Part shown: piece after piece, positions 1-64,000 of the stretch
Layout of the letters: each line of letters starts with the position of its first letter
Numbering within the stretch: position 1 is the first letter of the stretch
Source: Maritalea myrionectae DSM 19524
Lineage (GTDB): Bacteria; Pseudomonadota; Alphaproteobacteria; Rhizobiales; Devosiaceae
Direction of reading: 5' to 3'
Assembly: GCF_000423365.1 (NCBI RefSeq)
Contig: NZ_AUHV01000002.1
Span: forward strand, 496,001 to 560,000
Length of the DNA: 64,000 bases
Made by a program: the position numbers and the translations under genes
Notes under the pieces: model-generated
The model's input: the letters and a program-made list of their open reading frames with translations, nothing else
The model's database searches: none
What the model was told of the DNA's origin: nothing

Positions 1-530
1 CGAATGCCGTATTTTCCATATTCAACTGCAACCAAGCGGGTGAAATGGATAAGGCTTGCTTTGGCGGCGCTATAGCCGGGATGGCCATAAACGCCCAACC
101 CGTTGACCGACGCGATATTGGTCAACACGCCTTTATTGGCGATGAGATCCTGTTCCACAGCTTTGAAACAGGCAAAGGCCCCAAGTTGGTTGATTTTCAG
201 GTCCTTTTCGAAGTTCTCAACGCTGGCTTTGTGCAAGGATTCGTCAGTCACCATGCCCACATTGTTGACCAGCAAAGAGATGCCCCCAAGTTTCCGTCCG
301 GCTTCGGCCATTTTGGCACGGTCGTTCGCGTCCAAAATATCGCAAATCAGGGCTTCACCCTTGCCGCCGGCTTCATGCACGAGGCGCATGGTTTCATCGT
401 TGGGCTCTTTTAAGATATCGAGCGCCAAAACCGCATATCCATCATTGGCCAGTTCAAGGCATATGGCGCGACCAATGTCGCCGCCTGCGCCAGTTACGAT
501 GGCGGTTTTCAGTTCATTTTGATCAGACAC
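1..530 (-). CDS. SDR family NAD(P)-dependent oxidoreductase (3' end outside window)
   Basis: Short-chain dehydrogenase/reductase, probably acting on a sugar or hydroxy-acid alcohol in the cytoplasm. Reading the minus strand from a GTG at 530 gives a protein opening with an N-terminal TGAGGDIG nucleotide-binding motif, a central NNVG motif (NNAG in most members) and the catalytic YSAAK near the window edge. About 176 residues are present; the usual length is about 250, so the C-terminal third lies outside. GTG 530 is chosen because a GGAG lies 9 bases upstream and an in-frame TAG sits just before it. It starts 3 bases after the stop of the RpiR-type regulator, so the two are probably co-transcribed. 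The substrate cannot be told from the sequence. Confidence 0.85.
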   Translation of the reverse strand, partial: MSDQNELKTAIVTGAGGDIGRAICLELANDGYAVLALDILKEPNDETMRLVHEAGGKGEALICDILDANDRAKMAEAGRKLGGISLLVNNVGMVTDESLHKASVENFEKDLKINQLGAFACFKAVEQDLIANKGVLTNIASVNGLGVYGHPGYSAAKASLIHFTRLVAVEYGKYGI

Positions 531-533
531 GAT

Positions 534-1400
534 CTAATCTCCGAGTACTTGAGTATCGTCCTCATCGCGAAAGGTGACCAACTGCCGTTTAATCCGACGC
601 AGAGGTTCAATCGCGCTGTCTTTTCTTTTGATCGCCACCAAAAAGGCAATCATGTCGATGGCGGCCATAAAGGCGTAGCGGGCCGATGATGGCCGCAACA
701 CGTCTGTGCCTTCCGGCAAATCCACGGCCAAGTTCATTTCGCTGGCCTGTGCAACCAGGCTTTCACTTTTTGAAATGGTGGCGGTTGCCGCGCCATAGCC
801 AGATGCGATCTCAAGCGCCCGCGCCATTTCCCGGTTGCGGCCTGAAATCGATAGACCGATCACCATATCGTCTTCGCCCAGGGTGGAGGCCGTCATCAAT
901 TGCATTGAATGGTCTTCTGAAGCGGTGACGCGCAAACCCAATCGAAACAATCGATTTTGCACCTCATGGGCGAAAAGTGAGGAGTTACCGCCAGAGCCGA
1001 AAGCATAAATCATTTTGGCCTTGAGCACTTGCTCCGCAATCTTTTCAACCACTTCGGCATCAACATTTTCGTGCAACACATTCAAGGTGGATTGGGCGCG
1101 GCCCATTACCGTGTCGATCACTTCTTGACTGCTGGTGACCTTCACTTCCGGCTCGAGATATCGCGTGCCGATAAAGGCGGATTGAGCAACTCGCACTTTA
1201 AATTCTGAAAAGGAGTGACAGCCCAAACGACGGCAAAAGCGGGTGACGGTTGGCGGCGACACATCCGCGCGCGCCGCCAGTTCAATAATCGAGGCGTTCA
1301 CAGCAAATTGCTTATCTTCAAAAACGATATCTGCAATGCGCTGCTCTGAGCGAGAAAGCCCATCGCGTTCCTTTTGTAAGGTAGCAATTATGTCCGCCAT
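534..1400 (-). CDS. MurR/RpiR family transcriptional regulator
   Basis: DNA-binding regulator of 288 residues with the RpiR layout: an N-terminal HTH_6 domain (about residues 1-77, with the helix-turn-helix around ADVSPPTVTRFCRRLG) and a C-terminal SIS sugar-phosphate-binding domain (about 110-240, with AFGSGGNSSLFA and the GLSISGRNREM loop). SIS domains in this family sense phosphosugars. It lies between a RidA gene (28 bp upstream) and an SDR gene (3 bp downstream) on the same strand and diverges from the M81 peptidase cluster, so it is the likely local regulator. Which phosphosugar it senses, and whether it also controls the sugar ABC operon at 5.6-11 kb, is inference. Confidence 0.9.
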   Translation of the reverse strand: MADIIATLQKERDGLSRSEQRIADIVFEDKQFAVNASIIELAARADVSPPTVTRFCRRLGCHSFSEFKVRVAQSAFIGTRYLEPEVKVTSSQEVIDTVMGRAQSTLNVLHENVDAEVVEKIAEQVLKAKMIYAFGSGGNSSLFAHEVQNRLFRLGLRVTASEDHSMQLMTASTLGEDDMVIGLSISGRNREMARALEIASGYGAATATISKSESLVAQASEMNLAVDLPEGTDVLRPSSARYAFMAAIDMIAFLVAIKRKDSAIEPLRRIKRQLVTFRDEDDTQVLGD

Positions 1401-1428
1401 CGATCCGCCTTTTTCAAATGATCAGCCT

Positions 1429-1818
1429 CTATTTACGGCTGGGATCAAAGGCAATGCAATCCACTTCCACCTTACAATCGACCATTAGGCTCGATTGTAC
1501 ACAGGCGCGTGCTGGCGGGTGCTCACCAAAGTAGGATTTATACACGCCATTGAACGACCAAAAGTCACGCGGATCGTCGAGCCAAACGCCAACGCGCACC
1601 ACATGCTCCATGCCGTAACCCGCCTCATCCAAAATCGCGAGAAGGTTCTTGATCGCCACGTGGGTTTGCTCCACAATATTACCACCGACGATTTCGCCAT
1701 CTTTCATGGCTACTTGGCCAGAAACATGCAGCCAGCCATCGGCCTCAACTGCACGAGCGAATGGCAAGTTTTGTCCACCCGCGCCAGATTTTTCCGCACC
1801 ATAACGTTTAATCGTCAT
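1429..1818 (-). CDS. RidA family protein (enamine/imine deaminase type)
   Basis: A 129-residue YjgF/YER057c/UK114 (RidA) protein. RidA proteins hydrolyse reactive enamine/imine intermediates released by PLP-dependent dehydratases; many paralogues have specialised roles beside catabolic genes. The conserved arginine of the active site appears in PPARACVQSSLM and the acidic residue in KVEVDCIAF near the C-terminus. The ATG at 1818 has GGAG 11 bases upstream. It heads a minus-strand run with the RpiR regulator and the SDR, and faces a plus-strand cluster containing a PLP-dependent enzyme, which fits a role in clearing 2-aminoacrylate-like products. That link is inference from position. Confidence 0.9.
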   Translation of the reverse strand: MTIKRYGAEKSGAGGQNLPFARAVEADGWLHVSGQVAMKDGEIVGGNIVEQTHVAIKNLLAILDEAGYGMEHVVRVGVWLDDPRDFWSFNGVYKSYFGEHPPARACVQSSLMVDCKVEVDCIAFDPSRK

Positions 1819-1944
1819 TGATCGTCTCCAAGATGTTCATCTATGTAAATTATTTTCTTATCGATTGACATTTGAGCAGAAATGGACCAGTTTTTCCATA
1901 GGAATTTTAACAAAAATGAAAATTTTTTGCCGAGTGATAGTATC
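1819..1944. promoter_or_regulatory. divergent promoter region between ridA-rpiR and the M81 cluster
   Basis: This short AT-rich gap separates divergent starts (ATG 1818 on minus, GTG 1945 on plus), so it must hold promoters for both sides. A-tracts and T-tracts cluster at 1895-1930. I see no perfect palindrome long enough to call an operator, so the binding site of the neighbouring RpiR-type regulator is not located. Confidence 0.4.
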
Positions 1945-2451
1945 GTGACATCAAGACAGAATCCTTTTGAAAAATCAGACAGCGCGCGCCACCAAATTTG
2001 GGAAATGCTGGTGGACCGCGACATCAAAGCCTTCATCGCCGCCGACTGGTCGATGGTGCAAAATGACTTTGTAGAACAAGGCTTTATGGGCGTGCACGGG
2101 CATAACACATCCAACCCGGACCATTGGCGTCTGGCGTTTCCAACGCTGAAAGACTATGCGGACGAATGGCTCGATCAGGCCAAGAATTTTCAAAAAGAAT
2201 CGCAGGCTGGGGCCTTCGAAGGTGACCCAATGGACGCGATTTTTAATGCCACTGTCCTGCGTGACATCGAAATTAACGGCGACAAGGCCATCGTGCACAA
2301 GAAATTTGACGGGCGTATCCCGCGTGCAGACGGCACCAGCGACCGGATGTTGTGGCAAACAGTCTATTATTGCGCCAATGTCGATGGCCAATGGAAAATC
2401 ACCGGATTCACCGGCTATTTGCCAAACCCGATGGGTGGTGAAAGAGCGTAA
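1945..2451 (+). CDS. NTF2-like/SnoaL-type hypothetical protein
   Basis: A soluble protein of about 168 residues with the look of an NTF2-like (SnoaL) fold: an N-terminal helical stretch (QIWEMLVDRDIKAFIAADW) followed by strands such as ATVLRDIEINGDKAIVHKKF and a final WKITGFTGYLPNP strand. The open frame reaches back to 1882, but the first 21 residues there are Asn/Phe-rich and unlike the rest. GTG 1945, giving MTSRQNPF, is the better start, although its ribosome site is weak. The stop lies 5 bp before the M81 peptidase, so the two are probably one operon. Members of this fold serve as small-molecule enzymes or accessory subunits; the function here is unknown. Confidence 0.7.
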   Translation: MTSRQNPFEKSDSARHQIWEMLVDRDIKAFIAADWSMVQNDFVEQGFMGVHGHNTSNPDHWRLAFPTLKDYADEWLDQAKNFQKESQAGAFEGDPMDAIFNATVLRDIEINGDKAIVHKKFDGRIPRADGTSDRMLWQTVYYCANVDGQWKITGFTGYLPNPMGGERA

Positions 2452-2456
2452 ATATT

Positions 2457-3938
2457 ATGGCAGATTTGCGCGTTTTCTCGGCGGCTCTGGCCACCGAATC
2501 GAACACATTTTCACCCATCGCAATTGACCGGCGGGGTTTTGAGGCGTCACTTTATGCCCGTCCAGGCACCCACCCTGAGACCCCAACTTTGTGCTCCGCG
2601 GTCATCCCAATTGGCCGCAAGTGGGCCAAAGAAAAGCAGTGGACTTTCATTGAAGGCACTGCTGCATGGGCTGACCCCGCCGGCATCATTAATCAGCGTG
2701 CGTTCGAAAGTCTGCGCGATGAAATCTTGGATCAGATTAAACAGGCTATGCCACTCGACGCCGTCGCCCTCGGGTTACACGGGGCGATGGTCGCCGCAGG
2801 TTATGACGATCCCGAAGGTGATTTGTTAAAACGCGTACGAGATATTGTGGGCCCGGATTGCGTGGTGTGTGCCACATTTGACCCACACAGCCAGCTCACC
2901 CAGAAACGTGTCGACCAGCTCGACTTCTTTATGGCGTTCAAAGAGTTTCCGCATGTCGATTTTGTTGATCGGGCGGAAGACCTTTACCGCATTTTGGATG
3001 CCACCCTCGCGGGCGAGGTAAAGCCCGAAGTGAGCGTATTTGATTGTAAAATGATCGATGTGTTCCCCACCTCTAGAGAGCCAATGCGCAGCTTTGTGGA
3101 CAAGATGTTTGCCCTGGAAAAAAGCGATCCCGACATTTTGTCGCTTTCGCTCATCCATGGCTTTATGGCTTCTGATGTGCCGGAAATGGGCACAAAAATG
3201 GTGGTGATCACCAACAATCAAAAGCAAAAAGGCGATCAACTTGCGCGCGAGCTTGGGCTCGATGTGTTTGCCATGCGGGGCAAATGCATGCCGGAACAGC
3301 CGGACGAAGTGCAAGCTGTCGCCGATGCGCTGGCCACGGCCAAGGGCGCGCAAAAGCCAGTCGTACTCACCGACATGTGGGACAATCCAGGCGGCGGCAC
3401 CGCTGGCGATGCCACCGTTATTCTGGAAGAGCTGATCAAGAAGGGCGCGACCAATGTTGCCGTCGGCACAATCTGGGACCCGATCGCGGTGCAGATCTGT
3501 TTTGCGGCGGGCGAAGGCGCAGAAATTCCCCTTCGCTTCGGGGCAAAATCGGCCCCCCACACGGGCAATCCCGTGGATAAGCGGGTGAAGGTAGAGAAGC
3601 TAGTGACCAATGCCGAGCATCGTTTTGGCGATAGCTATGTGCCCATGGGCGACATTGCCACTGTCAGCTTTGATGGCATTGAGGTGATCCTTAATTCCAC
3701 ACGCTGCCAGAGCTTTGGCAAAAGCCTTTTTGATGTGGGTGGCGTGGATTGGGCCGCGAAAGATGTTTTGCTGATCAAATCCACCAATCATTTCTATGAT
3801 TCATTCGCGCCAATTGCGGAAAAGATCATTTATTGTTCGGCCGGGCGGCCCTACCCAAATGATCCAGCAACAACGGATTATCAAAAAGCGCCAAAAAACA
3901 TTTGGCCCAAAGTCGCTGATCCGCATAATCTGGGCTAA
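2457..3938 (+). CDS. M81 family metallopeptidase (MlrC-like)
   Basis: A 493-residue protein of the MlrC/M81 family, named for microcystinase C; family members are thought to be zinc hydrolases of linear peptides or amides. It opens with the hallmark ATESNTFSP, has GLHGAMVAAGYDDPEGD, the metal-ligand motif FDPHSQLT followed by a histidine in FPHVDF, and the C-terminal half carries DNPGGGTAGDAT, typical of the MlrC C-terminal domain. The length matches the family. It sits in a plus-strand cluster after an NTF2-like gene and 33 bp before a PLP-dependent D-amino-acid-type enzyme. In many alphaproteobacteria such proteins lie beside ABC peptide uptake genes. The true substrate is not predictable; microcystin is unlikely. 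Confidence 0.88.
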   Translation: MADLRVFSAALATESNTFSPIAIDRRGFEASLYARPGTHPETPTLCSAVIPIGRKWAKEKQWTFIEGTAAWADPAGIINQRAFESLRDEILDQIKQAMPLDAVALGLHGAMVAAGYDDPEGDLLKRVRDIVGPDCVVCATFDPHSQLTQKRVDQLDFFMAFKEFPHVDFVDRAEDLYRILDATLAGEVKPEVSVFDCKMIDVFPTSREPMRSFVDKMFALEKSDPDILSLSLIHGFMASDVPEMGTKMVVITNNQKQKGDQLARELGLDVFAMRGKCMPEQPDEVQAVADALATAKGAQKPVVLTDMWDNPGGGTAGDATVILEELIKKGATNVAVGTIWDPIAVQICFAAGEGAEIPLRFGAKSAPHTGNPVDKRVKVEKLVTNAEHRFGDSYVPMGDIATVSFDGIEVILNSTRCQSFGKSLFDVGGVDWAAKDVLLIKSTNHFYDSFAPIAEKIIYCSAGRPYPNDPATTDYQKAPKNIWPKVADPHNLG

Positions 3939-3971
3939 CACCAAATCAAACGCGCCAAGCGGGAAATCACA

Positions 3972-5039
3972 ATGACTGAAAACAACTCGATTTATAATCT
4001 GAGTACGCCTGTTGTGCTGATCGACGAGAACATTGTCGACGCCAATATCAAGCGGGTGCAATCCTATTTGGATCAGGCGGGCAAAAAATCACGCCCACAT
4101 ATCAAAACCCATAAAATCCCACGTTTCGCGCAAAAACAACTTGATGCGGGTGCGATTGGCATTACCTGCCAAAAAGTCTCCGAAGCACAAGTGTTTGCGG
4201 ATGCAGGCATAAAAGACATCATGTTGACCTTCAACATTGTTGGCGCAGAAAAGATGGAACCGCTGCGCAAGCTCAACGAGCAGGTTACCTTGTCTGTGGT
4301 GGCCGATAGCGCCACGACAATTGAAGGGCTCGCTTCCGCATTTGATGGGCAAAAGCCCCTGACTGTTTTGGTGGAATGTGACACGGGTGGTGGGCGCTGT
4401 GGCGTACAATCGCCAGCCGAAGCACTTGAGCTGGCCAAGAAAATTGATGCGGCGCCGGGCCTTACATTTGGCGGGCTGATGACCTACCCGTCACCTAATG
4501 GCGAGGATGCGGTAGACCAATTCTTCAATGGCACCAAGGCTTTGCTGGATGAAGCGGGCATTGCTTGCCCGGTTCTATCGAGCGGCGGCTCTCCGAGCCT
4601 CTTTTCCGCGGAAAAGGCGAAGTCTGCCACCGAGCATCGCGCCGGCACTTATATTTATAATGACCGCTCTTTGGTGCGGGCAGGCCACTGCACGTTTGAT
4701 GATTGTGCCATGACCATTTTGGCGACCGTCGTGTCGCGCCCAACAGATGATCGGGCGGTGCTGGATGCTGGGTCCAAGGCCCTCACCTCCGACCTTCTCG
4801 GCTTCTCAGACTTTGGCTACATTGTCGATTACCCAGAAGCTGTGATCAGTGGCCTATCTGAAGAGCACGCGGTGGTTGATCTTTCGGCCTGTAAGGACAA
4901 GCCGCAGGTTGGCGACAAGATACGTATTATTCCGAACCACACCTGTGTGGTCAGTAATTTGATGGATCAAATTGCGCTGCACCGCGATGGCAAGTTCATC
5001 GAAATGGTGGATGTGGCTGCACGCGGCAAGGTTTGGTAG
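3972..5039 (+). CDS. D-threonine aldolase/D-serine dehydratase-like PLP enzyme
   Basis: A 355-residue fold-type III (alanine racemase-like) PLP enzyme of the DSD1/D-threonine aldolase family, which cleaves or dehydrates D-3-hydroxy amino acids with help of a divalent metal. The N-terminal barrel carries the PLP lysine context RPHIKTHKIP, a CDTGGGRCG loop and the phosphate-binding SSGGSPS. The C-terminal domain ends with the metal-ligand motif NHTCVV (His and Cys), as in D-serine dehydratases. It starts 33 bp after the M81 peptidase and is probably in the same operon. Paired with the RidA gene nearby, this fits catabolism of a D-hydroxy-amino acid or its derivative, which is inference. Confidence 0.85.
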   Translation: MTENNSIYNLSTPVVLIDENIVDANIKRVQSYLDQAGKKSRPHIKTHKIPRFAQKQLDAGAIGITCQKVSEAQVFADAGIKDIMLTFNIVGAEKMEPLRKLNEQVTLSVVADSATTIEGLASAFDGQKPLTVLVECDTGGGRCGVQSPAEALELAKKIDAAPGLTFGGLMTYPSPNGEDAVDQFFNGTKALLDEAGIACPVLSSGGSPSLFSAEKAKSATEHRAGTYIYNDRSLVRAGHCTFDDCAMTILATVVSRPTDDRAVLDAGSKALTSDLLGFSDFGYIVDYPEAVISGLSEEHAVVDLSACKDKPQVGDKIRIIPNHTCVVSNLMDQIALHRDGKFIEMVDVAARGKVW

Positions 5040-5062
5040 CACCCACATCTGAAGATAGCCTT

Positions 5063-5097
5063 TGGCGGGAATTTGACGCATTTCGTCATTTCCGCCA
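5063..5097. other. intergenic hairpin without U-tract
   Basis: An inverted repeat with arms starting TGGCGG and ending CCGCCA plus a second block TTGACG/CGTCA closes around a 5-base loop, with one mismatch region. It lies 24 bp after the PLP enzyme stop. Neither strand has a run of T after it, so it is not a convincing intrinsic terminator; it may protect the mRNA end or bind a protein. Confidence 0.4.
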
Positions 5098-5151
5098 CTG
5101 GAATGGTTGGTGAATTTCTACAAAACTCCATGCATATCAATGGAGTTTTCT

Positions 5152-5547
5152 ATGACACGTACCGACCAACTTTTTGAGGCGATCCAGACCTATCTCGACG
5201 CAATCTATTTTTGTGATGTCGAAAGACTGGACGCTGTTTTTCACCCTGCCTCCACCTTATTTGATGCCGACAATGGCGAGATCTTTGTCGATCCCATCAA
5301 AAGCTTTCGCGCCGATGTGGCAAGCCGCCCTTCGCCTGCCAGCTTCAATCAAAAGCGCCATGATGAGATCATCACCATTGATTGGCTTTCGCCACTCAGT
5401 GCAGTGGTGAAATTGCGTTTGCATTCCCGCACGAGCATCTTTGTCGATCATCTCAATTTTGTCTGGGATGAGCAGAAAGGCTGGCAGATCGTTGCCAAAA
5501 TTTGGCACCTGGAAGGTACATGCGCGTTAGAAACTATCGCGGCCTAA
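5152..5547 (+). CDS. nuclear transport factor 2 family protein (lumazine-binding-like)
   Basis: A 131-residue NTF2-fold protein resembling the putative lumazine-binding/SnoaL-like group: an N-terminal helix pair (LFEAIQTYLDAIYFCDVERLDAVFHP begins it), then strands ending in WQIVAKIWHL. ATG 5152 is chosen because GGAG stands 6 bases upstream; the longer frame from 5107 runs through the leader. It follows the PLP enzyme by 112 bp with a hairpin between, so it may be transcribed separately. It converges on the sugar ABC operon and shares a bidirectional spacer with that operon's terminator. Its function is unknown; such proteins are often small isomerases or dimeric accessory factors. Confidence 0.75.
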   Translation: MTRTDQLFEAIQTYLDAIYFCDVERLDAVFHPASTLFDADNGEIFVDPIKSFRADVASRPSPASFNQKRHDEIITIDWLSPLSAVVKLRLHSRTSIFVDHLNFVWDEQKGWQIVAKIWHLEGTCALETIAA

Positions 5548-5578
5548 ACAAAAAGAACCCCATCCGAGGATGGGGTTC
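5548..5578 (-). terminator. rho-independent terminator of the sugar ABC operon
   Basis: Stem arms GAACCCCATC and GATGGGGTTC with a 4-6 base loop; read on the minus strand the hairpin is followed by TTTTTGTTT. It lies 67 bp after the ATPase stop and so ends the minus-strand ABC transporter operon. Confidence 0.85.
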
Positions 5579-5644
5579 AGGCCCGTGGGGAGGAGCCAAG
5601 AAAGTCTCATAGGAGATTTTCATAATTGGGTGGTTCGACCCAAT

Positions 5645-6781
5645 CTATTTCAGATCTGGCAAGCTCAGATCTTTGAACTCGATTTTGCGTTCGTAAACGC
5701 GGCCATCTGCGTCGAACAAGTGGCAATCTTTGGCATTGAAGCGCAATTTAAAGTCTTCACCAGCCTTCAGCGGTGCTGAACCACTTTGGACTGTGCAGAA
5801 TACTTCATCCACACCTTTACGGTTGGCGTAGCCTACAGTGTGAATGCCCAAGCGCTCGACCACATTTGCCGTCAGCTCAATCGCAATGTCACCCTCTTCG
5901 AGATGTGTGTGCTCTGGGCGAATACCCAGTGTGAGGGTTTGGCCGTCGATCTTGTCTTCATCATGGGGATGAACGGGCAGCACAAACTCACCAGCATTTG
6001 GGATTTCAACGCGAACGCCGTCTTTGTCTGCACCCTTACCAGTCACTTCAATGAAGTTCATTTTCGGGTTGCCGATAAAGCCAGCAACAAACAGATTGTC
6101 AGGCTTGTGGTAAAGCTCAAGCGGTGTGCCCACTTGCGCGATTTTACCGCCATCCAACACCACGATCCGATCGGCCATGGTCATGGCTTCCACTTGGTCG
6201 TGGGTCACGTAAATCATTGTGGCGTCGAGATCATGGTGAAGCTTTGTCAGCTCAACACGCATGGTGGCCCGCAGCGCCGCATCAAGGTTTGACAATGGCT
6301 CGTCAAACAGGAACACGCTTGGCTCCCGCACAATCGCACGGCCAATGGCCACACGTTGACGCTGACCACCAGACAATTCACCCGGACGGTGATCGAGGCG
6401 TGGTGTCAAATGCAGAATTTCTGCAGCCTTGCGTACCTTTTGATCAACCTCTTCGCTTGATTTCTTCTCAACGCGCAGAGGGAATGCAATGTTTTCATAA
6501 ACGCTCATATGTGGATAGAGCGCATAGGATTGGAACACCATCGCGATGCCCCGTTTTACTGGTGGCAATGTATTGACGATCTTGTCGTCAATCTCAACAT
6601 CACCAGCTGTAATTTCTTCAAGGCCGGCAATCATGCGCAACAAAGTTGACTTGCCGCAACCTGATGGTCCGACGAACACGATGAACTCACCATGTTTTAC
6701 GTCAAGTGAAACGCCCTGAATGACCTCAACGTCGCCGTAGCTTTTTTTAACGTTATCGAGTTTGAGTTGACCCACGGTCAT
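5645..6781 (-). CDS. ugpC: sugar ABC transporter ATP-binding protein, UgpC/MalK type
   Basis: ATPase subunit (378 residues) of a CUT1-class carbohydrate importer. It has Walker [17 protein letters not shown], the signature LSGGQRQRVAIGRAI, Walker B VFLFDEPLSNLD and the H-loop YVTHDQVEAMT, followed by a MalK-type TOBE/OB regulatory C-terminal domain (about residues 240-378, with LGIRPEHTHLEEG). It is the last gene of a minus-strand operon: dehydrogenase, two permeases, binding protein, ATPase, terminator. It starts 66 bp after the binding protein. The C-terminal domain in MalK can receive regulatory proteins; nothing in the window shows which. The symbol reflects the subfamily name, not glycerol-3-phosphate specificity. 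Confidence 0.93.
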   Translation of the reverse strand: MTVGQLKLDNVKKSYGDVEVIQGVSLDVKHGEFIVFVGPSGCGKSTLLRMIAGLEEITAGDVEIDDKIVNTLPPVKRGIAMVFQSYALYPHMSVYENIAFPLRVEKKSSEEVDQKVRKAAEILHLTPRLDHRPGELSGGQRQRVAIGRAIVREPSVFLFDEPLSNLDAALRATMRVELTKLHHDLDATMIYVTHDQVEAMTMADRIVVLDGGKIAQVGTPLELYHKPDNLFVAGFIGNPKMNFIEVTGKGADKDGVRVEIPNAGEFVLPVHPHDEDKIDGQTLTLGIRPEHTHLEEGDIAIELTANVVERLGIHTVGYANRKGVDEVFCTVQSGSAPLKAGEDFKLRFNAKDCHLFDADGRVYERKIEFKDLSLPDLK

Positions 6782-6847
6782 CCCCCCCTAATTAGCGGTT
6801 TTCATTGCGGGGCCCGCCAATGGCGGACCCCACGTTTTTGCAAAGGC

Positions 6848-8062
6848 TTACTTGTAGTCTTCCAAATCTTCGGCTGCAATTTCAACAGCTTCAGCGGCTT
6901 CAACTTCGCCCAATACAACGCCTTGAACAGCTTCGTTGATCACGTCTTGCAGACCAACATAGTCAGTTACGAAAGGCTCTGGACCACCAGTTGCGATTGC
7001 GTCAAGGAAGGCGTTCCAAGTTGGATCTTCTTCGCGCATTTTCGCCACTTCTGGGTGATCAGGACGCAATGGTGTCAAACCAGCGGCAATTTCAAATTCC
7101 ATCTGGTTGTCGTAGCTTGTCATGAACTTAGCAAAGTCCAGAGCAGCTTCTTCAACACCTGAACCTTTGAACACTGCATATGAGTCAGTGATCAACAAAG
7201 TGCCTGGTGTACCCATTGGGCCCACTGGAATTGGCGCAACGCCCCAATTTACAGCATCGCCAACAGCGTTCCGCTCCCAAGGACCAGAAATGAACATGCC
7301 GATTTTGCTTTCCACGAACAATGGACGCAATTTCGCACGGTCATAAGCAACTGGACCTGGCTGAGAAACTTCAGCCATTTTGCCATAGAACTCAAGTGCT
7401 TGTACGTTGTTTGGTGAGTTGAAGACAATCTCGCCGTCTTCGTTGATCACTTCACCACCGTTTGTGTACACATAGTTCATGAACTGGTGCATGGTGTTGT
7501 CGAATGAGGCAGCAGCCAAACCGAAGCCATCAGCGTCGGTGTTTTCTTTAATGGCTGATGCAGCTTCGTACATCTCGTCCCAAGTTTTTGGCGGTGATTC
7601 AGGATCAAGGCCAGCGGCTTCGAACAAGTCTTTGTTCCAGTACAAGGCTTTTGTTGAGAATGCGCGTGGCAAGCCCCAAACTTTACCGTCAGCTGTCACG
7701 GTGCCCAAGATTGGGCCTGCCCATGAATTCAGCTCTTCTTCTGACAAGTCATGAGACAGGATCAGATCGTTTTGAGCCAGTTGCTTCAAGGTCCGTGAAC
7801 CCATATAAGCTACGGCTGCTGGTGTGCCGGCGGCAGCAAGCGTTGTTGCTTTTTCCTGACACTGGCCCCAAGGCACATATTCAAATGCGACTGTGTAACC
7901 AGGGTTATTAGCTTCCCACTCAGCGGCGTGCTTTGCGTTCACTTCACCACCCCATGTGTCGTCACCACAAAGGATAACTTGGAGTGATTGGTCTTGCGCA
8001 ACAGCGAATGTTGCAGAGCTAAGCAGCAGAGCGCCACCAAGCAAAATTTTAGTCAGTTTCAT
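6848..8062 (-). CDS. sugar ABC transporter substrate-binding protein
   Basis: Periplasmic binding protein (404 residues) of family 1 solute-binding proteins for oligosaccharides or sugar derivatives. A typical signal peptide runs MKLTKILLGGALLLSSATFA with cleavage near VAQDQ. The mature part has the cluster B features KTWDEMYEAA and the SGPWE motif. ATG 8062 is chosen because AAGGGAG stands 7 bases upstream and a signal peptide follows directly; the frame open to 8215 would add residues lying inside the permease gene. The gene sits between the permeases and the ATPase. Substrate cannot be read from sequence; the linked Gfo/Idh/MocA dehydrogenase suggests a sugar, polyol or uronate. Confidence 0.92.
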   Translation of the reverse strand: MKLTKILLGGALLLSSATFAVAQDQSLQVILCGDDTWGGEVNAKHAAEWEANNPGYTVAFEYVPWGQCQEKATTLAAAGTPAAVAYMGSRTLKQLAQNDLILSHDLSEEELNSWAGPILGTVTADGKVWGLPRAFSTKALYWNKDLFEAAGLDPESPPKTWDEMYEAASAIKENTDADGFGLAAASFDNTMHQFMNYVYTNGGEVINEDGEIVFNSPNNVQALEFYGKMAEVSQPGPVAYDRAKLRPLFVESKIGMFISGPWERNAVGDAVNWGVAPIPVGPMGTPGTLLITDSYAVFKGSGVEEAALDFAKFMTSYDNQMEFEIAAGLTPLRPDHPEVAKMREEDPTWNAFLDAIATGGPEPFVTDYVGLQDVINEAVQGVVLGEVEAAEAVEIAAEDLEDYK

Positions 8063-8100
8063 CTTGAACTCCCTTTTTTCTGCCAATTGATACATCTGTC

Positions 8101-8943
8101 CTATTCCTTCACCGCGCCAGCGGTCAGGCCAGCGATAATGTATCGCTGCAGGAAGATGTAAATGATCAGCACTGGCAAAATGCCGACCAAACTCGCGGCC
8201 ATCACTTCGTTCCAAATAACGGTTTGACGACCAAAGAACTGGTAAATACCAACCGGCAATGGATGCAGGTCAGAATTTGAATTGAATGTTAATGCGAACA
8301 GGAACTGCTGCGCATAGGCCCCAATAAAGGTTGCAATCGCCACCACAACAATCCCGGGCATGGCGATCGGCAAGATCACCTTCCAAAGGATGTAAGGGCG
8401 GCTTGCGCCATCCACCCAAGCAGCTTCTTCAAGCTCGCGAGGGATTTTCATTAGATATGAGCGCAACAACCAAATCGCGGTTGGGATCAAAAACGCTGCG
8501 CCTGGAATGATCATTGCCAAATATGTGTTCAGCAACCCCAAGTTCCGCATCAATTGGAACAATGGAATGATCAAAACAGCGCCACCCACCATGTTAATGG
8601 CAAGGAATGCCGCCAACATTGGGTCCCGGCCTTTAAAGTCGAACCGGGCAAAGGCCCAAGCAGCGGGGATCACAGCAACCAGCACGATCAGTGTCACACA
8701 GGTCGCAATGAAGAAGCTGTTCCAAATATAACGCCCCAAGCGCGGCACATTTTCCCACATGGTGAAATATGCATCAAAGCTCATATTGTCCGTAATGATT
8801 TTATACGGAATGGAGTTGATCCGGTTGAGCGGACGCATGGACACCAGGAAGGCTTCCAGGAACGGCGCCAAAAGGAACAATAGAAAGACGGCGATGCCCA
8901 AATAAATGCCGACAATTTCCCACCAACGGTACTTATTTATCAT
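8101..8943 (-). CDS. carbohydrate ABC transporter permease (MalG-like)
   Basis: Inner-membrane permease (280 residues) of the CUT1 type with six predicted membrane segments, the first at about residues 13-33 (GIYLGIAVFLLFLLAPFLEA). The cytoplasmic EAA loop reads EEAAWVDGASRPYILWKVILP, with the conserved EAA and G spaced as in MalG. It overlaps the upstream permease by 11 bp (8933-8943), which suggests translational coupling, and is followed by the binding protein after 38 bp. It forms the channel heterodimer with the permease at 8933-9829. Confidence 0.92.
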   Translation of the reverse strand: MINKYRWWEIVGIYLGIAVFLLFLLAPFLEAFLVSMRPLNRINSIPYKIITDNMSFDAYFTMWENVPRLGRYIWNSFFIATCVTLIVLVAVIPAAWAFARFDFKGRDPMLAAFLAINMVGGAVLIIPLFQLMRNLGLLNTYLAMIIPGAAFLIPTAIWLLRSYLMKIPRELEEAAWVDGASRPYILWKVILPIAMPGIVVVAIATFIGAYAQQFLFALTFNSNSDLHPLPVGIYQFFGRQTVIWNEVMAASLVGILPVLIIYIFLQRYIIAGLTAGAVKE

Positions 8944-9829
8944 TTTTCAAGCTCCTTCTTGCCATGCGTGACAGCATGTAGAAATAGAACCCTGCGAACG
9001 AGGACAGGAAGATCACAATCATCACAGCACGCGCTGCACCTTCACCATATCGGTTACGGGAAATCGCAGTCTTATAGGTGTCGATAATCATGGTTGTCGT
9101 CGATCCGCGCGGCCCACCCTCGGTCAAAATCCAGATGATATCGAAGGAGTTAAAGGTCCAGATCGCACTCAACAGGCCCATGGTTGCCACGGCGGGCATA
9201 ATCAAAGGCAACGTGATGCGGCGGAAGCGATACATGCGACTTGCGCCATCCACCCATGCGGCTTCGTGCAAGTCAGGTGAAATAGACTGCATGGCAGCCA
9301 GCAAATAGATGGTGACCAATGGCGTGCCCACCCAAACGTCGGTCACGACGGTTGAATAGAATGCGCCGGTGCGGTCGCCCAAGAATTCGTAAGGCCCAGC
9401 CAAAATACCCAAATGCTGCGCAACGCCGGAAATCATGCCGAACTGGCCATTATACATCCAGCGCCACATAAATACGCCAATCGCAATTGGCACAATCCAG
9501 GGGGGCATCACCAGTACGCGCAAAAAGCCGCGACCTGGTACAGCGGAGTTGAGCAACATTGCGCCCAGAACGCCGACCACCATTTTCAAAGTTACAGAAA
9601 TGGCCATCCAATAAAATGTCCGGCCAATGACTTCTGGAAAACGGCGTGAGAAAATCTTCTCATAGTTTGCCAAGCCAATGAACTCTTCAGTCGGCTTCAG
9701 CGATGCGTCCGTAAATGATAGCCGAACTGTTTCCAACAGCGGCCATGCTACAATTGCCAGCGTAATAAACAATGCCGGCAAGAGCAGCAAATACGGAAAC
9801 ACATTTGGACGTCCCCCCATTGCTTGCAT
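8933..9829 (-). CDS. sugar ABC transporter permease (MalF-like)
   Basis: Partner permease of 298 residues, CUT1 type. The first membrane segment is at about residues 11-33 and the EAA loop reads HEAAWVDGASRMYRFRRITLP. The start codon directly abuts the stop of the Gfo/Idh/MocA gene (9829/9830), and the 3' end overlaps the MalG-like gene by 11 bp, so the three genes are tightly coupled. Short N-terminus without the large periplasmic P2 loop of E. coli MalF, as is usual in this subfamily. Confidence 0.92.
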   Translation of the reverse strand: MQAMGGRPNVFPYLLLLPALFITLAIVAWPLLETVRLSFTDASLKPTEEFIGLANYEKIFSRRFPEVIGRTFYWMAISVTLKMVVGVLGAMLLNSAVPGRGFLRVLVMPPWIVPIAIGVFMWRWMYNGQFGMISGVAQHLGILAGPYEFLGDRTGAFYSTVVTDVWVGTPLVTIYLLAAMQSISPDLHEAAWVDGASRMYRFRRITLPLIMPAVATMGLLSAIWTFNSFDIIWILTEGGPRGSTTTMIIDTYKTAISRNRYGEGAARAVMIVIFLSSFAGFYFYMLSRMARRSLKNDK

Positions 9830-11029
9830 TTAAGCAACCTCCTCCTTGGCAAGCTTGTAGCTGTCGAACTTCGCCCACGTTTCCGTGAGATCAACAACAG
9901 AGCCAGACAAGCGTGCTTCGTCTAGTTTGATTGCGGTTAGGCCCGCTTCCAAGCCATCCAAAATGGAAACTGGAAGCTTTGCGCCATTCCGCAAGTGATT
10001 GAAAATATCCTCGATCATCTGCTCATCAGCCCCGTAGTGAGCAGACAGGTTTGAGGCTTCATATGATTTGTCGACCAAAGTCTCAGAATTCTCAGCTGCA
10101 GTGAGCTTGAAGAAATTGCGAATAAAATCGCCTTCCGCCATGCCTTTTGAGCCGATCACCGCAAAGCGACGGAACTCGTCCGGCACGTTCATATTGGTGT
10201 GGAAGCAAAGATTTTCGCCATCCTGATATTCGACCAAAGCAGTTTGATAGTCGATGATATCGCCATCACTATCGAACACCTTGTCGCTGCCATTCCAGCC
10301 GCTGGGCTTATATTGATAAACGTCAGCCAATTCGTCCGGTTTGTTCTCCGGCACGAATGAGCGACGACCACCGAAGCTGGCCACACGTTTTGGCCGCTTG
10401 CCCACAAGACCTTGATAAAGGTCCAGGTCGTGGCAGCATTTTTCCAGCATGAACCCGCCAGAAAATTCTGAATTACGACGCCAATCGCGCATAAAAAATG
10501 CACCGTGATAAGGCGCAATATGCTCTGACGCCTCAATGGAGGCGATGTTACCCAATTTGCCGCTGTCGCGTGCCGCAATCAAATCGCGGTAAAGCGGGGC
10601 GTAACGCAACACCAAGCCAATCATCACTTGGTCTACATTGCCGGCTTCCTGCAACAATTCAAGCAACTCAAATGTTTGCTCTTCTGTGGTCACAACAGGC
10701 TTTTCAGCAAATGTCTTGACGCCCGCCTTGATCGCAATCCGCAAATGCTCAAGGTGCATATGGTTTGGCGAACCGACCATCAACAAATCAAGGTCGTTTT
10801 TCTCGAGCAGCTCTTCCAAGCTGTCAAAAGGCTTGCCCGGATTGAAGGTTTTAAGCGCTGACGGATCAACAGAGATGCCGGGCACCCCTTCCCCATTCAC
10901 CAAGCCCAAGCCTGCCGGATTTGGGTCAACGTAACCAACGAACTCAATGTCCTTTTGAGTTTGGCCGATGACCTGCATCAAATAACCAATACGATATCCC
11001 AGTCCAACGACACCGATTTTAAAGGTCAT
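9830..11029 (-). CDS. Gfo/Idh/MocA family oxidoreductase
   Basis: A 399-residue NAD(P)-dependent dehydrogenase of the glucose-fructose oxidoreductase / inositol dehydrogenase family. The Rossmann motif GVVGLGYRIGYL opens the protein, the EKP motif appears in FAEKPVVTT at about residues 90-95, and the C-terminal alpha/beta domain includes GGFMLEKCCHDLDLYQG with the conserved H-D pair. It is the first gene of the ABC transporter operon, so it probably oxidises the imported sugar or polyol. The ATG at 11029 has GGGAGG upstream. A perfect 8-5-8 palindrome lies 93 bp upstream. Several subfamilies share this layout and the exact substrate remains open. Confidence 0.9.
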   Translation of the reverse strand: MTFKIGVVGLGYRIGYLMQVIGQTQKDIEFVGYVDPNPAGLGLVNGEGVPGISVDPSALKTFNPGKPFDSLEELLEKNDLDLLMVGSPNHMHLEHLRIAIKAGVKTFAEKPVVTTEEQTFELLELLQEAGNVDQVMIGLVLRYAPLYRDLIAARDSGKLGNIASIEASEHIAPYHGAFFMRDWRRNSEFSGGFMLEKCCHDLDLYQGLVGKRPKRVASFGGRRSFVPENKPDELADVYQYKPSGWNGSDKVFDSDGDIIDYQTALVEYQDGENLCFHTNMNVPDEFRRFAVIGSKGMAEGDFIRNFFKLTAAENSETLVDKSYEASNLSAHYGADEQMIEDIFNHLRNGAKLPVSILDGLEAGLTAIKLDEARLSGSVVDLTETWAKFDSYKLAKEEVA

Positions 11030-11121
11030 ACGATCCCTCCCGATCTTCTATGAAATTAATTTTCGTACATTGGACCAAATAATGCAAATTCTCAAGGGAG
11101 TTTTGTAATTTTACCCCCAGT

Positions 11122-11142
11122 TTGTGAAAATCAATTTCACAA
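11122..11142. promoter_or_regulatory. candidate operator upstream of the sugar ABC operon
   Basis: A perfect inverted repeat with 8-bp arms TTGTGAAA and TTTCACAA separated by 5 bp, centred about 103 bp before the dehydrogenase start in the 177-bp gap after cutC. A smaller dyad, GTAATTTTAC, lies at 11105-11114. The position and symmetry fit a repressor site; the binding regulator (LacI, GntR or the RpiR type at 534-1400) is not identifiable. Confidence 0.5.
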
Positions 11143-11206
11143 TTACGGATAAGTTTTTGAAAATTAAAGCGATCTTTGTGGTTTTTTGTACGGAGGAGAA
11201 ATGTAG

Positions 11207-11950
11207 TCATGACGCTGCCCCCTCAAAATGAGACAGCTCAAGCGCAAGTTTTTGCGCCACTTTCAGACTAGCGTCGCGCCGACCAGCTTCAGCTGCAAAC
11301 CCCAGCTTCACCGCCGCATCCGGCGATTGTGGCAAAGGCGCTGCGCAAGAGGCATGAATATTTGTGAGCGGCATTGCTGCAGCCAGATGCGATATCACTT
11401 CGGCATTCACGCCTGACCCGGGCATAATTTCAATGCGTCCGCGCGCGGCCGTGACGATTTCAGCAAGCAAGTCCTTGCCATCACTGGCCTTTGTTTGCTG
11501 CCCGCTCGTCAGGATACGATCAAATCCAAGCTCAATTGCAGTCTCGAGCGCTGAAAGCGGCTCTGGCGTCACGTCGAAGGCGCGATGTAGTGTTAAATCC
11601 ATGCCATTGGCAGCATCAATTAGCGTTTTAAGCGTGCACTCATCCAATGTGCCGTCGGCATGAGTTGCGCCCAACACAACGCCCTGCATCTTTTCACTTT
11701 TCGCCAATGCGATATCGTCCAACATTAGCTTCAATTCATCTTCGCTAAAGCAGAAATCACCGTCACGCGGACGGATCATCACATGAGCTGGCATGTCGAT
11801 TTCACGCGCCAGACGCATCAAGCCACGCGAAGGCGTCAAGCCACCTGCGGCCAGTGCCGAGCAAAGCTCTACACGATCTGCGCCAGCCTGTTTGGCAACT
11901 TTGAGGCCATGTGGTGTATCGACACAAATTTCGAAAGTGATTTTCGACAT
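11207..11950 (-). CDS. cutC: CutC family TIM-barrel protein in an amino-sugar operon
   Basis: A 247-residue CutC protein (PF03932). The family was named for copper homeostasis but its biochemical role is unsettled. Hallmarks seen: GADRVELCSALAAGGLTPS near residue 25, HVMIRPRDGDFCFS, the barrel strand GVVLGATHADGTLD, and LTLHRAFDV. The ATG at 11950 overlaps the TGA of the ROK kinase (TGATG), so the three genes nagA, ROK kinase and cutC are translationally coupled; a GTG one codon earlier is also possible. The context points to sugar or amino-sugar metabolism, and the copper genes of this window are 25 kb away. Confidence 0.9.
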   Translation of the reverse strand: MSKITFEICVDTPHGLKVAKQAGADRVELCSALAAGGLTPSRGLMRLAREIDMPAHVMIRPRDGDFCFSEDELKLMLDDIALAKSEKMQGVVLGATHADGTLDECTLKTLIDAANGMDLTLHRAFDVTPEPLSALETAIELGFDRILTSGQQTKASDGKDLLAEIVTAARGRIEIMPGSGVNAEVISHLAAAMPLTNIHASCAAPLPQSPDAAVKLGFAAEAGRRDASLKVAQKLALELSHFEGAAS

Positions 11951-12876
11951 CACGCCACCCCACGCATTTTTGACTCTGGGGGACGTAAAAATGAGGCCCC
12001 AACCAGGCCAGCATTTTTGAGATGTTGCGCTGGCACGACCAGCGGCTGCTCATAATTTGAGAGCACCATTGTGCGCACGCGCTTGTCGATGTGCGCGACC
12101 AGATCTTGGGCGTGGGCCAACCCGCCGCCAACGGGCACACAACTCGGCCCAAGCGCATTGATGAAAGTGGAAAGAACCCGCGCCACCATCTCCGCAGAAA
12201 CTTCGATAGACTTTGTTGCCTTTTCGTCGCCAGCGCGCCAACGCTCCAGCACGGTTTCAGCATCAATGGCTTCACCTGTGAGCGCTTTATGCACATTCTC
12301 GATGCCGCGCGCGCCGCCAACAGTATCCAAACATCCTTTTTGGCCACAGCCGCATTGGAAATATCCCATATGCTCAACCAGGCCACCAGCCGTTGGATCA
12401 ACGACCGGACCATGGCCCCATTCGCCGGAAATTCCGCCATATCCTGTAACAATTTCGCCATTGATAACAATGCCGCCGCCAACGCCTGTGCCAAGCACGA
12501 TGGCAAGCACATTGCCAGAACCTTGGGCAACGCCAGCCTTCGCCTCAGCAAGCGCCAAACAGTCCGCATCGTTGGCAACCAGCACAGGGATATTCACGCG
12601 CTGCTCCAGCTTGGTTGCCAGATCGACGCCTTTAAGACATTCGATGTTGGCAATGGTCAGTGCGCCCGTTTCGGGATTGGCAATTCCGGCGATTGAAATG
12701 GCGACAAAATCACGTTGAGCCGCAGGTGCTTTTGCAACCATAGATGCCATCGCATCAATAAACTCATCCAGCGAGTCACGCGGGGTTGGGCACTGCGCGG
12801 CAATAGGCACGTCGCCCAGCGCCACAGGCCAACCGCAGCGAATGTTGGTGCCGCCAATGTCAAAACACACAGGCAT
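11950..12876 (-). CDS. ROK family kinase, probable N-acetylglucosamine kinase
   Basis: A 308-residue ROK (repressor, ORF, kinase) sugar kinase without a DNA-binding domain. It has the phosphate-binding FDIGGTNIRCGW at the N-terminus, the GTGVGGGIVINGEI sugar/ATP motif, the catalytic region and EWGHGPVV histidine, and the ROK zinc motif CGCGQKGCLDTVGG. It lies between nagA (TAATG overlap) and cutC (TGATG overlap). With NagA next door it most probably makes GlcNAc-6-phosphate from cytoplasmic GlcNAc, the substrate of NagA. ManNAc or another hexosamine is possible. No nagB deaminase is in the window. Confidence 0.88.
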   Translation of the reverse strand: MPVCFDIGGTNIRCGWPVALGDVPIAAQCPTPRDSLDEFIDAMASMVAKAPAAQRDFVAISIAGIANPETGALTIANIECLKGVDLATKLEQRVNIPVLVANDADCLALAEAKAGVAQGSGNVLAIVLGTGVGGGIVINGEIVTGYGGISGEWGHGPVVDPTAGGLVEHMGYFQCGCGQKGCLDTVGGARGIENVHKALTGEAIDAETVLERWRAGDEKATKSIEVSAEMVARVLSTFINALGPSCVPVGGGLAHAQDLVAHIDKRVRTMVLSNYEQPLVVPAQHLKNAGLVGASFLRPPESKMRGVA

Positions 12877-14030
12877 TAATGCACCTCCCCTTCGCCTTTA
12901 ATCCACGTTTGGGTGACCTTCATGCTGTCTTTATCAAAGGCAACGAGATCGGCATCATAATCGGGTGCAATGCGGCCGATTTTATCGTCCAGCCGCAAGA
13001 ATTGTGCTGGATAGAGCGATGCCATGCGCAGGGCTTCACCAAGCTCTAGTCCAAGCTCTTTGTGCGTCAATTCCACGGCCCGCATCATATCAAGGTCTGA
13101 CCCTGCCAGCGTGCCATCATCCAGCGCGCAACGCCCATCCACTGCATGAATGGTGTCGCCATAAAGGTTGAAGTGTTTTTCTTCTGCGCCGACAGTCGCC
13201 ATTGCATCTGTCACCAGCATGATTTTGCCCTGCGGCTTTGCCCGCACAACAATTCGTGCGCTGGCGAAATGCAGATGGTAGCCATCAACGATTAAGCCGC
13301 ACCAGCTCTCCGCATCATCAAGCCCCGCGCCAACGACACTTGGCTCGCGATTGGCCAGCGGCGGCATAGCGTTAAACAAATGGGTAAAGCCACGCAAACC
13401 GACTTTGAGCGCCTCGCCGATTTGTTCGTACGTTGCTGCGCTGTGGCCGGCGCAAACATGCACACCCTTTTCGCTCAATGTGGCGACGAATTCGTTCGGC
13501 ACACATTCCGGCGCCACCGTTACAATCACTTCGCCCAGGTCACCACGCGTAAACAGCCCAACCGCCTCATCATCCACGTCCCGTAAAAATTCAGGAGCAT
13601 GCACGCCGCGACGCTTCAAACTCAGATAAGGCCCTTCAAAGTGCACACCACGTATGCCAGGCACATTCGCGTTGATCGCCGCGCTGATCGCATCGGCAGC
13701 CTCGCGCATTACATCAAATGAATCGGTGATCAGCGTTGGCATTAGGGTTGTGGAGCCAAATTGACGGTGGCCACGCACAATCTCGGTCAGCCCTTCCACG
13801 GTGCGTTGATCGTTAAACATCACACCGCCGCCGCCATTAACCTGCACATCCACAAAACCTGGCGCTAAGATTTGCCCCTGAAGGTCAATTATTTGCCCTT
13901 CATCGGCAATCGATTGCGTTTCGGCAGCGGACATCAAACGGGAGATTTTTCCATTGGCGATCTCAACGGACTGATTTTCCAAAAACCGCTCACCGTCAAA
14001 AACCGTGGCATTTTTGAGCAGAATCGCCAT
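12876..14030 (-). CDS. nagA: N-acetylglucosamine-6-phosphate deacetylase
   Basis: Removes acetate from GlcNAc-6-phosphate to give glucosamine-6-phosphate in amino-sugar and cell-wall recycling. The 384-residue product has the NagA motifs: PGFVDVQVNGGGG (in place of the HxH of other amidohydrolases), the metal-ligand glutamate in HFEGPYL, CAGHSAAT and FTHLFNAMPP with the two metal histidines, DGYHLH, and the catalytic aspartate in LVTDAM. ATG 14030 is chosen because GGGAGG lies about 10 bases upstream; the open frame to 14051 starts inside that ribosome site. First gene of the nagA-ROK-cutC operon. An 8-3-8 palindrome lies about 110 bp upstream. Confidence 0.93.
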   Translation of the reverse strand: MAILLKNATVFDGERFLENQSVEIANGKISRLMSAAETQSIADEGQIIDLQGQILAPGFVDVQVNGGGGVMFNDQRTVEGLTEIVRGHRQFGSTTLMPTLITDSFDVMREAADAISAAINANVPGIRGVHFEGPYLSLKRRGVHAPEFLRDVDDEAVGLFTRGDLGEVIVTVAPECVPNEFVATLSEKGVHVCAGHSAATYEQIGEALKVGLRGFTHLFNAMPPLANREPSVVGAGLDDAESWCGLIVDGYHLHFASARIVVRAKPQGKIMLVTDAMATVGAEEKHFNLYGDTIHAVDGRCALDDGTLAGSDLDMMRAVELTHKELGLELGEALRMASLYPAQFLRLDDKIGRIAPDYDADLVAFDKDSMKVTQTWIKGEGEVH

Positions 14031-14463
14031 GAACCATCTTCCTCCCGACACCCCACTTTAATTGGAGTGCTAAATCCTCATTATTCGACACACGCACATC
14101 CGACCTAGGCAGTTGCACTTACATCGCCCTAAGCGCTATTAAATCCAATTTAATACCATTTTGCAACCAAAAAATCACATGCATTACAAATTCACATTCC
14201 GCAGCCGCTATATGAATGTAAGATATTGAATTATATTCATATATCGCACTTTATCCGCGCATAAAGGCTTACCACGGATCGAAAGTTTAAGAAGAAACTA
14301 CATTTGATGATCATTGAATTGTCGCAAAAAACCAGAATCGTTATGAATTGGTATCTTTTTGGGAAGCTGCCTGAATTTCACTAATGACGTGCTAGGTTGA
14401 TAGTTTTTAATCATTCTGTAGTTTGGTACTATCGAGTCGTTTGCAACTAAAGGCACGCCATCC
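14031..14463. other. 433-bp intergenic region between divergent nagA and subtilase genes
   Basis: No ORF with coding character is seen. It holds a perfect palindrome at 14137-14155, a second looser match to its half-site at 14053-14075 (TTTAATTGGA), and an AT-rich dyad TGAAT/ATTCA at 14227-14239 flanked by TATGAAT and ATTCATA arms. Promoters for both flanking genes should lie here. The last 100 bp are AT-rich without an obvious hairpin. Confidence 0.6.
14137..14155. promoter_or_regulatory. candidate operator of the nagA operon
   Basis: Perfect inverted repeat, arms TATTAAAT and ATTTAATA around the spacer CCA. It lies about 107 bp before the nagA start. A related half-site TTTAATTGGA occurs at 14055-14064, closer to nagA. 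The arrangement suits a dimeric repressor of amino-sugar genes; the protein is not in the immediate neighbourhood. Confidence 0.45.
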
Positions 14464-16776
14464 ATGAAATTGCGTCGGAAATTGAGTCGCTACACACTCT
14501 TGAGTTCAGCTTGCTTCGGCGTCCTGTTTTTGGCGGCATGTGGGCCCGGCAGCGGCTCTGGTGGTGGCACATCAACGAGCATTACAGCAGCTTGGGCGAC
14601 AGGCAGCGCTGGCGCCGAGAATTCAGCCCTTGCGACAACAATCGCAAACTCAAGCGAGTTTCTTGCCGTTGACCGAAATTACGTCCGCGCGAGCACCAAG
14701 CCGCATGCCTATCGTTTGATCAAGCTTCACAATGCGCTTTCAACTGGTTTAACTGGATCTGGCCAGCTCGTCGCTGTTGTCGATGACGGTTTTCAAACAA
14801 CCCACGAAGAATTCAGCGGTAAGATCATCCATGAGTATGGCAACGTCTCACCTTATTTTGGTTCCGATCACGGCACACATGTCGCTTCGATTGCGACAGG
14901 CAATCAAGGCACAGGTGAGATTATGGGCGTCGCGCCAGAAGCAGATCTTCATCTTGCCTCATTTGAACGAAACGGCATCCTAGGTCTTGGCTATGCGACC
15001 GACGATGCGGCAAGCAAAGGCGCCGTGGTACAAAACAATTCTTGGGGATATGATTACTCTATAACCAACATTCAGAGCCAGATGTCCTCTGGAAAGTCGG
15101 CAGCGGCGGCATTGGCAACTTATACCACCGACAGCACTGCGGATTGGCAATACTACATCGATGCACTGGATGAATTCCAGAAAACAGGCGTCATTGTGTT
15201 TGCCAATGCGAATACAAATTTGGGCGATGTAGATATGAGCGCAGGTCTGCCAGTTGTTGCGCCGGAGTTGGCCGAAGCCTGGATTTCAGTCTCTGAAGTA
15301 GAGTTTTTGATTGATTCATCAACCGAAAAGATTTTGTCGGCCAAATTATTATCTACGCCCTGCGGGCAAGCTGCCGAGTTTTGTCTTGTAGGCGACGGTG
15401 AGACCTACGCCGCATCTGACAATGCGAATGACGCGTATGAAGGAGGGGCTGGCACGTCCTACACGGCACCTCAAGTCGCTGGCGCTGTTGCTTTGCTGGC
15501 CGAGGGCTTTCCGTCTTTGACTCCAGGAGAGTGGCGCGACCGCCTCCTGGCTTCCGCGGACAACAATTTTTTCGCTAGCAATATTGATGGCACCACCGAC
15601 TTTGGCGGCGGGGTCACGCATGGTTATTCCGATATTTTCGGCCATGGCGTGATGAATATCTCTGCGGCCTTGCAGCCTATTGGCGATGTCAGCGTGGTAC
15701 GAGGCAACAATCTCGCCACTGGCACGCGCACGCCACTCGGCGCTGCGACTATTTCCACCAGCGCCACTTATGGCGACGGGCTTTCTCGGATGCTCAAAGA
15801 GCAAGAAATGGCGGTCTTTGACGCGCTGAATGGTAATTTTGAGATCCGTGCCGACTATTTTGTGCAGGAAAACCAAAACACATATCGCTCAGCATCATTG
15901 GACAGCCTTAAAGACAAGGGACAGTCAAGAACATCCCTTTCGCTTGGTGACGACACCGGCAATGTGGAGAATGTACTCTATTTTGGTGCGCAGGATGGCC
16001 TTGCGCATTTGCAAACGGATTTGGGCCTGACCAATAGCTTGGCTCAAAATGTATCCGTCCTTTCCTTTGCTGAAACTGCAACTGCTGTGTACCAAAAACA
16101 CGATACTGCTTTTGGCCATTATGGGTTCTACGGGTTTAGCGCACAGCACAGTGAAAACATAAACGGCTCCCTATCTGGCGCGGGTGCAAATGCGCAGTTT
16201 AATCTGGGCAATTCATCATTGCGTGTTGGCTTCAATCAAATGGTCGAAACGGGCGCGTTTCTTGGCCTGGTCGGCAATGAGGCGTTTAACACGCCAACGC
16301 TGGCAAGCAGCCAAAGTGCCAATTTGAGTTTCGACACCGATCTATCAAACGGAATCAGCGTGTTTGGCGCTGCGGAACTCGGCCGTGCAAGCGGACAAGC
16401 AGAGGGCGATGGCTTTGTAACCGCATTTAACACCGCACAGTTTTCAGGTTTCCATCTTGGCGTGGCCAAAGCCGATTTCGTGCAAAAAGGCGATCGCGTC
16501 ACCCTTTCCCTCGCGCAGCCCATTCACGCAGATGCTGGCGACGTTACGATGAACTTGCCGGTAGGACGGGATAAAGACGGCAACATTATTTATGAACAGG
16601 TTAGCGGCAATCTCTCCCCGTCAGGTCGTGAAATTGACATTGCGGCCAGTTACTTTATGCAGCCGGATGCCTTTAGCACATTGCAATTTGATGTGATGTA
16701 CGCGCTTGATGCCGGACACGTAGCCGGTGAGCGTTCCTATGGGATTGGGGCAAGCTTTAAACGCGACCTGAACTAA
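14464..16776 (+). CDS. subtilase (S8) lipoprotein with probable C-terminal beta-barrel
   Basis: A 770-residue secreted serine protease. Residues 1-26 form a lipoprotein signal with lipobox LAAC (Cys26), followed by a Gly/Ser-rich linker. The peptidase domain (about 95-400) has the triad Asp107 in VAVVDDGF, His136 in HGTHVAS and Ser332 in GTSYTAPQVAGA, where YT replaces the usual MA. From about residue 430 the sequence is rich in alternating short strands (for example FHLGVAKADF, GYGIGAS-like ends) and ends FKRDLN, resembling an autotransporter-type beta domain, though the usual terminal aromatic residue is missing. Known relatives with this order (NalP) are surface lipoprotein autotransporters. 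A strong terminator follows. Single-gene unit. Confidence 0.85.
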   Translation: MKLRRKLSRYTLLSSACFGVLFLAACGPGSGSGGGTSTSITAAWATGSAGAENSALATTIANSSEFLAVDRNYVRASTKPHAYRLIKLHNALSTGLTGSGQLVAVVDDGFQTTHEEFSGKIIHEYGNVSPYFGSDHGTHVASIATGNQGTGEIMGVAPEADLHLASFERNGILGLGYATDDAASKGAVVQNNSWGYDYSITNIQSQMSSGKSAAAALATYTTDSTADWQYYIDALDEFQKTGVIVFANANTNLGDVDMSAGLPVVAPELAEAWISVSEVEFLIDSSTEKILSAKLLSTPCGQAAEFCLVGDGETYAASDNANDAYEGGAGTSYTAPQVAGAVALLAEGFPSLTPGEWRDRLLASADNNFFASNIDGTTDFGGGVTHGYSDIFGHGVMNISAALQPIGDVSVVRGNNLATGTRTPLGAATISTSATYGDGLSRMLKEQEMAVFDALNGNFEIRADYFVQENQNTYRSASLDSLKDKGQSRTSLSLGDDTGNVENVLYFGAQDGLAHLQTDLGLTNSLAQNVSVLSFAETATAVYQKHDTAFGHYGFYGFSAQHSENINGSLSGAGANAQFNLGNSSLRVGFNQMVETGAFLGLVGNEAFNTPTLASSQSANLSFDTDLSNGISVFGAAELGRASGQAEGDGFVTAFNTAQFSGFHLGVAKADFVQKGDRVTLSLAQPIHADAGDVTMNLPVGRDKDGNIIYEQVSGNLSPSGREIDIAASYFMQPDAFSTLQFDVMYALDAGHVAGERSYGIGASFKRDLN

Positions 16777-16802
16777 GACCATCGCAAAACACAAAACATT
16801 TG

Positions 16803-16825
16803 GGGACCTATTCAGGTCCCTTTTT
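16803..16825 (+). terminator. rho-independent terminator of the subtilase gene
   Basis: Stem GGGACCT / AGGTCCC with loop ATTC and five T directly after, 26 bp past the stop codon. On the minus strand the hairpin lacks a good T-run, so it serves the subtilase gene. Confidence 0.92.
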
Positions 16826-16844
16826 GCGCTGCGTTCATGCCCGA

Positions 16845-17759
16845 TTAATCGACAAATACACCATAGATGCGGGGCGCTGTGCTCACGGCAATGGACGCGA
16901 CGGTTAATCCGCTTTCCAACGCCATTTGCAATCCCTCACCCGCCATATAGGATGAGATAAAGGCTGCATTGAAAATGTCGGCATAGCCAACAGGATCGTT
17001 GGTTTCAAAGTCGTCGATGGACGCGGTCACCATTTGCCCTTGATAGAAGCCATCGGCGCGGGTGCGCCCCCGCTGTACGACCAGCACCTGGTGGTCCGCG
17101 AGTGTCTTGACCAGCGCTTTTTCGGCTTCCTCGGTATCGTCTTCTTCCATAACGGCGCGTAATTCATGCTCTCGCATCAAGATACAATCTGTGGCACGCA
17201 CCCAACTCAGAAACACCGCTCTGGTGTCTTCGGTCCACCCCTCAAAAGGGCGGTCATGGCTAAGCGCCGTGGTCCACCCCATGGTGGACAACATCGTCAG
17301 AAGTTGAGAAAGCCCTGCTGTCACTGAAGGCATCAAATGCGCGCCGGTGACCAACGCAAAAGAAGATTTTGAAGTTGCCGGGGGAATCGCATCGATCATG
17401 GTGTCGAGCGTTACATCCTGCAAATGGCCTGTAGAGTTAAACACAACCACATTGCCGCGATCATGCAACATGTTCACCGAAACGGTGGTGGCCGTGGGAA
17501 TAGTTGTCCAGGCGGTGGTGCCGGGTTGAAATTCCCCCTGCAGCCATGTGCCCAAATTATCTGACCCTACGGTAGCAATTAAACGGTGATCGACGCTCAA
17601 GCCGGAAAGTGCCAAGGCCGTTGTGCCTGCCGCGCCGCCCGCACGAAAGTCTGACGAAGACATGGTCATCTCCGTCCCGAAGTCCGGCCAATGATCCAAG
17701 TCGCCCATCACCAGTTCGATATTCACGTTCCCAAGAATTAGCAATGGGGGTGAAGCCAT
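16845..17759 (-). CDS. PfkB-like carbohydrate kinase with altered GAGD motif
   Basis: A 304-residue ribokinase/PfkB-fold protein. The N-terminal half has the family's first signature region (NVNIELVMGDL, DFRAGGAAGTTALALSGL). The second signature, normally with GAGD (anion hole plus catalytic Asp), reads DPVGYADIFNAAF: Gly258-Tyr259-Ala260-Asp261. The catalytic Asp is kept but the glycine of the anion hole is replaced. It diverges from the opp operon across a 332-bp gap and converges with the subtilase gene's terminator. Either an active kinase of an unusual subfamily or a protein that binds sugar without efficient phosphorylation; sequence alone does not decide. Confidence 0.75.
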   Translation of the reverse strand: MASPPLLILGNVNIELVMGDLDHWPDFGTEMTMSSSDFRAGGAAGTTALALSGLSVDHRLIATVGSDNLGTWLQGEFQPGTTAWTTIPTATTVSVNMLHDRGNVVVFNSTGHLQDVTLDTMIDAIPPATSKSSFALVTGAHLMPSVTAGLSQLLTMLSTMGWTTALSHDRPFEGWTEDTRAVFLSWVRATDCILMREHELRAVMEEDDTEEAEKALVKTLADHQVLVVQRGRTRADGFYQGQMVTASIDDFETNDPVGYADIFNAAFISSYMAGEGLQMALESGLTVASIAVSTAPRIYGVFVD

Positions 17760-18091
17760 ATGGTCGATTTCCCTCGTTCAACTTTTTGGCACACTAATCA
17801 GAATTCGCGTTTAATCAAATATGAAAGTGTTACAATACTGACAATTTAATTCAGATTTGAGCAAATTGTCCCAAAAAACGGGGATAATCTCCGATAAAAT
17901 AGAAAATTTTACATGATAAGCATCGGGTTTCCGGGCAAGAGCGCGTGACCTCAAATCGAAAAAATTTTTATCTGATAAAAAATTCTTTACTCACCTCACC
18001 AATCTTGTATCTTCGAATAATCTATTCGATGGCGGCGACGATTGATCGAAAGTCAATCACACGCCGATGTAACCATCCAGCGGGGCGTTAA
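17760..18091. other. 332-bp divergent promoter region pfkB-like / oppB
   Basis: AT-rich gap without an ORF. A perfect palindrome lies at 18013-18029. A plausible oppB promoter is TTTACT (about 17988) and TATCTT (about 18009) with about 16 bp between, which would put the palindrome over the transcription start. The A/T-tract block at 17960-17990 may be an UP element. No hairpin with T-run is seen. Confidence 0.5.
18013..18029. promoter_or_regulatory. candidate operator upstream of oppB
   Basis: Perfect inverted repeat with arms TCGAATA and TATTCGA around ATC, 62 bp before the oppB start and just downstream of a possible -10 element. Position suits repression of the peptide uptake operon. No regulator gene is adjacent. 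Confidence 0.45.
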
Positions 18092-19021
18092 ATGTTACAC
18101 TATCTGATCAAGCGCATCTTGATGATGGCCTTGACCTTGTTTTTGATCATTACGCTGACATTCTTTTTGATGCACGCCATTCCCGGCGGGCCCTTCACAT
18201 CTGAAAAAATGTTGGCACCTGAGATTGAGGCGGCGTTGAATGCCAAATATGGGCTAGATAAGCCGATTTGGCAGCAATATCTCAGCTATCTCCAGGGCAT
18301 CATCACTTTTGATCTCGGCCCCTCTTTCAAATATCCCGGCGTGCGCGTGAATGATTTGATCCGCGAAGGCTTGCCCGTGACGGCACAGACCGGCTTTTTG
18401 GCCATGTTATGCGTTGTCGCCCTGGGCATTCCTTTGGGCATTGTGGCGGCTCTGCACCAGAACAAATGGCAGGACACCACCATTATGGCGATCGCCACCA
18501 TGGGCGTCGCCATTCCCTCTTATGTGCTGGCCACCATCGCGCTCTATCTGTTTGCCTTGCAATGGCAGTTGGTGCCCACCTTTGGGCTGGACAGTTGGCA
18601 GGGCTATATTTTGCCAGTTCTCGCTCTCTCGGGCTTTTGGCTTTCCTTTATTGCGCGTCTGTCGCGCTCTTCGCTGCTGGAAGTGTTGGGGCAGGACTAT
18701 ATGGTCACCGCGCGCGCCAAGGGCCTGCATCCGCAAACCATCTTGTTCAAGCATGGTATGCGCAATGCGTTGATCCCCATCGTCACCGTGCTGGGCCCGG
18801 TTGTGGCCAACTTGCTCACCGGCTCTTTCGTGATTGAACAAATCTTTGCCCTGCCGGGCATTGGACGCCACTTTGTGCTGTCCATTTCCAACCGAGACTA
18901 CACCACCATTATGGGCATTACGATTTTCTATGCGGCGTTTTTGATGCTGATGATTTTGATTGTTGACCTTTTATACATGGTGCTCGATCCGCGCATTAAA
19001 CTTGGGGAGAAAGCACAATGA
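18092..19021 (+). CDS. oppB: oligopeptide ABC transporter permease OppB
   Basis: Inner-membrane permease of 309 residues for peptide import. It starts with the family's N-terminal YLIKRILMMALTLFLIITL membrane segment, has the FFLMHAIPGGPF motif typical of OppB/DppB, and the cytoplasmic loop ARAKGLHPQTILFKHGMRNAL near residue 210. First gene of oppBCDFA; its stop overlaps the oppC start by 4 bp (ATGA). A full set of two permeases, two ATPases and a binding protein follows in order, so this is a complete importer. Confidence 0.95.
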   Translation: MLHYLIKRILMMALTLFLIITLTFFLMHAIPGGPFTSEKMLAPEIEAALNAKYGLDKPIWQQYLSYLQGIITFDLGPSFKYPGVRVNDLIREGLPVTAQTGFLAMLCVVALGIPLGIVAALHQNKWQDTTIMAIATMGVAIPSYVLATIALYLFALQWQLVPTFGLDSWQGYILPVLALSGFWLSFIARLSRSSLLEVLGQDYMVTARAKGLHPQTILFKHGMRNALIPIVTVLGPVVANLLTGSFVIEQIFALPGIGRHFVLSISNRDYTTIMGITIFYAAFLMLMILIVDLLYMVLDPRIKLGEKAQ

Positions 19022-20205
19022 CCGACATTCATGTGACTGTCCCGAAGGAAAAATGGACACCGGTGGATCGTGGGGCTCAAGATGCCGAATTTATCGCCGC
19101 GCCGAGCCTGACCTATTGGCAGGATGTGCGCCAGCGCATGTGGCGCAATAAGCCGGCCATGGCCAGCCTCGCCTTTATCATCTTGCTGATTTTGGCGGCC
19201 ATTTTCGGCCCAATGCTTACCCATCACACCTATTATGATCAGGATTTGAAGCTTTCCAATATTCCGCCGATCTTTGAAGTGTATAAGGCGGAACCCGCCG
19301 ACGCGCCGGCGCAATATGTGTTTCTCAATAGCGGCAACTTCAAGCTCTATGAAGTGGCTGAAAATGGCGAAATTCTTGGGCTTGTGCGGGCAAAGCGCAA
19401 AGACTTGATGAAAAAGCAGCACATTTATGTGTTTGGTGATGCGGAAGTGCGCGTGGACTATAGCCAACTGCCTGCGACGCTTGTGGATGGCGATGGCAAT
19501 GCGGTTGAGTCAATCGGCTATCGCTGGAACCAGACCAACTGGTTCGGCACCGATAGTTTGGGCCGTGATGTGCTGGTGCGTCAGCTTTACGGCGCGCGTA
19601 TTTCGCTGACCGTGGCGTTTGTCGCCGCGATGGTGAACTTCTTTATCGGCGTCTTTTATGGCGGCATTGCGGGCTATTTTGGCGGCAATGTGGACAATGT
19701 GATGATGCGTATTGTGGAGATCATCGCCACTATTCCCCTCACCCTTTATGTGATCCTGATGATGGTGGTGTTCCAGTCCGGCTTCCTTTCGATCATCATT
19801 GCCATTGGCTCGGTGTTCTGGGTGGATATGGCGCGGATTGTGCGCGGGCAAATGCTGTCGCTCAAAAATCAGGATTATGTGGCGGCGGCCAAAACCATGG
19901 GCGCGAGCACCAAGCGGATTTTGACCCGCCATTTGCTGCCCAACACAATGGGCCCCATTCTGGTGACCCTGACCCTGTTGATCCCCAGCGCGATTTTCAT
20001 TGAGAGTTTTATGAGCTTTATCGGCCTGGGCGTCAGTGTGCCGATGGCCAGTTGGGGCACTTTGACCGCGGAAGCGGTGGAAACCCTGCGCGCCTATCCG
20101 CACCAATTGTTTTTCCCTGCAGCTGCAATTTCATTGACCATGTTTGCGTTCAACTTTTTGGGCGATGGATTGCGGGATGCACTTGATCCGAGGTTGCGCA
20201 AATGA
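19018..20205 (+). CDS. oppC: oligopeptide ABC transporter permease OppC with large periplasmic insert
   Basis: Second permease, 395 residues, clearly longer than the usual 290-310. After the first membrane segment (about residues 47-67, ASLAFIILLILAAIFGPM) there is an insert of about 90 residues (roughly 75-170, with EPADAPAQYVFLNSGNFK and VFGDAEVRVDYSQL) before the conserved NWFGTDSLGRDVLVR motif. The insert is predicted to lie in the periplasm, where it could contact the binding protein. The C-terminal EAA-type loop reads AAAKTMGASTKRILTRHLLP. ATGA overlaps at both ends couple it to oppB and oppD. Confidence 0.94.
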   Translation: MTDIHVTVPKEKWTPVDRGAQDAEFIAAPSLTYWQDVRQRMWRNKPAMASLAFIILLILAAIFGPMLTHHTYYDQDLKLSNIPPIFEVYKAEPADAPAQYVFLNSGNFKLYEVAENGEILGLVRAKRKDLMKKQHIYVFGDAEVRVDYSQLPATLVDGDGNAVESIGYRWNQTNWFGTDSLGRDVLVRQLYGARISLTVAFVAAMVNFFIGVFYGGIAGYFGGNVDNVMMRIVEIIATIPLTLYVILMMVVFQSGFLSIIIAIGSVFWVDMARIVRGQMLSLKNQDYVAAAKTMGASTKRILTRHLLPNTMGPILVTLTLLIPSAIFIESFMSFIGLGVSVPMASWGTLTAEAVETLRAYPHQLFFPAAAISLTMFAFNFLGDGLRDALDPRLRK

Positions 20206-21242
20206 GTTCTGCACCTTTATTGAAAGTCGATAATCTCACGACCCATTTCCACACCTCGCGTGGCGATGTGCAGGCGGTGCGCGGCGTTAGCTTTGATGTG
20301 CGCCCGGGCGAAATTTTGGGCATTGTGGGCGAAAGTGGCTCGGGCAAATCGATCACATGCCTGTCGATCCTTGGCTTATTGAAGGCAAATGGCGAAGTGG
20401 TGGAAGGCTCTGCCGATTTTGAGGGCAAGCTGCTTACCGGCCTGTCAGACAAGCAATTGCGCACCATTCGTGGTGATGACATCGCGATGATCTTCCAAGA
20501 CCCGATGACCAGCTTGAACCCGACGCTGACTGTGGGCGAGCAGTTGATTGAAACCATTTTGGCGCACAAGCCTGTTTCCCGCAGTGAAGCCCGCAAGCGG
20601 GCGCTGGAGCTGTTTGACCTGGTGAAAATACCAAGCGCAGCGAGCCGTTTGGACAATTATCCGCACCAATTTTCCGGCGGTATGCGCCAGCGGGTGATGA
20701 TCGCCATGGCGCTGACGTGTGACCCGAAATTGCTGATCGCGGATGAGCCAACCACCGCGCTTGATGTGACCATTCAACGCCAGATTTTGCTGTTGCTGAA
20801 AGACCTTCAGGAAGAGCTCGGCATGGCCATCATTTTGATCACCCATGATTTGGGCGTGATCGCCGAAGTGGCTGACCGTATTTTGGTGATGTATGGCGGC
20901 ATGGTGATGGAGACGGGCGACGTCTATGACGTGTTTGAATCCCCGCAACATCCTTACACGACGGGTCTGCTCCATTCGATTCCAGATGTGCGCAGCCACA
21001 CCAAGCAAAGGCTGACGCCGATCCCCGGCTCGCCGCCCGACATGTTACGGCCGCCTGAAGGGTGCCCGTTCGCGCCACGTTGTCCGCACGCGATCCAACA
21101 ATGTTTGGAAGCGATGCCGCCATTGTTTGAGCGCCCGAACGCGAAGCCGACTGTGCACGAGGCCCGCTGCTGGTTGCACCATGAAGAGGCGCCCAAAGCC
21201 CTGCAATCCATATTCGACGCGCCGGAGGTTTCCAATGGATAA
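20202..21242 (+). CDS. oppD: oligopeptide ABC transporter ATP-binding protein OppD
   Basis: ATPase subunit of 346 residues. Walker [20 protein letters not shown]-loop in [13 protein letters not shown], signature [15 protein letters not shown], Walker [15 protein letters not shown] and the C-terminal oligopeptide-transporter extension with the Cys pattern [14 protein letters not shown] that binds an iron-sulfur cluster in some Opp/Dpp ATPases. It overlaps oppC by 4 bp and the oppF start by 8 bp. Confidence 0.95.
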
Positions 21243-22233
21243 GCAACCACATATGCGTGACGATGAGGTTTTGATGCGCGTGCGCGACCTGAAGAAGCAT
21301 TTTCAGGTCTCGGCGGGATTTTTTGGTCAAAACCCGAAATTCTTGAAAGCGGTTGATGGTGTTGATCTCGACATTCGTCGCGGCGAAACGCTCGGCCTTG
21401 TTGGCGAGAGTGGCTGCGGCAAGAGCACACTCGCCCGCACGCTGATCCGGCTTTATAGCCCGACTGATGGGGTGATTGAGTTTAACGGTGCGGATTTGGC
21501 CAAGCTCAAAGAGAAAGATTTGGCTCCGCACCGCCGCGATATTCAAATGATCTTCCAAGATCCCTACGCCTCGCTGAATGGCCGCATGAATGTGCGCGAC
21601 TTGATTGCCGAGCCGTTGGAAATTGCGGGCATTGGCAATGATAAAAGCCGCACGGCCCGGGTGCATGAATTGTTGGAAGTTGTGGGCCTCAATAAAGACC
21701 ACGCCAACCGCTTTCCGCATGAGTTTTCTGGTGGTCAACGCCAGCGGATCGGCATTGCCCGCGCGATTGCGTTGAACCCGCAGCTTGTGATTTGCGATGA
21801 GGCGATTTCGGCGCTCGATGTGTCTATTCAAGCGCAAGTGGTCAACATGCTGGAGGATTTGCAAAAAGAGCTGGGCCTCACCTATTTGTTCATCACGCAT
21901 GACCTGTCCATGGTGAAGCATATTTCCGACCGAATTGGCGTGATGTATTTGGGCAAGCTCGTCGAGATCGCGCCGAACAATGCGCTCTATGATGACCCGA
22001 AACACCCCTACACCCGCGCGCTTTTGGCTTCCATTCCTATTGCGGACCCGGTGGAAGCGCGCAAGGACAATCAGGATCAAATGCAGGGCGAAATTCCAAG
22101 CCCGATCGACATGCCGTCTGGCTGTCGGTTTCGCACACGTTGCCCGCTGGCGACGGATTTGTGCGCCGAGCAAGAGCCTGAGCTGAAAGAATTGGCCGAC
22201 AACCACAAAGTTGCCTGCCACTACGCCGAATAG
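21235..22233 (+). CDS. oppF: oligopeptide ABC transporter ATP-binding protein OppF
   Basis: Second ATPase, 332 residues. Walker [19 protein letters not shown], signature [15 protein letters not shown], Walker [15 protein letters not shown] (Ala-Ile in place of the common Pro-Val), and the C-terminal [14 protein letters not shown] motif. ATG 21235 lies inside the oppD 3' end and yields [11 protein letters not shown]; the open frame reaching back to 21127 lies within oppD and lacks family similarity. It pairs with OppD in the ATPase heterodimer. Confidence 0.94.
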
Positions 22234-22307
22234 TCGGCACCTAAACCAAAGGCCCAACCAAAAGGGCCTGAACAAAACAATGGGGATAGTCCCCACGGAG
22301 GAGTGAG

Positions 22308-23888
22308 ATGTTAAAAAAACTGATCCCTCTCATTGCAGCAACTTCATTGGCACTTGGCGGTGCAGCTTACGCTGAATCTTCACTTGTCTATGTGGTCAAC
22401 AATGAGTCTGACACATTCGATCCCGGCACCACAAACGAAACCTTTGCGGCCCCGATCATTGGCAACACATTTGAAGGCTTGGTGAAGTTTGCACCAGACG
22501 GTTCAATTGTGCCGGCCCTGGCTGAAAGCTGGGAAATCTCAGAAGATGGCCTGACTTACACATTTAAATTGCGCGAAGATGCAAAATGGTCTGATGGCGA
22601 ACCTGTCACCGCCGACGATTTCATCTATGCCTGGACACGGGTTCTGACCCCTGCCAGCGGCGCGAAAAACTCTGCCCTTCTTTATCACATTGAGGGCGCT
22701 CAAGAGTTTTATGATGGCGGCGACGCCACGCCGAACATGAAGGCTGTTGACGAGCACACCGTTCAGTTCACCCTGAAGCAACGCGTGCCTTACATGTTGC
22801 AGCTTGTGGCCTACTCAACATATTTCCCTGTGCGTCAGGATGTTGTGGAAGCGGACCCAGAAGGTTGGACACGTAGCCCAGACACCTATATCGGCACCGG
22901 CCCTTTCCGTGTGACCGAAATGAATTTGGGTGAAGGCTTTGTTTTCGAGAAAAACCCAAACTATTACGGTGCGGACAATGTTAAACTCGACAAGCTGACC
23001 TTCCGTTTGGTCCCACAACAATCAACTGCCCTGGCCGCCATGGAAGCTGGCGATGTAGACGGCATTGAATCCGTACCTGCATCTGAGGTGCCACGCTTGT
23101 CAGTTGAAAGCGATGCGTTCTTGGTGATCCCATCATTGGGCACCACCTATGCGTTCTTCAACCCAGCGGCAAGCCCGATTGATGACGTGAAAGTGCGTAA
23201 AGCGCTGTCCATGGCCATCGACCGTCAGGAAATTGTTGAGTTCGTGCTGCAATCAGCAGACGTGCCAGCAACTGGCTTGGTGCCTTACGGCATGAATGTT
23301 GCGGGTGAAGATTTCCGCGATGTGGCTGAAGATTATGGTTTGGGCGAAACAGCGAAAGCTGAAGAAGCTCAGAAATTGCTGGCTGAAGCTGGCTATCCGA
23401 ATGGCGAAGGTTTCCCTGAAACCGTCTTCATGACCTATGCTTCTCCTCCAATCCAGAAATTGCTCGAAGCCATTCAGCAAATGTGGAAAGAGAACCTCAA
23501 TATCGATGTTGAAATCGATGTGAGCGAATGGAAAGTCTACTACCCAGAAGTGCAAAAGGTTGAATACCAGATTGCGCAAATGGGTTGGGGCGCTGACTAT
23601 CCGCACCCAATGACTTTCCTCGACAACTTTGTGTCCACAAGCCCGAACAATCTGGCCAATTGGGCAAACCAAGATTATGACGCCGAAATCGCTGCTGCCA
23701 AAGCCGCAGTTGACCAGTCAGAGTCTTTGCAGCACATGGCCAATGCGGAAGCGATCATGATGAATGATCATGTGATTTTGCCGATGTATCACCGCAATCT
23801 CTACATGATGATGGGCACACATGTTGAAGGCTTCTGGCGTTCAACTTTGGGTGTACCTTATTTCGCTGATGTAACCATCGCAGAATAA
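22308..23888 (+). CDS. oppA: peptide ABC transporter substrate-binding protein OppA
   Basis: Periplasmic family 5 solute-binding protein (526 residues). Signal peptide MLKKLIPLIAATSLALGGAA with cleavage near AYAES. Motifs include LAESWEISEDGLTYTFKLRE and KWSDGEPVTADDFIYAWTR, typical of OppA rather than DppA. It is the last gene of the operon, 74 bp after oppF, and is followed by a strong terminator. A ribosome site GGAGGAG... (CGGAGGAGTG) stands just before the ATG. Peptide specificity is not readable. Confidence 0.95.
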   Translation: MLKKLIPLIAATSLALGGAAYAESSLVYVVNNESDTFDPGTTNETFAAPIIGNTFEGLVKFAPDGSIVPALAESWEISEDGLTYTFKLREDAKWSDGEPVTADDFIYAWTRVLTPASGAKNSALLYHIEGAQEFYDGGDATPNMKAVDEHTVQFTLKQRVPYMLQLVAYSTYFPVRQDVVEADPEGWTRSPDTYIGTGPFRVTEMNLGEGFVFEKNPNYYGADNVKLDKLTFRLVPQQSTALAAMEAGDVDGIESVPASEVPRLSVESDAFLVIPSLGTTYAFFNPAASPIDDVKVRKALSMAIDRQEIVEFVLQSADVPATGLVPYGMNVAGEDFRDVAEDYGLGETAKAEEAQKLLAEAGYPNGEGFPETVFMTYASPPIQKLLEAIQQMWKENLNIDVEIDVSEWKVYYPEVQKVEYQIAQMGWGADYPHPMTFLDNFVSTSPNNLANWANQDYDAEIAAAKAAVDQSESLQHMANAEAIMMNDHVILPMYHRNLYMMMGTHVEGFWRSTLGVPYFADVTIAE

Positions 23889-23916
23889 GCCATCTTCATT
23901 GATGCGTGTTTTAGAA

Positions 23917-23944
23917 GGCGGGGCGCTCAGCGCTCCGCCTTTTT
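23917..23944 (+). terminator. rho-independent terminator of the opp operon
   Basis: GC-rich stem GGCGG-GCGCT / AGCGC-CCGCC with a short loop, followed by TTTTT, 28 bp after the oppA stop. It separates opp from the glycosylation gene run. Confidence 0.92.
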
Positions 23945-24029
23945 CTATTCCAGTTCAATTATGCGGTTCTTTTTATTGATGCTAGCATTTCACACAGACT
24001 GATTCTCTTGAGCAACTGGGGCCCTACGC

Positions 24030-26465
24030 ATGAACCGATCTGAACGCCGCCGCCAAGAAAAGCTTGCACAAAAGCAGCAAAATACTGGCACCGGTCTAGG
24101 GCCGATAAATGATCTGCTGGCGCAAGGTGTTGCCCACCACCAAAAGGGCGAACTGTCTCAAGCTGAAGCCAAGTATCAAGCCATCCTAAAAATCAATCCG
24201 CACCATGGCGATGCCAACCACCTGATGGGCCTACTCGCTAAGCAAGTTGGAAAGTTTGATATCGCAAAGCAGTTCTTGGAAAAAGCGCTGCTCGCCAATC
24301 CCAATCACCCGCAATATCTCAACAATATCGGTGGCGTGCTCAAGGATTTGGGAGATTTGGAAAGCGCGAGAACGCATCATCTATTAGCGACACAGGCAGA
24401 CCCTAAACTCGCCGCCGCATTTAACGGCTTGGGCATAGTCGAAAAAGCACTAGAGCATTTTGAAGACGCTAAAAAGGCGTTTGAGACGGCTGTTAAGCTT
24501 CAACCGCAAAACCCCGAAATACTCAATAACCTTGGCAATTTATATACAGATATGGGAGATGCCGAGAAGGGTTTAGAGTATAATGAGCGCTCACTCGCTG
24601 TTGCCCCAGATCTACCGATTTCGCAATATAATCGAGCCGTTTCGTTGCAAAAAATCGGGCGGATTGAAGACGCGATTGCACAATATGAAGCTGTTCTCAA
24701 GTCTAGCCCAGATTTTGCACCTGCGCATTGCAATCTGGGCATATTGGCGCGTGAAACCGGAGATCTTTCTTCAGCCATCGCACATGGCCAAAAAGCGGCA
24801 GAGCTCGACCCGCAAAATTCCGATTATTATTATAATCTTGGTCTGGCCCTCAATGAAGCGGGGGAATATGACGATGCTCTGGCCTGTTTTGAAGGGGCAT
24901 ACACGATCAAACCTGATCACGCCCACGCGTATAATGACCATGGCAATGTATATTTTGCGATGCGCCAATTTGAAAGCGCAATTTCAAGCTACGCAAAGGC
25001 AGTGGAATTAGCTCCAAACTCAGCTGGTATGCATAATAATTTGGGCAACGCCTATTTGAAAATTGGCTCACTGGTGGAAGCCAAGGTCGAATTTTTGCGT
25101 GCGCTCGAATTACGACCTAGCCACGCCAATGCACACAGTAATCTGGCCAGCCTTTATAAGGATTTGGGCGAATTGGAGCTTGCACACCAGCATTATGAAC
25201 AAGCACTGGAACACCAGCCAGATTTCACAGTTGCCTATTCAAACATGCTGTTCACCATGAACTATGACCCTCATAAAACGGGTGAGGAGATTTTTGAGTG
25301 GTATAAAGAATTCAATAAGCGATATGCCGCGCCTTTCTGTTCAGAACAAAAGCCACATGAAAACGACCGCAGCCACGGTCGGCGTTTGCGCGTTGGATAT
25401 GTAAGTGGGGCTTTTCACAAGCATTCGGCGGTTTTTCACCTTCTGCCATTGTTCGAGGGCAGAAATCGAAAAGACTTCGAAGTCTTTGCATATGCTGATA
25501 TCGCGCAAACAGATGGCTATACGGAGCAATATAAGGCTAATTGTGATCACTGGATCAAGATCAATGATCTGGACAATGCTGCACTCGTGGAGCGTATCCG
25601 TTCAGATCAAATTGACATTTTAGTCGACATCTCCGGACACACAAGAGGTGGGCGCCTGCTTACCTTTGCGCGTCGGCCCGCTCCAGTATCTTTACACTGG
25701 CTCGACTTTGGCTACACCACAGGGATGGATGCCATCGATTATTATTTGGGCGATGAGCATGTCACACCGGCGCGCGACGATCATTTGTTCGGCGAGCGGG
25801 AAGTGTGGCGGCTAGATGGCCCCTCAGTGGTTTATCGGCCCGGACCCGACATGGGCGACGTTAGCCCATTGCCTGCCAAGAAAAACGGCTTCGTCACTTT
25901 TTGCACCTTGTCGCGTTCAGTGCGAATGAATGAGAAAACCATCAAGGTTTGGGCAGAGATATTAAAGCGGGTTAAAGGATCAAAATTGCGTTTAGATAGT
26001 CGCAATTATATGGATCCAATGATGTGTGATCAGGTCGCTGAAAAGTTTGCCAAATTTGGTATCGAACGTGACCGTCTGATCATGGGCTTTAACAGCCCGC
26101 CTTGGGATGTATTACGGGAAATTGATATCGCCCTCGATTGCTTCCCGCACAATTCGGGCACCACCTTGTTCGAGCATCTTTATATGGGCAACCCCTATGT
26201 GACGCTATACAATCGCGCCAGCGTGGGCACGCTGGGTGGGGCGATATTGCGCCATTGTGGATTTGGCGAATGGGTGGCGCAAAGCGAAAAGGAGTATGTC
26301 GATATAGCGGTTGATCTGGCCAGCGATCTCGACAAATTGGCAGATATCCGCGCCACAATCCGCGAAAAGATGCAGGACAGCCCGGCGATGGATGAAAAAG
26401 CCTTCGTCAAACGTATGGAAAATGCTTACCGTCAAATGTGGACACGATATTGTGAAACAGCGTAG
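24030..26465 (+). CDS. TPR-repeat GT41 (SPINDLY/OGT-like) glycosyltransferase, copy 1
   Basis: Cytoplasmic protein of 811 residues with no signal or membrane segment. Residues about 25-410 are consecutive 34-residue tetratricopeptide repeats (repeated N-x-LG / A-x-x-P spacing, e.g. PEILNNLGNLYTDMGDAEKG). Residues about 450-800 are a GT41 domain: RVGYVSGAFHKHSA with the conserved base-region His465, DILVDISGHTRGGRLLTFA, and DIALDCFPHNSGTT. GT41 enzymes attach a sugar to Ser/Thr of proteins, with the TPRs selecting the target. The usual donor motif with GHTTT is SGTT here, and the FGSFNN-type strand is FCTLSR, which suggests a donor other than UDP-GlcNAc. It is the first gene of the sugar biosynthesis run and has a close paralogue directly downstream. 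Confidence 0.9.
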   Translation: MNRSERRRQEKLAQKQQNTGTGLGPINDLLAQGVAHHQKGELSQAEAKYQAILKINPHHGDANHLMGLLAKQVGKFDIAKQFLEKALLANPNHPQYLNNIGGVLKDLGDLESARTHHLLATQADPKLAAAFNGLGIVEKALEHFEDAKKAFETAVKLQPQNPEILNNLGNLYTDMGDAEKGLEYNERSLAVAPDLPISQYNRAVSLQKIGRIEDAIAQYEAVLKSSPDFAPAHCNLGILARETGDLSSAIAHGQKAAELDPQNSDYYYNLGLALNEAGEYDDALACFEGAYTIKPDHAHAYNDHGNVYFAMRQFESAISSYAKAVELAPNSAGMHNNLGNAYLKIGSLVEAKVEFLRALELRPSHANAHSNLASLYKDLGELELAHQHYEQALEHQPDFTVAYSNMLFTMNYDPHKTGEEIFEWYKEFNKRYAAPFCSEQKPHENDRSHGRRLRVGYVSGAFHKHSAVFHLLPLFEGRNRKDFEVFAYADIAQTDGYTEQYKANCDHWIKINDLDNAALVERIRSDQIDILVDISGHTRGGRLLTFARRPAPVSLHWLDFGYTTGMDAIDYYLGDEHVTPARDDHLFGEREVWRLDGPSVVYRPGPDMGDVSPLPAKKNGFVTFCTLSRSVRMNEKTIKVWAEILKRVKGSKLRLDSRNYMDPMMCDQVAEKFAKFGIERDRLIMGFNSPPWDVLREIDIALDCFPHNSGTTLFEHLYMGNPYVTLYNRASVGTLGGAILRHCGFGEWVAQSEKEYVDIAVDLASDLDKLADIRATIREKMQDSPAMDEKAFVKRMENAYRQMWTRYCETA

Positions 26466-26498
26466 TTTATTCAATTTTTGTCAACAACAGGTGCTGTG

Positions 26499-29102
26499 AT
26501 GGCTCCGCCCCAAAAAAACTTGGCTTCTAAACAACCGACAATCGCAGAGTTGTTGGCAAATGGGGCCAATCACCATAAAAAGGGAGAGTTGCAGAAGGCG
26601 GAAGCCCACTATGCAACAATATTAAAAATTGAGCCCGGCCATGGTGATGCCAATCATTTGATGGGGCTGTTGGCCAAGCAGGTGGGAAATCTTGACATGG
26701 CCAAGGAATTCTTGGCCAAAGCCGTTGAATCCAATCCTAAGCACCCGCAATATCGTACGAACCTCGCAAAATTGCTGCTGCAGCGTGGTGAAGCAGACGA
26801 AGCGTTGGACGCTATTGTTGCAACACCACCGCCCCACACAATTGAGGTGCAACTGCTGCACGGGGTCGCCCTGCAAAGCCTTGGCCAGCTTGAGAAGGCC
26901 ATCAGTCAACTTCGGACAATTTTGAAACACACTCCCAAATTCGCGCCGGCGCTGCATCATCTCGGCATCATCTTGCGGTTGCAGGGGAAGATTGAGGCGG
27001 CGATTGAATATGGACAACAGGCCATATCGCTTGCACCACAAAATGCCGAATTTCACTTTCAACTGGGCCTCACTTACGCAGAAAGTGGCACCAGAGCAGC
27101 GTCAATTTCCTGTTTTGAAAAAGCGATGAAGCTCAACCCCAACCATGCAGCAAACTGCAGCGCCTTGGGCATACAATTGCTGTTTGAAGAACGGAATGAA
27201 GAGGCATTGGCCAAGCTAGAACGGGCCGCCGAATTGGCACCAGACTCTGCGGAGTACCGCAACAATTTGGGCAATGGTTATTATGCTTTGAGAAAGCTGG
27301 ATGCCGCCAAAGATCAATTTTTGAAAGCAATTGAGCTCGACCCGAACAATGCAGGTGCGCAGAACAATCTCGGCATCCTCCTGCGTGAATTAAATTGTCC
27401 GCTGGAGGCCTTAAAGCATAATCGGCGTGCCGTTGAACTTTGCCCTGATGACGCAAATATGCACAACAGTTTGGGCAACACACACCACCAATATGGTCAG
27501 TTAATTGAAGCAAAAGCGGCGCTGGAAACCGGAATTTCTTTAGACCCAAACAACGCGGACGCACACGCTAATTTATGTGTAGTGCTGCGCAAACTTGATT
27601 TGACGGACATGGCGATAAAATCGGGGAAAAGAGCCGTAGAACTCGCCCCTAAAATGGCGCGGGCACATAATGGGTTGGGAATGGCTTTTTTGCAGCACGG
27701 CGACCTGGCCGCTGCGAAACCGGCCTTTCAAATGGCGCTGGAAATTAATCCTGAACATGCCAAGGCACACAGCAATCTGGCCAGTCTTTATAAAGATTTT
27801 TGCGATTTTGATCTGGCACATTACCATTTTGAGCAAGCGCTGGAGGCTGATCCCACGTTCAGCACTGCTTTTTCCAACATGTTGTTCACCATGAACTATG
27901 ACCCAGCCAAAACGGGCGAAGAAATTTTTGCTTGGTATCAACAATATAATGAACGTTACGCCGCACCGCTTAAAGACGAGCAAAAACCGCACACGAACGA
28001 TCGCACAATCGATAGAAAATTGCGCATTGGCTATGTCAGCTCAGCCTTCCAAAGGCACCCCGCTGCATATCATTTTCCGCCCCTTTTTGAGTTTGCCGAC
28101 AGGGACCGGTTCGAAATTTTCGCCTATGCGGATATGTCAAAAACCGATGCATATACCAAGCAGTATATGGACCACTGTGACCATTTCAGCAAAACCAACG
28201 GCATGAGCGACGAAAGTTTAGCGACACGAATTTGTGAGGACCAGATTGATATTCTGGTCGATATTTCGGGTCACGCCAAGGGCAACCGGCTGTTGACCTT
28301 TGCCCGCAAGCCAGCGCCGGTTTCCCTGCACTGGCTCGATTTTGGCTACACCACCGGCATGGATGCCATTGACTATTATCTGGGCGATGAGCATGTCACA
28401 CCAGCGCGCGACGATCATTTGTTCGGTGAACGGGAGGTTTGGCGGCTGGACGGGCCTTCGGTGGTCTATCGCCCGGGCCCCGACATGGGAGAGGTCAGCC
28501 CACTGCCCGCCAAACAGAATGGCTATGTGACCTTTTGCACCCTGTCGCGCTCAGTGCGCCTCAATGAAAAAACCATCAAGGTCTGGGCCGAAATCCTCAA
28601 ACGGATTGAAAGGTCGAAACTGCGGTTGGATAGCCGCAACTATCAAGATGAGGTGATGTGTGACCGGGTGGCTGAGCAGTTTGCCGCACACGGTGTCTAC
28701 CGTGATCGTCTGATCATGGGCTTTAACAGCCCGCCTTGGGATGTGTTGCGCGAAATTGATATTGCGCTTGATTGCTTCCCCCACAATTCGGGCACCACGC
28801 TTTTTGAGCATCTTTATATGGGCAACCCTTATGTTACGCTCTACAATAGAGCCAGCGTGGGCACATTAGGTGGCGCTATTTTGCGGCATGCAGGTTTTGG
28901 CGAGTGGGTGGCGCACACCGAAGACGAATATGTTGATATTGCGGTTGATTTGGCCAGTAATCTCGACAAGTTGGCCGACATCCGTGCCACTATGCGATCC
29001 AAAATGGAGAATGGTCCTGCCATGGATGAAAAAGCCTTTGTAACCCGTATGGAAGACGCCTACCGACAAATGTGGAAACGCTATTGTGAGACGGAAGTAT
29101 GA
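26499..29102 (+). CDS. TPR-repeat GT41 (SPINDLY/OGT-like) glycosyltransferase, copy 2
   Basis: Paralogue of the preceding gene, 867 residues, 33 bp downstream. It shares the N-terminal repeat (GDANHLMGLLAKQVG is identical) and nearly the whole C-terminal domain, while the central repeats have diverged and are longer by about one to two units. The conserved histidine is His520 in SSAFQRHPAAYH. GT41 motifs DILVDISGHAKGNRLLTFA and DIALDCFPHNSGTT match copy 1. ATG 26499 is chosen over a TTG at 26478. Its last codons overlap the cytidylyltransferase start (ATGA), tying it to CDP-sugar synthesis. Different TPR surfaces and a common catalytic domain suggest two enzymes using one donor on different proteins; this is inference. 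Confidence 0.9.
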   Translation: MAPPQKNLASKQPTIAELLANGANHHKKGELQKAEAHYATILKIEPGHGDANHLMGLLAKQVGNLDMAKEFLAKAVESNPKHPQYRTNLAKLLLQRGEADEALDAIVATPPPHTIEVQLLHGVALQSLGQLEKAISQLRTILKHTPKFAPALHHLGIILRLQGKIEAAIEYGQQAISLAPQNAEFHFQLGLTYAESGTRAASISCFEKAMKLNPNHAANCSALGIQLLFEERNEEALAKLERAAELAPDSAEYRNNLGNGYYALRKLDAAKDQFLKAIELDPNNAGAQNNLGILLRELNCPLEALKHNRRAVELCPDDANMHNSLGNTHHQYGQLIEAKAALETGISLDPNNADAHANLCVVLRKLDLTDMAIKSGKRAVELAPKMARAHNGLGMAFLQHGDLAAAKPAFQMALEINPEHAKAHSNLASLYKDFCDFDLAHYHFEQALEADPTFSTAFSNMLFTMNYDPAKTGEEIFAWYQQYNERYAAPLKDEQKPHTNDRTIDRKLRIGYVSSAFQRHPAAYHFPPLFEFADRDRFEIFAYADMSKTDAYTKQYMDHCDHFSKTNGMSDESLATRICEDQIDILVDISGHAKGNRLLTFARKPAPVSLHWLDFGYTTGMDAIDYYLGDEHVTPARDDHLFGEREVWRLDGPSVVYRPGPDMGEVSPLPAKQNGYVTFCTLSRSVRLNEKTIKVWAEILKRIERSKLRLDSRNYQDEVMCDRVAEQFAAHGVYRDRLIMGFNSPPWDVLREIDIALDCFPHNSGTTLFEHLYMGNPYVTLYNRASVGTLGGAILRHAGFGEWVAHTEDEYVDIAVDLASNLDKLADIRATMRSKMENGPAMDEKAFVTRMEDAYRQMWKRYCETEV

Positions 29103-29872
29103 AGGCTGTGATCCTGGCCGGGGGCCTCGGCACCCGCATTTCGGAAGAAACCCATCTTCGCCCCAAGCCCATGATTGAAATTGGGGGAATGCCGCTCCTA
29201 TGGCACATTTTGAAGCTTTATTCACATCACAATATCAACGAGTTTGTCGTGTGCTGCGGTTACAAGGGCTATGTGATCAAGGAATATTTCGCCAATTACT
29301 TCCTGCATAAATCGGATGTCACTTTCGATATCGGCAAAAATCAGATGCATGTGCATGAGCGCCACGCCGAGCCGTGGAAAGTGACGCTGGTTGATACAGG
29401 CGTTGATACGCTAACCGGCGGACGCCTAAAACGCATTGCTGAATATGTCAAAAATGACGACGCTTTTTGCATGACCTATGGGGATGGCGTTGCAGATGTG
29501 AATGTTTCAGAGCTTGTCAAATTTCATCGGGCCCATGGGCGCTTGGCCACTATCACCGCAGTGGCCCCGCCGGGGCGGTATGGTGCGCTTGAAACAAAGG
29601 GTGATGCCGTTACCGGTTTTAACGAGAAACCGCGCGGGGATGGCGGTGCGATTAATGGAGGGTTCTTTGTGCTATCCCCAAAATGTCTCGATCTGATCCA
29701 GGGAGACGACGTTAGTTGGGAGGAAGGGCCGCTTACAACCTTAGCAGCGGACAACCAGCTACATGCCTTTTCACACGATGGATTTTGGCAGCCAATGGAC
29801 ACGTTGCGCGATAAAAATCGTCTCGAACGAGCTTGGCAGTCAGGCGAAGCGCCATGGAAAGTGTGGGAATAG
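29099..29872 (+). CDS. rfbF: glucose-1-phosphate cytidylyltransferase
   Basis: Makes CDP-glucose from CTP and glucose-1-phosphate, the entry step to CDP-deoxysugars. The 257-residue product has the nucleotidyltransferase opening LAGGLGTRISEETHLRPKPM and the RfbF-specific features GYVIKEYFANYFLH, WKVTLVDTGVDTLTGGRL and FCMTYGDGVADV. Length equals that of characterised RfbF proteins. ATGA overlap with the second TPR-GT41 gene and 6-bp gap to the CDP-glucose dehydratase show one operon. Confidence 0.95.
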   Translation: MKAVILAGGLGTRISEETHLRPKPMIEIGGMPLLWHILKLYSHHNINEFVVCCGYKGYVIKEYFANYFLHKSDVTFDIGKNQMHVHERHAEPWKVTLVDTGVDTLTGGRLKRIAEYVKNDDAFCMTYGDGVADVNVSELVKFHRAHGRLATITAVAPPGRYGALETKGDAVTGFNEKPRGDGGAINGGFFVLSPKCLDLIQGDDVSWEEGPLTTLAADNQLHAFSHDGFWQPMDTLRDKNRLERAWQSGEAPWKVWE

Positions 29873-29878
29873 GCTGAA

Positions 29879-30940
29879 ATGGACCGGCCACAGCTCGACC
29901 CAACATTTTGGGCAGGAAAAAAGGTTTTGGTCACGGGCCACACAGGCTTTAAGGGCGCGTGGCTTTGCCATTGGCTTTTGCGGCTCGGCGCACACGTTAC
30001 AGGTTTCGCTTTGGCGCCTAACACATCGCCAAATCTTTTTGATTTGCTCGATCTGGACTCGCGTATGGACAGCACATTTGGTGACCTACGCAACTACGAG
30101 GTCGTTCAAAAGACATTGCATGCAGCGCAACCAGAGATCGTTCTGCACCTTGCGGCGCAAGCCTTGGTGCGCGCCTCTTACGATGATCCGTTGACCACAT
30201 TCGAAAGCAATGTGATGGGGACAGTGCACTTGCTGGAAGCAATCCGCTCAGCCCACGCGCTTAAGGTTTGCCTCGTAGCGACAACGGACAAAGTTTACCG
30301 CAATTTGGAACAAGGCGTACCGTTTTGCGAAGACGACCCGCTCGGAGGGCATGATCCATACAGCGCCAGCAAGGCGGCCACGGAAATTGTCATTTCCTCC
30401 TATCGACATAGCCTTTTCAAGGATGCCTCACCAAAGCTTTTGAGCGCACGGGCAGGCAATGCAATTGGCGGAGGCGATTGGTCAGCCGATCGGATCATTC
30501 CCGATGCCATCCGCGCTTGGTCAAACAAGCAAACCTTAAACGTGCGTCGACCAAATGCGTTGCGCCCATGGCAACATGTTTTGGAGCCTTTGTTCAGCTA
30601 TCTCATTCTTTGCCAATCGGCACATGAGACCCACTACGCAAACTACAATATCGGCCCCGCCACCGACGATAAAATGAGCGTTGGAGAGTTGATCCAACAA
30701 GCTCAAACCTGTTTTGGTCGCGGCGAATTTGAATTCGGCACCGGGGACAAGGGACCGCACGAGGCCGGACTGCTGCAACTGGATGCAAGTCGTATCAAGA
30801 ATGAATTGGGCATTGCGCCAGCGTGGTCGAGCAAAGAAGCATTGAAACGGACAATGGCGTGGTACAAAAACCAAGATGGTGGAGCCAACGCCCAGGAGCT
30901 TTGTGACCGCGATATTGAGGCATTTGAGGCCACCACATGA
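29879..30940 (+). CDS. rfbG: CDP-glucose 4,6-dehydratase
   Basis: NAD-dependent extended SDR of 353 residues converting CDP-glucose to CDP-4-keto-6-deoxyglucose. Motifs: VLVTGHTGFKGAWLCHWL (NAD binding), VATTDKVYRN with the TDK catalytic Thr-Asp pair, and DPYSASKAATE with catalytic Tyr and Lys. The downstream DWSADRIIPDAIRAW and RPNALRPWQHVLEP are typical of RfbG. It overlaps the epimerase gene by 4 bp. The 4-keto product is the branch point for the methyltransferase and aminotransferase that follow. Confidence 0.95.
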   Translation: MDRPQLDPTFWAGKKVLVTGHTGFKGAWLCHWLLRLGAHVTGFALAPNTSPNLFDLLDLDSRMDSTFGDLRNYEVVQKTLHAAQPEIVLHLAAQALVRASYDDPLTTFESNVMGTVHLLEAIRSAHALKVCLVATTDKVYRNLEQGVPFCEDDPLGGHDPYSASKAATEIVISSYRHSLFKDASPKLLSARAGNAIGGGDWSADRIIPDAIRAWSNKQTLNVRRPNALRPWQHVLEPLFSYLILCQSAHETHYANYNIGPATDDKMSVGELIQQAQTCFGRGEFEFGTGDKGPHEAGLLQLDASRIKNELGIAPAWSSKEALKRTMAWYKNQDGGANAQELCDRDIEAFEATT

Positions 30941-31494
30941 AATTTGATATAACGCCAACAGCAATCGATGGTGTCTTCATTCTCCAACGTCAGCAAGTCG
31001 GCGACAAGCGTGGCCATTTTTCGCGGTTATTCTGCGCAGAACAATTTCGAGAACTGGGATGGGATACACCAGTTGCTCAGACAAACCTGTCGCATAATAA
31101 CGGAGAAGGTACCCTTCGTGGCTTGCATCTGCAGTTGCGACCGCATACGGAAATGAAATTTGTGCAAGTGTTGACGGGCGAAGTGCTTGATGTCGCAGTA
31201 GATATGCGACGCGCATCGGCAACATTTGGTCAACATGTGGCAGTTGAATTAAGTGACAGCAATCGTTATGGCCTGCTTATTCCTAACGGTTGCGCCCACG
31301 GTTTTCAGGTACTCAGTGCCCAGGCGACATTGCTTTATCACCACTCAAGCGCCTACCACCCAGAATCAGAAACTGGCGTGCGCTTTGATGATCAAACCTT
31401 GGCCATCAACTGGCCGCTGCCGCCTCAAAACCTATCTGATCGCGATCAGGCATTGCCGTCATTTCTCAGCTTTGGCGAAGGTGTGGCGTTATGA
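30937..31494 (+). CDS. dTDP-4-dehydrorhamnose 3,5-epimerase-like protein (RfbC family)
   Basis: A 185-residue cupin of the RmlC/RfbC type. Motifs TNLSHNNGEGTLRGLHLQ (with the catalytic histidine after RGL) and DVAVDMRRASATFGQHVAVE match the family; FQVLSAQATLLYHHSSAYHPE covers the second active-site strand. In this CDP-sugar setting it probably epimerises C3 and/or C5 of CDP-4-keto-6-deoxyglucose, alone or before C-methylation. No rmlA, rmlB or rmlD is present, so a dTDP-rhamnose role is unlikely. ATGA overlaps on both sides. Confidence 0.88.
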   Translation: MKFDITPTAIDGVFILQRQQVGDKRGHFSRLFCAEQFRELGWDTPVAQTNLSHNNGEGTLRGLHLQLRPHTEMKFVQVLTGEVLDVAVDMRRASATFGQHVAVELSDSNRYGLLIPNGCAHGFQVLSAQATLLYHHSSAYHPESETGVRFDDQTLAINWPLPPQNLSDRDQALPSFLSFGEGVAL

Positions 31495-32717
31495 GATGTC
31501 GTCATTGCAACGCTGAGCTCAATCACGACCTAATCGACCTGGGCGAAATGCCGCCTTCGAATGCCTACCTCATCGAAGCGGAATTGACCAAAACTGAGCC
31601 TACCTACCCGCTTAAGGTAAAGGTTTGCGATAACTGCTTTTTGGTGCAGACCGAAGACTTCGCCCGGGCTGACGAATTATTCACTGCAGACTATGCCTAC
31701 TTTTCCTCGACCTCACAAAGCTGGCTGGCGCATGCCCGTCGCTTTGCAGATTCTGCGATCGAACGCTTTCAGCTCTCCAAGGAAAGCTTGGTGATCGAGC
31801 TCGCGTCAAATGACGGCTATTTACTGAAGAACTTTGTCGCTGCCGAGATACCCTGTCTGGGGGTTGAGCCAACCAATGCCACGGCAGATGCGGCAGAAGG
31901 ATTGGGTATCCCCCAATGGCGTGATTTTTTTAGCCGCAGGGCAAGCGAAAAGATCATGGCGCAATATGGCCAGGCTGATCTGATTATTGGCAACAATGTT
32001 CTCGCGCATGTGCCTGACATTAATGACTTTGTGTCTGGCGCGGCCAGTTTGCTGAAATCAACCGGCACGATCAGCTTTGAGTTTCCGCACCTTTTGAATC
32101 TTCTGCGCCATTGCCAATTCGATACGATCTATCATGAGCACTTTTCTTATTTGTCGATGATTGCGTTACAACGGATTGCGCAGGCAGCACAGCTGAAAAT
32201 CATTGATGTGATGCAATTGCCCACCCATGGCGGCAGCTTGCGGGTTTATCTGGCGCATCATGATGATCCGCGCGCACCGAGTGCAAATGTGGATGCGGTC
32301 CTGCGCGAAGAATTTGATTTCGGCATAGCCGACATCACAACATATGAGGCGCTTCAACAAGAAGCAGAACGGATCAAAGCGGAACTTGTCGACTTTTTAG
32401 CAAGCGCCCGCGCGGATGGGAAAAAGGTGCTCGGCTATGGCGCGGCCGCAAAGGGCAACACGCTGCTGAACTTTGCAGGTGTCACGCCAGATTTATTGCC
32501 GATGATCGCCGATGCCGCCCCGTCGAAACAAGGCAAATATATGCCCGGAAGCCATATCCCTATTGTGACGCCAGATCAGCTGGTGCATGCTGAACCCGAC
32601 GACGTATTGATCCTACCTTGGAATATCGGGCCCGAAATAATGGCGAGTATTTCGCCGCGTTTTTCTTCCAAACCAAGGTTTGTTTGGGCCATCCCCACAC
32701 TAACCATAGAAGAATAG
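31491..32717 (+). CDS. sugar C-methyltransferase (class I SAM-dependent)
   Basis: A 408-residue NDP-hexose C-methyltransferase of the TylC3 type. Domain order: an N-terminal zinc-binding region with Cys pairs in MRCRHC and CDNCFLVQ, a SAM-binding domain with VIELASNDGYLLKNF (about residue 100) and IIGNNVLAHVPDINDF, then the C-terminal domain with LGYGAAAKGNTLLNFAG. Family members add a methyl group to a carbon beside the keto group of an NDP-4-keto-6-deoxysugar, often C3. With the CDP-4-keto sugar made by the two preceding genes, the expected product is a CDP-3-C-methyl-4-keto-6-deoxyhexose; the position is inference. Confidence 0.88.
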   Translation: MRCRHCNAELNHDLIDLGEMPPSNAYLIEAELTKTEPTYPLKVKVCDNCFLVQTEDFARADELFTADYAYFSSTSQSWLAHARRFADSAIERFQLSKESLVIELASNDGYLLKNFVAAEIPCLGVEPTNATADAAEGLGIPQWRDFFSRRASEKIMAQYGQADLIIGNNVLAHVPDINDFVSGAASLLKSTGTISFEFPHLLNLLRHCQFDTIYHEHFSYLSMIALQRIAQAAQLKIIDVMQLPTHGGSLRVYLAHHDDPRAPSANVDAVLREEFDFGIADITTYEALQQEAERIKAELVDFLASARADGKKVLGYGAAAKGNTLLNFAGVTPDLLPMIADAAPSKQGKYMPGSHIPIVTPDQLVHAEPDDVLILPWNIGPEIMASISPRFSSKPRFVWAIPTLTIEE

Positions 32718-32777
32718 TGATTTTGCGTTAAACTTGGTGCGAATCGAACATCCGTTCCACCATTTTTGAGGCATATC

Positions 32778-33926
32778 ATGTCAGATATACCCGTCTTTAA
32801 GCCATTGATTACTCAGGATGAAATTAGCGCTGCCGTCGAATCTTTGGAGATGGGCTGGCTCGGCATGGGCAGCTATGTCGCCGAATTTGAGGCCAAGATT
32901 GCTGAGGTCATTCAAGCGCCTGACCGTCACGTCTCTGCGGTGAGTACCGGCACAGCCGCACTGCATGTTGCGCTTCTGGTGGCTGGTGTTGAACCGGGTG
33001 ATGAGGTCATCGTTTCCGCGTTCAATTGCTCTGCGGACTATCAGGCCATCAGCTGGGTTGGCGCAGATATCGTATTTTGCGATTGTGATGATGACACGTT
33101 GGAAATGGATATGGACAAAGCGGAGACGCTGGTGTCAAACAAAACCAAAGCCATCATCATCATGGATTATGACTGCATCATTTCGGACTATGACCGGGTT
33201 GATGCCTTTGCAAAAAAGCATGATTTGCGCGTCATCCATGATGCCTGTCACTCCTTTGGCTCTTCTTTTAAAGGCAAGCCTGTAGGCTCTTATTCTGACA
33301 TTTGCGTGTTCAGCTTTGATCCGGTGAAAACAATCACCTGCCTTGATGGCGGCGCTGTTGTTGTACGCACTGAAGAAGAGCAGAAATATGTGCGCGAGCT
33401 GCGGCTTTTGGGGATGCAGCAGCCTTCGGAAGTGATGTATCAGAACAAGCGCGCTTGGACATTTGATGTGGAACGCGTGGGCTTTCGCTATCACATGCTC
33501 AATCTTCACGCCGCCATCGGGGTACGGCAAATCGAAAAGTTGGAGCAAATCCGTAGCACGCGCGTCGCCGCATCGCGCCGCTATTCAGAACATTTGGCGC
33601 CAATCTCAGAGGTCCGCACACCCAATTCTGAATTTAATGAGGTCAACCCCTTCCTTTATTACATCCGCGTGCCGGCCGAGGATCGTGACGATCTGCGCAC
33701 CTACTTGAAGGAAAAGGGCATTGACACCGGCATACACTGGCAGCCAGGTCATTGGTTTAGCCTATGGAAGGATTGCCGCAAAGGCGATTTGAGCGTCACC
33801 GATGCCGTGGGCAATGAAATCCTCTCGCTGCCACTTCATTCGATGATGGACCTTGCGCTGGTGGACCAGGTAAGTGACGCGATCTCACAGTTCTTCTCAA
33901 ATAAAGTGACTAGCCATGATGGTTGA
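32778..33926 (+). CDS. DegT/DnrJ/EryC1/StrS family aminotransferase
   Basis: A PLP-dependent sugar aminotransferase of 382 residues. The PLP lysine is Lys184 in FSFDPVKTITCLDGG (family consensus SFH..K....GEGG; here SFD and a CLD variant), preceded by VIHDACHSFGSSFKG with the PLP-ring Asp. STGTAALHVALL forms the phosphate-binding region. ATG 32778 has GAGG 7 bases upstream and is preferred over a TTG at 32766. The 60-bp gap before it is the largest inside the run, so a second promoter is possible. It should aminate the 4-keto sugar. Some relatives act on C3 instead. Confidence 0.9.
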   Translation: MSDIPVFKPLITQDEISAAVESLEMGWLGMGSYVAEFEAKIAEVIQAPDRHVSAVSTGTAALHVALLVAGVEPGDEVIVSAFNCSADYQAISWVGADIVFCDCDDDTLEMDMDKAETLVSNKTKAIIIMDYDCIISDYDRVDAFAKKHDLRVIHDACHSFGSSFKGKPVGSYSDICVFSFDPVKTITCLDGGAVVVRTEEEQKYVRELRLLGMQQPSEVMYQNKRAWTFDVERVGFRYHMLNLHAAIGVRQIEKLEQIRSTRVAASRRYSEHLAPISEVRTPNSEFNEVNPFLYYIRVPAEDRDDLRTYLKEKGIDTGIHWQPGHWFSLWKDCRKGDLSVTDAVGNEILSLPLHSMMDLALVDQVSDAISQFFSNKVTSHDG

Positions 33927-34563
33927 TCGCAGTGAAGTATTCCAAATCATGAAGAGTGGCTTCGGCCTTTGCCTGCCGATTGACGGGCAACCCAACGCGA
34001 TCTTGCGCCCGGTCGTAACCGACAGCGACAAAATTGACCCGCAGGATGTCGACCGCCTCACCCGTTGGCGGAATGAGCACGTTATTCGCTTTTTGACTGA
34101 GTTTGATGCCACCGCCGAGCAGACAACACAATGGTTGATCAATCGTGTGGGGCCGGACAATGGCAAAATTCTATTGATGGTCGAATTTGAAGGCAAGACC
34201 GTTGGCCATACCGGACTTGGATTCGGCAATTGGTCGGCAAATTATATTGAGGCCGATGCCATTGTGCGGGGCGAAGATGCACCTCGGGGCCTCATGAAAA
34301 AGGCGTTGCAAAGCACCCTCTCTTGGGCGCGCGACTCCTTGGGTCTCGTTGACCAATGGGTTCGGGTACGTTCGGATAATCCAGCTGTGAAGTTCTATGA
34401 AGCAGTCGGCTTTCAAGAGGTAAAGCGTGTACCGTTAGACTATCGCATTGAAGGGGCAATGAAAACGTGGTTTGAGCGCACTGATCATGAGTCTGCCCTA
34501 GCCTCGCTTGTTTATATGCAGCTTGGAACGCACAATGCATCGCAGGTTGGGAGCAAGGCGTGA
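33916..34563 (+). CDS. GNAT family N-acetyltransferase
   Basis: A 215-residue acetyltransferase of the RimJ/RimL-like GNAT group. It has the early PQDVDRLTRWRNEHVIRFL segment, KILLMVEFEGKTVGHTGLGF, the acetyl-CoA loop region RGEDAPRGLMKKALQ and the late VRVRSDNPAVKFYEAVGF. It overlaps the aminotransferase by 11 bp and the next gene by 4 bp. In this position it most probably N-acetylates the amino sugar, as in other nucleotide-amino-sugar pathways. Two adjacent ATG codons (33916, 33919) are both possible starts. Confidence 0.85.
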   Translation: MMVDRSEVFQIMKSGFGLCLPIDGQPNAILRPVVTDSDKIDPQDVDRLTRWRNEHVIRFLTEFDATAEQTTQWLINRVGPDNGKILLMVEFEGKTVGHTGLGFGNWSANYIEADAIVRGEDAPRGLMKKALQSTLSWARDSLGLVDQWVRVRSDNPAVKFYEAVGFQEVKRVPLDYRIEGAMKTWFERTDHESALASLVYMQLGTHNASQVGSKA

Positions 34564-35204
34564 CCCCTGCCGCACTCGCCAGATATGTCGCGCAACAACT
34601 TGCCAACTTGCTGCCGGACACTGACATTGACGCTGTTGAGGCAGAAATCTCGCGCCACCTACCAAACACGCTGGATCGTCTCCATTATTTAATCAAGCAT
34701 GTAAAAATGTGGACGCCGGGCAAATTCGACCATTTGCATTCGACGCAATATTGCACCTTTCTCTATCTGCTCAGCAACGAGATCTTCACCCAGACCGGTG
34801 AGCGAGAACTACCCACACGCATTTTTCTGCTGAATAAGGCGATGAACGCGATTGATCTTTTTTATGAAATCGATCTGCCGCCAGTATTTTTCATCGGACA
34901 TTCCGCCGGGATCGTGTTAGCCAAAGCGACATATGGCAATTATCTCGTGCTCTATCAAAACTCAACGGTTGGAAAGAACCACGGCAAGGCTCCTAAAATT
35001 GGTGACGGCGTAATTGTTTATCCCAATAGCGCGATCATTGGTGATACAGAAATCGGCGATCATTGCGTTTTGGGCCAAGGCACCAGCGTGATTAACCAAA
35101 TTGTGCCAAGCAATCAGTTTGTCTTTAATGGCACAGGCTCCTCACCGTTGCTAAAACCAACACCCCAAGACCAATTGCCGTTGGAAGAATATTTCCGCGT
35201 TTAA
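34560..35204 (+). CDS. left-handed beta-helix acyltransferase (serine acetyltransferase-like)
   Basis: A 214-residue protein with an N-terminal helical domain (about 1-100) and a C-terminal hexapeptide-repeat helix (FIGHSAGIVLAKATYG, then IGDGVIVYPNSAIIGDTEIGDHC). The catalytic-type His lies in GHSAG and another in GKNHGKAP. The layout resembles serine acetyltransferase, but the cluster context suggests O- or N-acylation of the sugar or of a formyl/acyl donor. GTG start overlaps the GNAT stop (GTGA). It carries a second acyl-transfer activity next to a GNAT, so the sugar may bear two acyl groups or the two act at different steps. Confidence 0.8.
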   Translation: MTPAALARYVAQQLANLLPDTDIDAVEAEISRHLPNTLDRLHYLIKHVKMWTPGKFDHLHSTQYCTFLYLLSNEIFTQTGERELPTRIFLLNKAMNAIDLFYEIDLPPVFFIGHSAGIVLAKATYGNYLVLYQNSTVGKNHGKAPKIGDGVIVYPNSAIIGDTEIGDHCVLGQGTSVINQIVPSNQFVFNGTGSSPLLKPTPQDQLPLEEYFRV

Positions 35205-35211
35205 AAGGAAC

Positions 35212-36135
35212 ATGCCTGTGATTTTATGTTGTGGCGAAGCGTTGATTGATATGTTGCCGATGGAGGCGGCCGATGGGCGGTTGGGATTTGCGCCAGCCGT
35301 CGGCGGTTCGGTTTTTAACACGGCTGTGGCGCTTGGGCGCTTGGGCGCGCAAGTTTCTTTTCATTCCAAAGTCGCCACAGATGGTTTGGGCGAACAGTTG
35401 CGCGGCGCGCTGTTAGATAGCCACGTCAATCTTGATCATCTCAAACGTAGCAAACTGCCCACACCGCTTGCGATGGTCCATCTCAAAGATGGCCACGCCA
35501 GCTATCAGTTTTATGATGAAGGGACCGCCGCACAGGATTTCACTGACGATGAGACATTGCCCATACCGAACAAGGTGCACATGGCATTTTTCGGCGGCAT
35601 TAGCTTGCTTGGGTCAAAATCCGGGCCGTATTATCAGCGTATTTTAACCGAGATGGCGCAACATGTTCCCGTGATGCTCGACCCCAATATACGACCGAGT
35701 TTCATTGCCAATGAATCTGCCTATCGTCGCGAATTGGATGCCCTCTTTCCGCATGTGAGCATTTTGAAGGTCTCCGATGAAGATCTGGCGTGGATTGCCG
35801 GCCTAAAGTCTGTTGACGAAAAGATCCAAGAAATCTTCGATTTCGGCACCAAGCTTATATTGATCACCAAGGGGGGTAACGGCGTTGAGGCGATTGGACG
35901 ACATGTGCGCATCAATGTTCCGGCTGCGCCCGCAGATGTGGTTGATACTGTTGGGGCTGGGGACACGTTCACGGCTGGTTTTTTAAGCGCGCTGCAGGAA
36001 GACGATCTGTTCGGCTCCTTGCTTACCATTAGTGAAGAGCAGTTGGCCCGCGCCGTACAGCTGGGCGCACACGCGGCGGCGATCACCGTATCACGCCATG
36101 GCGCCAATCCCCCATGGCGAGAAGAGTTAGGCTGA
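35212..36135 (+). CDS. PfkB family carbohydrate kinase (fructokinase-like)
   Basis: A 307-residue ribokinase-fold kinase with both signatures intact: GGSVFNTAVALGRLGAQVSF near the N-terminus and DTVGAGDTFTAGFLSAL with the catalytic Asp. CCGEALIDMLP at the start is typical of fructokinases. It follows the acyltransferase by 7 bp and closes the plus-strand run, overlapping the 3' end of cueR by 9 bp from the other strand. It may feed hexose phosphate into the CDP-sugar pathway or be an unrelated passenger. Contrast with the altered kinase-like protein at 16845-17759. Confidence 0.88.
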   Translation: MPVILCCGEALIDMLPMEAADGRLGFAPAVGGSVFNTAVALGRLGAQVSFHSKVATDGLGEQLRGALLDSHVNLDHLKRSKLPTPLAMVHLKDGHASYQFYDEGTAAQDFTDDETLPIPNKVHMAFFGGISLLGSKSGPYYQRILTEMAQHVPVMLDPNIRPSFIANESAYRRELDALFPHVSILKVSDEDLAWIAGLKSVDEKIQEIFDFGTKLILITKGGNGVEAIGRHVRINVPAAPADVVDTVGAGDTFTAGFLSALQEDDLFGSLLTISEEQLARAVQLGAHAAAITVSRHGANPPWREELG

Positions 36136-36531
36136 TTTGGCGGTGTTTCGTCCGGCCAGATCGTCCAAAATCGGGCAGTCGGGCCGCTGATCCCCGTGGC
36201 AGTTTTTCACCAGCACTTTTAGGGTGGACCGCAGGCTTTGAAGTTCGGCGATTTTCTCATCGACCTTTTGGATTTTTTCACGCGCGATCCGTTTAACGTC
36301 TGCGCTGGCGCGGCCCTCATCATCGTAGAGTGATAGCAGCGTGCGGCACTCTTCAATGGTGAAGCCGAGGCTGCGCGAGCGCTGCAGAAATCGCAGTCGA
36401 TGTACATCATCGTCCGAATAGTCGCGATAGCCATTCTCTGCCCGGTCAGGTTTGATCAGGCCAATATCTTCATAATAGCGGATGGTTTTGGTGGGAAGAC
36501 TTGTGGCTTCCGCCGCATTGCCGATGTTCAT
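36127..36531 (-). CDS. cueR: Cu(I)-responsive MerR-family regulator CueR
   Basis: A 134-residue MerR regulator: N-terminal winged helix (MNIGNAAEATSLPTKTIRYYED), long dimerisation helix, and the metal loop CHGDQRPDC, two cysteines separated by seven residues as in Cu(I) sensors. It activates the 19-bp-spacer promoter at 39093-39123 and lies as the last gene of the copA transcript, so it is probably autoregulated. The ATG overlaps the stop of the upstream 49-residue ORF (ATGA). Confidence 0.93.
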   Translation of the reverse strand: MNIGNAAEATSLPTKTIRYYEDIGLIKPDRAENGYRDYSDDDVHRLRFLQRSRSLGFTIEECRTLLSLYDDEGRASADVKRIAREKIQKVDEKIAELQSLRSTLKVLVKNCHGDQRPDCPILDDLAGRNTAKSA

Positions 36532-36677
36532 TTCTTTATCTCCTCGCCCCGGCCATATAGTTTGCGCAATTCAGCCATTTCCTCTTCAGAAAAGCCGATG
36601 GCGTGTGCTTTGCACAACAGCTCATTTAAAGGCGTGGTCGCCTGATCTGACTTTTGTTCTTCGCAAATAATTGACAT
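36528..36677 (-). CDS. 49-residue hypothetical protein between copA and cueR
   Basis: A small ORF that starts MSIICEEQKSD and ends GRGEEIKK. Support: AAGGAAA ribosome site 6-7 bases before the ATG at 36677, a start 19 bp after the copA stop, and a stop that overlaps the cueR start (ATGA), which is the spacing of a translated gene. It has two cysteines (Cys5 and Cys22), a predicted helix LNELLCKAHAIG and an acidic segment EEEMAEL. No known family is recognised. A copper-binding accessory peptide or a leader for cueR translation are both possible. Confidence 0.7.
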   Translation of the reverse strand: MSIICEEQKSDQATTPLNELLCKAHAIGFSEEEMAELRKLYGRGEEIKK

Positions 36678-36696
36678 GTTTTTCCTTTCAGAAGTT

Positions 36697-39057
36697 CTAA
36701 AGCTTCAGGCCGCGCAGGCGCAGGGCGTTCCCGATGACAGATACGGATGACAAACTCATGGCAGCGGCGGCCAGCATGGGCGACAAAAGCGCGCCCGTTA
36801 GTGGAAACAGGATACCGGCGGCAACTGGCACACCCACGCTGTTGTAGGCGAATGCAAAAAACAGATTTTGCTTGATGTTGCGTAGGGTGGTTTTTGCCAG
36901 TTTGCGGGCGCGCACAATCCCGGTTAAATCGCCTTTCAGCAGCGTTATACCCGCACTTTCAACGGCCACATCCGCCCCGGTGCCCATGGCCAAGCCCACA
37001 TCGGCAGCTGCCAAAGCCGGCGCATCATTAACGCCGTCACCCGCCATGGCAACTTTTTTGCCTTTGGCGCGCAACTCTTCCACGAGGGCTTTTTTGTCTT
37101 CAGGGAGCACCCCTGCGCGGACATCATCAATATTGAGATCGCGAGCGACAGCCTTTGCGGTGCGCTCATTGTCACCGGTGGCCATAATCACCTCAAGCCC
37201 TTGTTCATGCAGCGCGGCAATGGCCGACTTTGTGGTGGGTTTGATTTTGTCGGCAACGGCAATGATCGCCACCAAATCGCCGTCTTTGGCCAAATACATG
37301 GCCGTTTTGCCCTGCTCTTGCAGCGCTGCAGCCTTGTCCTGCGCGTCATCAGACGTTGCACCCAATTGTTGCATCAGCGCCCAGTTGCCAAATCCCAGTT
37401 TGGCGCCAGAAACCGTGCCGAGAACGCCCTTGCCCGTCACTGCTTCAAAATCCGATGTATCGCTAAGCGCGACATTTTTTTCTTTCGCGGCATTGACGAT
37501 GGCTTCGGCCAAAGGATGCTCTGAGCCTTGCTCCAATGACCCGACAAGCTGCAGCAGTTCGTCTTCATCGCCCGCCAAGGCGACAATATCCGTCAGGCTT
37601 GGTTTGCCTTCGGTCAGGGTGCCTGTTTTATCGACCACCACAACATCGACTTCAGCCATGCGTTCCAATGCGGATGCTTCGCGCACCAACACGCCAGCTT
37701 GGGCGCCACGCCCCGTTGCAGTCATCACAGACATGGGCGTTGCCAAGCCCAGCGCGCACGGGCAAGCGATGATCAAGACGGACACAGCGGCGATCAGCGC
37801 ATAAAGGATTGAAGGCGATGGCCCAAAGAAGAACCAGACGCCAAAGGCGATAATCGCAATAGCCACAACCGCAGGCACAAAATAGCTGGCCACTTTGTCG
37901 GCAAGGCCTTGGATCGGCGCTTGCGAACGCTGGGCAGAAGCGACCATCGCAACAATTTTGGAGAGCATGGTCTCTTCGCCCACATGGGTCGCTTTCATCA
38001 CCAGCGTGCCATTTTTATTGATGGTTCCCCCGGTGATTTTGTCGCCGACATTTTTTTCAACTGGCACCGGTTCGCCGGAAATCATTGACTCATCAATTGC
38101 GGTTGAGCCTTCGATGACTTCCCCATCAACGGGTACGGCTTCGCCGGGACGCACGCGCAGCCTGTCACCAATCAGGATATTTTCCAAAGGCGCATCATAT
38201 TCGCTGCCATCATCATTGATGCGGCGCGCGGTTTTGGGCGACAGGTCAAGCAATGCGCGAATGGCGTCTCCCGTGCGTTCTCGTGCCCGCAATTCAAGCA
38301 CTTGCCCCACAAAGACCAGCGCAATGATCACCACTGCGGCCTCATAATAAACTGGCGGATGCCCCATAACCAGCACTTCCGCGGGCAATAGACCGGGAAA
38401 GAGCGTTGCCAAAACGCTGAAGCCATATGCGGCCCCGACGCCCAGCATAATCAGTGTCCACATATTGTAGTTGGTGGTTCGGATGGAGTTCCACCCACGT
38501 GCGAAGAAGGGTTGGGCGGCCCACAGCACCACAGGCGTCGCCAAAATCAGCTCCAGCCAAATGGCGATATTTTCGCCGATCCATTGTCGAATGGGCAGGC
38601 CAATCATTGGCCCCATGGTGAGGATTAACAGGGGAACTGCCGCCGCAACGCTTACCCAAAGGCGCCGCGTGAAATCAACCAATTCATGGTTTTCTTCCGA
38701 AGGCACGCCATCCATAGGCTCCAACGCCATGCCACAAATCGGGCAACTGCCCGGCTCATCCCGCACAATTTCGGGGTGCATGGGGCAAGTATATTTCACA
38801 TTTTTCGGGGCCGTTTCCGCTTTTTTCTTACTGCCACCAGATATATAGAAATAGGGGTCGGCCTCGAACTTGTCATGGCACTTTTGCGAGCAGAAATGAT
38901 ACTCTTCACCCTTGATGGTGAGACTAGGTTTTCCTGCATTCACGTCCACTTTCATGCCGCAAACGGGGTCAATAGCCGTCGCACCATTGTCCGAATTACC
39001 GTGATGAGTGTGATCGTGGGCGCTTTTTGAATGCGCGTTTTCAGTGTGGTCGGCCAT
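36697..39057 (-). CDS. copA: copper-translocating P1B-type ATPase CopA
   Basis: Exports Cu(I) from the cytoplasm. 786 residues: a His-rich start (HAHSKSAHDHTHHGNS-like), a YHS domain (YHFCSQKCHDKFEADPYFYI), a heavy-metal-binding segment CPMHPEIVRDEPGSC, then the ATPase core with CPC (IACPCALGLATP), DKTGTLTEG, and GDGVNDAPALAAAD. It lacks the CxxC HMA domains of E. coli CopA, as is usual for this YHS subgroup. It is the first gene of copA-ORF49-cueR and has a CueR promoter 36-66 bp upstream of its ATG. Confidence 0.95.
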   Translation of the reverse strand: MADHTENAHSKSAHDHTHHGNSDNGATAIDPVCGMKVDVNAGKPSLTIKGEEYHFCSQKCHDKFEADPYFYISGGSKKKAETAPKNVKYTCPMHPEIVRDEPGSCPICGMALEPMDGVPSEENHELVDFTRRLWVSVAAAVPLLILTMGPMIGLPIRQWIGENIAIWLELILATPVVLWAAQPFFARGWNSIRTTNYNMWTLIMLGVGAAYGFSVLATLFPGLLPAEVLVMGHPPVYYEAAVVIIALVFVGQVLELRARERTGDAIRALLDLSPKTARRINDDGSEYDAPLENILIGDRLRVRPGEAVPVDGEVIEGSTAIDESMISGEPVPVEKNVGDKITGGTINKNGTLVMKATHVGEETMLSKIVAMVASAQRSQAPIQGLADKVASYFVPAVVAIAIIAFGVWFFFGPSPSILYALIAAVSVLIIACPCALGLATPMSVMTATGRGAQAGVLVREASALERMAEVDVVVVDKTGTLTEGKPSLTDIVALAGDEDELLQLVGSLEQGSEHPLAEAIVNAAKEKNVALSDTSDFEAVTGKGVLGTVSGAKLGFGNWALMQQLGATSDDAQDKAAALQEQGKTAMYLAKDGDLVAIIAVADKIKPTTKSAIAALHEQGLEVIMATGDNERTAKAVARDLNIDDVRAGVLPEDKKALVEELRAKGKKVAMAGDGVNDAPALAAADVGLAMGTGADVAVESAGITLLKGDLTGIVRARKLAKTTLRNIKQNLFFAFAYNSVGVPVAAGILFPLTGALLSPMLAAAAMSLSSVSVIGNALRLRGLKL

Positions 39058-39092
39058 GGGTGCTCCTTTCGGACAGCAATTGCATGGTGACC

Positions 39093-39123
39093 GTTCTAAT
39101 CCTTCCAGTCAATGGAAGGTCAA
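39093..39123 (-). promoter_or_regulatory. CueR-dependent promoter of copA
   Basis: On the minus strand TTGACC (39123-39118) and TAGAAC (39098-39093) are separated by 19 bp, the over-long spacer typical of MerR-family promoters. The spacer holds a dyad of CCTTCC and GGAAGG, the Cu(I)-regulator site. The copA ATG is 36 bp below the -10 box. Confidence 0.9.
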
Positions 39124-39153
39124 GCGATTAAAAGAGTGTTGCCGAAAACGAGG

Positions 39154-40530
39154 TCAAACGACACTCAAATAGCCCGCCAATCCGGCTTTCTGGTGCTCAA
39201 TCACATGGCAGTGGAACGCCCAGTCGCCCAAATTGTCGGCCACCAGCGCCACTTCAATGGTTTCATCTTTCAACAGATGCGCGGTATCCGTCCAGATTTG
39301 GGGGATGTCGCGCTTGTTGGACCGCAGCAGCTTGAACACCAGCCCATGCAGATGGATCGGATGATCGTTAGGGCTCTCATTGCGCAGGCGCAAAATATAA
39401 GTTTTGCCCAGCTTCATTTCGGCCAATGGCCCCACATTGGGCTCGGCATCGCCAGGCCACGGCTTTTTATTGATCGACCAAAAGGAATAGCCAAAAGAAC
39501 CGCACCAGCCATTATTCTGCGGATCAGCTTCTGGTGTCCAGCCAAACAAGAATTCGTGGGTTTCGGCAGTAGATAGATCTAGATCTGGCAATTGATTGCG
39601 GGTCAGCGACGGCAGGTCTTCCAATTGGTGTTTGAGGTTCTGCCCCGTCGGTATCAGCTGCGCCAACGGGCGATGACCAGAAAGCGCATGATGGTTGAGT
39701 TTCACCATAGTGCCCTTGTCCGGCATTTGAAGGGCCATATCCACGCGTTGGCCGGGTGCTAGGATCAATGGCGCATCTTTGGTGGGCCATGGGATCAAAT
39801 CGGTGGCATGGCCATCCATGGCCACCACTTTGCCTTTTGCTCCCTCAAGCGCCAATCGATAGATACGCGCCGTATCTGTGGCGGCGATCCGCAAGCGCAC
39901 AAGTCCACCTGCCGGTGCGTCATAAGCCGGGCTCTGCAGCCAATTGGTGGTCATCACATTGCCCATGGTGCCGCCACGCGCTGCACCACGCTTGGTGTAT
40001 GGCGTGTCGAGCGATCCGTCGCTCTTCAGGTGGAAGTCTTTCAAATTGAGGGCGATTTCCGCATCAAATTGCGGGTCTTTGTCGTCCTCCACCACCAAAA
40101 TACCTGTCAGGCCATGGGCCATTTGCTCCATGGTTTGGCAATGGGGGTGGTACCAATATGTGCCGCTGTCTGGTGGCGTGAACTCATAATCAAAGCTGGT
40201 GCCCGGCTCGATCGGAAGCTGAGTTAAATAGGGCACGCCATCCATTTTGTTGGGAATGCGCAGCCCATGCCAATGGATGGTGGTGTAATCGTCGAGCTGA
40301 TTGTTCACCCTAAACCTCGCGGTTTGTTTTTTGTGCAAACGGAGTACGGGTGGCGGCGCATCGCTTGCGGTCGAAACCAAGCCGCTTGTGACGCCTTTGC
40401 CCAGATCAAACGAGGTGTGTTGAATATTTATGGAAGTGGGCGCGTGCTGCTGAGCAAACGCATTGCTGCCCCACGCAGCGCCAACCGATAGCGCTGCCGC
40501 CCCACCTAAAAAGAATTCACGCCGATCCAT
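39154..40530 (-). CDS. multicopper oxidase, Tat-exported
   Basis: A 458-residue periplasmic oxidase, probably converting Cu(I) to less toxic Cu(II) as CueO does. The N-terminus MDRREFFLGGAAALSVGAA is a twin-arginine signal. Copper ligands appear as HWHG, YWYHPHC, HPIHLHG and the C-terminal HCHVIEHQ with the type 1 Cys. It ends 31 bp before the CueR promoter of copA on the same strand. No CueR dyad is seen before its own ATG, so its promoter is separate or unrecognised. Met-rich inserts seen in E. coli CueO are absent. Confidence 0.92.
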   Translation of the reverse strand: MDRREFFLGGAAALSVGAAWGSNAFAQQHAPTSINIQHTSFDLGKGVTSGLVSTASDAPPPVLRLHKKQTARFRVNNQLDDYTTIHWHGLRIPNKMDGVPYLTQLPIEPGTSFDYEFTPPDSGTYWYHPHCQTMEQMAHGLTGILVVEDDKDPQFDAEIALNLKDFHLKSDGSLDTPYTKRGAARGGTMGNVMTTNWLQSPAYDAPAGGLVRLRIAATDTARIYRLALEGAKGKVVAMDGHATDLIPWPTKDAPLILAPGQRVDMALQMPDKGTMVKLNHHALSGHRPLAQLIPTGQNLKHQLEDLPSLTRNQLPDLDLSTAETHEFLFGWTPEADPQNNGWCGSFGYSFWSINKKPWPGDAEPNVGPLAEMKLGKTYILRLRNESPNDHPIHLHGLVFKLLRSNKRDIPQIWTDTAHLLKDETIEVALVADNLGDWAFHCHVIEHQKAGLAGYLSVV

Positions 40531-40736
40531 CGCTGTCTCTCACCAACCTTGATGTCTTGCCATTTCACCAGCGAACACCATGCCGAAATCGTTGCTTTTT
40601 AAAATCATACTCAATAGGAGGTTCAATTGCCTGATTTACATCAAGATCTAACCAAAAAAGTTCCTATCAAAGGTGCTCCGCTCATCATCAATTTCGCCGC
40701 TAGTTTTCACCCTTATCATTCTGAGTGTCGCGGTGC

Positions 40737-41027
40737 TTATGCCGCGTCGCGCCACTCGAGCTTTTCCAGATTTTCCCGAAAGGCAAAGCGCACCAGATGG
40801 CTTTCAATCACATCTTTGGTGCGGCTGAGCGCTGCCTCGTCTTCGGCCTCAATGGCGATTTCCAATTGATTGGCGTCGGCGCGCATTTTGGCAATGCCAA
40901 ACGGGAAATTGGCATAGCCGTGATTGCCATCAAAATCGGCATCAATTTTATGAGCAAAATGCTTGCACAATTGACCCAAATAGCGCGGACCTTTGTCCGT
41001 CATAAACTGCGCTTGTGATTTTTGCAT
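40737..41027 (-). CDS. DUF2218 domain-containing protein
   Basis: A 96-residue protein with the DUF2218 pattern: YLGQLCKHFAHKIDADFDG, GYANFPFGIAKMRADANQLEI and VRFAFRE. DUF2218 genes often lie beside iron-uptake genes in proteobacteria; its biochemistry is unknown. ATG 41027 has GAGGTG 5-6 bases upstream. A perfect iron-control-element-like palindrome lies about 207 bp upstream at 41234-41250, with two inverted repeats in between, so iron control through Irr is plausible. Confidence 0.85.
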   Translation of the reverse strand: MQKSQAQFMTDKGPRYLGQLCKHFAHKIDADFDGNHGYANFPFGIAKMRADANQLEIAIEAEDEAALSRTKDVIESHLVRFAFRENLEKLEWRDAA

Positions 41028-41087
41028 AGGGCACCTCAATAGCTTGTAAAAAAGCCTGGAACGTAAGGCAATGCCCTACGCTCCAGA

Positions 41088-41129
41088 TCAAATATTACTG
41101 AAAAGGTCGCGATAATCAGTAATATTTGA
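41088..41129. repeat. 14-bp perfect inverted repeat in the DUF2218 leader
   Basis: Arms TCAAATATTACTGA (41088-41101) and TCAGTAATATTTGA (41116-41129) are exact reverse complements around a 14-bp spacer. It lies 60-100 bp before the DUF2218 start, so it would be transcribed in the leader or bind a regulator. No T-run follows on either strand. Confidence 0.7.
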
Positions 41130-41153
41130 AGGTTGACGCATCTGCACGTCGAT

Positions 41154-41178
41154 AAACATGATTTTTATCATCATGTTT
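41154..41178. repeat. 9-bp inverted repeat
   Basis: Arms AAACATGAT and ATCATGTTT with a 7-bp spacer, followed on the plus strand by further T bases. AT-rich stem, so a weak terminator or operator at best. It lies between the Irr-like box and the longer inverted repeat. Confidence 0.5.
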
Positions 41179-41233
41179 TTATAGGGTGTGTTTTACAGAC
41201 TGAAAAACAAAAAATCAATAGGAAAATCAATTG

Positions 41234-41250
41234 TTTAGAATGATTCTAAA
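41234..41250. promoter_or_regulatory. iron control element (Irr box) candidate
   Basis: Perfect palindrome with arms TTTAGAA and TTCTAAA around TGA. This agrees with the ICE motif bound by the heme-dependent iron regulator Irr in Rhizobiales. The only adjacent gene is the DUF2218 gene, 207 bp away. Confidence 0.65.
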
Positions 41251-41772
41251 GTTTTGAGGCAAGTGGTTGGGTTTGTTGGCGTTAAAGCTGAGAACTAAAG
41301 GCCAAAGGTAAATGCCGGTTTTGTTTTCCGGCATTTCGGTCGCCACTGTCGGTTACGACAAACGCCTACAACGCGACAAAGAGGCCAGCAGGTTGTTGAT
41401 CACAGATTTTGACACCCGGTCAGCGTAAGCGTAGTTCTAAGTGAATACTTTGAACAAAAAGTCGCATGATGTTTACTTCGACAAGGTTTTCACAAAAATC
41501 GATAAAAAGAAGCTATCTGCTAGCTTCACGATTTGAACAAGCTGCTGGTACCAATCCCATCGCACTCAACTGCCCTGTCGCTTTTGAAATTTTTTGATTT
41601 ATGGATGAATTTCAAGCCGCCATCGGTATGTCTATTTTTCTTGCCTGAAAAATCGGACTAAGCAGACCTCTCAAGTCTTTGCGTTCTCGGTCAAGAGTGC
41701 CGCAATAAATCGCGTCGCGCGTCGCCACACAACTCTGCAAATTCAGAATGTTACAATGTTGGTGAAAAGGCA

Positions 41773-41847
41773 TGGTGCCCGGGGGCGGATTTGAACCACC
41801 GACACGCGGATTTTCAATCCGCTGCTCTACCCCTGAGCTACCCGGGC
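41773..41847 (-). tRNA. tRNA-Phe (GAA)
   Basis: 75 nt including encoded CCA. Acceptor GCCCGGG pairs with CCCGGGC, D-arm TAGCTCAGGGGTAGAGC, anticodon stem GGATT... with loop TTGAAAA giving anticodon GAA, and T-arm with GGTTCAAATCC. It lies at its usual alphaproteobacterial place beside yacG. Confidence 0.95.
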
Positions 41848-41973
41848 ACAATTTGATTGCATGTCGCAATCAGCATGATGGCGCGGTTATAGGGCGTTCA
41901 TTCCGCTCTGTCCAGCGCCGAGATGCAAAAAATGCATAATTTTGAGAGAAAAATTTCGATTGCGGCCAAGCAT

Positions 41974-42183
41974 CTAATTTTCCTCGTCAAATTCAGCTCC
42001 ATCTTCTTCCACAACCGGGATCGCATAGGAGCCATTTAGCCATTTGCCCAAGTCTAGATCTGCACAATGCTTTGAGCAAAAGGGATGGAATTTTCTGTCA
42101 CTTGGCTTGCCACACATCACGCAGGGCTTGGGCGCGCGCAAGCCGGTGACCTTGGCCTCACTCTTATTTGCATCATTTGCCAT
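41974..42183 (-). CDS. yacG: DNA gyrase inhibitor YacG
   Basis: A 69-residue zinc protein. The four zinc cysteines are in CVMC and CSKHC with 15 residues between the pairs; KFHPFCSKHCADLDLGKWL is the family core. E. coli YacG binds GyrB and inhibits gyrase. It starts 4 bp after maf and ends the conserved infA-maf-yacG gene string. Confidence 0.93.
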   Translation of the reverse strand: MANDANKSEAKVTGLRAPKPCVMCGKPSDRKFHPFCSKHCADLDLGKWLNGSYAIPVVEEDGAEFDEEN

Positions 42184-42186
42184 AGT

Positions 42187-42819
42187 TTAGATACCTGAAG
42201 CGGAGTTGAGCCAGTTGAACTGGATTGGATAGCCCTCGCCTTTCAAAAGCGACACAGTTTCATAAAGCGGCAGGCCCATTACCGCAGGATAAGATCCTTG
42301 CAGCTTCACCACAAACGCTCCCGCAATGCCTTGAATGGCATAGCCGCCCGCTTTGCCCTGCCACTCGCCTGAAGCGAGATAGGCTTCTACTTCATTGTTG
42401 GACAGGCGCTTGAAGCGAATTTTTGTTTCCACCAAGCGCCGTCGTGCCTGGCCACCTGGGGTGAGCAAGCACACCCCGGTATAAACCTTGTGGGTGCGGC
42501 CGGAGAGCAATTTCAGGCAATTGGCGGCGTCTTCCAGCAATTCTGCTTTGGGCAAAATGCGTCGCCCCACGGCGACAACCGTGTCGCCGCCTAGCACCAA
42601 TGCATTTTCGTCAATGCCGGTTTGGCGCGCTTTATGCTGCGTGGCGATGGCTTTCATGTGGGCCAAGCGCCCGGCCAGCTTGCGCGGCGTTTCGCCCTTT
42701 TGCGGGGTTTCATCAATATCAGCAGGCACCAGATGATCCGGCTCAATCCCAATCTGATTGAGCAGCGCCAAACGGCGCGGCGATGAAGACGCCAATATCA
42801 GATCTGGACGGGCCGCCAT
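42187..42819 (-). CDS. maf: Maf family nucleotide pyrophosphatase
   Basis: A 210-residue Maf/HAM1-fold enzyme that hydrolyses non-canonical or excess nucleoside triphosphates; once described as a septum-formation inhibitor. Motifs: [16 protein letters not shown] at the N-terminus, DIDET, and [10 protein letters not shown] with the catalytic Asp; later [12 protein letters not shown]. It lies between infA (39 bp) and yacG (3 bp), the standard order in this bacterial group. Whether it prefers dTTP/UTP or m7GTP cannot be fixed here. Confidence 0.93.
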
Positions 42820-42858
42820 ATGATCATTCTCCGCAACTGCGCCAAGGGCGCGATAGGC

Positions 42859-43077
42859 TTATTTAAAGCGGTAGGTGATCCGCCCTTTGGTCAGATCATA
42901 AGGTGTCATTTCCACCAGCACCTTATCGCCTGCCAAAACACGAATCCGGTTTTTGCGCATCCGGCCCGCAGTGTGGGCGATGATTTCATGGTCGTTTTCT
43001 AGCTTCACCCGGAAAGTAGCGTTCGGCAACAATTCTTGCACGACGCCCGGGAATTCGAGCATTTCTTCTTTAGCCAT
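42859..43077 (-). CDS. infA: translation initiation factor IF-1
   Basis: A 72-residue OB-fold protein, the exact usual length. It opens [19 protein letters not shown] and contains [19 protein letters not shown], the RNA-binding core, and ends KGRITYRFK. It lies downstream of the UPF0262/phosphatase gene and upstream of maf. AGGAGAC ribosome site before the ATG. Confidence 0.97.
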
Positions 43078-43139
43078 TCTGTCTCCTGAGCTAATTTTTC
43101 CGCCTTATAGCAGCATAGGCTGGGGGAAACTATACAAAA

Positions 43140-44102
43140 TCAATGTGTTTGTGAACCATTTGGTTGCGCGTCCGTCAAGATGGCGGGCAATTCTGCCTTT
43201 ATGCGCTTGGATAAATCTTCGCGCAAGGCGCGATAAGCATCTAAACGCTGTTCGCGATTGCCCTCTTCCAAAGTGGGGTCCGCCACATCCCAGTGCAATC
43301 GCGCGCCCGCTTCATAGTCTTTGGCATCCACAGCGGCTGGCGCCTCTTCCGAAAGCGTCACAATCAGGTCAAAACTGGTGGCCACCAACTCGTCCATTGT
43401 GTGCGGCGTATGCACCGACATGTCGATGCCAATTTCTTCCATCACATCATGGACAAACCGATCCACTTGACCCGAGCGCACCCCGGCAGACCGGGCGATG
43501 AGTTCGGAGGGGAAATATTTACGCGCCAGCGCTGCGGCCATAGGGGAGCGCACTGAATTCATGGAACACACAAACAACACCGAGGGTTGTTTGTGCGCGA
43601 TGCTGATAGAGCGATCGGCATAGGGTTGCACGGCACAGATCAGGGTGAACAGGCGGCGCGCCGTGTTCAAATCCATCTCCAGCTTCCCCTTGAGGCGGTC
43701 ACGTAGCATTTCGGCGGCGTCATTGTGCAGGCCGCGCCGCCCCATATCCACCGCCTCAATTTGCATGGGCTGCGCGCTTTTGATCGCATCATAATAGCTG
43801 TCGCGAATGCGAAAATAATCGCGAATCATATGCCGCATCGGCGTGAGTGATAAAAAGTGGGCGGCGATGGGTTCGTTGGTTTCCGGATTACGCACATCCA
43901 AAACCAAATGATTGCCCTGAATCGATAGGTGAAGCGCAAAGGGGCCGCTTGCTCCGTTTGTCGGGGCAAAAGCATTTTCATCCACCAGGTCGTAAACCGC
44001 GATGCGCCGCTCATGCACCTCATCCGGATCAATGGAAATGATGGTTTCCGGATCCAGTGTCACGGTGACGAGTTTATCGCTATCAGGATCTAAAATGCGC
44101 AT
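43140..44102 (-). CDS. UPF0262 - low-molecular-weight phosphatase fusion protein
   Basis: One ORF of 320 residues joining two proteins that are usually encoded by neighbouring genes at this locus. Residues about 1-157 are UPF0262 (LSIQGNHLVLDVRN, HDLTP-like LSLTPMRHMIRDYF, DLNTARRLFTLICA). Residues about 173-300 are a low-molecular-weight protein tyrosine phosphatase/arsenate reductase-type domain with the C-x5-R loop CSMNSVR (Cys179, Arg185) and the acid loop WDVADPTLEEG. A linker of about 16 residues joins them. ATG 44102 with AAGGGG upstream is preferred to a TTG at 44123. It lies 26 bp after hisD. The phosphatase substrate is unknown. Confidence 0.88.
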   Translation of the reverse strand: MRILDPDSDKLVTVTLDPETIISIDPDEVHERRIAVYDLVDENAFAPTNGASGPFALHLSIQGNHLVLDVRNPETNEPIAAHFLSLTPMRHMIRDYFRIRDSYYDAIKSAQPMQIEAVDMGRRGLHNDAAEMLRDRLKGKLEMDLNTARRLFTLICAVQPYADRSISIAHKQPSVLFVCSMNSVRSPMAAALARKYFPSELIARSAGVRSGQVDRFVHDVMEEIGIDMSVHTPHTMDELVATSFDLIVTLSEEAPAAVDAKDYEAGARLHWDVADPTLEEGNREQRLDAYRALREDLSKRIKAELPAILTDAQPNGSQTH

Positions 44103-44128
44103 TATGCCCCTTGCCGCGTTCAACCAGC

Positions 44129-45421
44129 CTAGAGATTAAGCCGAATTGAGACCGAACGTCCATGGGCTTGCAAATCTTCAGCCTCGGCCAACGCAATCGC
44201 ATCGGGCGCAAGGGCAGACAGCGAAGAGGGGCTGCAGCCCAAAATCGAAATACGCTTGATGAAATCATGCACATTGAGGCCAGAGGCGTATCGGGCGGAA
44301 CGCGCGGTGGGCAACACATGGTTGGTGCCGCCAATATAGTCGCCAATGGCTTCGGGCGTGTGGTGGCCCAAAAAGATTGCGCCTGCGTGGCGTACTTTGT
44401 CGATATATTGCTCGGCCTTATCGAGCGACAACTCCAAATGTTCCGGCGCCATGCGGTTGGCAATATCAAAGGCTTCATCGAGATTGCTCACCTCAATGAC
44501 TGCGCCATAATCTGCCCAGGACGGTCCAGCCAAATGCTTTTTCGGCAGCAACTCAAGTTGCCGCTCGACTTCCTTCATCACATCGTCCGCCAATTGCGGG
44601 CTTGTGGTGACCAAAATAGATTGGGCGGCGGTGTCGTGTTCGGCTTGGGCAAGCAGGTCCGCTGCGATCCAGGCCGGATTGGCACTATCATCGGCGATCA
44701 CCAACACTTCGGACGGGCCCGCAATCATATCAATGCCCACCTTGCCAAAGACCTGCCGTTTTGCGGCAGCGACAAAGGCATTGCCTGGGCCGACAATTTT
44801 ATTGACCGGCGCGATGGTTTCAGTGCCAAACGCCAAAGCGCCAATGGCTTGCGCGCCGCCAACCCGGTAAATCTCGCTTACGCCGGCGATCTTGGCTGCG
44901 GCCAAAACCGTCGGGTTCACTTTGCCGCCGGGCGTCGGCACCATCATGGCGACCCGCTCAACCCCGGCCACACGTGCCGGCGCCGTGTTCATCAACACCG
45001 ATGAGGGATAGCTGGCCAAGCCGCCGGGCACATAAATACCCACGGCATCCACCGCATTCCATTTTGAACCAAGGGTAACCCCCTGCTCATCTTCAAACAA
45101 TTCGTCCTTTGGCATTTGCCGCGCGTGATAGGCCGTAATCCGCTTGTAAGCGTGTTTTAGTGCCTCGATCAGTTCATCCGGGGTGTCCAAATAGGCTTGA
45201 TCGATTTCGTCTTGGGTGAAGACCAGCCCCTCGGGCGTCAAATCCAGCTTGTCGAACTTTGCTGTGAGTTCAACCAATGCCGCATCGCCGCGCTGTTCAA
45301 CCTGATGGAGGATTTCGGCCACACTGTCGCTAACTTCAACCGAAGATTCGCGTTTGGCATTGAGCAACAGATCAAATTTGTTTTCGAAATCAGCGTCGAA
45401 GGTGCGCAGTCTTTGCGGCAT
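44129..45421 (-). CDS. hisD: histidinol dehydrogenase
   Basis: Catalyses the last two oxidation steps of histidine synthesis (histidinol to histidine, NAD and zinc dependent). 430 residues, normal length. Motifs: VGIYVPGGLASYPSSVLM, MIAGPSEVLVIAD, DLLAQAEHD, and the C-terminal GGTNHVLPTARSARYASGL. The zinc-ligand Gln/His are in AQAEHD. It is part of the conserved hisD-UPF0262-infA-maf-yacG block and starts 11 bp after DUF2948. Confidence 0.96.
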   Translation of the reverse strand: MPQRLRTFDADFENKFDLLLNAKRESSVEVSDSVAEILHQVEQRGDAALVELTAKFDKLDLTPEGLVFTQDEIDQAYLDTPDELIEALKHAYKRITAYHARQMPKDELFEDEQGVTLGSKWNAVDAVGIYVPGGLASYPSSVLMNTAPARVAGVERVAMMVPTPGGKVNPTVLAAAKIAGVSEIYRVGGAQAIGALAFGTETIAPVNKIVGPGNAFVAAAKRQVFGKVGIDMIAGPSEVLVIADDSANPAWIAADLLAQAEHDTAAQSILVTTSPQLADDVMKEVERQLELLPKKHLAGPSWADYGAVIEVSNLDEAFDIANRMAPEHLELSLDKAEQYIDKVRHAGAIFLGHHTPEAIGDYIGGTNHVLPTARSARYASGLNVHDFIKRISILGCSPSSLSALAPDAIALAEAEDLQAHGRSVSIRLNL

Positions 45422-45432
45422 ATAAGGTCCTA

Positions 45433-45864
45433 TTATTCAATTTCGTGGGCGGGCTTGGCCTTGGCGCGCCAGGCGGCGCCCAAATCAGCCAATCGTGCTT
45501 CAAGGCATTCAACTTGCAAAGCTATAGAGCCACCACCAGCAAATTCAAGCGTGACATTGCCTGATGGCGCTTCTGTGGGTTCAAAGCGGATGGTCAACAG
45601 TTCCAAAACGCCATCTTTGGCGTTCATATCGAAGCCGGTGCTTTTGGCGCTCAGCACATGGTCAAAGTGTAGCGCGGCGCGGCGCCGTTCACCTTTTCTG
45701 GACTTATCGCCGGTTTCCCATGCAAACCGATTCATCAAAAAGGCAAAGCGTTTGTCGCCGGGCACATAGCCCATATCGCCCACTTTGATCACTGAATCTT
45801 GCGTATAAGCAGCGATCACTTCCAAGTCTTCTTGGTCTAGGGCGAGCAGTTTTAGATCAGCCAT
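45433..45864 (-). CDS. DUF2948 family protein
   Basis: A 143-residue conserved alphaproteobacterial protein that usually lies between murA and hisD, as here. It starts MADLKLLALDQEDLEVIAAY and contains YVPGDKRFAFLMNRFAWE and a C-terminal strand LEFAGGGSIALQVECLEARL. No enzymatic motif is visible. 11 bp before hisD, so probably co-transcribed. Function unknown. Confidence 0.9.
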   Translation of the reverse strand: MADLKLLALDQEDLEVIAAYTQDSVIKVGDMGYVPGDKRFAFLMNRFAWETGDKSRKGERRRAALHFDHVLSAKSTGFDMNAKDGVLELLTIRFEPTEAPSGNVTLEFAGGGSIALQVECLEARLADLGAAWRAKAKPAHEIE

Positions 45865-45964
45865 TTTTCGGTCCTTGCATTCATAACCTGTTGGCTCATA
45901 CCTAATGTGTGTGGCCGCGGTTCACAATGGGCGAGCATTGATTTATTGCCTGCCCGCGTGCGCC

Positions 45965-47257
45965 TTAGCCCGACACACGCTCAATTTTCGCGCCACAACG
46001 GCTTAGCTTGTCTTCAAGCCGCTCAAAGCCACGATCCAGGTGATAGATGCGATTGACAATGGTTTCGCCTTCCGCGGCCAACCCGGCGATCACCAGCGAA
46101 ACGGATGCCCGCAAATCGGTGGCCATCACTTGCGCGCCTTTTAGATGCTCAACACCCGTTACTTCGGCGGCCTGGCCATCAACATCGATATGTGCGCCTA
46201 AGCGTGCCAGTTCGCTGACATGCATAAACCGGTTTTCGAAAATGGTTTCGCGGATGGTGGTTGTGCCATCGGCACGGCTCATCAGGGCCATATATTGTGC
46301 CTGCAAGTCCGTTGGGAAGCCCGGATATTCCGACACATCAACATCGATGGATTTGATGCCGCTGCCATTTTTGACAATGCGGATACCGTCTTCTTCTTCG
46401 ATCACTTGAGCGCCCGTTTCTTTCAACACATCCAGCGCGGCGCGCAAATGCTCTGCATTCGCGCCTTTCAGCAATACGTTGCCGCCCGTCATCGCGACAG
46501 CCATGGCATAGGTGCCCGTTTCGATGCGATCGGGGATCACATCAACTTCAGCGCCATGCAAGGTGTCGACGCCCTCAATGGTCAGTGTGCGCGTGCCCAC
46601 CCCTTCAATCTTGGCGCCCATGGCAATCAGGCATTCGGCCAGATTTGTCACTTCGGGTTCCATCGCCGCATTTTCGATCACTGAGGTGCCCTCAGCCAAG
46701 GATGCCGCCATCATGATCACGTGGGTCGCCCCAACAGAGATGCGCGGCAACACAACTTTACCGCCTTTGAGGCGGCCGCCGGGCGCTTTTGCGTTCACAT
46801 AGCCGCCATCAATTTCGATTTCGGCGCCGAGTTGCTGCAAACCATCAATATAAAAATCTACCGGGCGTGTGCCGATCGCACAGCCACCGGGCATCGAAAC
46901 GCGCGCTTCGCCCATCCGGGCTAAAAGCGGTCCGATCACCCAAAAGCTTGCCCGCATAGTAGAGACCAATTCGTAAGGTGCACATGTGTCCACAATGTCA
47001 TGAGCGGTAAATGTGATGCGCTGGCCCTGCATTTCATCGTCGCCGCGGCGACGCCCCTGCACGGCAATATCAACCCCATGATTTTCCAAAATACGCTCAA
47101 GCTGCTTCACATCGGCCAGCCGCGGCACATTGTTGAGCACCAGCGGGTCTTTAGTGAGCAAAGATGCAATCATGAGCGGCAATGCGGCATTTTTCGCGCC
47201 AGAAATTGGCAGCTCACCATTAAGTTCATTGCCACCAACCAATCGAATGCGATCCAT
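45965..47257 (-). CDS. murA: UDP-N-acetylglucosamine 1-carboxyvinyltransferase
   Basis: First committed enzyme of peptidoglycan synthesis, transferring enolpyruvate from PEP to UDP-GlcNAc. 430 residues. Motifs: [16 protein letters not shown], the active-site cysteine in [14 protein letters not shown] (the fosfomycin target), and [19 protein letters not shown] 47257 with AAGGAA 6 bases upstream is preferred; the frame back to 47344 adds 29 unrelated residues. It lies upstream of DUF2948-hisD with a 100-bp gap. Confidence 0.96.
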
Positions 47258-47364
47258 ATTAATTCCTTTTAGACTGACCCGACAGGGGATCTCAGATTTG
47301 TTTTGACGCACCTTATGAACAAAAATGCGGCCAAAAGGTAGCATTTAAGCGCGCACAATCGCAC

Positions 47365-47550
47365 TTATTGCTTATTTTCCTTCATTTTTTCAAACACGCT
47401 TGGTTTGCCCTTGGGGCGCTCTGCCAAGCCTGTTGGCGCCTCAACCCGCGCTTTCGATTGGGTTTTGCGGCGCCGCAAATTGGCCCGCAACTGGGCGGCC
47501 AAACGTTCTTTTTTCAGCTCGTCTTTGGTTTTTTGTTTCTCAGACATCAT
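47365..47550 (-). CDS. small basic conserved hypothetical protein
   Basis: A 61-residue, very basic, probably largely helical protein (KKERLAAQLRANLRRRKTQS, then a Pro/Lys-rich tail). Similar short Lys/Arg-rich proteins lie beside murA in other Rhizobiales. Starts GTG-ATG-ATG follow each other at 47553-47545; ATG 47550 is a choice, not a certainty. 107 bp before murA. No function can be given; the charge suggests nucleic-acid contact. Confidence 0.65.
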   Translation of the reverse strand: MMSEKQKTKDELKKERLAAQLRANLRRRKTQSKARVEAPTGLAERPKGKPSVFEKMKENKQ

Positions 47551-47731
47551 CACTTCAATCGTGCATTTTTTGGGTGAAAAACGGGCTCTTACCTATTTGA
47601 CCTGTTTCTTGCACGTTTTTTATGTGTCCGTCCAGTTTTCCCCTTGCGTTGAACAAATCATTGTGGCAGTAACCACGGCGCTTGATGCGAAAACAATCGC
47701 ATCAATTTTGATCGCCACAAAGATCATATAT

Positions 47732-47806
47732 GCTGCCGTAGCTCAGGGGTAGAGCACTCCCTTGGTAAGGGAGAGGCCGAGAGTTCAATTCTCTCCGGCA
47801 GCACCA
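47732..47806 (+). tRNA. tRNA-Thr (GGT)
   Basis: 75 nt with encoded CCA. Acceptor GCTGCCG pairs with CGGCAGC, D-arm TAGCTCAGGGGTAGAGC, anticodon stem CTCCC/GGGAG with loop TTGGTAA giving anticodon GGT, T-arm GAGAGTTCAATTCTCTC. Upstream of ung. Confidence 0.95.
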
Positions 47807-47964
47807 TTTCTCAAATTACAATCGTTTTTCATCTCATGGCGATCCGCTTCGCCCGAGGCTTGCATTGAATTGAACGATTCGGCTGTGCCAATTTTTGGCA
47901 ACCGCCTTGCTGATGTCCGAAAAATCCGTACGCTGCAGTCCAGTTGTGTTTTATCGAGGCGGCC

Positions 47965-48660
47965 ATGTCAGAAATTCAATTGGAGGACAGCTGGAAACAG
48001 GCGCTGGCGGATGAGTTTTCCAGCACCTATATGCAACAGCTAAAGTCATTTTTGCTGGAGCGAAAAACCAATGGCGCGACTATTTTTCCAGCCGGGTCGA
48101 ACTTTTTCCGGGCATTGGATTTAACGCCGTTAGAAGACGTCAAAGTCGTGATTTTGGGTCAGGACCCTTATCATGGCCCGGGGCAAGCGCATGGGCTAAG
48201 CTTCAGCGTGCGTCCCGGCGTCCGCATTCCGCCTTCTCTGCTGAATATTTATAAAGAAATTGAACGTGATTTAGGCCTTCCGCGACCTCAACATGGTTTT
48301 TTGGAAAATTGGGCAAAGCAAGGCGTATTGTTGCTTAATAGCGTGCTGACTGTGGAACAAGGGCAAGCCGGTGCGCATCAGGGCAAAGGGTGGGAGCGAT
48401 TTACCGACGCGGTGATTGAAAAAATCAACGCGCAGGGGCACCCCACCGTCTTTATGCTTTGGGGCAGCTATGCGCAGAAAAAGGCCAGCTTTATCAATCA
48501 AGACAAGCATTTGGTGCTCAAGGCCCCTCACCCATCGCCCCTGTCGGCCCATCGCGGTTTTTTGGGCTGCGGTCATTTTTCAAAAGCCAATGCGTTTTTG
48601 TCGGCGCAGGGCCGCGATCCGATTGATTGGCGTCTTCCCGAACAGGTAGAAACCAGCTAG
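47965..48660 (+). CDS. ung: uracil-DNA glycosylase
   Basis: Removes uracil from DNA as the first step of base-excision repair. 231 residues, family 1. Motifs: [18 protein letters not shown] with the catalytic Asp, [14 protein letters not shown], and [11 protein letters not shown] with the catalytic His. ATG 47965 has GAGG 6 bases upstream; the 7-residue extension from 47944 is not supported. Stands alone between tRNA-Thr and a flavoprotein gene. Confidence 0.96.
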
Positions 48661-48702
48661 CATCACGGTCCAACCTAATCTTTGCGTTCTGGCGAGGTTC
48701 CT

Positions 48703-49983
48703 ATGCCCTATGTTGACAGTTATTATGCGGACAACCGCATCAGTATCGCTCCGTTTGCAGCGCTAACCGAGCATATCCAGGCCGATATTTGTGTGGTTGG
48801 CGCCGGGCTGGCGGGTCTCACGGCGGCCCGGGAACTTGCGGCCGCTGGCAAATCGGTTTGTCTTTTGGAGGCGCACGATATTGGTTGGGGCGCATCTGGG
48901 CGCAATGGTGGCTTTGTGTCTGACGGTTATGCCGAGGGCATGGGGGCGCTTGAGAAAAAGCTGGGCCGCGATCACGCCAAAGCGCTCTTCGCCCTTTCGC
49001 AAGAAGGCACACAATATGTCAAAGACCGCATGGCGGGCTTCGCTATTCCTCAGCTGCCCATGGGCCGCAACTGGCTTTCGGTGGTGCGCCATGATGTGGG
49101 CGACGCCATGTTGCGCCACGCGGCGCAGATGAACACCGAATATGGCGCCAATTATGAAGCGCGCAGCACCGAAGAAGTGCGGGCCTCGCTTAAGTCAGCC
49201 AGCTATTTTCAAGGGCTGGAAGATGGCAACGCCATCCATATCCAGCCGCTAAACTATGCGCTTGGCTTGGCTGATGATGCTCGTGCGCAAGGGGCGCAAA
49301 TATTTGTTCAAAGCCCAGCGACAGATTTACAAAAGCTGCGCGATGGCTTTGAGTTCACCACTTCAAACGGATCACGCATTAATTGCGGCCAAGTGATTTT
49401 GTGTGGCTCTGCCTATATGCACCATCTTTACCCCCGCATCGAAGGCGCCGTTTTGCCCGTGGCGACTTATGTCGTCACCTCAGCAAAACGACCCGATTTA
49501 CTGGAAAACGCGATCACTTATCGCGGCTGCATTTCTGATAATCGCCGCGCTGGCGACTATTATCGGCTGGTTGATGAGGGCCAGCGCTTGCTATGGGGTG
49601 GGCGCATCACGACACAACGGTCCGAACCTAAAAAACTCGCAACTCTTCTTAAGAACGACATCGCGAAGATTTATCCACAATTGAGTGAACTTGAAATTGA
49701 ATATGCATGGTCCGGTCTGATGGGATATTGCGTGCACAAAATGCCCGTGTTGCGCGAGCTGGAACCGGGCCTTTGGACGGCCACAGCAACCGGCGGGCAT
49801 GGCTTAAACACCACGGCAACCATCGGCAAAGTGGTGGCTGAGGCGGTTGCGGGTACGTCGGATCGTTATCAATTGTTCGCTCCTTTCAAAGCCCAGTGGG
49901 GCGGCGGCCTGCTGGGTCGGCTGGGCACGCAAATGAGCTATTGGGCGATGCAGGCACAAGACCGATGGGATGAACGGCGCTAG
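48703..49983 (+). CDS. FAD-dependent oxidoreductase (DAO family, PuuB-like)
   Basis: A 426-residue flavoprotein of the D-amino-acid oxidase/glycine oxidase fold, closest in layout to gamma-glutamylputrescine oxidases. FAD motif ICVVGAGLAGLTAARELAAA near residue 30, GWGASGRNGGFVSDGYAEG, and the C-terminal ATGGHGLNTTATIGKVVAE. GAGG 6 bases before ATG 48703. No signal peptide. A gabD-type aldehyde dehydrogenase lies 2 kb downstream on the other strand, which would fit putrescine degradation to succinate, but the two are not in one operon. Confidence 0.85.
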   Translation: MPYVDSYYADNRISIAPFAALTEHIQADICVVGAGLAGLTAARELAAAGKSVCLLEAHDIGWGASGRNGGFVSDGYAEGMGALEKKLGRDHAKALFALSQEGTQYVKDRMAGFAIPQLPMGRNWLSVVRHDVGDAMLRHAAQMNTEYGANYEARSTEEVRASLKSASYFQGLEDGNAIHIQPLNYALGLADDARAQGAQIFVQSPATDLQKLRDGFEFTTSNGSRINCGQVILCGSAYMHHLYPRIEGAVLPVATYVVTSAKRPDLLENAITYRGCISDNRRAGDYYRLVDEGQRLLWGGRITTQRSEPKKLATLLKNDIAKIYPQLSELEIEYAWSGLMGYCVHKMPVLRELEPGLWTATATGGHGLNTTATIGKVVAEAVAGTSDRYQLFAPFKAQWGGGLLGRLGTQMSYWAMQAQDRWDERR

Positions 49984-50054
49984 CTTTTTACTTGCTTGCA
50001 TTCAACGCTAAAAACACATTCAATACGGCCAATTGGCATGCGGAGGGGAACCAA

Positions 50055-51458
50055 ATGCAACGAGTTAAGTCAGCGATAAAATGGACCGTCTCGGCAGTAA
50101 TCTTGGTTCTGATAGGGGCCATCGGATTCTTGCTGATTTCACCCCCCGATTTATTGCGGGTGGGCACCAATTACGCTGCCAAAATCGTCTGTTCCAACGT
50201 GTTTATTGCGGACCGTGATCCACAATTGGTGCTGCGCGAAGATGTTCAAGCGCCGGGGCATCCCTTGTTGCGCTACGTACAAATTGATGTCGACCGGGAT
50301 CAACAGCAGGTGGAAGCGCGGCTGTTGGGCATATTTGCCACTGGCACCGCCGTATATCGTGAGGGGTTTGGCTGTGCTTCGCTGCCTTCAGGGGAGAGAA
50401 GCAATCTGGCCGATACAACGCTGAAACGTCCCGAGTTTGATCAGTTTGATCCCAATGCCATATGGCCGTTGGGTGATAAAGTCATCCAAACGCAAAGTGA
50501 TCGTTTGCAGGATCTGCTCGATAATTCTGCGCTGAGAGGGCCGAATATGCGCGCAATTGTTGTTGTGCATAAGGGCCGCATTATCGGCGAACGCTATGGT
50601 GATGGGTTTGACGCCAAAACCCCTTTGATTGGCTGGTCCATGACCAAAACGGTCAATGCCGCCCTGATTGGCGCGTTGCTGACGGAGGATTTCACGCTCA
50701 ATCGCACTGACTTGCTTTCCAATTGGCATAATGACACCCGCGCAAATATCAGCCTGAAAATGCTGATGGGCATGGAAAGCGGGTTGGCTTGGAATGAAGA
50801 TTATGGCGATGTGTCGGATGTCACGCGCATGCTTTATCTGACCGAAGACGCAGCGGCCTTCGCCGCGGAAAAACCGCTACAGGACGATATCGGCAACGCC
50901 AAGTTTGAATATTCATCCGGCACAAGCGTTATTCTTTCGCGCATCTGGCAAAACCAGTTGGGCAAAAACTCAATTTTTTGGCCCGACCGGGCGCTGTTCG
51001 AACCTTTGGGTATGCGCAGCGCTGTGTTCGAAACAGACGCCAGCGGGACCTTTATGGGGTCCTCCTATCTCTATGCGACCGCGCAGGATTGGGCACGGTT
51101 CGGTTTGCTGCTTGCGTCTGGGGGCAAATGGTATGGCAACGACATCCTGCCCGAAACCTATTATGACTTTATGGTTTCACCTACGCCGAAGTCTGTGACG
51201 CCATGGGGCGAAAACGAGTATGGGCAGGGTCAAGTCTGGCTTAATGGACCACGCGGCCAAACGCCGGATCAGCTCGATCCGGATGCAGGCTTTGGCCTAC
51301 CCGATGATATGATTTGGATGTCGGGCCACGATGGTCAATCGATCGCCATCAGCCAAGACGCTGAGCTGGTTGTGGTGCGCATGGGGCTTACCCCTTCGCG
51401 GTGGGGCTACAAACCGCAACCCTTGGTCGCCGCTATTCTTGAGGCCTTGCCGGAATAG
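50055..51458 (+). CDS. serine hydrolase (beta-lactamase / class C fold), membrane anchored
   Basis: A 467-residue protein with an N-terminal membrane segment (about residues 9-30, WTVSAVILVLIGAIGFLLI) and a periplasmic penicillin-binding-like domain. The nucleophile motif SxxK reads SMTK in GWSMTKTVNAAL; a Tyr-Ser-Ser region (YSSGTSVILSR) fills the second motif position. GGAGGGGAA ribosome site before ATG 50055. It converges with pcp with 14 bp between stops. Class C beta-lactamases, esterases and peptidases share this fold; it is unlikely to be a dedicated resistance enzyme. Confidence 0.85.
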   Translation: MQRVKSAIKWTVSAVILVLIGAIGFLLISPPDLLRVGTNYAAKIVCSNVFIADRDPQLVLREDVQAPGHPLLRYVQIDVDRDQQQVEARLLGIFATGTAVYREGFGCASLPSGERSNLADTTLKRPEFDQFDPNAIWPLGDKVIQTQSDRLQDLLDNSALRGPNMRAIVVVHKGRIIGERYGDGFDAKTPLIGWSMTKTVNAALIGALLTEDFTLNRTDLLSNWHNDTRANISLKMLMGMESGLAWNEDYGDVSDVTRMLYLTEDAAAFAAEKPLQDDIGNAKFEYSSGTSVILSRIWQNQLGKNSIFWPDRALFEPLGMRSAVFETDASGTFMGSSYLYATAQDWARFGLLLASGGKWYGNDILPETYYDFMVSPTPKSVTPWGENEYGQGQVWLNGPRGQTPDQLDPDAGFGLPDDMIWMSGHDGQSIAISQDAELVVVRMGLTPSRWGYKPQPLVAAILEALPE

Positions 51459-51472
51459 GCTTGCCTGCCCTG

Positions 51473-52120
51473 CTAATGGGTATCGCCCGCATTGAGCTTG
51501 ATGTCATCGCCTTTATGAAAAGCGGCGCGCCAAATGGCGCGTCTTAGCGCCTCGGCCATTTGTGACAAGGGCAGATGTGGCACCTCGCCTGATGTTGGTG
51601 AAAGACATTCGGTCGCCTGCGGCACATGGACAAAACCCGCGCGCGTTTTGGGGTAGTTGCAGGCGCAAAGGTGCAGCACGCCATACATCAGGTGATTGCA
51701 CACAAATGTCCCGGCGCTAAACGAGATGGCGCTGGGCACCTGTGTCTCCATCTCTTTCACCATCAGATTTATTGGCAGGGTGGAAAAATAGGCTGTGGGA
51801 CCATCAGGAAATATCGTTTCGCCCACCGGTTGATGGCCCGCATTGTCGGGAATGCGAAAGTCATCAAAATTGATGGCAACTTTCTCCGGCGTTATTGCCG
51901 CGCGGCCCACGGCGACACCGAGGGCCACGACCATATCGGGAGCCTGTTGCTGCATCAACTCATCGAGCTTATCTAGGGCTGCATAGCGTTCAACCGGCAA
52001 AATCGCGCTGACGATTTCCGCATCACCATCACTCGCGCCATTTAGCAGTTTTGCCAATTGTTCGGACGGATTTTGCTGTTCATTGCCGAATGGCTCAAAT
52101 CCTGTCAGCAAAATCTTCAT
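51473..52120 (-). CDS. pcp: pyroglutamyl-peptidase I
   Basis: Removes N-terminal pyroglutamate from peptides (peptidase family C15). 215 residues. Starts MKILLTGFEPFGNEQQNPS; triad elements are the Glu in PEKVAINFDDFRIPDN, the Cys in AGTFVCNHLMYG and the His in RAGFVHVPQA. A TTG three codons earlier (52129) is another possible start. Starts 12 bp after gabD, so the two are probably co-transcribed. Confidence 0.92.
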   Translation of the reverse strand: MKILLTGFEPFGNEQQNPSEQLAKLLNGASDGDAEIVSAILPVERYAALDKLDELMQQQAPDMVVALGVAVGRAAITPEKVAINFDDFRIPDNAGHQPVGETIFPDGPTAYFSTLPINLMVKEMETQVPSAISFSAGTFVCNHLMYGVLHLCACNYPKTRAGFVHVPQATECLSPTSGEVPHLPLSQMAEALRRAIWRAAFHKGDDIKLNAGDTH

Positions 52121-52131
52121 GTCGTCCAATC

Positions 52132-53586
52132 CTATTGCGCCAAACCGCCCATCAGCACATATTTTAGCTCAAGATAATCATCCAAGCCATAGCGGGAACC
52201 TTCACGGCCAAGACCGGACTGTTTGATGCCGCCGAACGGGGCTTCAACCGCAGAGGTAACGCCCTCATTGACACCAACAATACCGCATTCGATGGCTTCG
52301 GCCACGCGCCAAACCCGGCCCAAATCATTGGAGAAGAAATATCCGGCCAAGCCAAATTCTGAATCATTGGCCAAAGCAATGGCGTCAGCCTCATCATCAA
52401 ACTTGATCACTGGCGCCACGGGGCCAAAAATTTCCTCGCGCAGCACGCGCGCATCGCGGCTTACGTCGCGCAAAATAGTTGGCTCATAGAAAAGCTCGCC
52501 CTTGTCGCTCCCGCGTCCGCCAATTGTGGCCGAAGCGCCTTTTTCCAGCGCATCACCAACCAATTCTTCAACTTTGGCTACCGCCTTCTTATTGATCAGC
52601 GGCCCCAGCACCACATCATGATCAAATGCGCCGCCGACTTTTAGCTCGGCCACCTTTTCGCTGAACTTCGTGACAAACTCATCATAGATGCCCGCTTGAA
52701 CATATAGGCGGTTGGCACACACACATGTCTGTCCCGAATTACGGTATTTAGAGGCCACGGCCCCTTCTACGGCCCGATCAATATCGGCATCATCGAACAC
52801 GATAAAGGGAGCATTGCCGCCCAACTCAAGCGATAGTTTTTTGATCGTCTGTGCGCCATTGCGCATAATAATGCGCCCTACATCTGTGGAGCCGGTGAAA
52901 GAGACCTTTGCCACATCATTATGGGTTGTCAGCACATCGCCCACCGCTTGTGCGGTGCTGGTGGGCACAATATTGATCACCCCGTCTGGCACACCGGCTT
53001 CTTTGGCCATTTGCGCCAATGCCAGCGCCGACAATGGCGTGTCTTCCGCCGGTTTGATTACAATGGGGCAGCCAGCGGCCAGCGCAGGCGCTGCCTTGCG
53101 CGCAATCATCGCATTGGGAAAGTTCCACGGTGTGATCGCAGCAACCACCCCAACGGGCTGTTTCATCACCAGGATGCGTGCATCAGCTTTATGGCTTGGC
53201 ACAATGTCGCCATAGGTGCGGCGGGCTTCTTCGGCAAACCATTCAATGTAGGCCGCGCCGTAGCGAATTTCCCCCAGCGCTTCAGCGAAAGGCTTGCCCT
53301 GCTCGGTTGAAAGCAATGCCGCCAGCTCTTCATCATGGGCCATGACAATATCGAACCAATTGCGCATAATCTGGCAGCGTTCTTTGGCTGTTTTGTTGGC
53401 CCATGGCCGAAATGCAGCCTTGGCCGCAGCGACCGCGCTTTGCGCGTCGTCAGCATTGCAATCCGCAATATTTGCAACGATGTCGCCAGTGGCTGGATTG
53501 GTTACGGCAAAAGTGTCACCCGATTTTGCGTCGACCCACTCGCCATTGATAAATGCTTTTTTATTCAGAACCTGTTCGAACGACAT
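52132..53586 (-). CDS. gabD: NAD(P)-dependent succinate-semialdehyde dehydrogenase
   Basis: Oxidises succinate semialdehyde (from GABA or putrescine) to succinate. 484 residues of the aldehyde dehydrogenase superfamily: FTGSTDVGRIIMRNGA, the general base Glu in SLELGGNAPF, and the catalytic Cys in NSGQTCVCANRLY. The GabD-type end SRYGLDDYLELKYVLMGG is seen. It precedes pcp by 11 bp. No gabT is next to it; glutarate semialdehyde is another possible substrate. Confidence 0.92.
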   Translation of the reverse strand: MSFEQVLNKKAFINGEWVDAKSGDTFAVTNPATGDIVANIADCNADDAQSAVAAAKAAFRPWANKTAKERCQIMRNWFDIVMAHDEELAALLSTEQGKPFAEALGEIRYGAAYIEWFAEEARRTYGDIVPSHKADARILVMKQPVGVVAAITPWNFPNAMIARKAAPALAAGCPIVIKPAEDTPLSALALAQMAKEAGVPDGVINIVPTSTAQAVGDVLTTHNDVAKVSFTGSTDVGRIIMRNGAQTIKKLSLELGGNAPFIVFDDADIDRAVEGAVASKYRNSGQTCVCANRLYVQAGIYDEFVTKFSEKVAELKVGGAFDHDVVLGPLINKKAVAKVEELVGDALEKGASATIGGRGSDKGELFYEPTILRDVSRDARVLREEIFGPVAPVIKFDDEADAIALANDSEFGLAGYFFSNDLGRVWRVAEAIECGIVGVNEGVTSAVEAPFGGIKQSGLGREGSRYGLDDYLELKYVLMGGLAQ

Positions 53587-53721
53587 TCTATCCCCTACCT
53601 ACCAAGCCATACTCGTTTGCACGATTTTGGCATCAGGCTAGCCTGTCGATAGGGACATGTCATTAATCAAATAGACGAATTACATGATGATTTTGAATGT
53701 CTTGGTCACAAATTTTGATGA

Positions 53722-54975
53722 TTAGTTTTTAGGCCGAAGGCTGGGACATTCGGAACATCCTGTTACCAATTGGCACGGCATGATCGTGCAATCGATTGGT
53801 GCCTGCGTCATCTCGTAAAGCCGCCATAATTTGGAGCGGCGACCGGATTTCACAACAATCAAAGCATCATTTTGAGCGCTGATCAGCTTGTGGATTTCCT
53901 GAATATCGTTGCTTGCGACAATTTCGCAATCGCCCAGCGTACCCTTGAGCTTGTCTGCCGCCCTGAACGCGCCATCGACACCGATGATCATTTGGCAATG
54001 TGGGGCGATTTCTCGCATAATCTGACGGTAAGCGCGCGACCCGGTGTTGCCTGTGTCCGAGATTTGCCCGAGGACAACGACTAATTTGCCGTTCTTCATT
54101 TCGCTGACGTCGGCGGCAAACAGTTTGGTTGCCCAGTATGGTGCCTTAAACGCATCCATCAACAAATGTTGGCCTGATGCGGTTTTATGAATGCTCATAT
54201 GGTTTTTCATTGGCTCGATATCCGCCAATGCTGCAATTGCGGGCTCAAGCGGCAGCCCTTTTGCATGGAGCGCGGCCAGCGCCGCGAGGATGCTGGTCAG
54301 CAGCATAGTGCCGACAAATCTTGTTTTCACCGGATAGGATCTGCCTTCAACATAAAGGGTGAAACAAAGGCGCGATTTCCAATCAGCAGAGACGATTTCA
54401 GCACGCACGGCGGCATCGGCCGCACGGCCATAGCTTATAAGACCAATATTGCGCTTATTATCTGCGGCCAGACGGGCCAGGTGTGGATCGTCAATGTTCA
54501 AACACGCGACACCCTCAGGCTTTAACGCGTCGAGCAGCTTGGATTTCTCTGCCAAAATCGCGTCTTCGGACTTAAAAGCGGATATATGGTCGCCACCAAT
54601 GGTGGTTAGCACGGCGATATCTAGCGGCACATCGGCCACCAGATAATCGAGGTAACCCGGCTCACCGCCGGAGATTTCCTGCTCCACAGTCTGGCGGCTT
54701 CTGTTCAGCTTTCGCAAAGAGCGATAAACCCAACGCTTGGAGTTGTTGCCCAGCCCTGCATACACGGGCTCGGCATAGCCTTTCGCCAACATCTCAGACA
54801 AAATCTTGGTGGCGGTGGATTTGCCACAACTGCCCGTTATGCCGACAATGTATGGGTTTAGCTCTTCTATCTTTTTCTTGGCTTTGCGGCGCTCTATGCC
54901 CCCAATGACCTTGTAATAGTAAGGTTCCAGCCGCTCTGCCCAAGCCAGATTTAAAGTTTTCAAAGCTTTGTTCAT
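53722..54975 (-). CDS. orphan Mur ligase-like protein with Cys-rich tail
   Basis: A 417-residue ATP-dependent ligase-like protein. The P-loop GITGSCGKSTATK (Lys52) stands where Mur ligases have GTxGKTT/S; the second region IGGDHISAFKSEDAILAEKS resembles the MurF/MurC-type HxD..GS..A..K segment, including the lysine that is carbamylated in relatives, and the C-terminal domain has NHMSIHKT and LVVVLGQISDTGNTG. The last 25 residues carry four cysteines spaced C-x4-C-x5-C-x2-C, not seen in Mur ligases. It lies outside the dcw cluster, divergent from tspO, 135 bp beyond gabD. Substrate unknown; may ligate an amino acid or small amine to a non-peptidoglycan molecule. Confidence 0.8.
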   Translation of the reverse strand: MNKALKTLNLAWAERLEPYYYKVIGGIERRKAKKKIEELNPYIVGITGSCGKSTATKILSEMLAKGYAEPVYAGLGNNSKRWVYRSLRKLNRSRQTVEQEISGGEPGYLDYLVADVPLDIAVLTTIGGDHISAFKSEDAILAEKSKLLDALKPEGVACLNIDDPHLARLAADNKRNIGLISYGRAADAAVRAEIVSADWKSRLCFTLYVEGRSYPVKTRFVGTMLLTSILAALAALHAKGLPLEPAIAALADIEPMKNHMSIHKTASGQHLLMDAFKAPYWATKLFAADVSEMKNGKLVVVLGQISDTGNTGSRAYRQIMREIAPHCQMIIGVDGAFRAADKLKGTLGDCEIVASNDIQEIHKLISAQNDALIVVKSGRRSKLWRLYEMTQAPIDCTIMPCQLVTGCSECPSLRPKN

Positions 54976-55097
54976 AGGGGAGCTTGGTTCCGCAATTGAA
55001 AATGTTATCGTCTAATCTGAGGCGAGATGTTTGGCAGCAGGCATTTCTGATCCGATTTAGGATCACACCCGTTACTTTACAGAATACGGAGTTTAAA

Positions 55098-55562
55098 ATG
55101 GCAAGAAAAATACTTATTTGGGCAATTTTTTACGCGGCGACAATTGTTGCGGCAAGCAGCGCGGTTTTGTGGGAAATTCAATCCTATTATTTCGCGCTTG
55201 AACAGCCGTTTTACGCGCCGCCCGCTTGGTTGTTCGGGCCGGTCTGGACCATTCTCTACATTTTTATTGCAACGATCGGCTATCGTATTGTGATGGCGCC
55301 GCAAAGTGACATTAAGCCGATATTGATCGCCCTTTGGACGTTGCAGTTTGCTTTGAACACCATTTGGACACCGAGCTTTTTCGGGGCGCAAAATCTTGGC
55401 GTCGCCCTGATCTATATTGCCGCGCTCGACGTAACCGTGCTGATCACCATGGTGTTGTTGTGGTCACGTGACCGAATAAGCTTTTGGTTAGCCGCGCCCT
55501 ATATGGCGTGGATAGGTTTTGCCACGGCATTGAACGCAGGCTTTCTCATCCTGAACGGATAA
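55098..55562 (+). CDS. tspO: TspO/MBR family protein
   Basis: A 154-residue membrane protein with five predicted helices, relative of the tryptophan-rich sensory protein/peripheral benzodiazepine receptor, which binds porphyrins and is linked to tetrapyrrole regulation. The core motifs are FYAPPAWLFGPVWTILY, NTIWTPSFFGAQN and GFATALNAGF. ATG 55098 with GGAG upstream. hemA lies 1.1 kb downstream, which fits a tetrapyrrole role. Confidence 0.9.
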   Translation: MARKILIWAIFYAATIVAASSAVLWEIQSYYFALEQPFYAPPAWLFGPVWTILYIFIATIGYRIVMAPQSDIKPILIALWTLQFALNTIWTPSFFGAQNLGVALIYIAALDVTVLITMVLLWSRDRISFWLAAPYMAWIGFATALNAGFLILNG

Positions 55563-55685
55563 ATCTCCTCCCTCCTCACCTCCGGCTCATCTTGATACAA
55601 GGTGGGCCATTTTTTTGCGCTGTCTGAATTATTGACTTTCAAAATTTAAAGTAATACTTGGTTTTATAATGATGAGGAGAGCAAA

Positions 55686-56219
55686 ATGTCACCGCGCGCA
55701 ATTTCCAGTTTGGCCAAAACCCTTTCAATCTTCCTCTTGATTGCCTCCATCTTGATCCCCGTTATGTTTTTTGCATTTGTCGTGTTTGCCAATTCATTGG
55801 AGCTATCGCTGCTGGGCAACGCCACAATCAATTTACAAGCGGACGACTTCACGCCCACTATGCGCGCCATTCTGGGCCTATTTGCGCTTGGCTATCTCAC
55901 CCCATTGTTGGTTGGTTTTGCAGGACTGCGGCAAACATTTGATGAAGCGGCGGCGGGCCGTTGGTTATCCGCGATGTCTGTCGCCGGCTTTCAGCGCTTC
56001 GCCTGGGCCAATTTGGCCCTGCTGGTTTATGAGATTTTTGGCGGCGCATTTTTGGTCACCTATGTGCGCTTGCAGCAGGTGCCGAACCAGATCTCCTTTA
56101 TGTTTGGGTTGACCACAGAGTTTTTCACCGCTTTGTTTATCGCCTTGGCGATTCTGGTTGTGGCGCATATTTTTGCCGCCGGCAGAAATGCTTATGAAGA
56201 GAACCAAACATTTGTTTAG
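55686..56219 (+). CDS. DUF2975 domain-containing membrane protein
   Basis: A 177-residue protein with four predicted membrane segments (about 12-35, 58-80, 100-122, 140-160), matching DUF2975. Such genes usually sit directly before a small XRE regulator, as here (8 bp). ATG at 55686 preceded by GAGGAG. The pair may sense a membrane signal; no specific role is known. Confidence 0.85.
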   Translation: MSPRAISSLAKTLSIFLLIASILIPVMFFAFVVFANSLELSLLGNATINLQADDFTPTMRAILGLFALGYLTPLLVGFAGLRQTFDEAAAGRWLSAMSVAGFQRFAWANLALLVYEIFGGAFLVTYVRLQQVPNQISFMFGLTTEFFTALFIALAILVVAHIFAAGRNAYEENQTFV

Positions 56220-56227
56220 GCTGATTT

Positions 56228-56449
56228 ATGCCCATTGTTGTTAATCTTGATGTGATGCTGGCCAAGCGCAAAATGCGGCTGAAAACGCTGTCAGAACGCG
56301 TGTCGCTGACCGAGCAGAATCTATCAATGATCAAAACCGGCAAAGCCAAGGGTATGCGCTTCGAAACATTGGCAAAAATTTGTGATGTTTTGGACTGCCA
56401 ACCCGGTGATCTTCTCGAATATGTGCCCGACGAAGAGGCCGACGCATAG
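56228..56449 (+). CDS. XRE family transcriptional regulator (YozG-like)
   Basis: A 73-residue helix-turn-helix protein of the Cro/CI type with the full HTH in LAKRKMRLKTLSERVSLTEQ and DVLDCQPGDLLEYVPD. It ends with an acidic tail. It is coupled to DUF2975, 8 bp upstream, and probably regulates that membrane protein's own transcript. Confidence 0.9.
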   Translation: MPIVVNLDVMLAKRKMRLKTLSERVSLTEQNLSMIKTGKAKGMRFETLAKICDVLDCQPGDLLEYVPDEEADA

Positions 56450-56673
56450 CTGTTTTCACATGGTTGTGATGGAAAAGCGCCCGGAAATTCTAGGTATTTA
56501 ACCAAATTCAATTGCAATCATTAACGGGTTCGCGTTATTGCATATATTGGTCGCGAAAAAAGTCTCATCAATTGACCTGCGTCATGTTGCCGGATCGCAT
56601 GCATGATAATTTGCGACTAAGTTGGCCTTGTGGTTAATGGCCGACACGGGCATGAAATATAGGGGACGAGTTG

Positions 56674-57954
56674 ATGGATTATCGCGGACTTTTTGAAGAC
56701 GCCATCGACACACTACGTCGCGAAAAGCGCTATCGTGTATTTGCTGATCTGGAGCGGGTTGCCGGAAAGTTTCCGCGTGCCGTGTTCCGTGACGCGGCAG
56801 ACAATGCCCGCGAAATCACCATTTGGTGCTCAAATGATTATTTGGGCATGGGCCAAAATGACAAGGTGATCACCGCCATGCAGGAAACTGCTGGCAAGCT
56901 GGGCGCTGGCGCTGGCGGCACCCGCAATATTTCTGGCACCAACCGGCCTTTGGTTGAGCTTGAGCGTTCGCTCGCTGACCTACACAAAAAAGAGGCCTCT
57001 TTGGTGTTCACTTCTGGCTTTGTGTCCAACGAAGCCGCGATTTCAACCATCGCCCGGTTGATCCCGAATTGCCTGGTGCTGTCTGACCAGTTGAACCATG
57101 CTTCCATGATCGCGGGCGTGCGCCAGTCTGGGGTTGAAAAGAAAATTTTCCGCCATAATGACATGGCGCATTTGCGTGAGCTGCTTGAAGCTGCTGGCAA
57201 AGACCGTCCGAAATTGATCGTTTTCGAATCAGTTTATTCCATGGACGGTGACGTGGCACCGATCAAAGAGATCGCTGATCTGGCCGAAGAATTTAATGCC
57301 CTCACCTATATTGATGAAGTGCATGCGGTTGGCATGTATGGGCCACGCGGCGCGGGCATTTGCGAACGCGAAGGTTTGATGGATCGCATCGACATTATTG
57401 AAGGCACCATGGCCAAGGCGTTTGGCGTGATGGGCGGCTATATCACGGCCAGCCAGCCAATCGTTGATGCTGTGCGCTCTTATGCGTCCGAATTTATCTT
57501 TACCACGGCTTTGCCCCCTGCTCTTTGTGCCGCAGCGCGCGCCTCTATTGATCATTTGAAGCAATCAAGTGCTGAGCGTGAAGGCCAACAACGGCAAGCG
57601 CAGCGCACCAAAGAGATTTTGGGCGCAGCCGGCCTACCGGTTATGCCAACTGAAACACACATTGTGCCGATCATTGTTGGCGAAGCGCGGGGCTGTAAAG
57701 CGGCCAGCGACATGCTGTTGGAAAAGCATAATATTTATATTCAGCCGATCAATTACCCCACTGTGCCGAAAGACACAGAGCGGCTGCGGATCACCCCAAC
57801 CCCATTGCACAATGATGAGATGATCTTTGAACTGCGCGATGCCTTGTTGCAAGTTTGGGATCAATTGGGTCTGCCGAAAAATATCGACACCTCACAATTG
57901 ACCGCTCAAGCGCTCAATTCAGGTGATTTGGTGTTGCCAACGATTGGTGGCTAA
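56674..57954 (+). CDS. hemA: 5-aminolevulinate synthase
   Basis: Condenses glycine and succinyl-CoA to 5-aminolevulinate, the alphaproteobacterial entry to heme. 426 residues, PLP fold type I. Motifs: [55 protein letters not shown] and the PLP lysine in [17 protein letters not shown] 56674 preferred over a TTG at 56671; ribosome site AGGGGACG. A terminator follows. The 224-bp upstream gap shows no clear FNR or Irr site. Confidence 0.97.
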
Positions 57955-57986
57955 TAATTTGGCATGAGTTGCCAACTACGCGTATT

Positions 57987-58028
57987 TCGGCCAGTCCGGC
58001 AGATTGTGGGGCTGGCCGATTTGTTTTT
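57987..58028 (+). terminator. rho-independent terminator of hemA
   Basis: Stem TCGGCCAG / CTGGCCGA with a 17-base interior that can itself pair, followed by TTTGTTTTT. It lies 33 bp after the hemA stop and just before the convergent HxlR gene. Confidence 0.75.
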
Positions 58029-58031
58029 GCC

Positions 58032-58433
58032 TCACCCGTTAGCATCAGCGTCATAGGCATCGCGTGCGGCGCGTACATCACTAAAGTTAGATGTCGCCCA
58101 ATCCACTAGCTCTTTGAGCGGGACCAGCATGGATCGCCCAAGCGGTGTCAGGCCATATTCCACACTCGGCGGCTTGGTTGGGTGAACCGTGCGATATACA
58201 TATCCGTCGCGTTCGAGATCGCGTAGCGTTTGGGTCAACATCCGCTGAGAAATATCAGGGACCAGGCGACGTAACTCACCAAAGCGATAGGGCCGTTCGC
58301 CAAGCGCTTGCAGCAATAACGTACTCCACTTACTGAAGATTCCTTGCATCACCTGACGCACAGGGCAGTTTTCCAACGATTGGCCTTCTGGCAATCCCTG
58401 CAATTGGCGGGCAAAATTATTGTTTGCTTCCAT
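58032..58433 (-). CDS. HxlR family transcriptional regulator
   Basis: A 133-residue winged-helix regulator. Typical opening CPVRQVMQGIFSKWSTLLLQAL with the conserved Cys, and RRLVPDISQRMLTQTLRDLERDG. ATG 58433 (MEANNNFARQL) has GGGAA 9 bases upstream; the frame back to 58457 lacks a ribosome site. It is divergent from a quinone oxidoreductase gene, the usual arrangement in which the regulator senses electrophiles through the N-terminal Cys. Confidence 0.9.
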   Translation of the reverse strand: MEANNNFARQLQGLPEGQSLENCPVRQVMQGIFSKWSTLLLQALGERPYRFGELRRLVPDISQRMLTQTLRDLERDGYVYRTVHPTKPPSVEYGLTPLGRSMLVPLKELVDWATSNFSDVRAARDAYDADANG

Positions 58434-58582
58434 AGGTGGTTCCCTTTTCGTAACCATCGGCAGAAAAACTGCCTACTTTTCTTCTGCGCACAAAAGATTA
58501 TCTTGCACCAACTCTCAAATCGAGAGCAACCCACTTTATGAGACATAATACTCATATTGCATCAGGAATAAAAGGATATCAT

Positions 58583-59470
58583 ATGAGCAAGATCCTCATT
58601 ACCGGCGCATCAGGACAACTTGGTAGCCTCGTAATCAAGCACTTATTGGAAACTGAGAATATTGCCGCTGGCGACATCGTGGCGGGCAGTCGCGATCCAT
58701 CAAAATTGTCCGATCTGGCCGAATTAGGGGTTGAGACGCGCGCCATTGACTTTGATCAGTCCGAAACATTAGACGCAGGCTTTGCCGACATTGATCGGCT
58801 TCTCATCATCTCCACCGATGTGTTGGATGTGCCGGGTAAGCGCCTCGCCCAGCATAAAGCGGCCATTTCGGCGGCCATCGCAGCAAATGTTTCTCGCATT
58901 TTTTATACCTCAATGCCCCGCCCTGACGACAGCGCCATCAGCTTTGCACCAGATCATGCAGGCAGCGAGCAAGCGATCCGTGAAAGCGGCCTCGCCTATA
59001 CGATTTTGCGTGACAGTTGGTACATGGAAAACCTGTTTATGACCCTTCCGCAGACCATTGCTTCGGGCCAATGGTTCACTTCTGCAGCAGAAGGGGCAAC
59101 GGCCTATATTGCGCGAGAGGATTGCGCGCGCGGCATCGCTGCAGCTTTGGTGAAGCAGGATGACAATAATGCGCTTTATACGCTTACGGGCAGCAAAGCT
59201 TTCAGCAATCCTGAAATTGCATCACTGGCGAGCGCCGCCACTGGCAAACCAATTGACATCATTGCTCTCGACGATGAGGCTTTGGCAAAGGGATTGACAC
59301 AGGCGGGCGTTCCCGAAGGGCTTATTCCATTTTTGATCTCAGTGGAGAAAGCCACACGGGCGGGACATCTCGCAGATGTCACGTCAGATTTTGAGCATTT
59401 GACCGGGCGCCAACCTGTAGCGTTTGAAGACTTCATCAATAACAACGCAACAGCCCTGCGCGGCGCTTAA
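58583..59470 (+). CDS. NmrA-like NAD(P)H quinone oxidoreductase (QOR2 type)
   Basis: A 295-residue atypical SDR similar to E. coli YtfG/QOR2. Motifs: ITGASGQLGSLVIKHL, YTSMPRPDDS, ILRDSWYMENLF. AAAGGA ribosome site before ATG 58583. Divergent from the HxlR regulator at 149 bp, suggesting quinone- or electrophile-induced expression. A GC-rich hairpin follows. Confidence 0.88.
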   Translation: MSKILITGASGQLGSLVIKHLLETENIAAGDIVAGSRDPSKLSDLAELGVETRAIDFDQSETLDAGFADIDRLLIISTDVLDVPGKRLAQHKAAISAAIAANVSRIFYTSMPRPDDSAISFAPDHAGSEQAIRESGLAYTILRDSWYMENLFMTLPQTIASGQWFTSAAEGATAYIAREDCARGIAAALVKQDDNNALYTLTGSKAFSNPEIASLASAATGKPIDIIALDDEALAKGLTQAGVPEGLIPFLISVEKATRAGHLADVTSDFEHLTGRQPVAFEDFINNNATALRGA

Positions 59471-59477
59471 GCTTTGC

Positions 59478-59503
59478 GTGTGGGCGGAGCTTTCCGCCCA
59501 CAC
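59478..59503. other. 11-bp perfect hairpin after the quinone reductase gene
   Basis: Arms GTGTGGGCGGA and TCCGCCCACAC with loop GCTT, 8 bp after the stop. No T-run on either side, so it may halt or stabilise the transcript end without acting as a classical terminator. It lies between two convergent genes. Confidence 0.6.
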
Positions 59504-59537
59504 ATCTTCACCACTCCGCCACCATGGCGCACATGGG

Positions 59538-59960
59538 TTATCTCGCAGTGCTGCCGTCGCCTTGGCTTAGCGCTTTGAGCACCGACAGAGTCTGTGTCGT
59601 TTTTTCCACCGGCACAAACAAATGGTCATGGTAGAAAGCCGAGACCACATTTGAGCTGATGCCGTTCAACGTCAACGCGGTGGAAATGGCGTCTAGAAAA
59701 CCCACTGCCTCCAATGAAGAGTGCACCTGCAAGGTGATGCGCTGGCAGCGAAACGATACATCGTGGTCTGTGCTGTCTTCTTCCTTGATGATATAGGTCG
59801 TGCCTTCGTCCTCTTCAAAGCGCATCAGCGCCTTTTGGTCGAGGTCTCTATCAGGTGATTTCAGGCTCAAAAACACCCAAATCTGCTCATCCAGCTCCGG
59901 CGTCATATTCGCCAGCAATCTGTTCAAATCGAGTTCGCCTGGTGATGGTTTTTCGGACAT
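59538..59960 (-). CDS. ACT domain-containing protein
   Basis: A 140-residue protein resembling the DUF2241/ACT family (TyrKc-like regulatory fold): EQIWVFLSLKSPD, CQRITLQVHSSLEAVGFLDA, and NVVSAFYHDHLFVPVE. GGAGGG stands 4-5 bases before ATG 59960. Convergent with the quinone reductase. ACT domains bind small ligands such as amino acids; none is indicated here. Confidence 0.85.
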   Translation of the reverse strand: MSEKPSPGELDLNRLLANMTPELDEQIWVFLSLKSPDRDLDQKALMRFEEDEGTTYIIKEEDSTDHDVSFRCQRITLQVHSSLEAVGFLDAISTALTLNGISSNVVSAFYHDHLFVPVEKTTQTLSVLKALSQGDGSTAR

Positions 59961-60063
59961 TTTCCCTCCGCGCATCAGCGCAATGTTCAGGTCGTCCTGA
60001 TTTTGATGCCTTAATCATGGGTCGTCCCACCTGCCGAACCTAAAATCCGCTGCGGCAAAGCGC

Positions 60064-60094
60064 AAGAAAAAAGGCGGCCCAAACAAGGGCCGCC
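60064..60094 (-). terminator. rho-independent terminator of the LuxR-type regulator gene
   Basis: Stem GGCGGCCC / GGGCCGCC with a 6-base loop; read on the minus strand it is followed by TTTTTTCTT. It lies 32 bp after the regulator stop. Confidence 0.9.
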
Positions 60095-60125
60095 AGTTTT
60101 GCTCAGTTGAAGGGGAAGTTCGAAT

Positions 60126-60764
60126 TCAACTGGTCAATACGATGCGCACCAGATCGGCGGTGTTGCGAGCACCCAGCTTTTCCATCACGCGGGCACGGTG
60201 CACTTCGATGGTGCGGGGGGAAATCCCCAACTCGCGCCCTGCCTCTTTGTTGGATTGCCCATTGGTGATGAGTTGCAGCACTTCGCGTTCGCGGGGGGTG
60301 AGTTGGCTAAACCCGCGCACTTCAACCGGACGGTGAGAACCGGATTGAACAGCGCCGATGTGCACATTACGCTGTAAGGCCTGGCGCACGGAACGCACCA
60401 AATGCTCTGTATCGATGGGCTTTGTGATCACATCAGCGGCCCCAACCTTCATCGCATCAACCGCACCGCCCACATTTTGCGACTCTGAAAGCATAAAGAT
60501 GGGGGCTCCTGTGCGCATATTTTTAAATCGCGCCACTGTGGGCAAGGCATCTTCATCGCCCACATGCATATTGATGATAACCACATCGGGTATTTTGCGC
60601 TCAATCGACCCTAAAAACTCCGCGATGCTGGTTGAGAAGCTGGTTTGAAACCCTTCAAGGCGAAATAAAACGCCCAACGCTTCACACGTGGCATGATCCG
60701 CATCTACGATTTTGACGAGCAAGTCACGGTTCAGGGCGTTGTGATAATAAATACCCGAGGTCAT
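60126..60764 (-). CDS. LuxR-type response regulator with degenerate receiver
   Basis: A 212-residue FixJ/NarL-like regulator: receiver (about 15-130) and LuxR helix-turn-helix (LTPREREVLQLITNGQSNKEAG, then RTIEVHRARVMEKLG). The phosphoacceptor position, normally Asp, is Asn65 in VVIINMHVGDED, and the acidic pair is IVDADH with Ala22 in place of the second acid; the conserved Lys (ITKPID) remains. It therefore probably is not phosphorylated in the standard way. ATG 60764 follows AGGTCAAG; an upstream GTG at 60830 is possible. It is divergent from a hybrid histidine kinase and has its own terminator. Confidence 0.85.
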   Translation of the reverse strand: MTSGIYYHNALNRDLLVKIVDADHATCEALGVLFRLEGFQTSFSTSIAEFLGSIERKIPDVVIINMHVGDEDALPTVARFKNMRTGAPIFMLSESQNVGGAVDAMKVGAADVITKPIDTEHLVRSVRQALQRNVHIGAVQSGSHRPVEVRGFSQLTPREREVLQLITNGQSNKEAGRELGISPRTIEVHRARVMEKLGARNTADLVRIVLTS

Positions 60765-61130
60765 TGCGCTTGACCTATAGGAAAAAATACTTGTTTGGGT
60801 GGAGTTAGGATGGGCACGTTCATGTGGCACTCCAATTTCAATTTAAGTATAAATTCAATGCTTTAAAATATGGAACATCGACATATGCGTAATTATGCTG
60901 CCCCTAAATGGCTTGACCAGTTTGGCCAACTACCTAGGTATTTATTCATAGGTAATTTTACGAATACGCCTTCTGTTCCTGTTAATAGGTTTATTTTCCT
61001 ATTCATCTAGCACAACCATTGGTTGTGTGCAAGTGCCCTTTAGACCTTTGAATAAGTCCCTATTTTGGTTGAGGCTTTGCCCCGGTGTTTGATTTGGCTA
61101 TAGATTGAAAGAGCATTTATTGGAGTGGGT
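60765..61130. promoter_or_regulatory. 366-bp divergent control region of the regulator/kinase pair
   Basis: AT-rich and without an ORF. Repeated TAGGT-type half-sites: TACCTA/TAGGTA arms at 60931-60955 and AATAGG/CCTATT at 60985-61003, each followed by a TTTATT run. A 17-bp perfect palindrome lies at 61011-61027. Probably contains both promoters. Confidence 0.5.
61011..61027. promoter_or_regulatory. candidate operator before the hybrid kinase
   Basis: Perfect palindrome with arms CACAACCA and TGGTTGTG around a single T, about 104 bp before the kinase start and about 247 bp before the LuxR-type regulator start. Confidence 0.5.
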
Positions 61131-62726
61131 ATGTCAGATCGCGAGAATCACCAATGTGATGAAACAGCATTGCGCTTGGCGGTGGAGCATTTGGGCCAAG
61201 GTATCGCTGTTTTTAATCAGGATCGCTGCATTGACGTCTCCAATGATCAATTTCAAACCATCTTGGATTTACCACCAGCCCTGTGTGAAGCTGGCACGGC
61301 GCTGGCGGACATAGTACGGCATTTGGCAGCCCGGGGGGACTTTGGCGAAGGCGACATAGATACGCTTACCCAAAGCCGTCTCGATGAGATTGAGCAGAAC
61401 ACATCCGGATTGCTGGAGCGTTCGGGGCCAAATGGCCAGTTTTTGGAGGTCCGCACCAATCGTTTGCCCAATGATGGTCTGGTGATCAGCTATAATGACA
61501 TTTCGGCGCGGGTTTCCGCCGAGCGGGCGCTGGCGCAGGTCAACCAATCGTTGGAAAAGCGCGTGCAGGAACGCACCAAAGCGCTCACCCATTTGAACAA
61601 TGAGCTGGAACGGGCGCGCGCAAAAGCAGATGCGGCCAATTTGGACAAAACGCGTTTTCTGGCAGCCGCCAGCCACGATTTGTTGCAGCCGCTCAATGCG
61701 GCACGACTATACACCTCGACCATGGTTGAGCGCGCACACGGCACCGACTTGGCCCGACTCGCGGCCAATGTTGATGATTCATTGGTGGCGGTGGAGGACA
61801 TCATGTCCGCCTTGCTTGATATTTCACGCGTGGATAGCGGCGCGATCAAACCTGCAATTTCCATTTTCTCACTTCGCGAGTTGCTCAAGAAAGTGAAGGT
61901 TGAGTTTGAACCGGCTGCCGCGGCAAAAAACATCAAGCTGCGCTTGGTGGGCGCCGACGCATCGGTCAGCACCGACCGGCGCATGGTCGCCCGCGTTCTA
62001 CAAAACTTAGTGTCAAACGCGATCAAATACACCCCCGAAGGTGGCGCGGTGCTGGTGGGATGTCGCAAGCGCGGCAATCGCATCCGATTGGACGTCATCG
62101 ACAATGGCATCGGCATCGATAAAGACCAGCACTCGCTCATTTTTACTGAGTTTTCTCGGCTCGAGCCGGGCGCGCGCATTGCCCAAGGTTTGGGGCTGGG
62201 CTTGTCGATTGTGCAGCGCTTTGGCCAAGCCCTAAAACTGGATGTTGAGGTCGACAGTGTGCCCGGGCGCGGATCGCGTTTTTCGATCTATTTACCGCCC
62301 TCGGCTGAAGCCCTTCCAGCTTCGTCACCAAGCAATGCGGCAGCGCAACCGGCCAGTTCCCTGGTGGGCAAGCAGGTTCTTTGTGTTGACAATGAACAAG
62401 ACATTTTGAACGCCATGCAAGACCTGCTGAAGGGCTGGGGCTGTGATGTGCGCGTCGCGCGATCACTGAAAGAGATCTCACAAAATGACATTCTGGAGGG
62501 CTGGGTTCCTGAGATTGTTTTGATGGATTATCACCTTGATCAATCCTCGGGCCTTGATGCCATTCAATGGTTGCGCCAGAATGTGGGCGGACATTTGCCT
62601 GCCGTGTTGATCACCGCAGACCGGAGCGCGCAAGTGCAAACATTGGCCGAAGAACGCAATGTTTCACTGTTGCCCAAGCCCCTCAAACCCGCGGCCTTGC
62701 GGGCGCTGATGTCGCGCCTGACTTAG
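61131..62726 (+). CDS. soluble PAS hybrid sensor histidine kinase
   Basis: A 531-residue cytoplasmic kinase without membrane segments. Order: PAS domain (about 12-125, GQGIAVFNQDRCIDVSND), coiled coil (about 132-165), H-box AAASHDLLQPLNAARL with His182, ATP-binding domain with NAIKYTPEGG, DNGIGID and GLGLSIVQRFGQ, and a C-terminal receiver with Asp in IVLMDYHLD and Lys in LLPKPLKP. ATG 61131 with GGAG upstream. It is divergent from the degenerate-receiver LuxR regulator, its likely partner. Kinases of this PAS-7 type occur beside LuxR regulators of quinoprotein-alcohol and other metabolic systems. Confidence 0.9.
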   Translation: MSDRENHQCDETALRLAVEHLGQGIAVFNQDRCIDVSNDQFQTILDLPPALCEAGTALADIVRHLAARGDFGEGDIDTLTQSRLDEIEQNTSGLLERSGPNGQFLEVRTNRLPNDGLVISYNDISARVSAERALAQVNQSLEKRVQERTKALTHLNNELERARAKADAANLDKTRFLAAASHDLLQPLNAARLYTSTMVERAHGTDLARLAANVDDSLVAVEDIMSALLDISRVDSGAIKPAISIFSLRELLKKVKVEFEPAAAAKNIKLRLVGADASVSTDRRMVARVLQNLVSNAIKYTPEGGAVLVGCRKRGNRIRLDVIDNGIGIDKDQHSLIFTEFSRLEPGARIAQGLGLGLSIVQRFGQALKLDVEVDSVPGRGSRFSIYLPPSAEALPASSPSNAAAQPASSLVGKQVLCVDNEQDILNAMQDLLKGWGCDVRVARSLKEISQNDILEGWVPEIVLMDYHLDQSSGLDAIQWLRQNVGGHLPAVLITADRSAQVQTLAEERNVSLLPKPLKPAALRALMSRLT

Positions 62727-62738
62727 AAAGAAAATTGC

Positions 62739-63101
62739 ATGGCAAATTGGATTTTTCTGACCTGTTATGCCCTGATCATTGGTCACGAATTGGATGCCAT
62801 CAAGCAGAAGGAATGGCGCATTTTTCCCGGCACCAATTTGCTGCCCGACCAGCTTGGCTTTCAGGTTTTTACCGCCCTGCATGTACCACTCTTCATCCTA
62901 TTGAATTGGCTGTTTTTTCTCAGCACCCCGGCTGTCATGACCGCAGCGAAGTTCTGGTTCGCCCTCTTCGCCATTGCGCATATCGGCGCCCATTGGCTCT
63001 ATCGAAATCACAAAGAATATCGGTTTAACAATCCACTCTCCAAATTTCTGATCTGGGCGCCGGGGGTGTTTGGCGCGCTTTATTTGGCCATAACGTTCTG
63101 A
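62739..63101 (+). CDS. small membrane protein (DUF6713-like)
   Basis: A 120-residue protein with three predicted membrane segments: about 1-15, 41-62 and 66-83, plus a C-terminal segment at about 100-118. The early GHELDAIKQKEWRIFPG motif is the most striking feature. It begins 12 bp after the kinase, so it may be part of the same unit, and overlaps the convergent ABM gene by 22 bp. Function unknown; the DUF assignment is tentative. Confidence 0.65.
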   Translation: MANWIFLTCYALIIGHELDAIKQKEWRIFPGTNLLPDQLGFQVFTALHVPLFILLNWLFFLSTPAVMTAAKFWFALFAIAHIGAHWLYRNHKEYRFNNPLSKFLIWAPGVFGALYLAITF

Positions 63102-63430
63102 GCATTGCTGAGGGGCGCTTGCGCCCGATCCGTCATGCTGTAATCGCGGATCACTTCAGCAACACGAATGCGATAGTGCACAAACACGGTTTCGCGGCCT
63201 TCGGCTTGCGCTTTGCGATGGTTCATGTGGGTTCTCCAATTTGCGGCCGCCGCCTCGTCCCGAAAGAAGGAAAGGGATAGAAACTTGCCTTTTTCGCTTA
63301 CACTCTCAAATCGTTCGACGCCGATAAAGCCGTCAATTTTAACGAGTTCAGATTTCAGTTCCGCTGCAATCTCGAAATAACGGTCGCCCTGCCCTGCTTT
63401 AGGTTGCACTTCAAAGATCACAGCAATCAT
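63080..63430 (-). CDS. antibiotic biosynthesis monooxygenase (ABM) family protein
   Basis: A 116-residue dimeric alpha/beta ferredoxin-like fold protein: AVIFEVQPKAGQGDRYFEIA, GFIGVERFESVSEKGKFLSL, and SFFRDEAAAANWRTHMNHR. Such proteins act as small oxygenases or heme-degrading enzymes, often without a metal. Its ATG overlaps the NIPSNAP stop (ATGA). The late part HYRIRVAEVIRDYSMTDR is typical of this subgroup. Confidence 0.88.
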   Translation of the reverse strand: MIAVIFEVQPKAGQGDRYFEIAAELKSELVKIDGFIGVERFESVSEKGKFLSLSFFRDEAAAANWRTHMNHRKAQAEGRETVFVHYRIRVAEVIRDYSMTDRAQAPLSNAQNVMAK

Positions 63431-63744
63431 TTTGGAAAGTTCTCCGATGCCAATTTCAAAAAGGTCCGGTTTTCTTTCAGAATGAACCTTTCCTGTTTTG
63501 CGAACTGATAGTTCTCTTGCCCCAAAGGATCAGCCGCAAGGCGCGCGCGATATTGCTCGTAGGCAGCCAAACTTTCGATGGAATAGACGCCATAGGCAAG
63601 TGTGGAAGACCCTTCGTGCGGGGAGAAATACCCAATCAAATCTGCACCGCAGCGGGGAATTGCCTGCCCCCAATTGCGCGCATATTGCTCAAATTGTGCT
63701 TTTTTGGTGGGGTCGATTTGGTACTGAATAAAACAGGTAATCAT
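63427..63744 (-). CDS. NIPSNAP family protein
   Basis: A 105-residue ferredoxin-like fold protein with the NIPSNAP core FIQYQIDPTKKAQFEQYA, GYFSPHEGSSTLAYGVYSIES and a FILKENRTFL end. It is coupled to ABM and diverges from an ArsR-type regulator 74 bp away, which may control both. Function of the family is unknown in bacteria. Confidence 0.88.
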   Translation of the reverse strand: MITCFIQYQIDPTKKAQFEQYARNWGQAIPRCGADLIGYFSPHEGSSTLAYGVYSIESLAAYEQYRARLAADPLGQENYQFAKQERFILKENRTFLKLASENFPK

Positions 63745-63818
63745 TGTCGCTCTCCTTCACGTTGGTTTCGCACTCCTACATGATTGAACAGCATTAATGC
63801 TTCGGCTATGGTCGAACT

Positions 63819-64000
63819 ATGAAAGATGGACCCGACATATCAAGAATTGGCCAATTGATTGGCGACCCGGCGCGTTCAAATATTTTGTCGGCGCTGATGA
63901 GCGGCAAGGCGTTGACCGCCACCGAATTGGCGCAAGAAGCGGGCGTGACGTTGCAAACAACGAGCAGCCATTTGGCGAAGCTGGTCGAGGGTGGTTTGCT
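63819..64000 (+). CDS. ArsR family transcriptional regulator (3' end outside window)
   Basis: The first 60 residues of a winged-helix regulator: IGQLIGDPARSNILSALM and ALTATELAQEAGVTLQTTSS with SHLAKLVEGG, the classic ArsR helix-turn-helix. The start ATG 63819 lacks a strong ribosome site. Divergent from NIPSNAP-ABM, so it probably regulates that pair. The remainder, including any metal or ligand site, lies beyond the window. Confidence 0.85.
   Translation, partial: MKDGPDISRIGQLIGDPARSNILSALMSGKALTATELAQEAGVTLQTTSSHLAKLVEGGL

Follow-up and report, generated by a model that had tools for sequence, protein, structure and literature searches.

The window, by which we mean the whole stretch of 64,000 nucleotides of Maritalea myrionectae DSM 19524 analyzed here, contains between positions 24030 and 36135 a run of ten genes, all called on the plus strand and assigned to families by profile searches. 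A preliminary description of this DNA had claimed a single plus-strand run with ATGA overlaps, and such a run is indeed present: adjoining genes overlap by 4 bases at four junctions (GT41b/rfbF, rfbG/rmlC, rmlC/C-methyltransferase and GNAT/hexapeptide acyltransferase) and by 11 bases at the DegT/GNAT junction. The probable left boundary of the unit is a stem-loop with a U-tail at 23913..23943 (+), 3' of an oppA-like gene; when the corresponding 82-nt stretch was folded against shuffled sequences its z value was -3.38 and equal stability was seen in 0 of 200 shuffles, while a consensus terminator scan of 23800-36700 did not have this stem-loop among its matches. Because the stem-loop follows the upstream oppA-like gene, the run probably starts at GT41a. 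Across 23800-36700, promoter-like matches (15 vs. 12.2 in shuffles, SD 3.7) and terminator-like matches (21 vs. 15.5, SD 4.3) are hardly more frequent than in shuffled sequences. That the gene run is beyond chance follows from the order GT41-rfbF-rfbG-rmlC, which is common to four other genomes of the genus.

The run opens with the two TPR-GT41 proteins that had been claimed earlier, namely GT41a (24030..26465, +) and its tandem paralogue GT41b (26478..29102, +; TTG start, uncertain). The domain PF13844 (Glyco_transf_41) scores 139.5 and 138.8 bits in these proteins, against a cut-off of 25, and lies behind TPR repeats, for which many families exceeded their cut-offs in the domain scan. The genome search returned no other GT41 protein, and neither gene calls nor domain scan found additional glycosyltransferases inside the run of the window. 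In GT41a the TPR superhelix extends over approximately residues 24-400; an AlphaFold2 model built from four sequences (mean pLDDT 65.9) is confident in this part, the catalytic domain being mostly below 50. The paralogues are 79% identical in the catalytic domain vs. 39% in the middle of the TPR part; since the catalytic domains are near-identical and the TPR parts differ, the two enzymes probably transfer the same sugar to different acceptors or sites. The catalytic residues of human OGT, His H558 and Lys K842, provide a reference for the alignment: His465 of GT41a is kept, whereas Arg632 stands where OGT and SPINDLY have their catalytic Lys. Among 52 aligned GT41 proteins the K842 position is Lys in 42 and Arg in ten, the latter including all six Maritalea enzymes, and for this reason we did not file the latter as OGT proper. 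The nearest solved sequences to the GT41a catalytic domain, a proximity based on sequence only, are SPINDLY, which retains the Lys, and chain 5djs, presumably Thermobaculum OGT, which has Met at the same position. Characterized GT41 enzymes use UDP-GlcNAc, GDP-fucose (as in SPINDLY) or, in the HMW1C type, UDP-glucose as donor. We know of no biochemical work on CDP donors in this family, and to our knowledge no GT41 has been described that uses a CDP-activated deoxy(amino) sugar with a C-methyl branch; nor do we know of any clustering of SPINDLY or Thermobaculum OGT with sugar genes of their own.

Four genes for a CDP-sugar follow. Glucose-1-phosphate cytidylyltransferase, RfbF (29099..29872, +; TIGR02623, 458.1 bits, cut-off 300.25), is matched once in the genome when E values up to 1e-60 are allowed, as is CDP-glucose 4,6-dehydratase, RfbG (29879..30940, +; TIGR02622, 430.1 bits, cut-off 278.45), for E values up to 1e-30. 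With both proteins over their equivalog cut-offs, the locus belongs to the CDP-6-deoxyhexose pathway. The third gene encodes an RmlC-like 3,5- or 3-epimerase (30937..31494, +; PF00908; TIGR01221, 169.5 bits, cut-off 155.75), which has RmlC and NovW as solved relatives and presumably takes a CDP-4-keto-6-deoxy sugar as its substrate. The fourth product (31491..32717, +; PF08421, PF13489 and PF08484) combines a zinc-binding N domain, a SAM domain and the C-terminal PF08484, an architecture that would place it among the sugar C-methyltransferases of the mycarose or TylCIII/TcaB9 3-C-methyltransferase type; its PDB matches include 4rv9 (E 1.9e-74) and 3ndi (E 1.3e-66).

The remaining genes form a tailoring tail. 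A DegT/ArnB-type C4 aminotransferase (32766..33926, +; PF01041), with residue 188 as its presumed PLP Lys, scores 130.2 bits vs. the RfbH cut-off of 423 and has Lys in the motif where RfbH has His. An RfbH-type dideoxysugar made by this DegT protein was rejected on the score, and the lack of an RfbH-type 3-dehydrase score likewise sets the protein apart from the pathways of CDP-3,6-dideoxyhexoses (abequose, paratose, ascarylose). It is followed by a GNAT acyltransferase identified by domain scan, presumably an amino-sugar N-acetyltransferase (33916..34563, +), for which the structure search found no solved relative, and by a hexapeptide protein (34560..35204, +; LbH, serine-acetyltransferase-like in the domain scan), presumably a sugar O-acyltransferase, relatives of which occur also in gene sets where no DegT match turned up. 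The full nucleotide-sugar gene set claimed in the preliminary description is thus confirmed in its families from RfbF to LbH, except that the last gene, a PfkB sugar kinase (35212..36135, +), is probably a conserved neighbor outside the pathway. PfkB stays in place in M. mobilis, where the tail genes have been replaced, and its membership in the sugar set was given up for this reason; its own identity of 70-71% resembles that of the island genes, so its exclusion is not firm.

Two other kinds of donor were considered and rejected. The search of this genome gave no match to NeuB, which speaks against a nonulosonic-acid donor as in FlmG, and none to rmlB at E up to 1e-100, which speaks against a dTDP-6-deoxysugar. 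NeuB is present in M. mediterranea (G289) and in G292, and other glycan donors thus exist in the genus. It seems to us rather probable that the locus as a whole serves to O-glycosylate proteins in the cytoplasm, most likely five flagellins, by means of a CDP-activated branched amino sugar, and we infer the enzymatic steps, the use of the donor, the exact sugar and the acceptor as follows. RfbF would produce CDP-glucose and RfbG would convert it to CDP-4-keto-6-deoxyglucose, which the RmlC-like enzyme would epimerize at C3, or at C3 and C5; the C-methyltransferase would add a methyl branch, expected at C3, the DegT enzyme would aminate C4 and the GNAT enzyme would acetylate the amine, while the hexapeptide enzyme may O-acylate the sugar. 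The product would probably be a 3-C-methylated, N-acetylated 4-amino-6-deoxyhexose. One or both TPR-GT41 proteins would then bind the acceptor in the TPR superhelix and attach one sugar residue, taken from its CDP carrier, to Ser/Thr. The best candidates as acceptors are the five tandem flagellins, which would be modified before export in the manner of FlmG in Caulobacter, with a different donor.

Comparison of six Maritalea genomes agrees with the co-occurrence that the preliminary description had proposed to check. GT41 followed by rfbF-rfbG-rmlC is found in five of them, with rfbG in one copy each; both GT41 and rfbG are missing from the sixth, G290. GT41 immediately precedes rfbF in all five islands and is the only transferase recognized there (the window was scanned, the other islands were read partly by eye). 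After oppA, no island genes were seen in the regions of G290 and G292. The C-methyltransferase (4/5 islands) and DegT (3/5) are variable, as is the tail: that of the window species has DegT and GNAT, that of M. mobilis methyltransferase, SDR and hexapeptide genes, while M. mediterranea keeps DegT (88% identity) and LbH (84%) but has GNAT replaced by a formyltransferase, the best solved match of which is a GDP-4-amino-4,6-dideoxymannose formyltransferase (E 1.1e-11). This swap of GNAT and formyltransferase supports the prediction of a C4-aminated, N-acylated sugar.

Outside Maritalea, GT41-rfbFG neighbors recur in several other GT41 lineages. In a class-wide sample, among the GT41 matches listed, a GT41 gene and rfbF are at most 15 kb apart in eight of the 34 genomes that have both, no such pair being seen in the other 26, vs. 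none of the 42 genomes that have both GT41 and rmlB (Fisher P = 0.001). G135, whose GT41 is nearest of those outside Maritalea (50%) and whose rfbF is also close (70%), has the two on separate contigs. The GT41 proteins paired with rfbF do not form one clade and imply at least three changes on the starred branches, possibly one gain and two losses. These data bear on the alternative that the CDP-sugar is destined for LPS or capsule via a transferase encoded elsewhere, the GT41 proteins being ordinary UDP-GlcNAc OGTs that merely adjoin it. We consider this unlikely, although several observations favor it besides the established donors of GT41 and the failure of most genomes in the above sample to show GT41 near rfbF. 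The 35 relatives outside Maritalea include genomes with rfbG over cut-off and no GT41 (G322, G324) and others with GT41 and no rfbG (G303, G311, G313, G321), never both; relatives of the C-methyltransferase occur in 136 plasmid records, many of them rhizobial; and in the stretch shown of Desulfolutivibrio sulfodismutans p1 a rfbF-rfbG-rmlC-C-methyltransferase cassette has a GT2 and another glycosyltransferase in place of GT41. The preliminary description had named rfbFG homologues serving only O-antigen, with separate glycosyltransferases, as evidence against itself, and in part such evidence exists, since the cassette also adjoins other glycosyltransferases without GT41. Against this alternative stand the joint presence or absence of GT41 and rfbG in Maritalea, the place of GT41 just before rfbF in all five islands, the pairing in at least two GT41 clades with none for rmlB, and the change of the catalytic Lys to Arg in the Maritalea enzymes.

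The identity of the acceptor is a separate question. The five tandem flagellins of the window genome are on another contig than the island, their region shows no match to island genes, and no flagellin genes were found beside the island in any of the five island-bearing Maritalea genomes; hence we say that the locus may work like a flagellin glycosylation island, not that it is one by position. Such a position is found in five of the nine loci outside Maritalea with the full gene set (L068, L069, L070, L084 and L087), where the stretch also includes genes of the flagellar filament; in the fetched stretches of the other four (L082, L085, L086 and L088) no flagellar genes were seen. L084 has the order flagellin x2 - GT41 - rfbF - rfbG - C-methyltransferase - LbH - SDR - CmcI - flbT - flaF - flgL - flgK, flagellins adjoin GT41 in L087 and a flagellin-like gene adjoins it in L008. 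The GT41 proteins of L084 and L008 share one supported clade with the Maritalea enzymes (100/99, 11 rows). Two other members of this clade, L013 and L048, have neither a flagellar gene nor a CDP cassette in their fetched stretches, and L006 is on a 3.1-kb contig. G290 keeps its flagellins while lacking the island, and the flagellin search of G292 (83% complete) gave only a FlgL-like match. The same CDP-sugar could instead go mainly to other proteins, secreted or on the surface, or to several at once, as the absence of neighboring flagellin genes in Maritalea, the differing TPR parts of the two GT41 proteins, the L082 GT41 downstream of a large calcium-binding protein (6501 bases) and an M23 peptidase, and those of L065 and L066 after other repetitive proteins (by eye) might suggest. 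The flagellar placement of the five loci above, and that of G035, which has GT41 without a nearby CDP cassette, speaks against this reading, which we consider unlikely. That the GT41 proteins are inactive or not transferases, given the Arg shared by ten of the 52 aligned enzymes, is very improbable, for the catalytic domains of the paralogues remain similar, His465 persists, both tandem copies have been retained and even 5djs aligns Met there, the Thermobaculum paper speaking of a conserved O-GlcNAc-transferase. The joint function put forward earlier, protein O-glycosylation with a CDP-sugar, is supported in part, by genome comparison: co-occurrence in the genus, pairing in other lineages and flagellar placement in some loci. 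The kinase as a component is not supported.

The closest functional parallel is FlmG of Caulobacter crescentus, a flagellin O-glycosyltransferase with a TPR N-domain that binds flagellin and a GT-B C-domain, the sugar of which is pseudaminic acid, with CMP activation inferred by its authors (PMC7591256). Both cases would involve a cytoplasmic TPR-transferase of an α-proteobacterium and several flagellin paralogues, here as proposed acceptors, but the window genome is without NeuB and its transferases adjoin CDP-sugar genes. Flagellin islands of enterobacteria include some with GT41, carry DegT, acetyl-, formyl- and methyltransferase genes, and differ among strains via swapped tailoring enzymes; island type 23 (four strains) encodes the synthesis of CDP-4-keto-6-deoxyglucose (PMC4875605). 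These islands lie in the fliC region, unlike the window locus, and the text consulted does not state GT41 for type 23 or name a TylCIII-type 3-C-methyltransferase. In Clostridium butyricum DSM 10702, RfbF and RfbG of a CDP-paratose island are predicted to feed flagellin glycosylation; this island of another phylum differs in having RfbH/RfbS, leading to paratose, and a predicted flagellin glucosyltransferase, with no GT41 named in the text seen (PMC13317340). The earlier statement that nothing comparable is known must thus be narrowed: CDP-sugar and GT41 flagellin islands have each been predicted already, and what is new is their pairing with a branched sugar, a combination that we did not find in the open-access literature, subscription papers being outside the scope of the search.

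The locus and the flagellin-side copies of its relatives suggest a mode of flagellar decoration in bacteria that has been little described. More tentatively, and with slightly less than even confidence, we suggest that a class of GT41 enzymes may have switched to CDP-activated deoxy(amino) sugars with a C-methyl branch, with Lys changed to Arg in the Maritalea clade, as part of a swappable system of flagellin decoration across α-proteobacteria and beyond, including the Desulfolutivibrio plasmid, by which close species would carry different sugars on similar filaments. If our reading of the locus is true, CDP-activated branched amino sugars would join UDP-GlcNAc, GDP-fucose, UDP-glucose in the HMW1C type and, for FlmG, a nonulosonic acid among the donors of TPR-type O-glycosyltransferases. 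Close marine species with differing predicted sugars, together with one that lacks the locus and provides a natural null, would make it possible to test donor specificity, and what flagellin sugars are for, simply by measuring masses.

The ten plus-strand genes listed in the preliminary description are present at 24030-36135 and belong to the families named there, namely two TPR-GT41 glycosyltransferases (GT41a and GT41b), rfbF, rfbG, an RmlC-like epimerase, a C-methyltransferase, a DegT-type aminotransferase, a GNAT N-acetyltransferase, a hexapeptide acyltransferase (LbH) and a PfkB kinase. Their junctions include four 4-base overlaps and one 11-base overlap, and a U-tailed stem-loop at 23913-23943, 3' of the upstream oligopeptide-transporter gene, indicates that GT41a is probably the first gene of the unit. 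The minus-strand genes at 36127-40530 (MerR regulator, CopA-like P-type ATPase and multicopper oxidase) look like a copper resistance cluster. Genes that we take to be HisD-like and Maf-like are situated some 6 kb away from the run (42187-45421) and, in another Maritalea genome, G291, a few kb at most from the island (516-4278 of the fetched stretch L047), which suggests a common neighbourhood that has been locally rearranged.

RfbF and RfbG exceed their equivalog cut-offs, with one match each in the window genome, in which no match to rmlB or NeuB was found. The best matches of the methyltransferase are mycarose 3-C-methyltransferase and TcaB9, those of the aminotransferase are the C4 enzymes ArnB and perosamine synthase, and the epimerase matches RmlC best, with NovW lower in the list. 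From the homology of each step, the expected product would be CDP-4-acetamido-3-C-methyl-4,6-dideoxyhexose, its configuration left unspecified. A C-methyltransferase with about 50% identity to that of the window is encoded on small plasmids of Brachyspira hyodysenteriae (NZ_CP117022.1 and four more; H65-H69).

Matches in named genomes come from Maritalea mediterranea P4.10X (73% identity) and M. mobilis (69%), together with one distant Gemmatimonadota protein. Five of the six Maritalea genomes searched, our own included, possess GT41, and the identical five possess rfbG; neither was found in the sixth, G290. The co-occurrence of GT41 with rfbFG and the methyltransferase, proposed earlier as a check, holds for GT41 and rfbFG in these five, where rfbF, rfbG and the rmlC-like gene always follow GT41, and is looser for the methyltransferase (found in 4/5 islands) and for DegT (3/5), the tail of the G292 island being incomplete because its contig is only 8.8 kb long. 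It does not extend to the 35 relatives searched outside Maritalea, none of which has both GT41 and rfbG: an above-cut-off rfbG occurs without GT41 in G322 and G324, and GT41 occurs without rfbG in G303, G311, G313 and G321. In comparisons of M. mediterranea (G289) and M. mobilis (G293) with the window, identity is 85-99% for the flanking oppA, oppF and MerR-type regulator, 64-89% for the genes from GT41a to LbH, where present, and 70-71% for PfkB. The kinase, previously counted in the pathway, is left out here since it stays in place while the tail genes change.

This tail reads DegT-GNAT-LbH in the window and DegT-formyltransferase-LbH in M. mediterranea, the formyltransferase (PF00551) having GDP-4-amino-4,6-dideoxymannose formyltransferase (5vys) as best solved match. 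M. mobilis has instead a CmcI-type methyltransferase, an SDR and a second hexapeptide gene on the opposite strand, and G291 shows by eye similar CmcI- and SDR-like genes. Replacement of an N-acetyl- by an N-formyltransferase, with the aminotransferase next to it conserved, is the pattern expected of a 4-amino sugar. The hexapeptide enzyme is more likely an O-acyltransferase, since it has relatives in L068, L082, L085 and L086, sets in which no DegT match was found. NeuB was found in two Maritalea genomes (G289:C8:1639999-1640700 and G292:C6:4173-4889) and not in that of the window; nonulosonic acids would thus differ among Maritalea species.

In a class sample of 289 genomes, GT41 (E<=1e-40) was found in 77, rfbF (E<=1e-60) in 79 and rmlB (E<=1e-100) in 114. 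Since linkage was counted from the matches listed, covering 64 of the 77 GT41 genomes, the counts are lower bounds: rfbF lies within 15 kb of GT41 in at least 8 of 34 genomes having both (0.61 expected under uniform placement in 4.2 Mb), whereas rmlB does so in 0 of 42 (0.73 expected; Fisher p 0.001, ignoring kinship, two of the eight linked genomes being of one genus). Among the same matches, the difference persists without the window's own genome (rfbF 7/33, p 0.002), at 3 kb (4/34 vs 0/42) and at 25 kb (9/34 vs 0/42), and most genomes with both GT41 and rfbF show no linkage. Inspection by eye of the matches listed for a phylum sample of 299 genomes found GT41 and rfbF adjacent in G601 and G561, about 5 kb apart in G565 and 15-17 kb apart in G363 and G335, regions which were fetched; G359 and G360, with a separation of about 19-20 kb, were left out. 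In catalytic-domain trees of 47 and 52 rows, both with paired rows picked for being paired and the second with bootstrap not fully settled, the paired GT41s do not form one clade, the starred branches forcing at least three changes, maybe one gain and two losses.

Several fetched stretches carry variant arrangements. No rfbG match was found in those of L065, L066, L067 and L071, which have rfbF. A TPR-GT41 gene lies directly 5' of rfbF in L065 (5921-9219) and L066 (3680-6965), after genes for proteins that by eye look both repetitive and secreted, and is a possible user of plain CDP-glucose. L067 (6030-16381) has two GT41 catalytic domains within a single 1589-aa open frame, after which come rfbF and two or more C-methyltransferase-like genes. 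In L081 (7769-11132; genome G283) TPR-GT41 precedes a DegT-type aminotransferase 28% identical to the window's, with no rfbF nearby. On plasmid p1 of Desulfolutivibrio sulfoxidireducens (L082; NZ_CP045507.1, 40674-47844) one run of TPR-GT41, rfbF, rfbG, rmlC-like, C-methyltransferase, acyltransferase and SDR genes directly follows those of a large calcium-binding protein (6501 bases) and an M23 peptidase.

Alignment of GT41a with OGT and SPINDLY shows a conserved catalytic His (H465) and an Arg (R632) in place of the catalytic Lys. Among 52 aligned enzymes, His is present in 50, and the Lys position holds Lys in 42 and Arg in 10. Arg marks the Maritalea GT41 clade, one member of which, L048, has Lys. 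Of the 20 paired rows in the 52-row tree, 7 have Arg (six from Maritalea plus L084) and 13 have Lys; Arg is therefore dispensable for pairing with the cassette.

GT41, rfbF, rfbG and the C-methyltransferase occur together in the stretches of nine loci outside Maritalea, five of which (L068, L069, L070, L084 and L087) also contain flagellar genes. Flagellins, FlbT and FlaF were named here from Pfam matches; flgI, flgK and flgL were named by similarity to genes of the window genome that we presume to be their equivalents. The set lies between flgL and flagellin in L068, L069 and L070, and in L087 two flagellin-like genes adjoin GT41, with the cassette some 9-13 kb further. L084, from the same taxonomic order as the window, has in sequence two flagellin genes, GT41, rfbF, rfbG, C-methyltransferase, hexapeptide gene, SDR, CmcI, flbT, flaF, flgL and flgK, with no rmlC match. 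Its GT41 joins the window enzymes in a supported clade (100/99, 11 rows); it has a long branch there and a weakly supported position inside the clade. The stretches of L082, L085, L086 and L088 showed no flagellar gene, the GT41 frame of L088 beginning 553 bases from the edge of its stretch. As for other clade members, L008 lies beside a flagellin-like gene with no CDP cassette nearby, and the stretches fetched for L013 and L048 contain neither flagellar gene nor CDP cassette. In L089 (5516-16304) three GT41 genes, including one of the Arg type, flank a flagellin-like gene, with no CDP cassette nearby.

In Maritalea the island lies apart from the flagellins. That G290 has flagellins without the island counts against transfer of the CDP-activated sugar to proteins, likeliest flagellins, by these GT41s, as do the frequent non-linkage, the close relatives outside the genus with one gene or the other, and the cassette being found elsewhere with other transferases. 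The preliminary description knew of no such enzyme supplied with a CDP-deoxy-amino sugar. This novelty is reduced by two papers, which already predict CDP-sugar flagellin islands (PMC13317340, PMC4875605) and, in the latter, GT41 flagellin islands. FlmG (PMC7591256) is alike in its TPR mechanism and differs in its sugar, pseudaminic acid, the window genome having no NeuB match.

The run's two TPR-GT41 proteins are the only GT41 matches found in the window genome. Since their catalytic domains are 79% identical and the middle of their TPR parts only 39%, the natural reading is that GT41a and GT41b would perform the same chemistry on two sets of partners.
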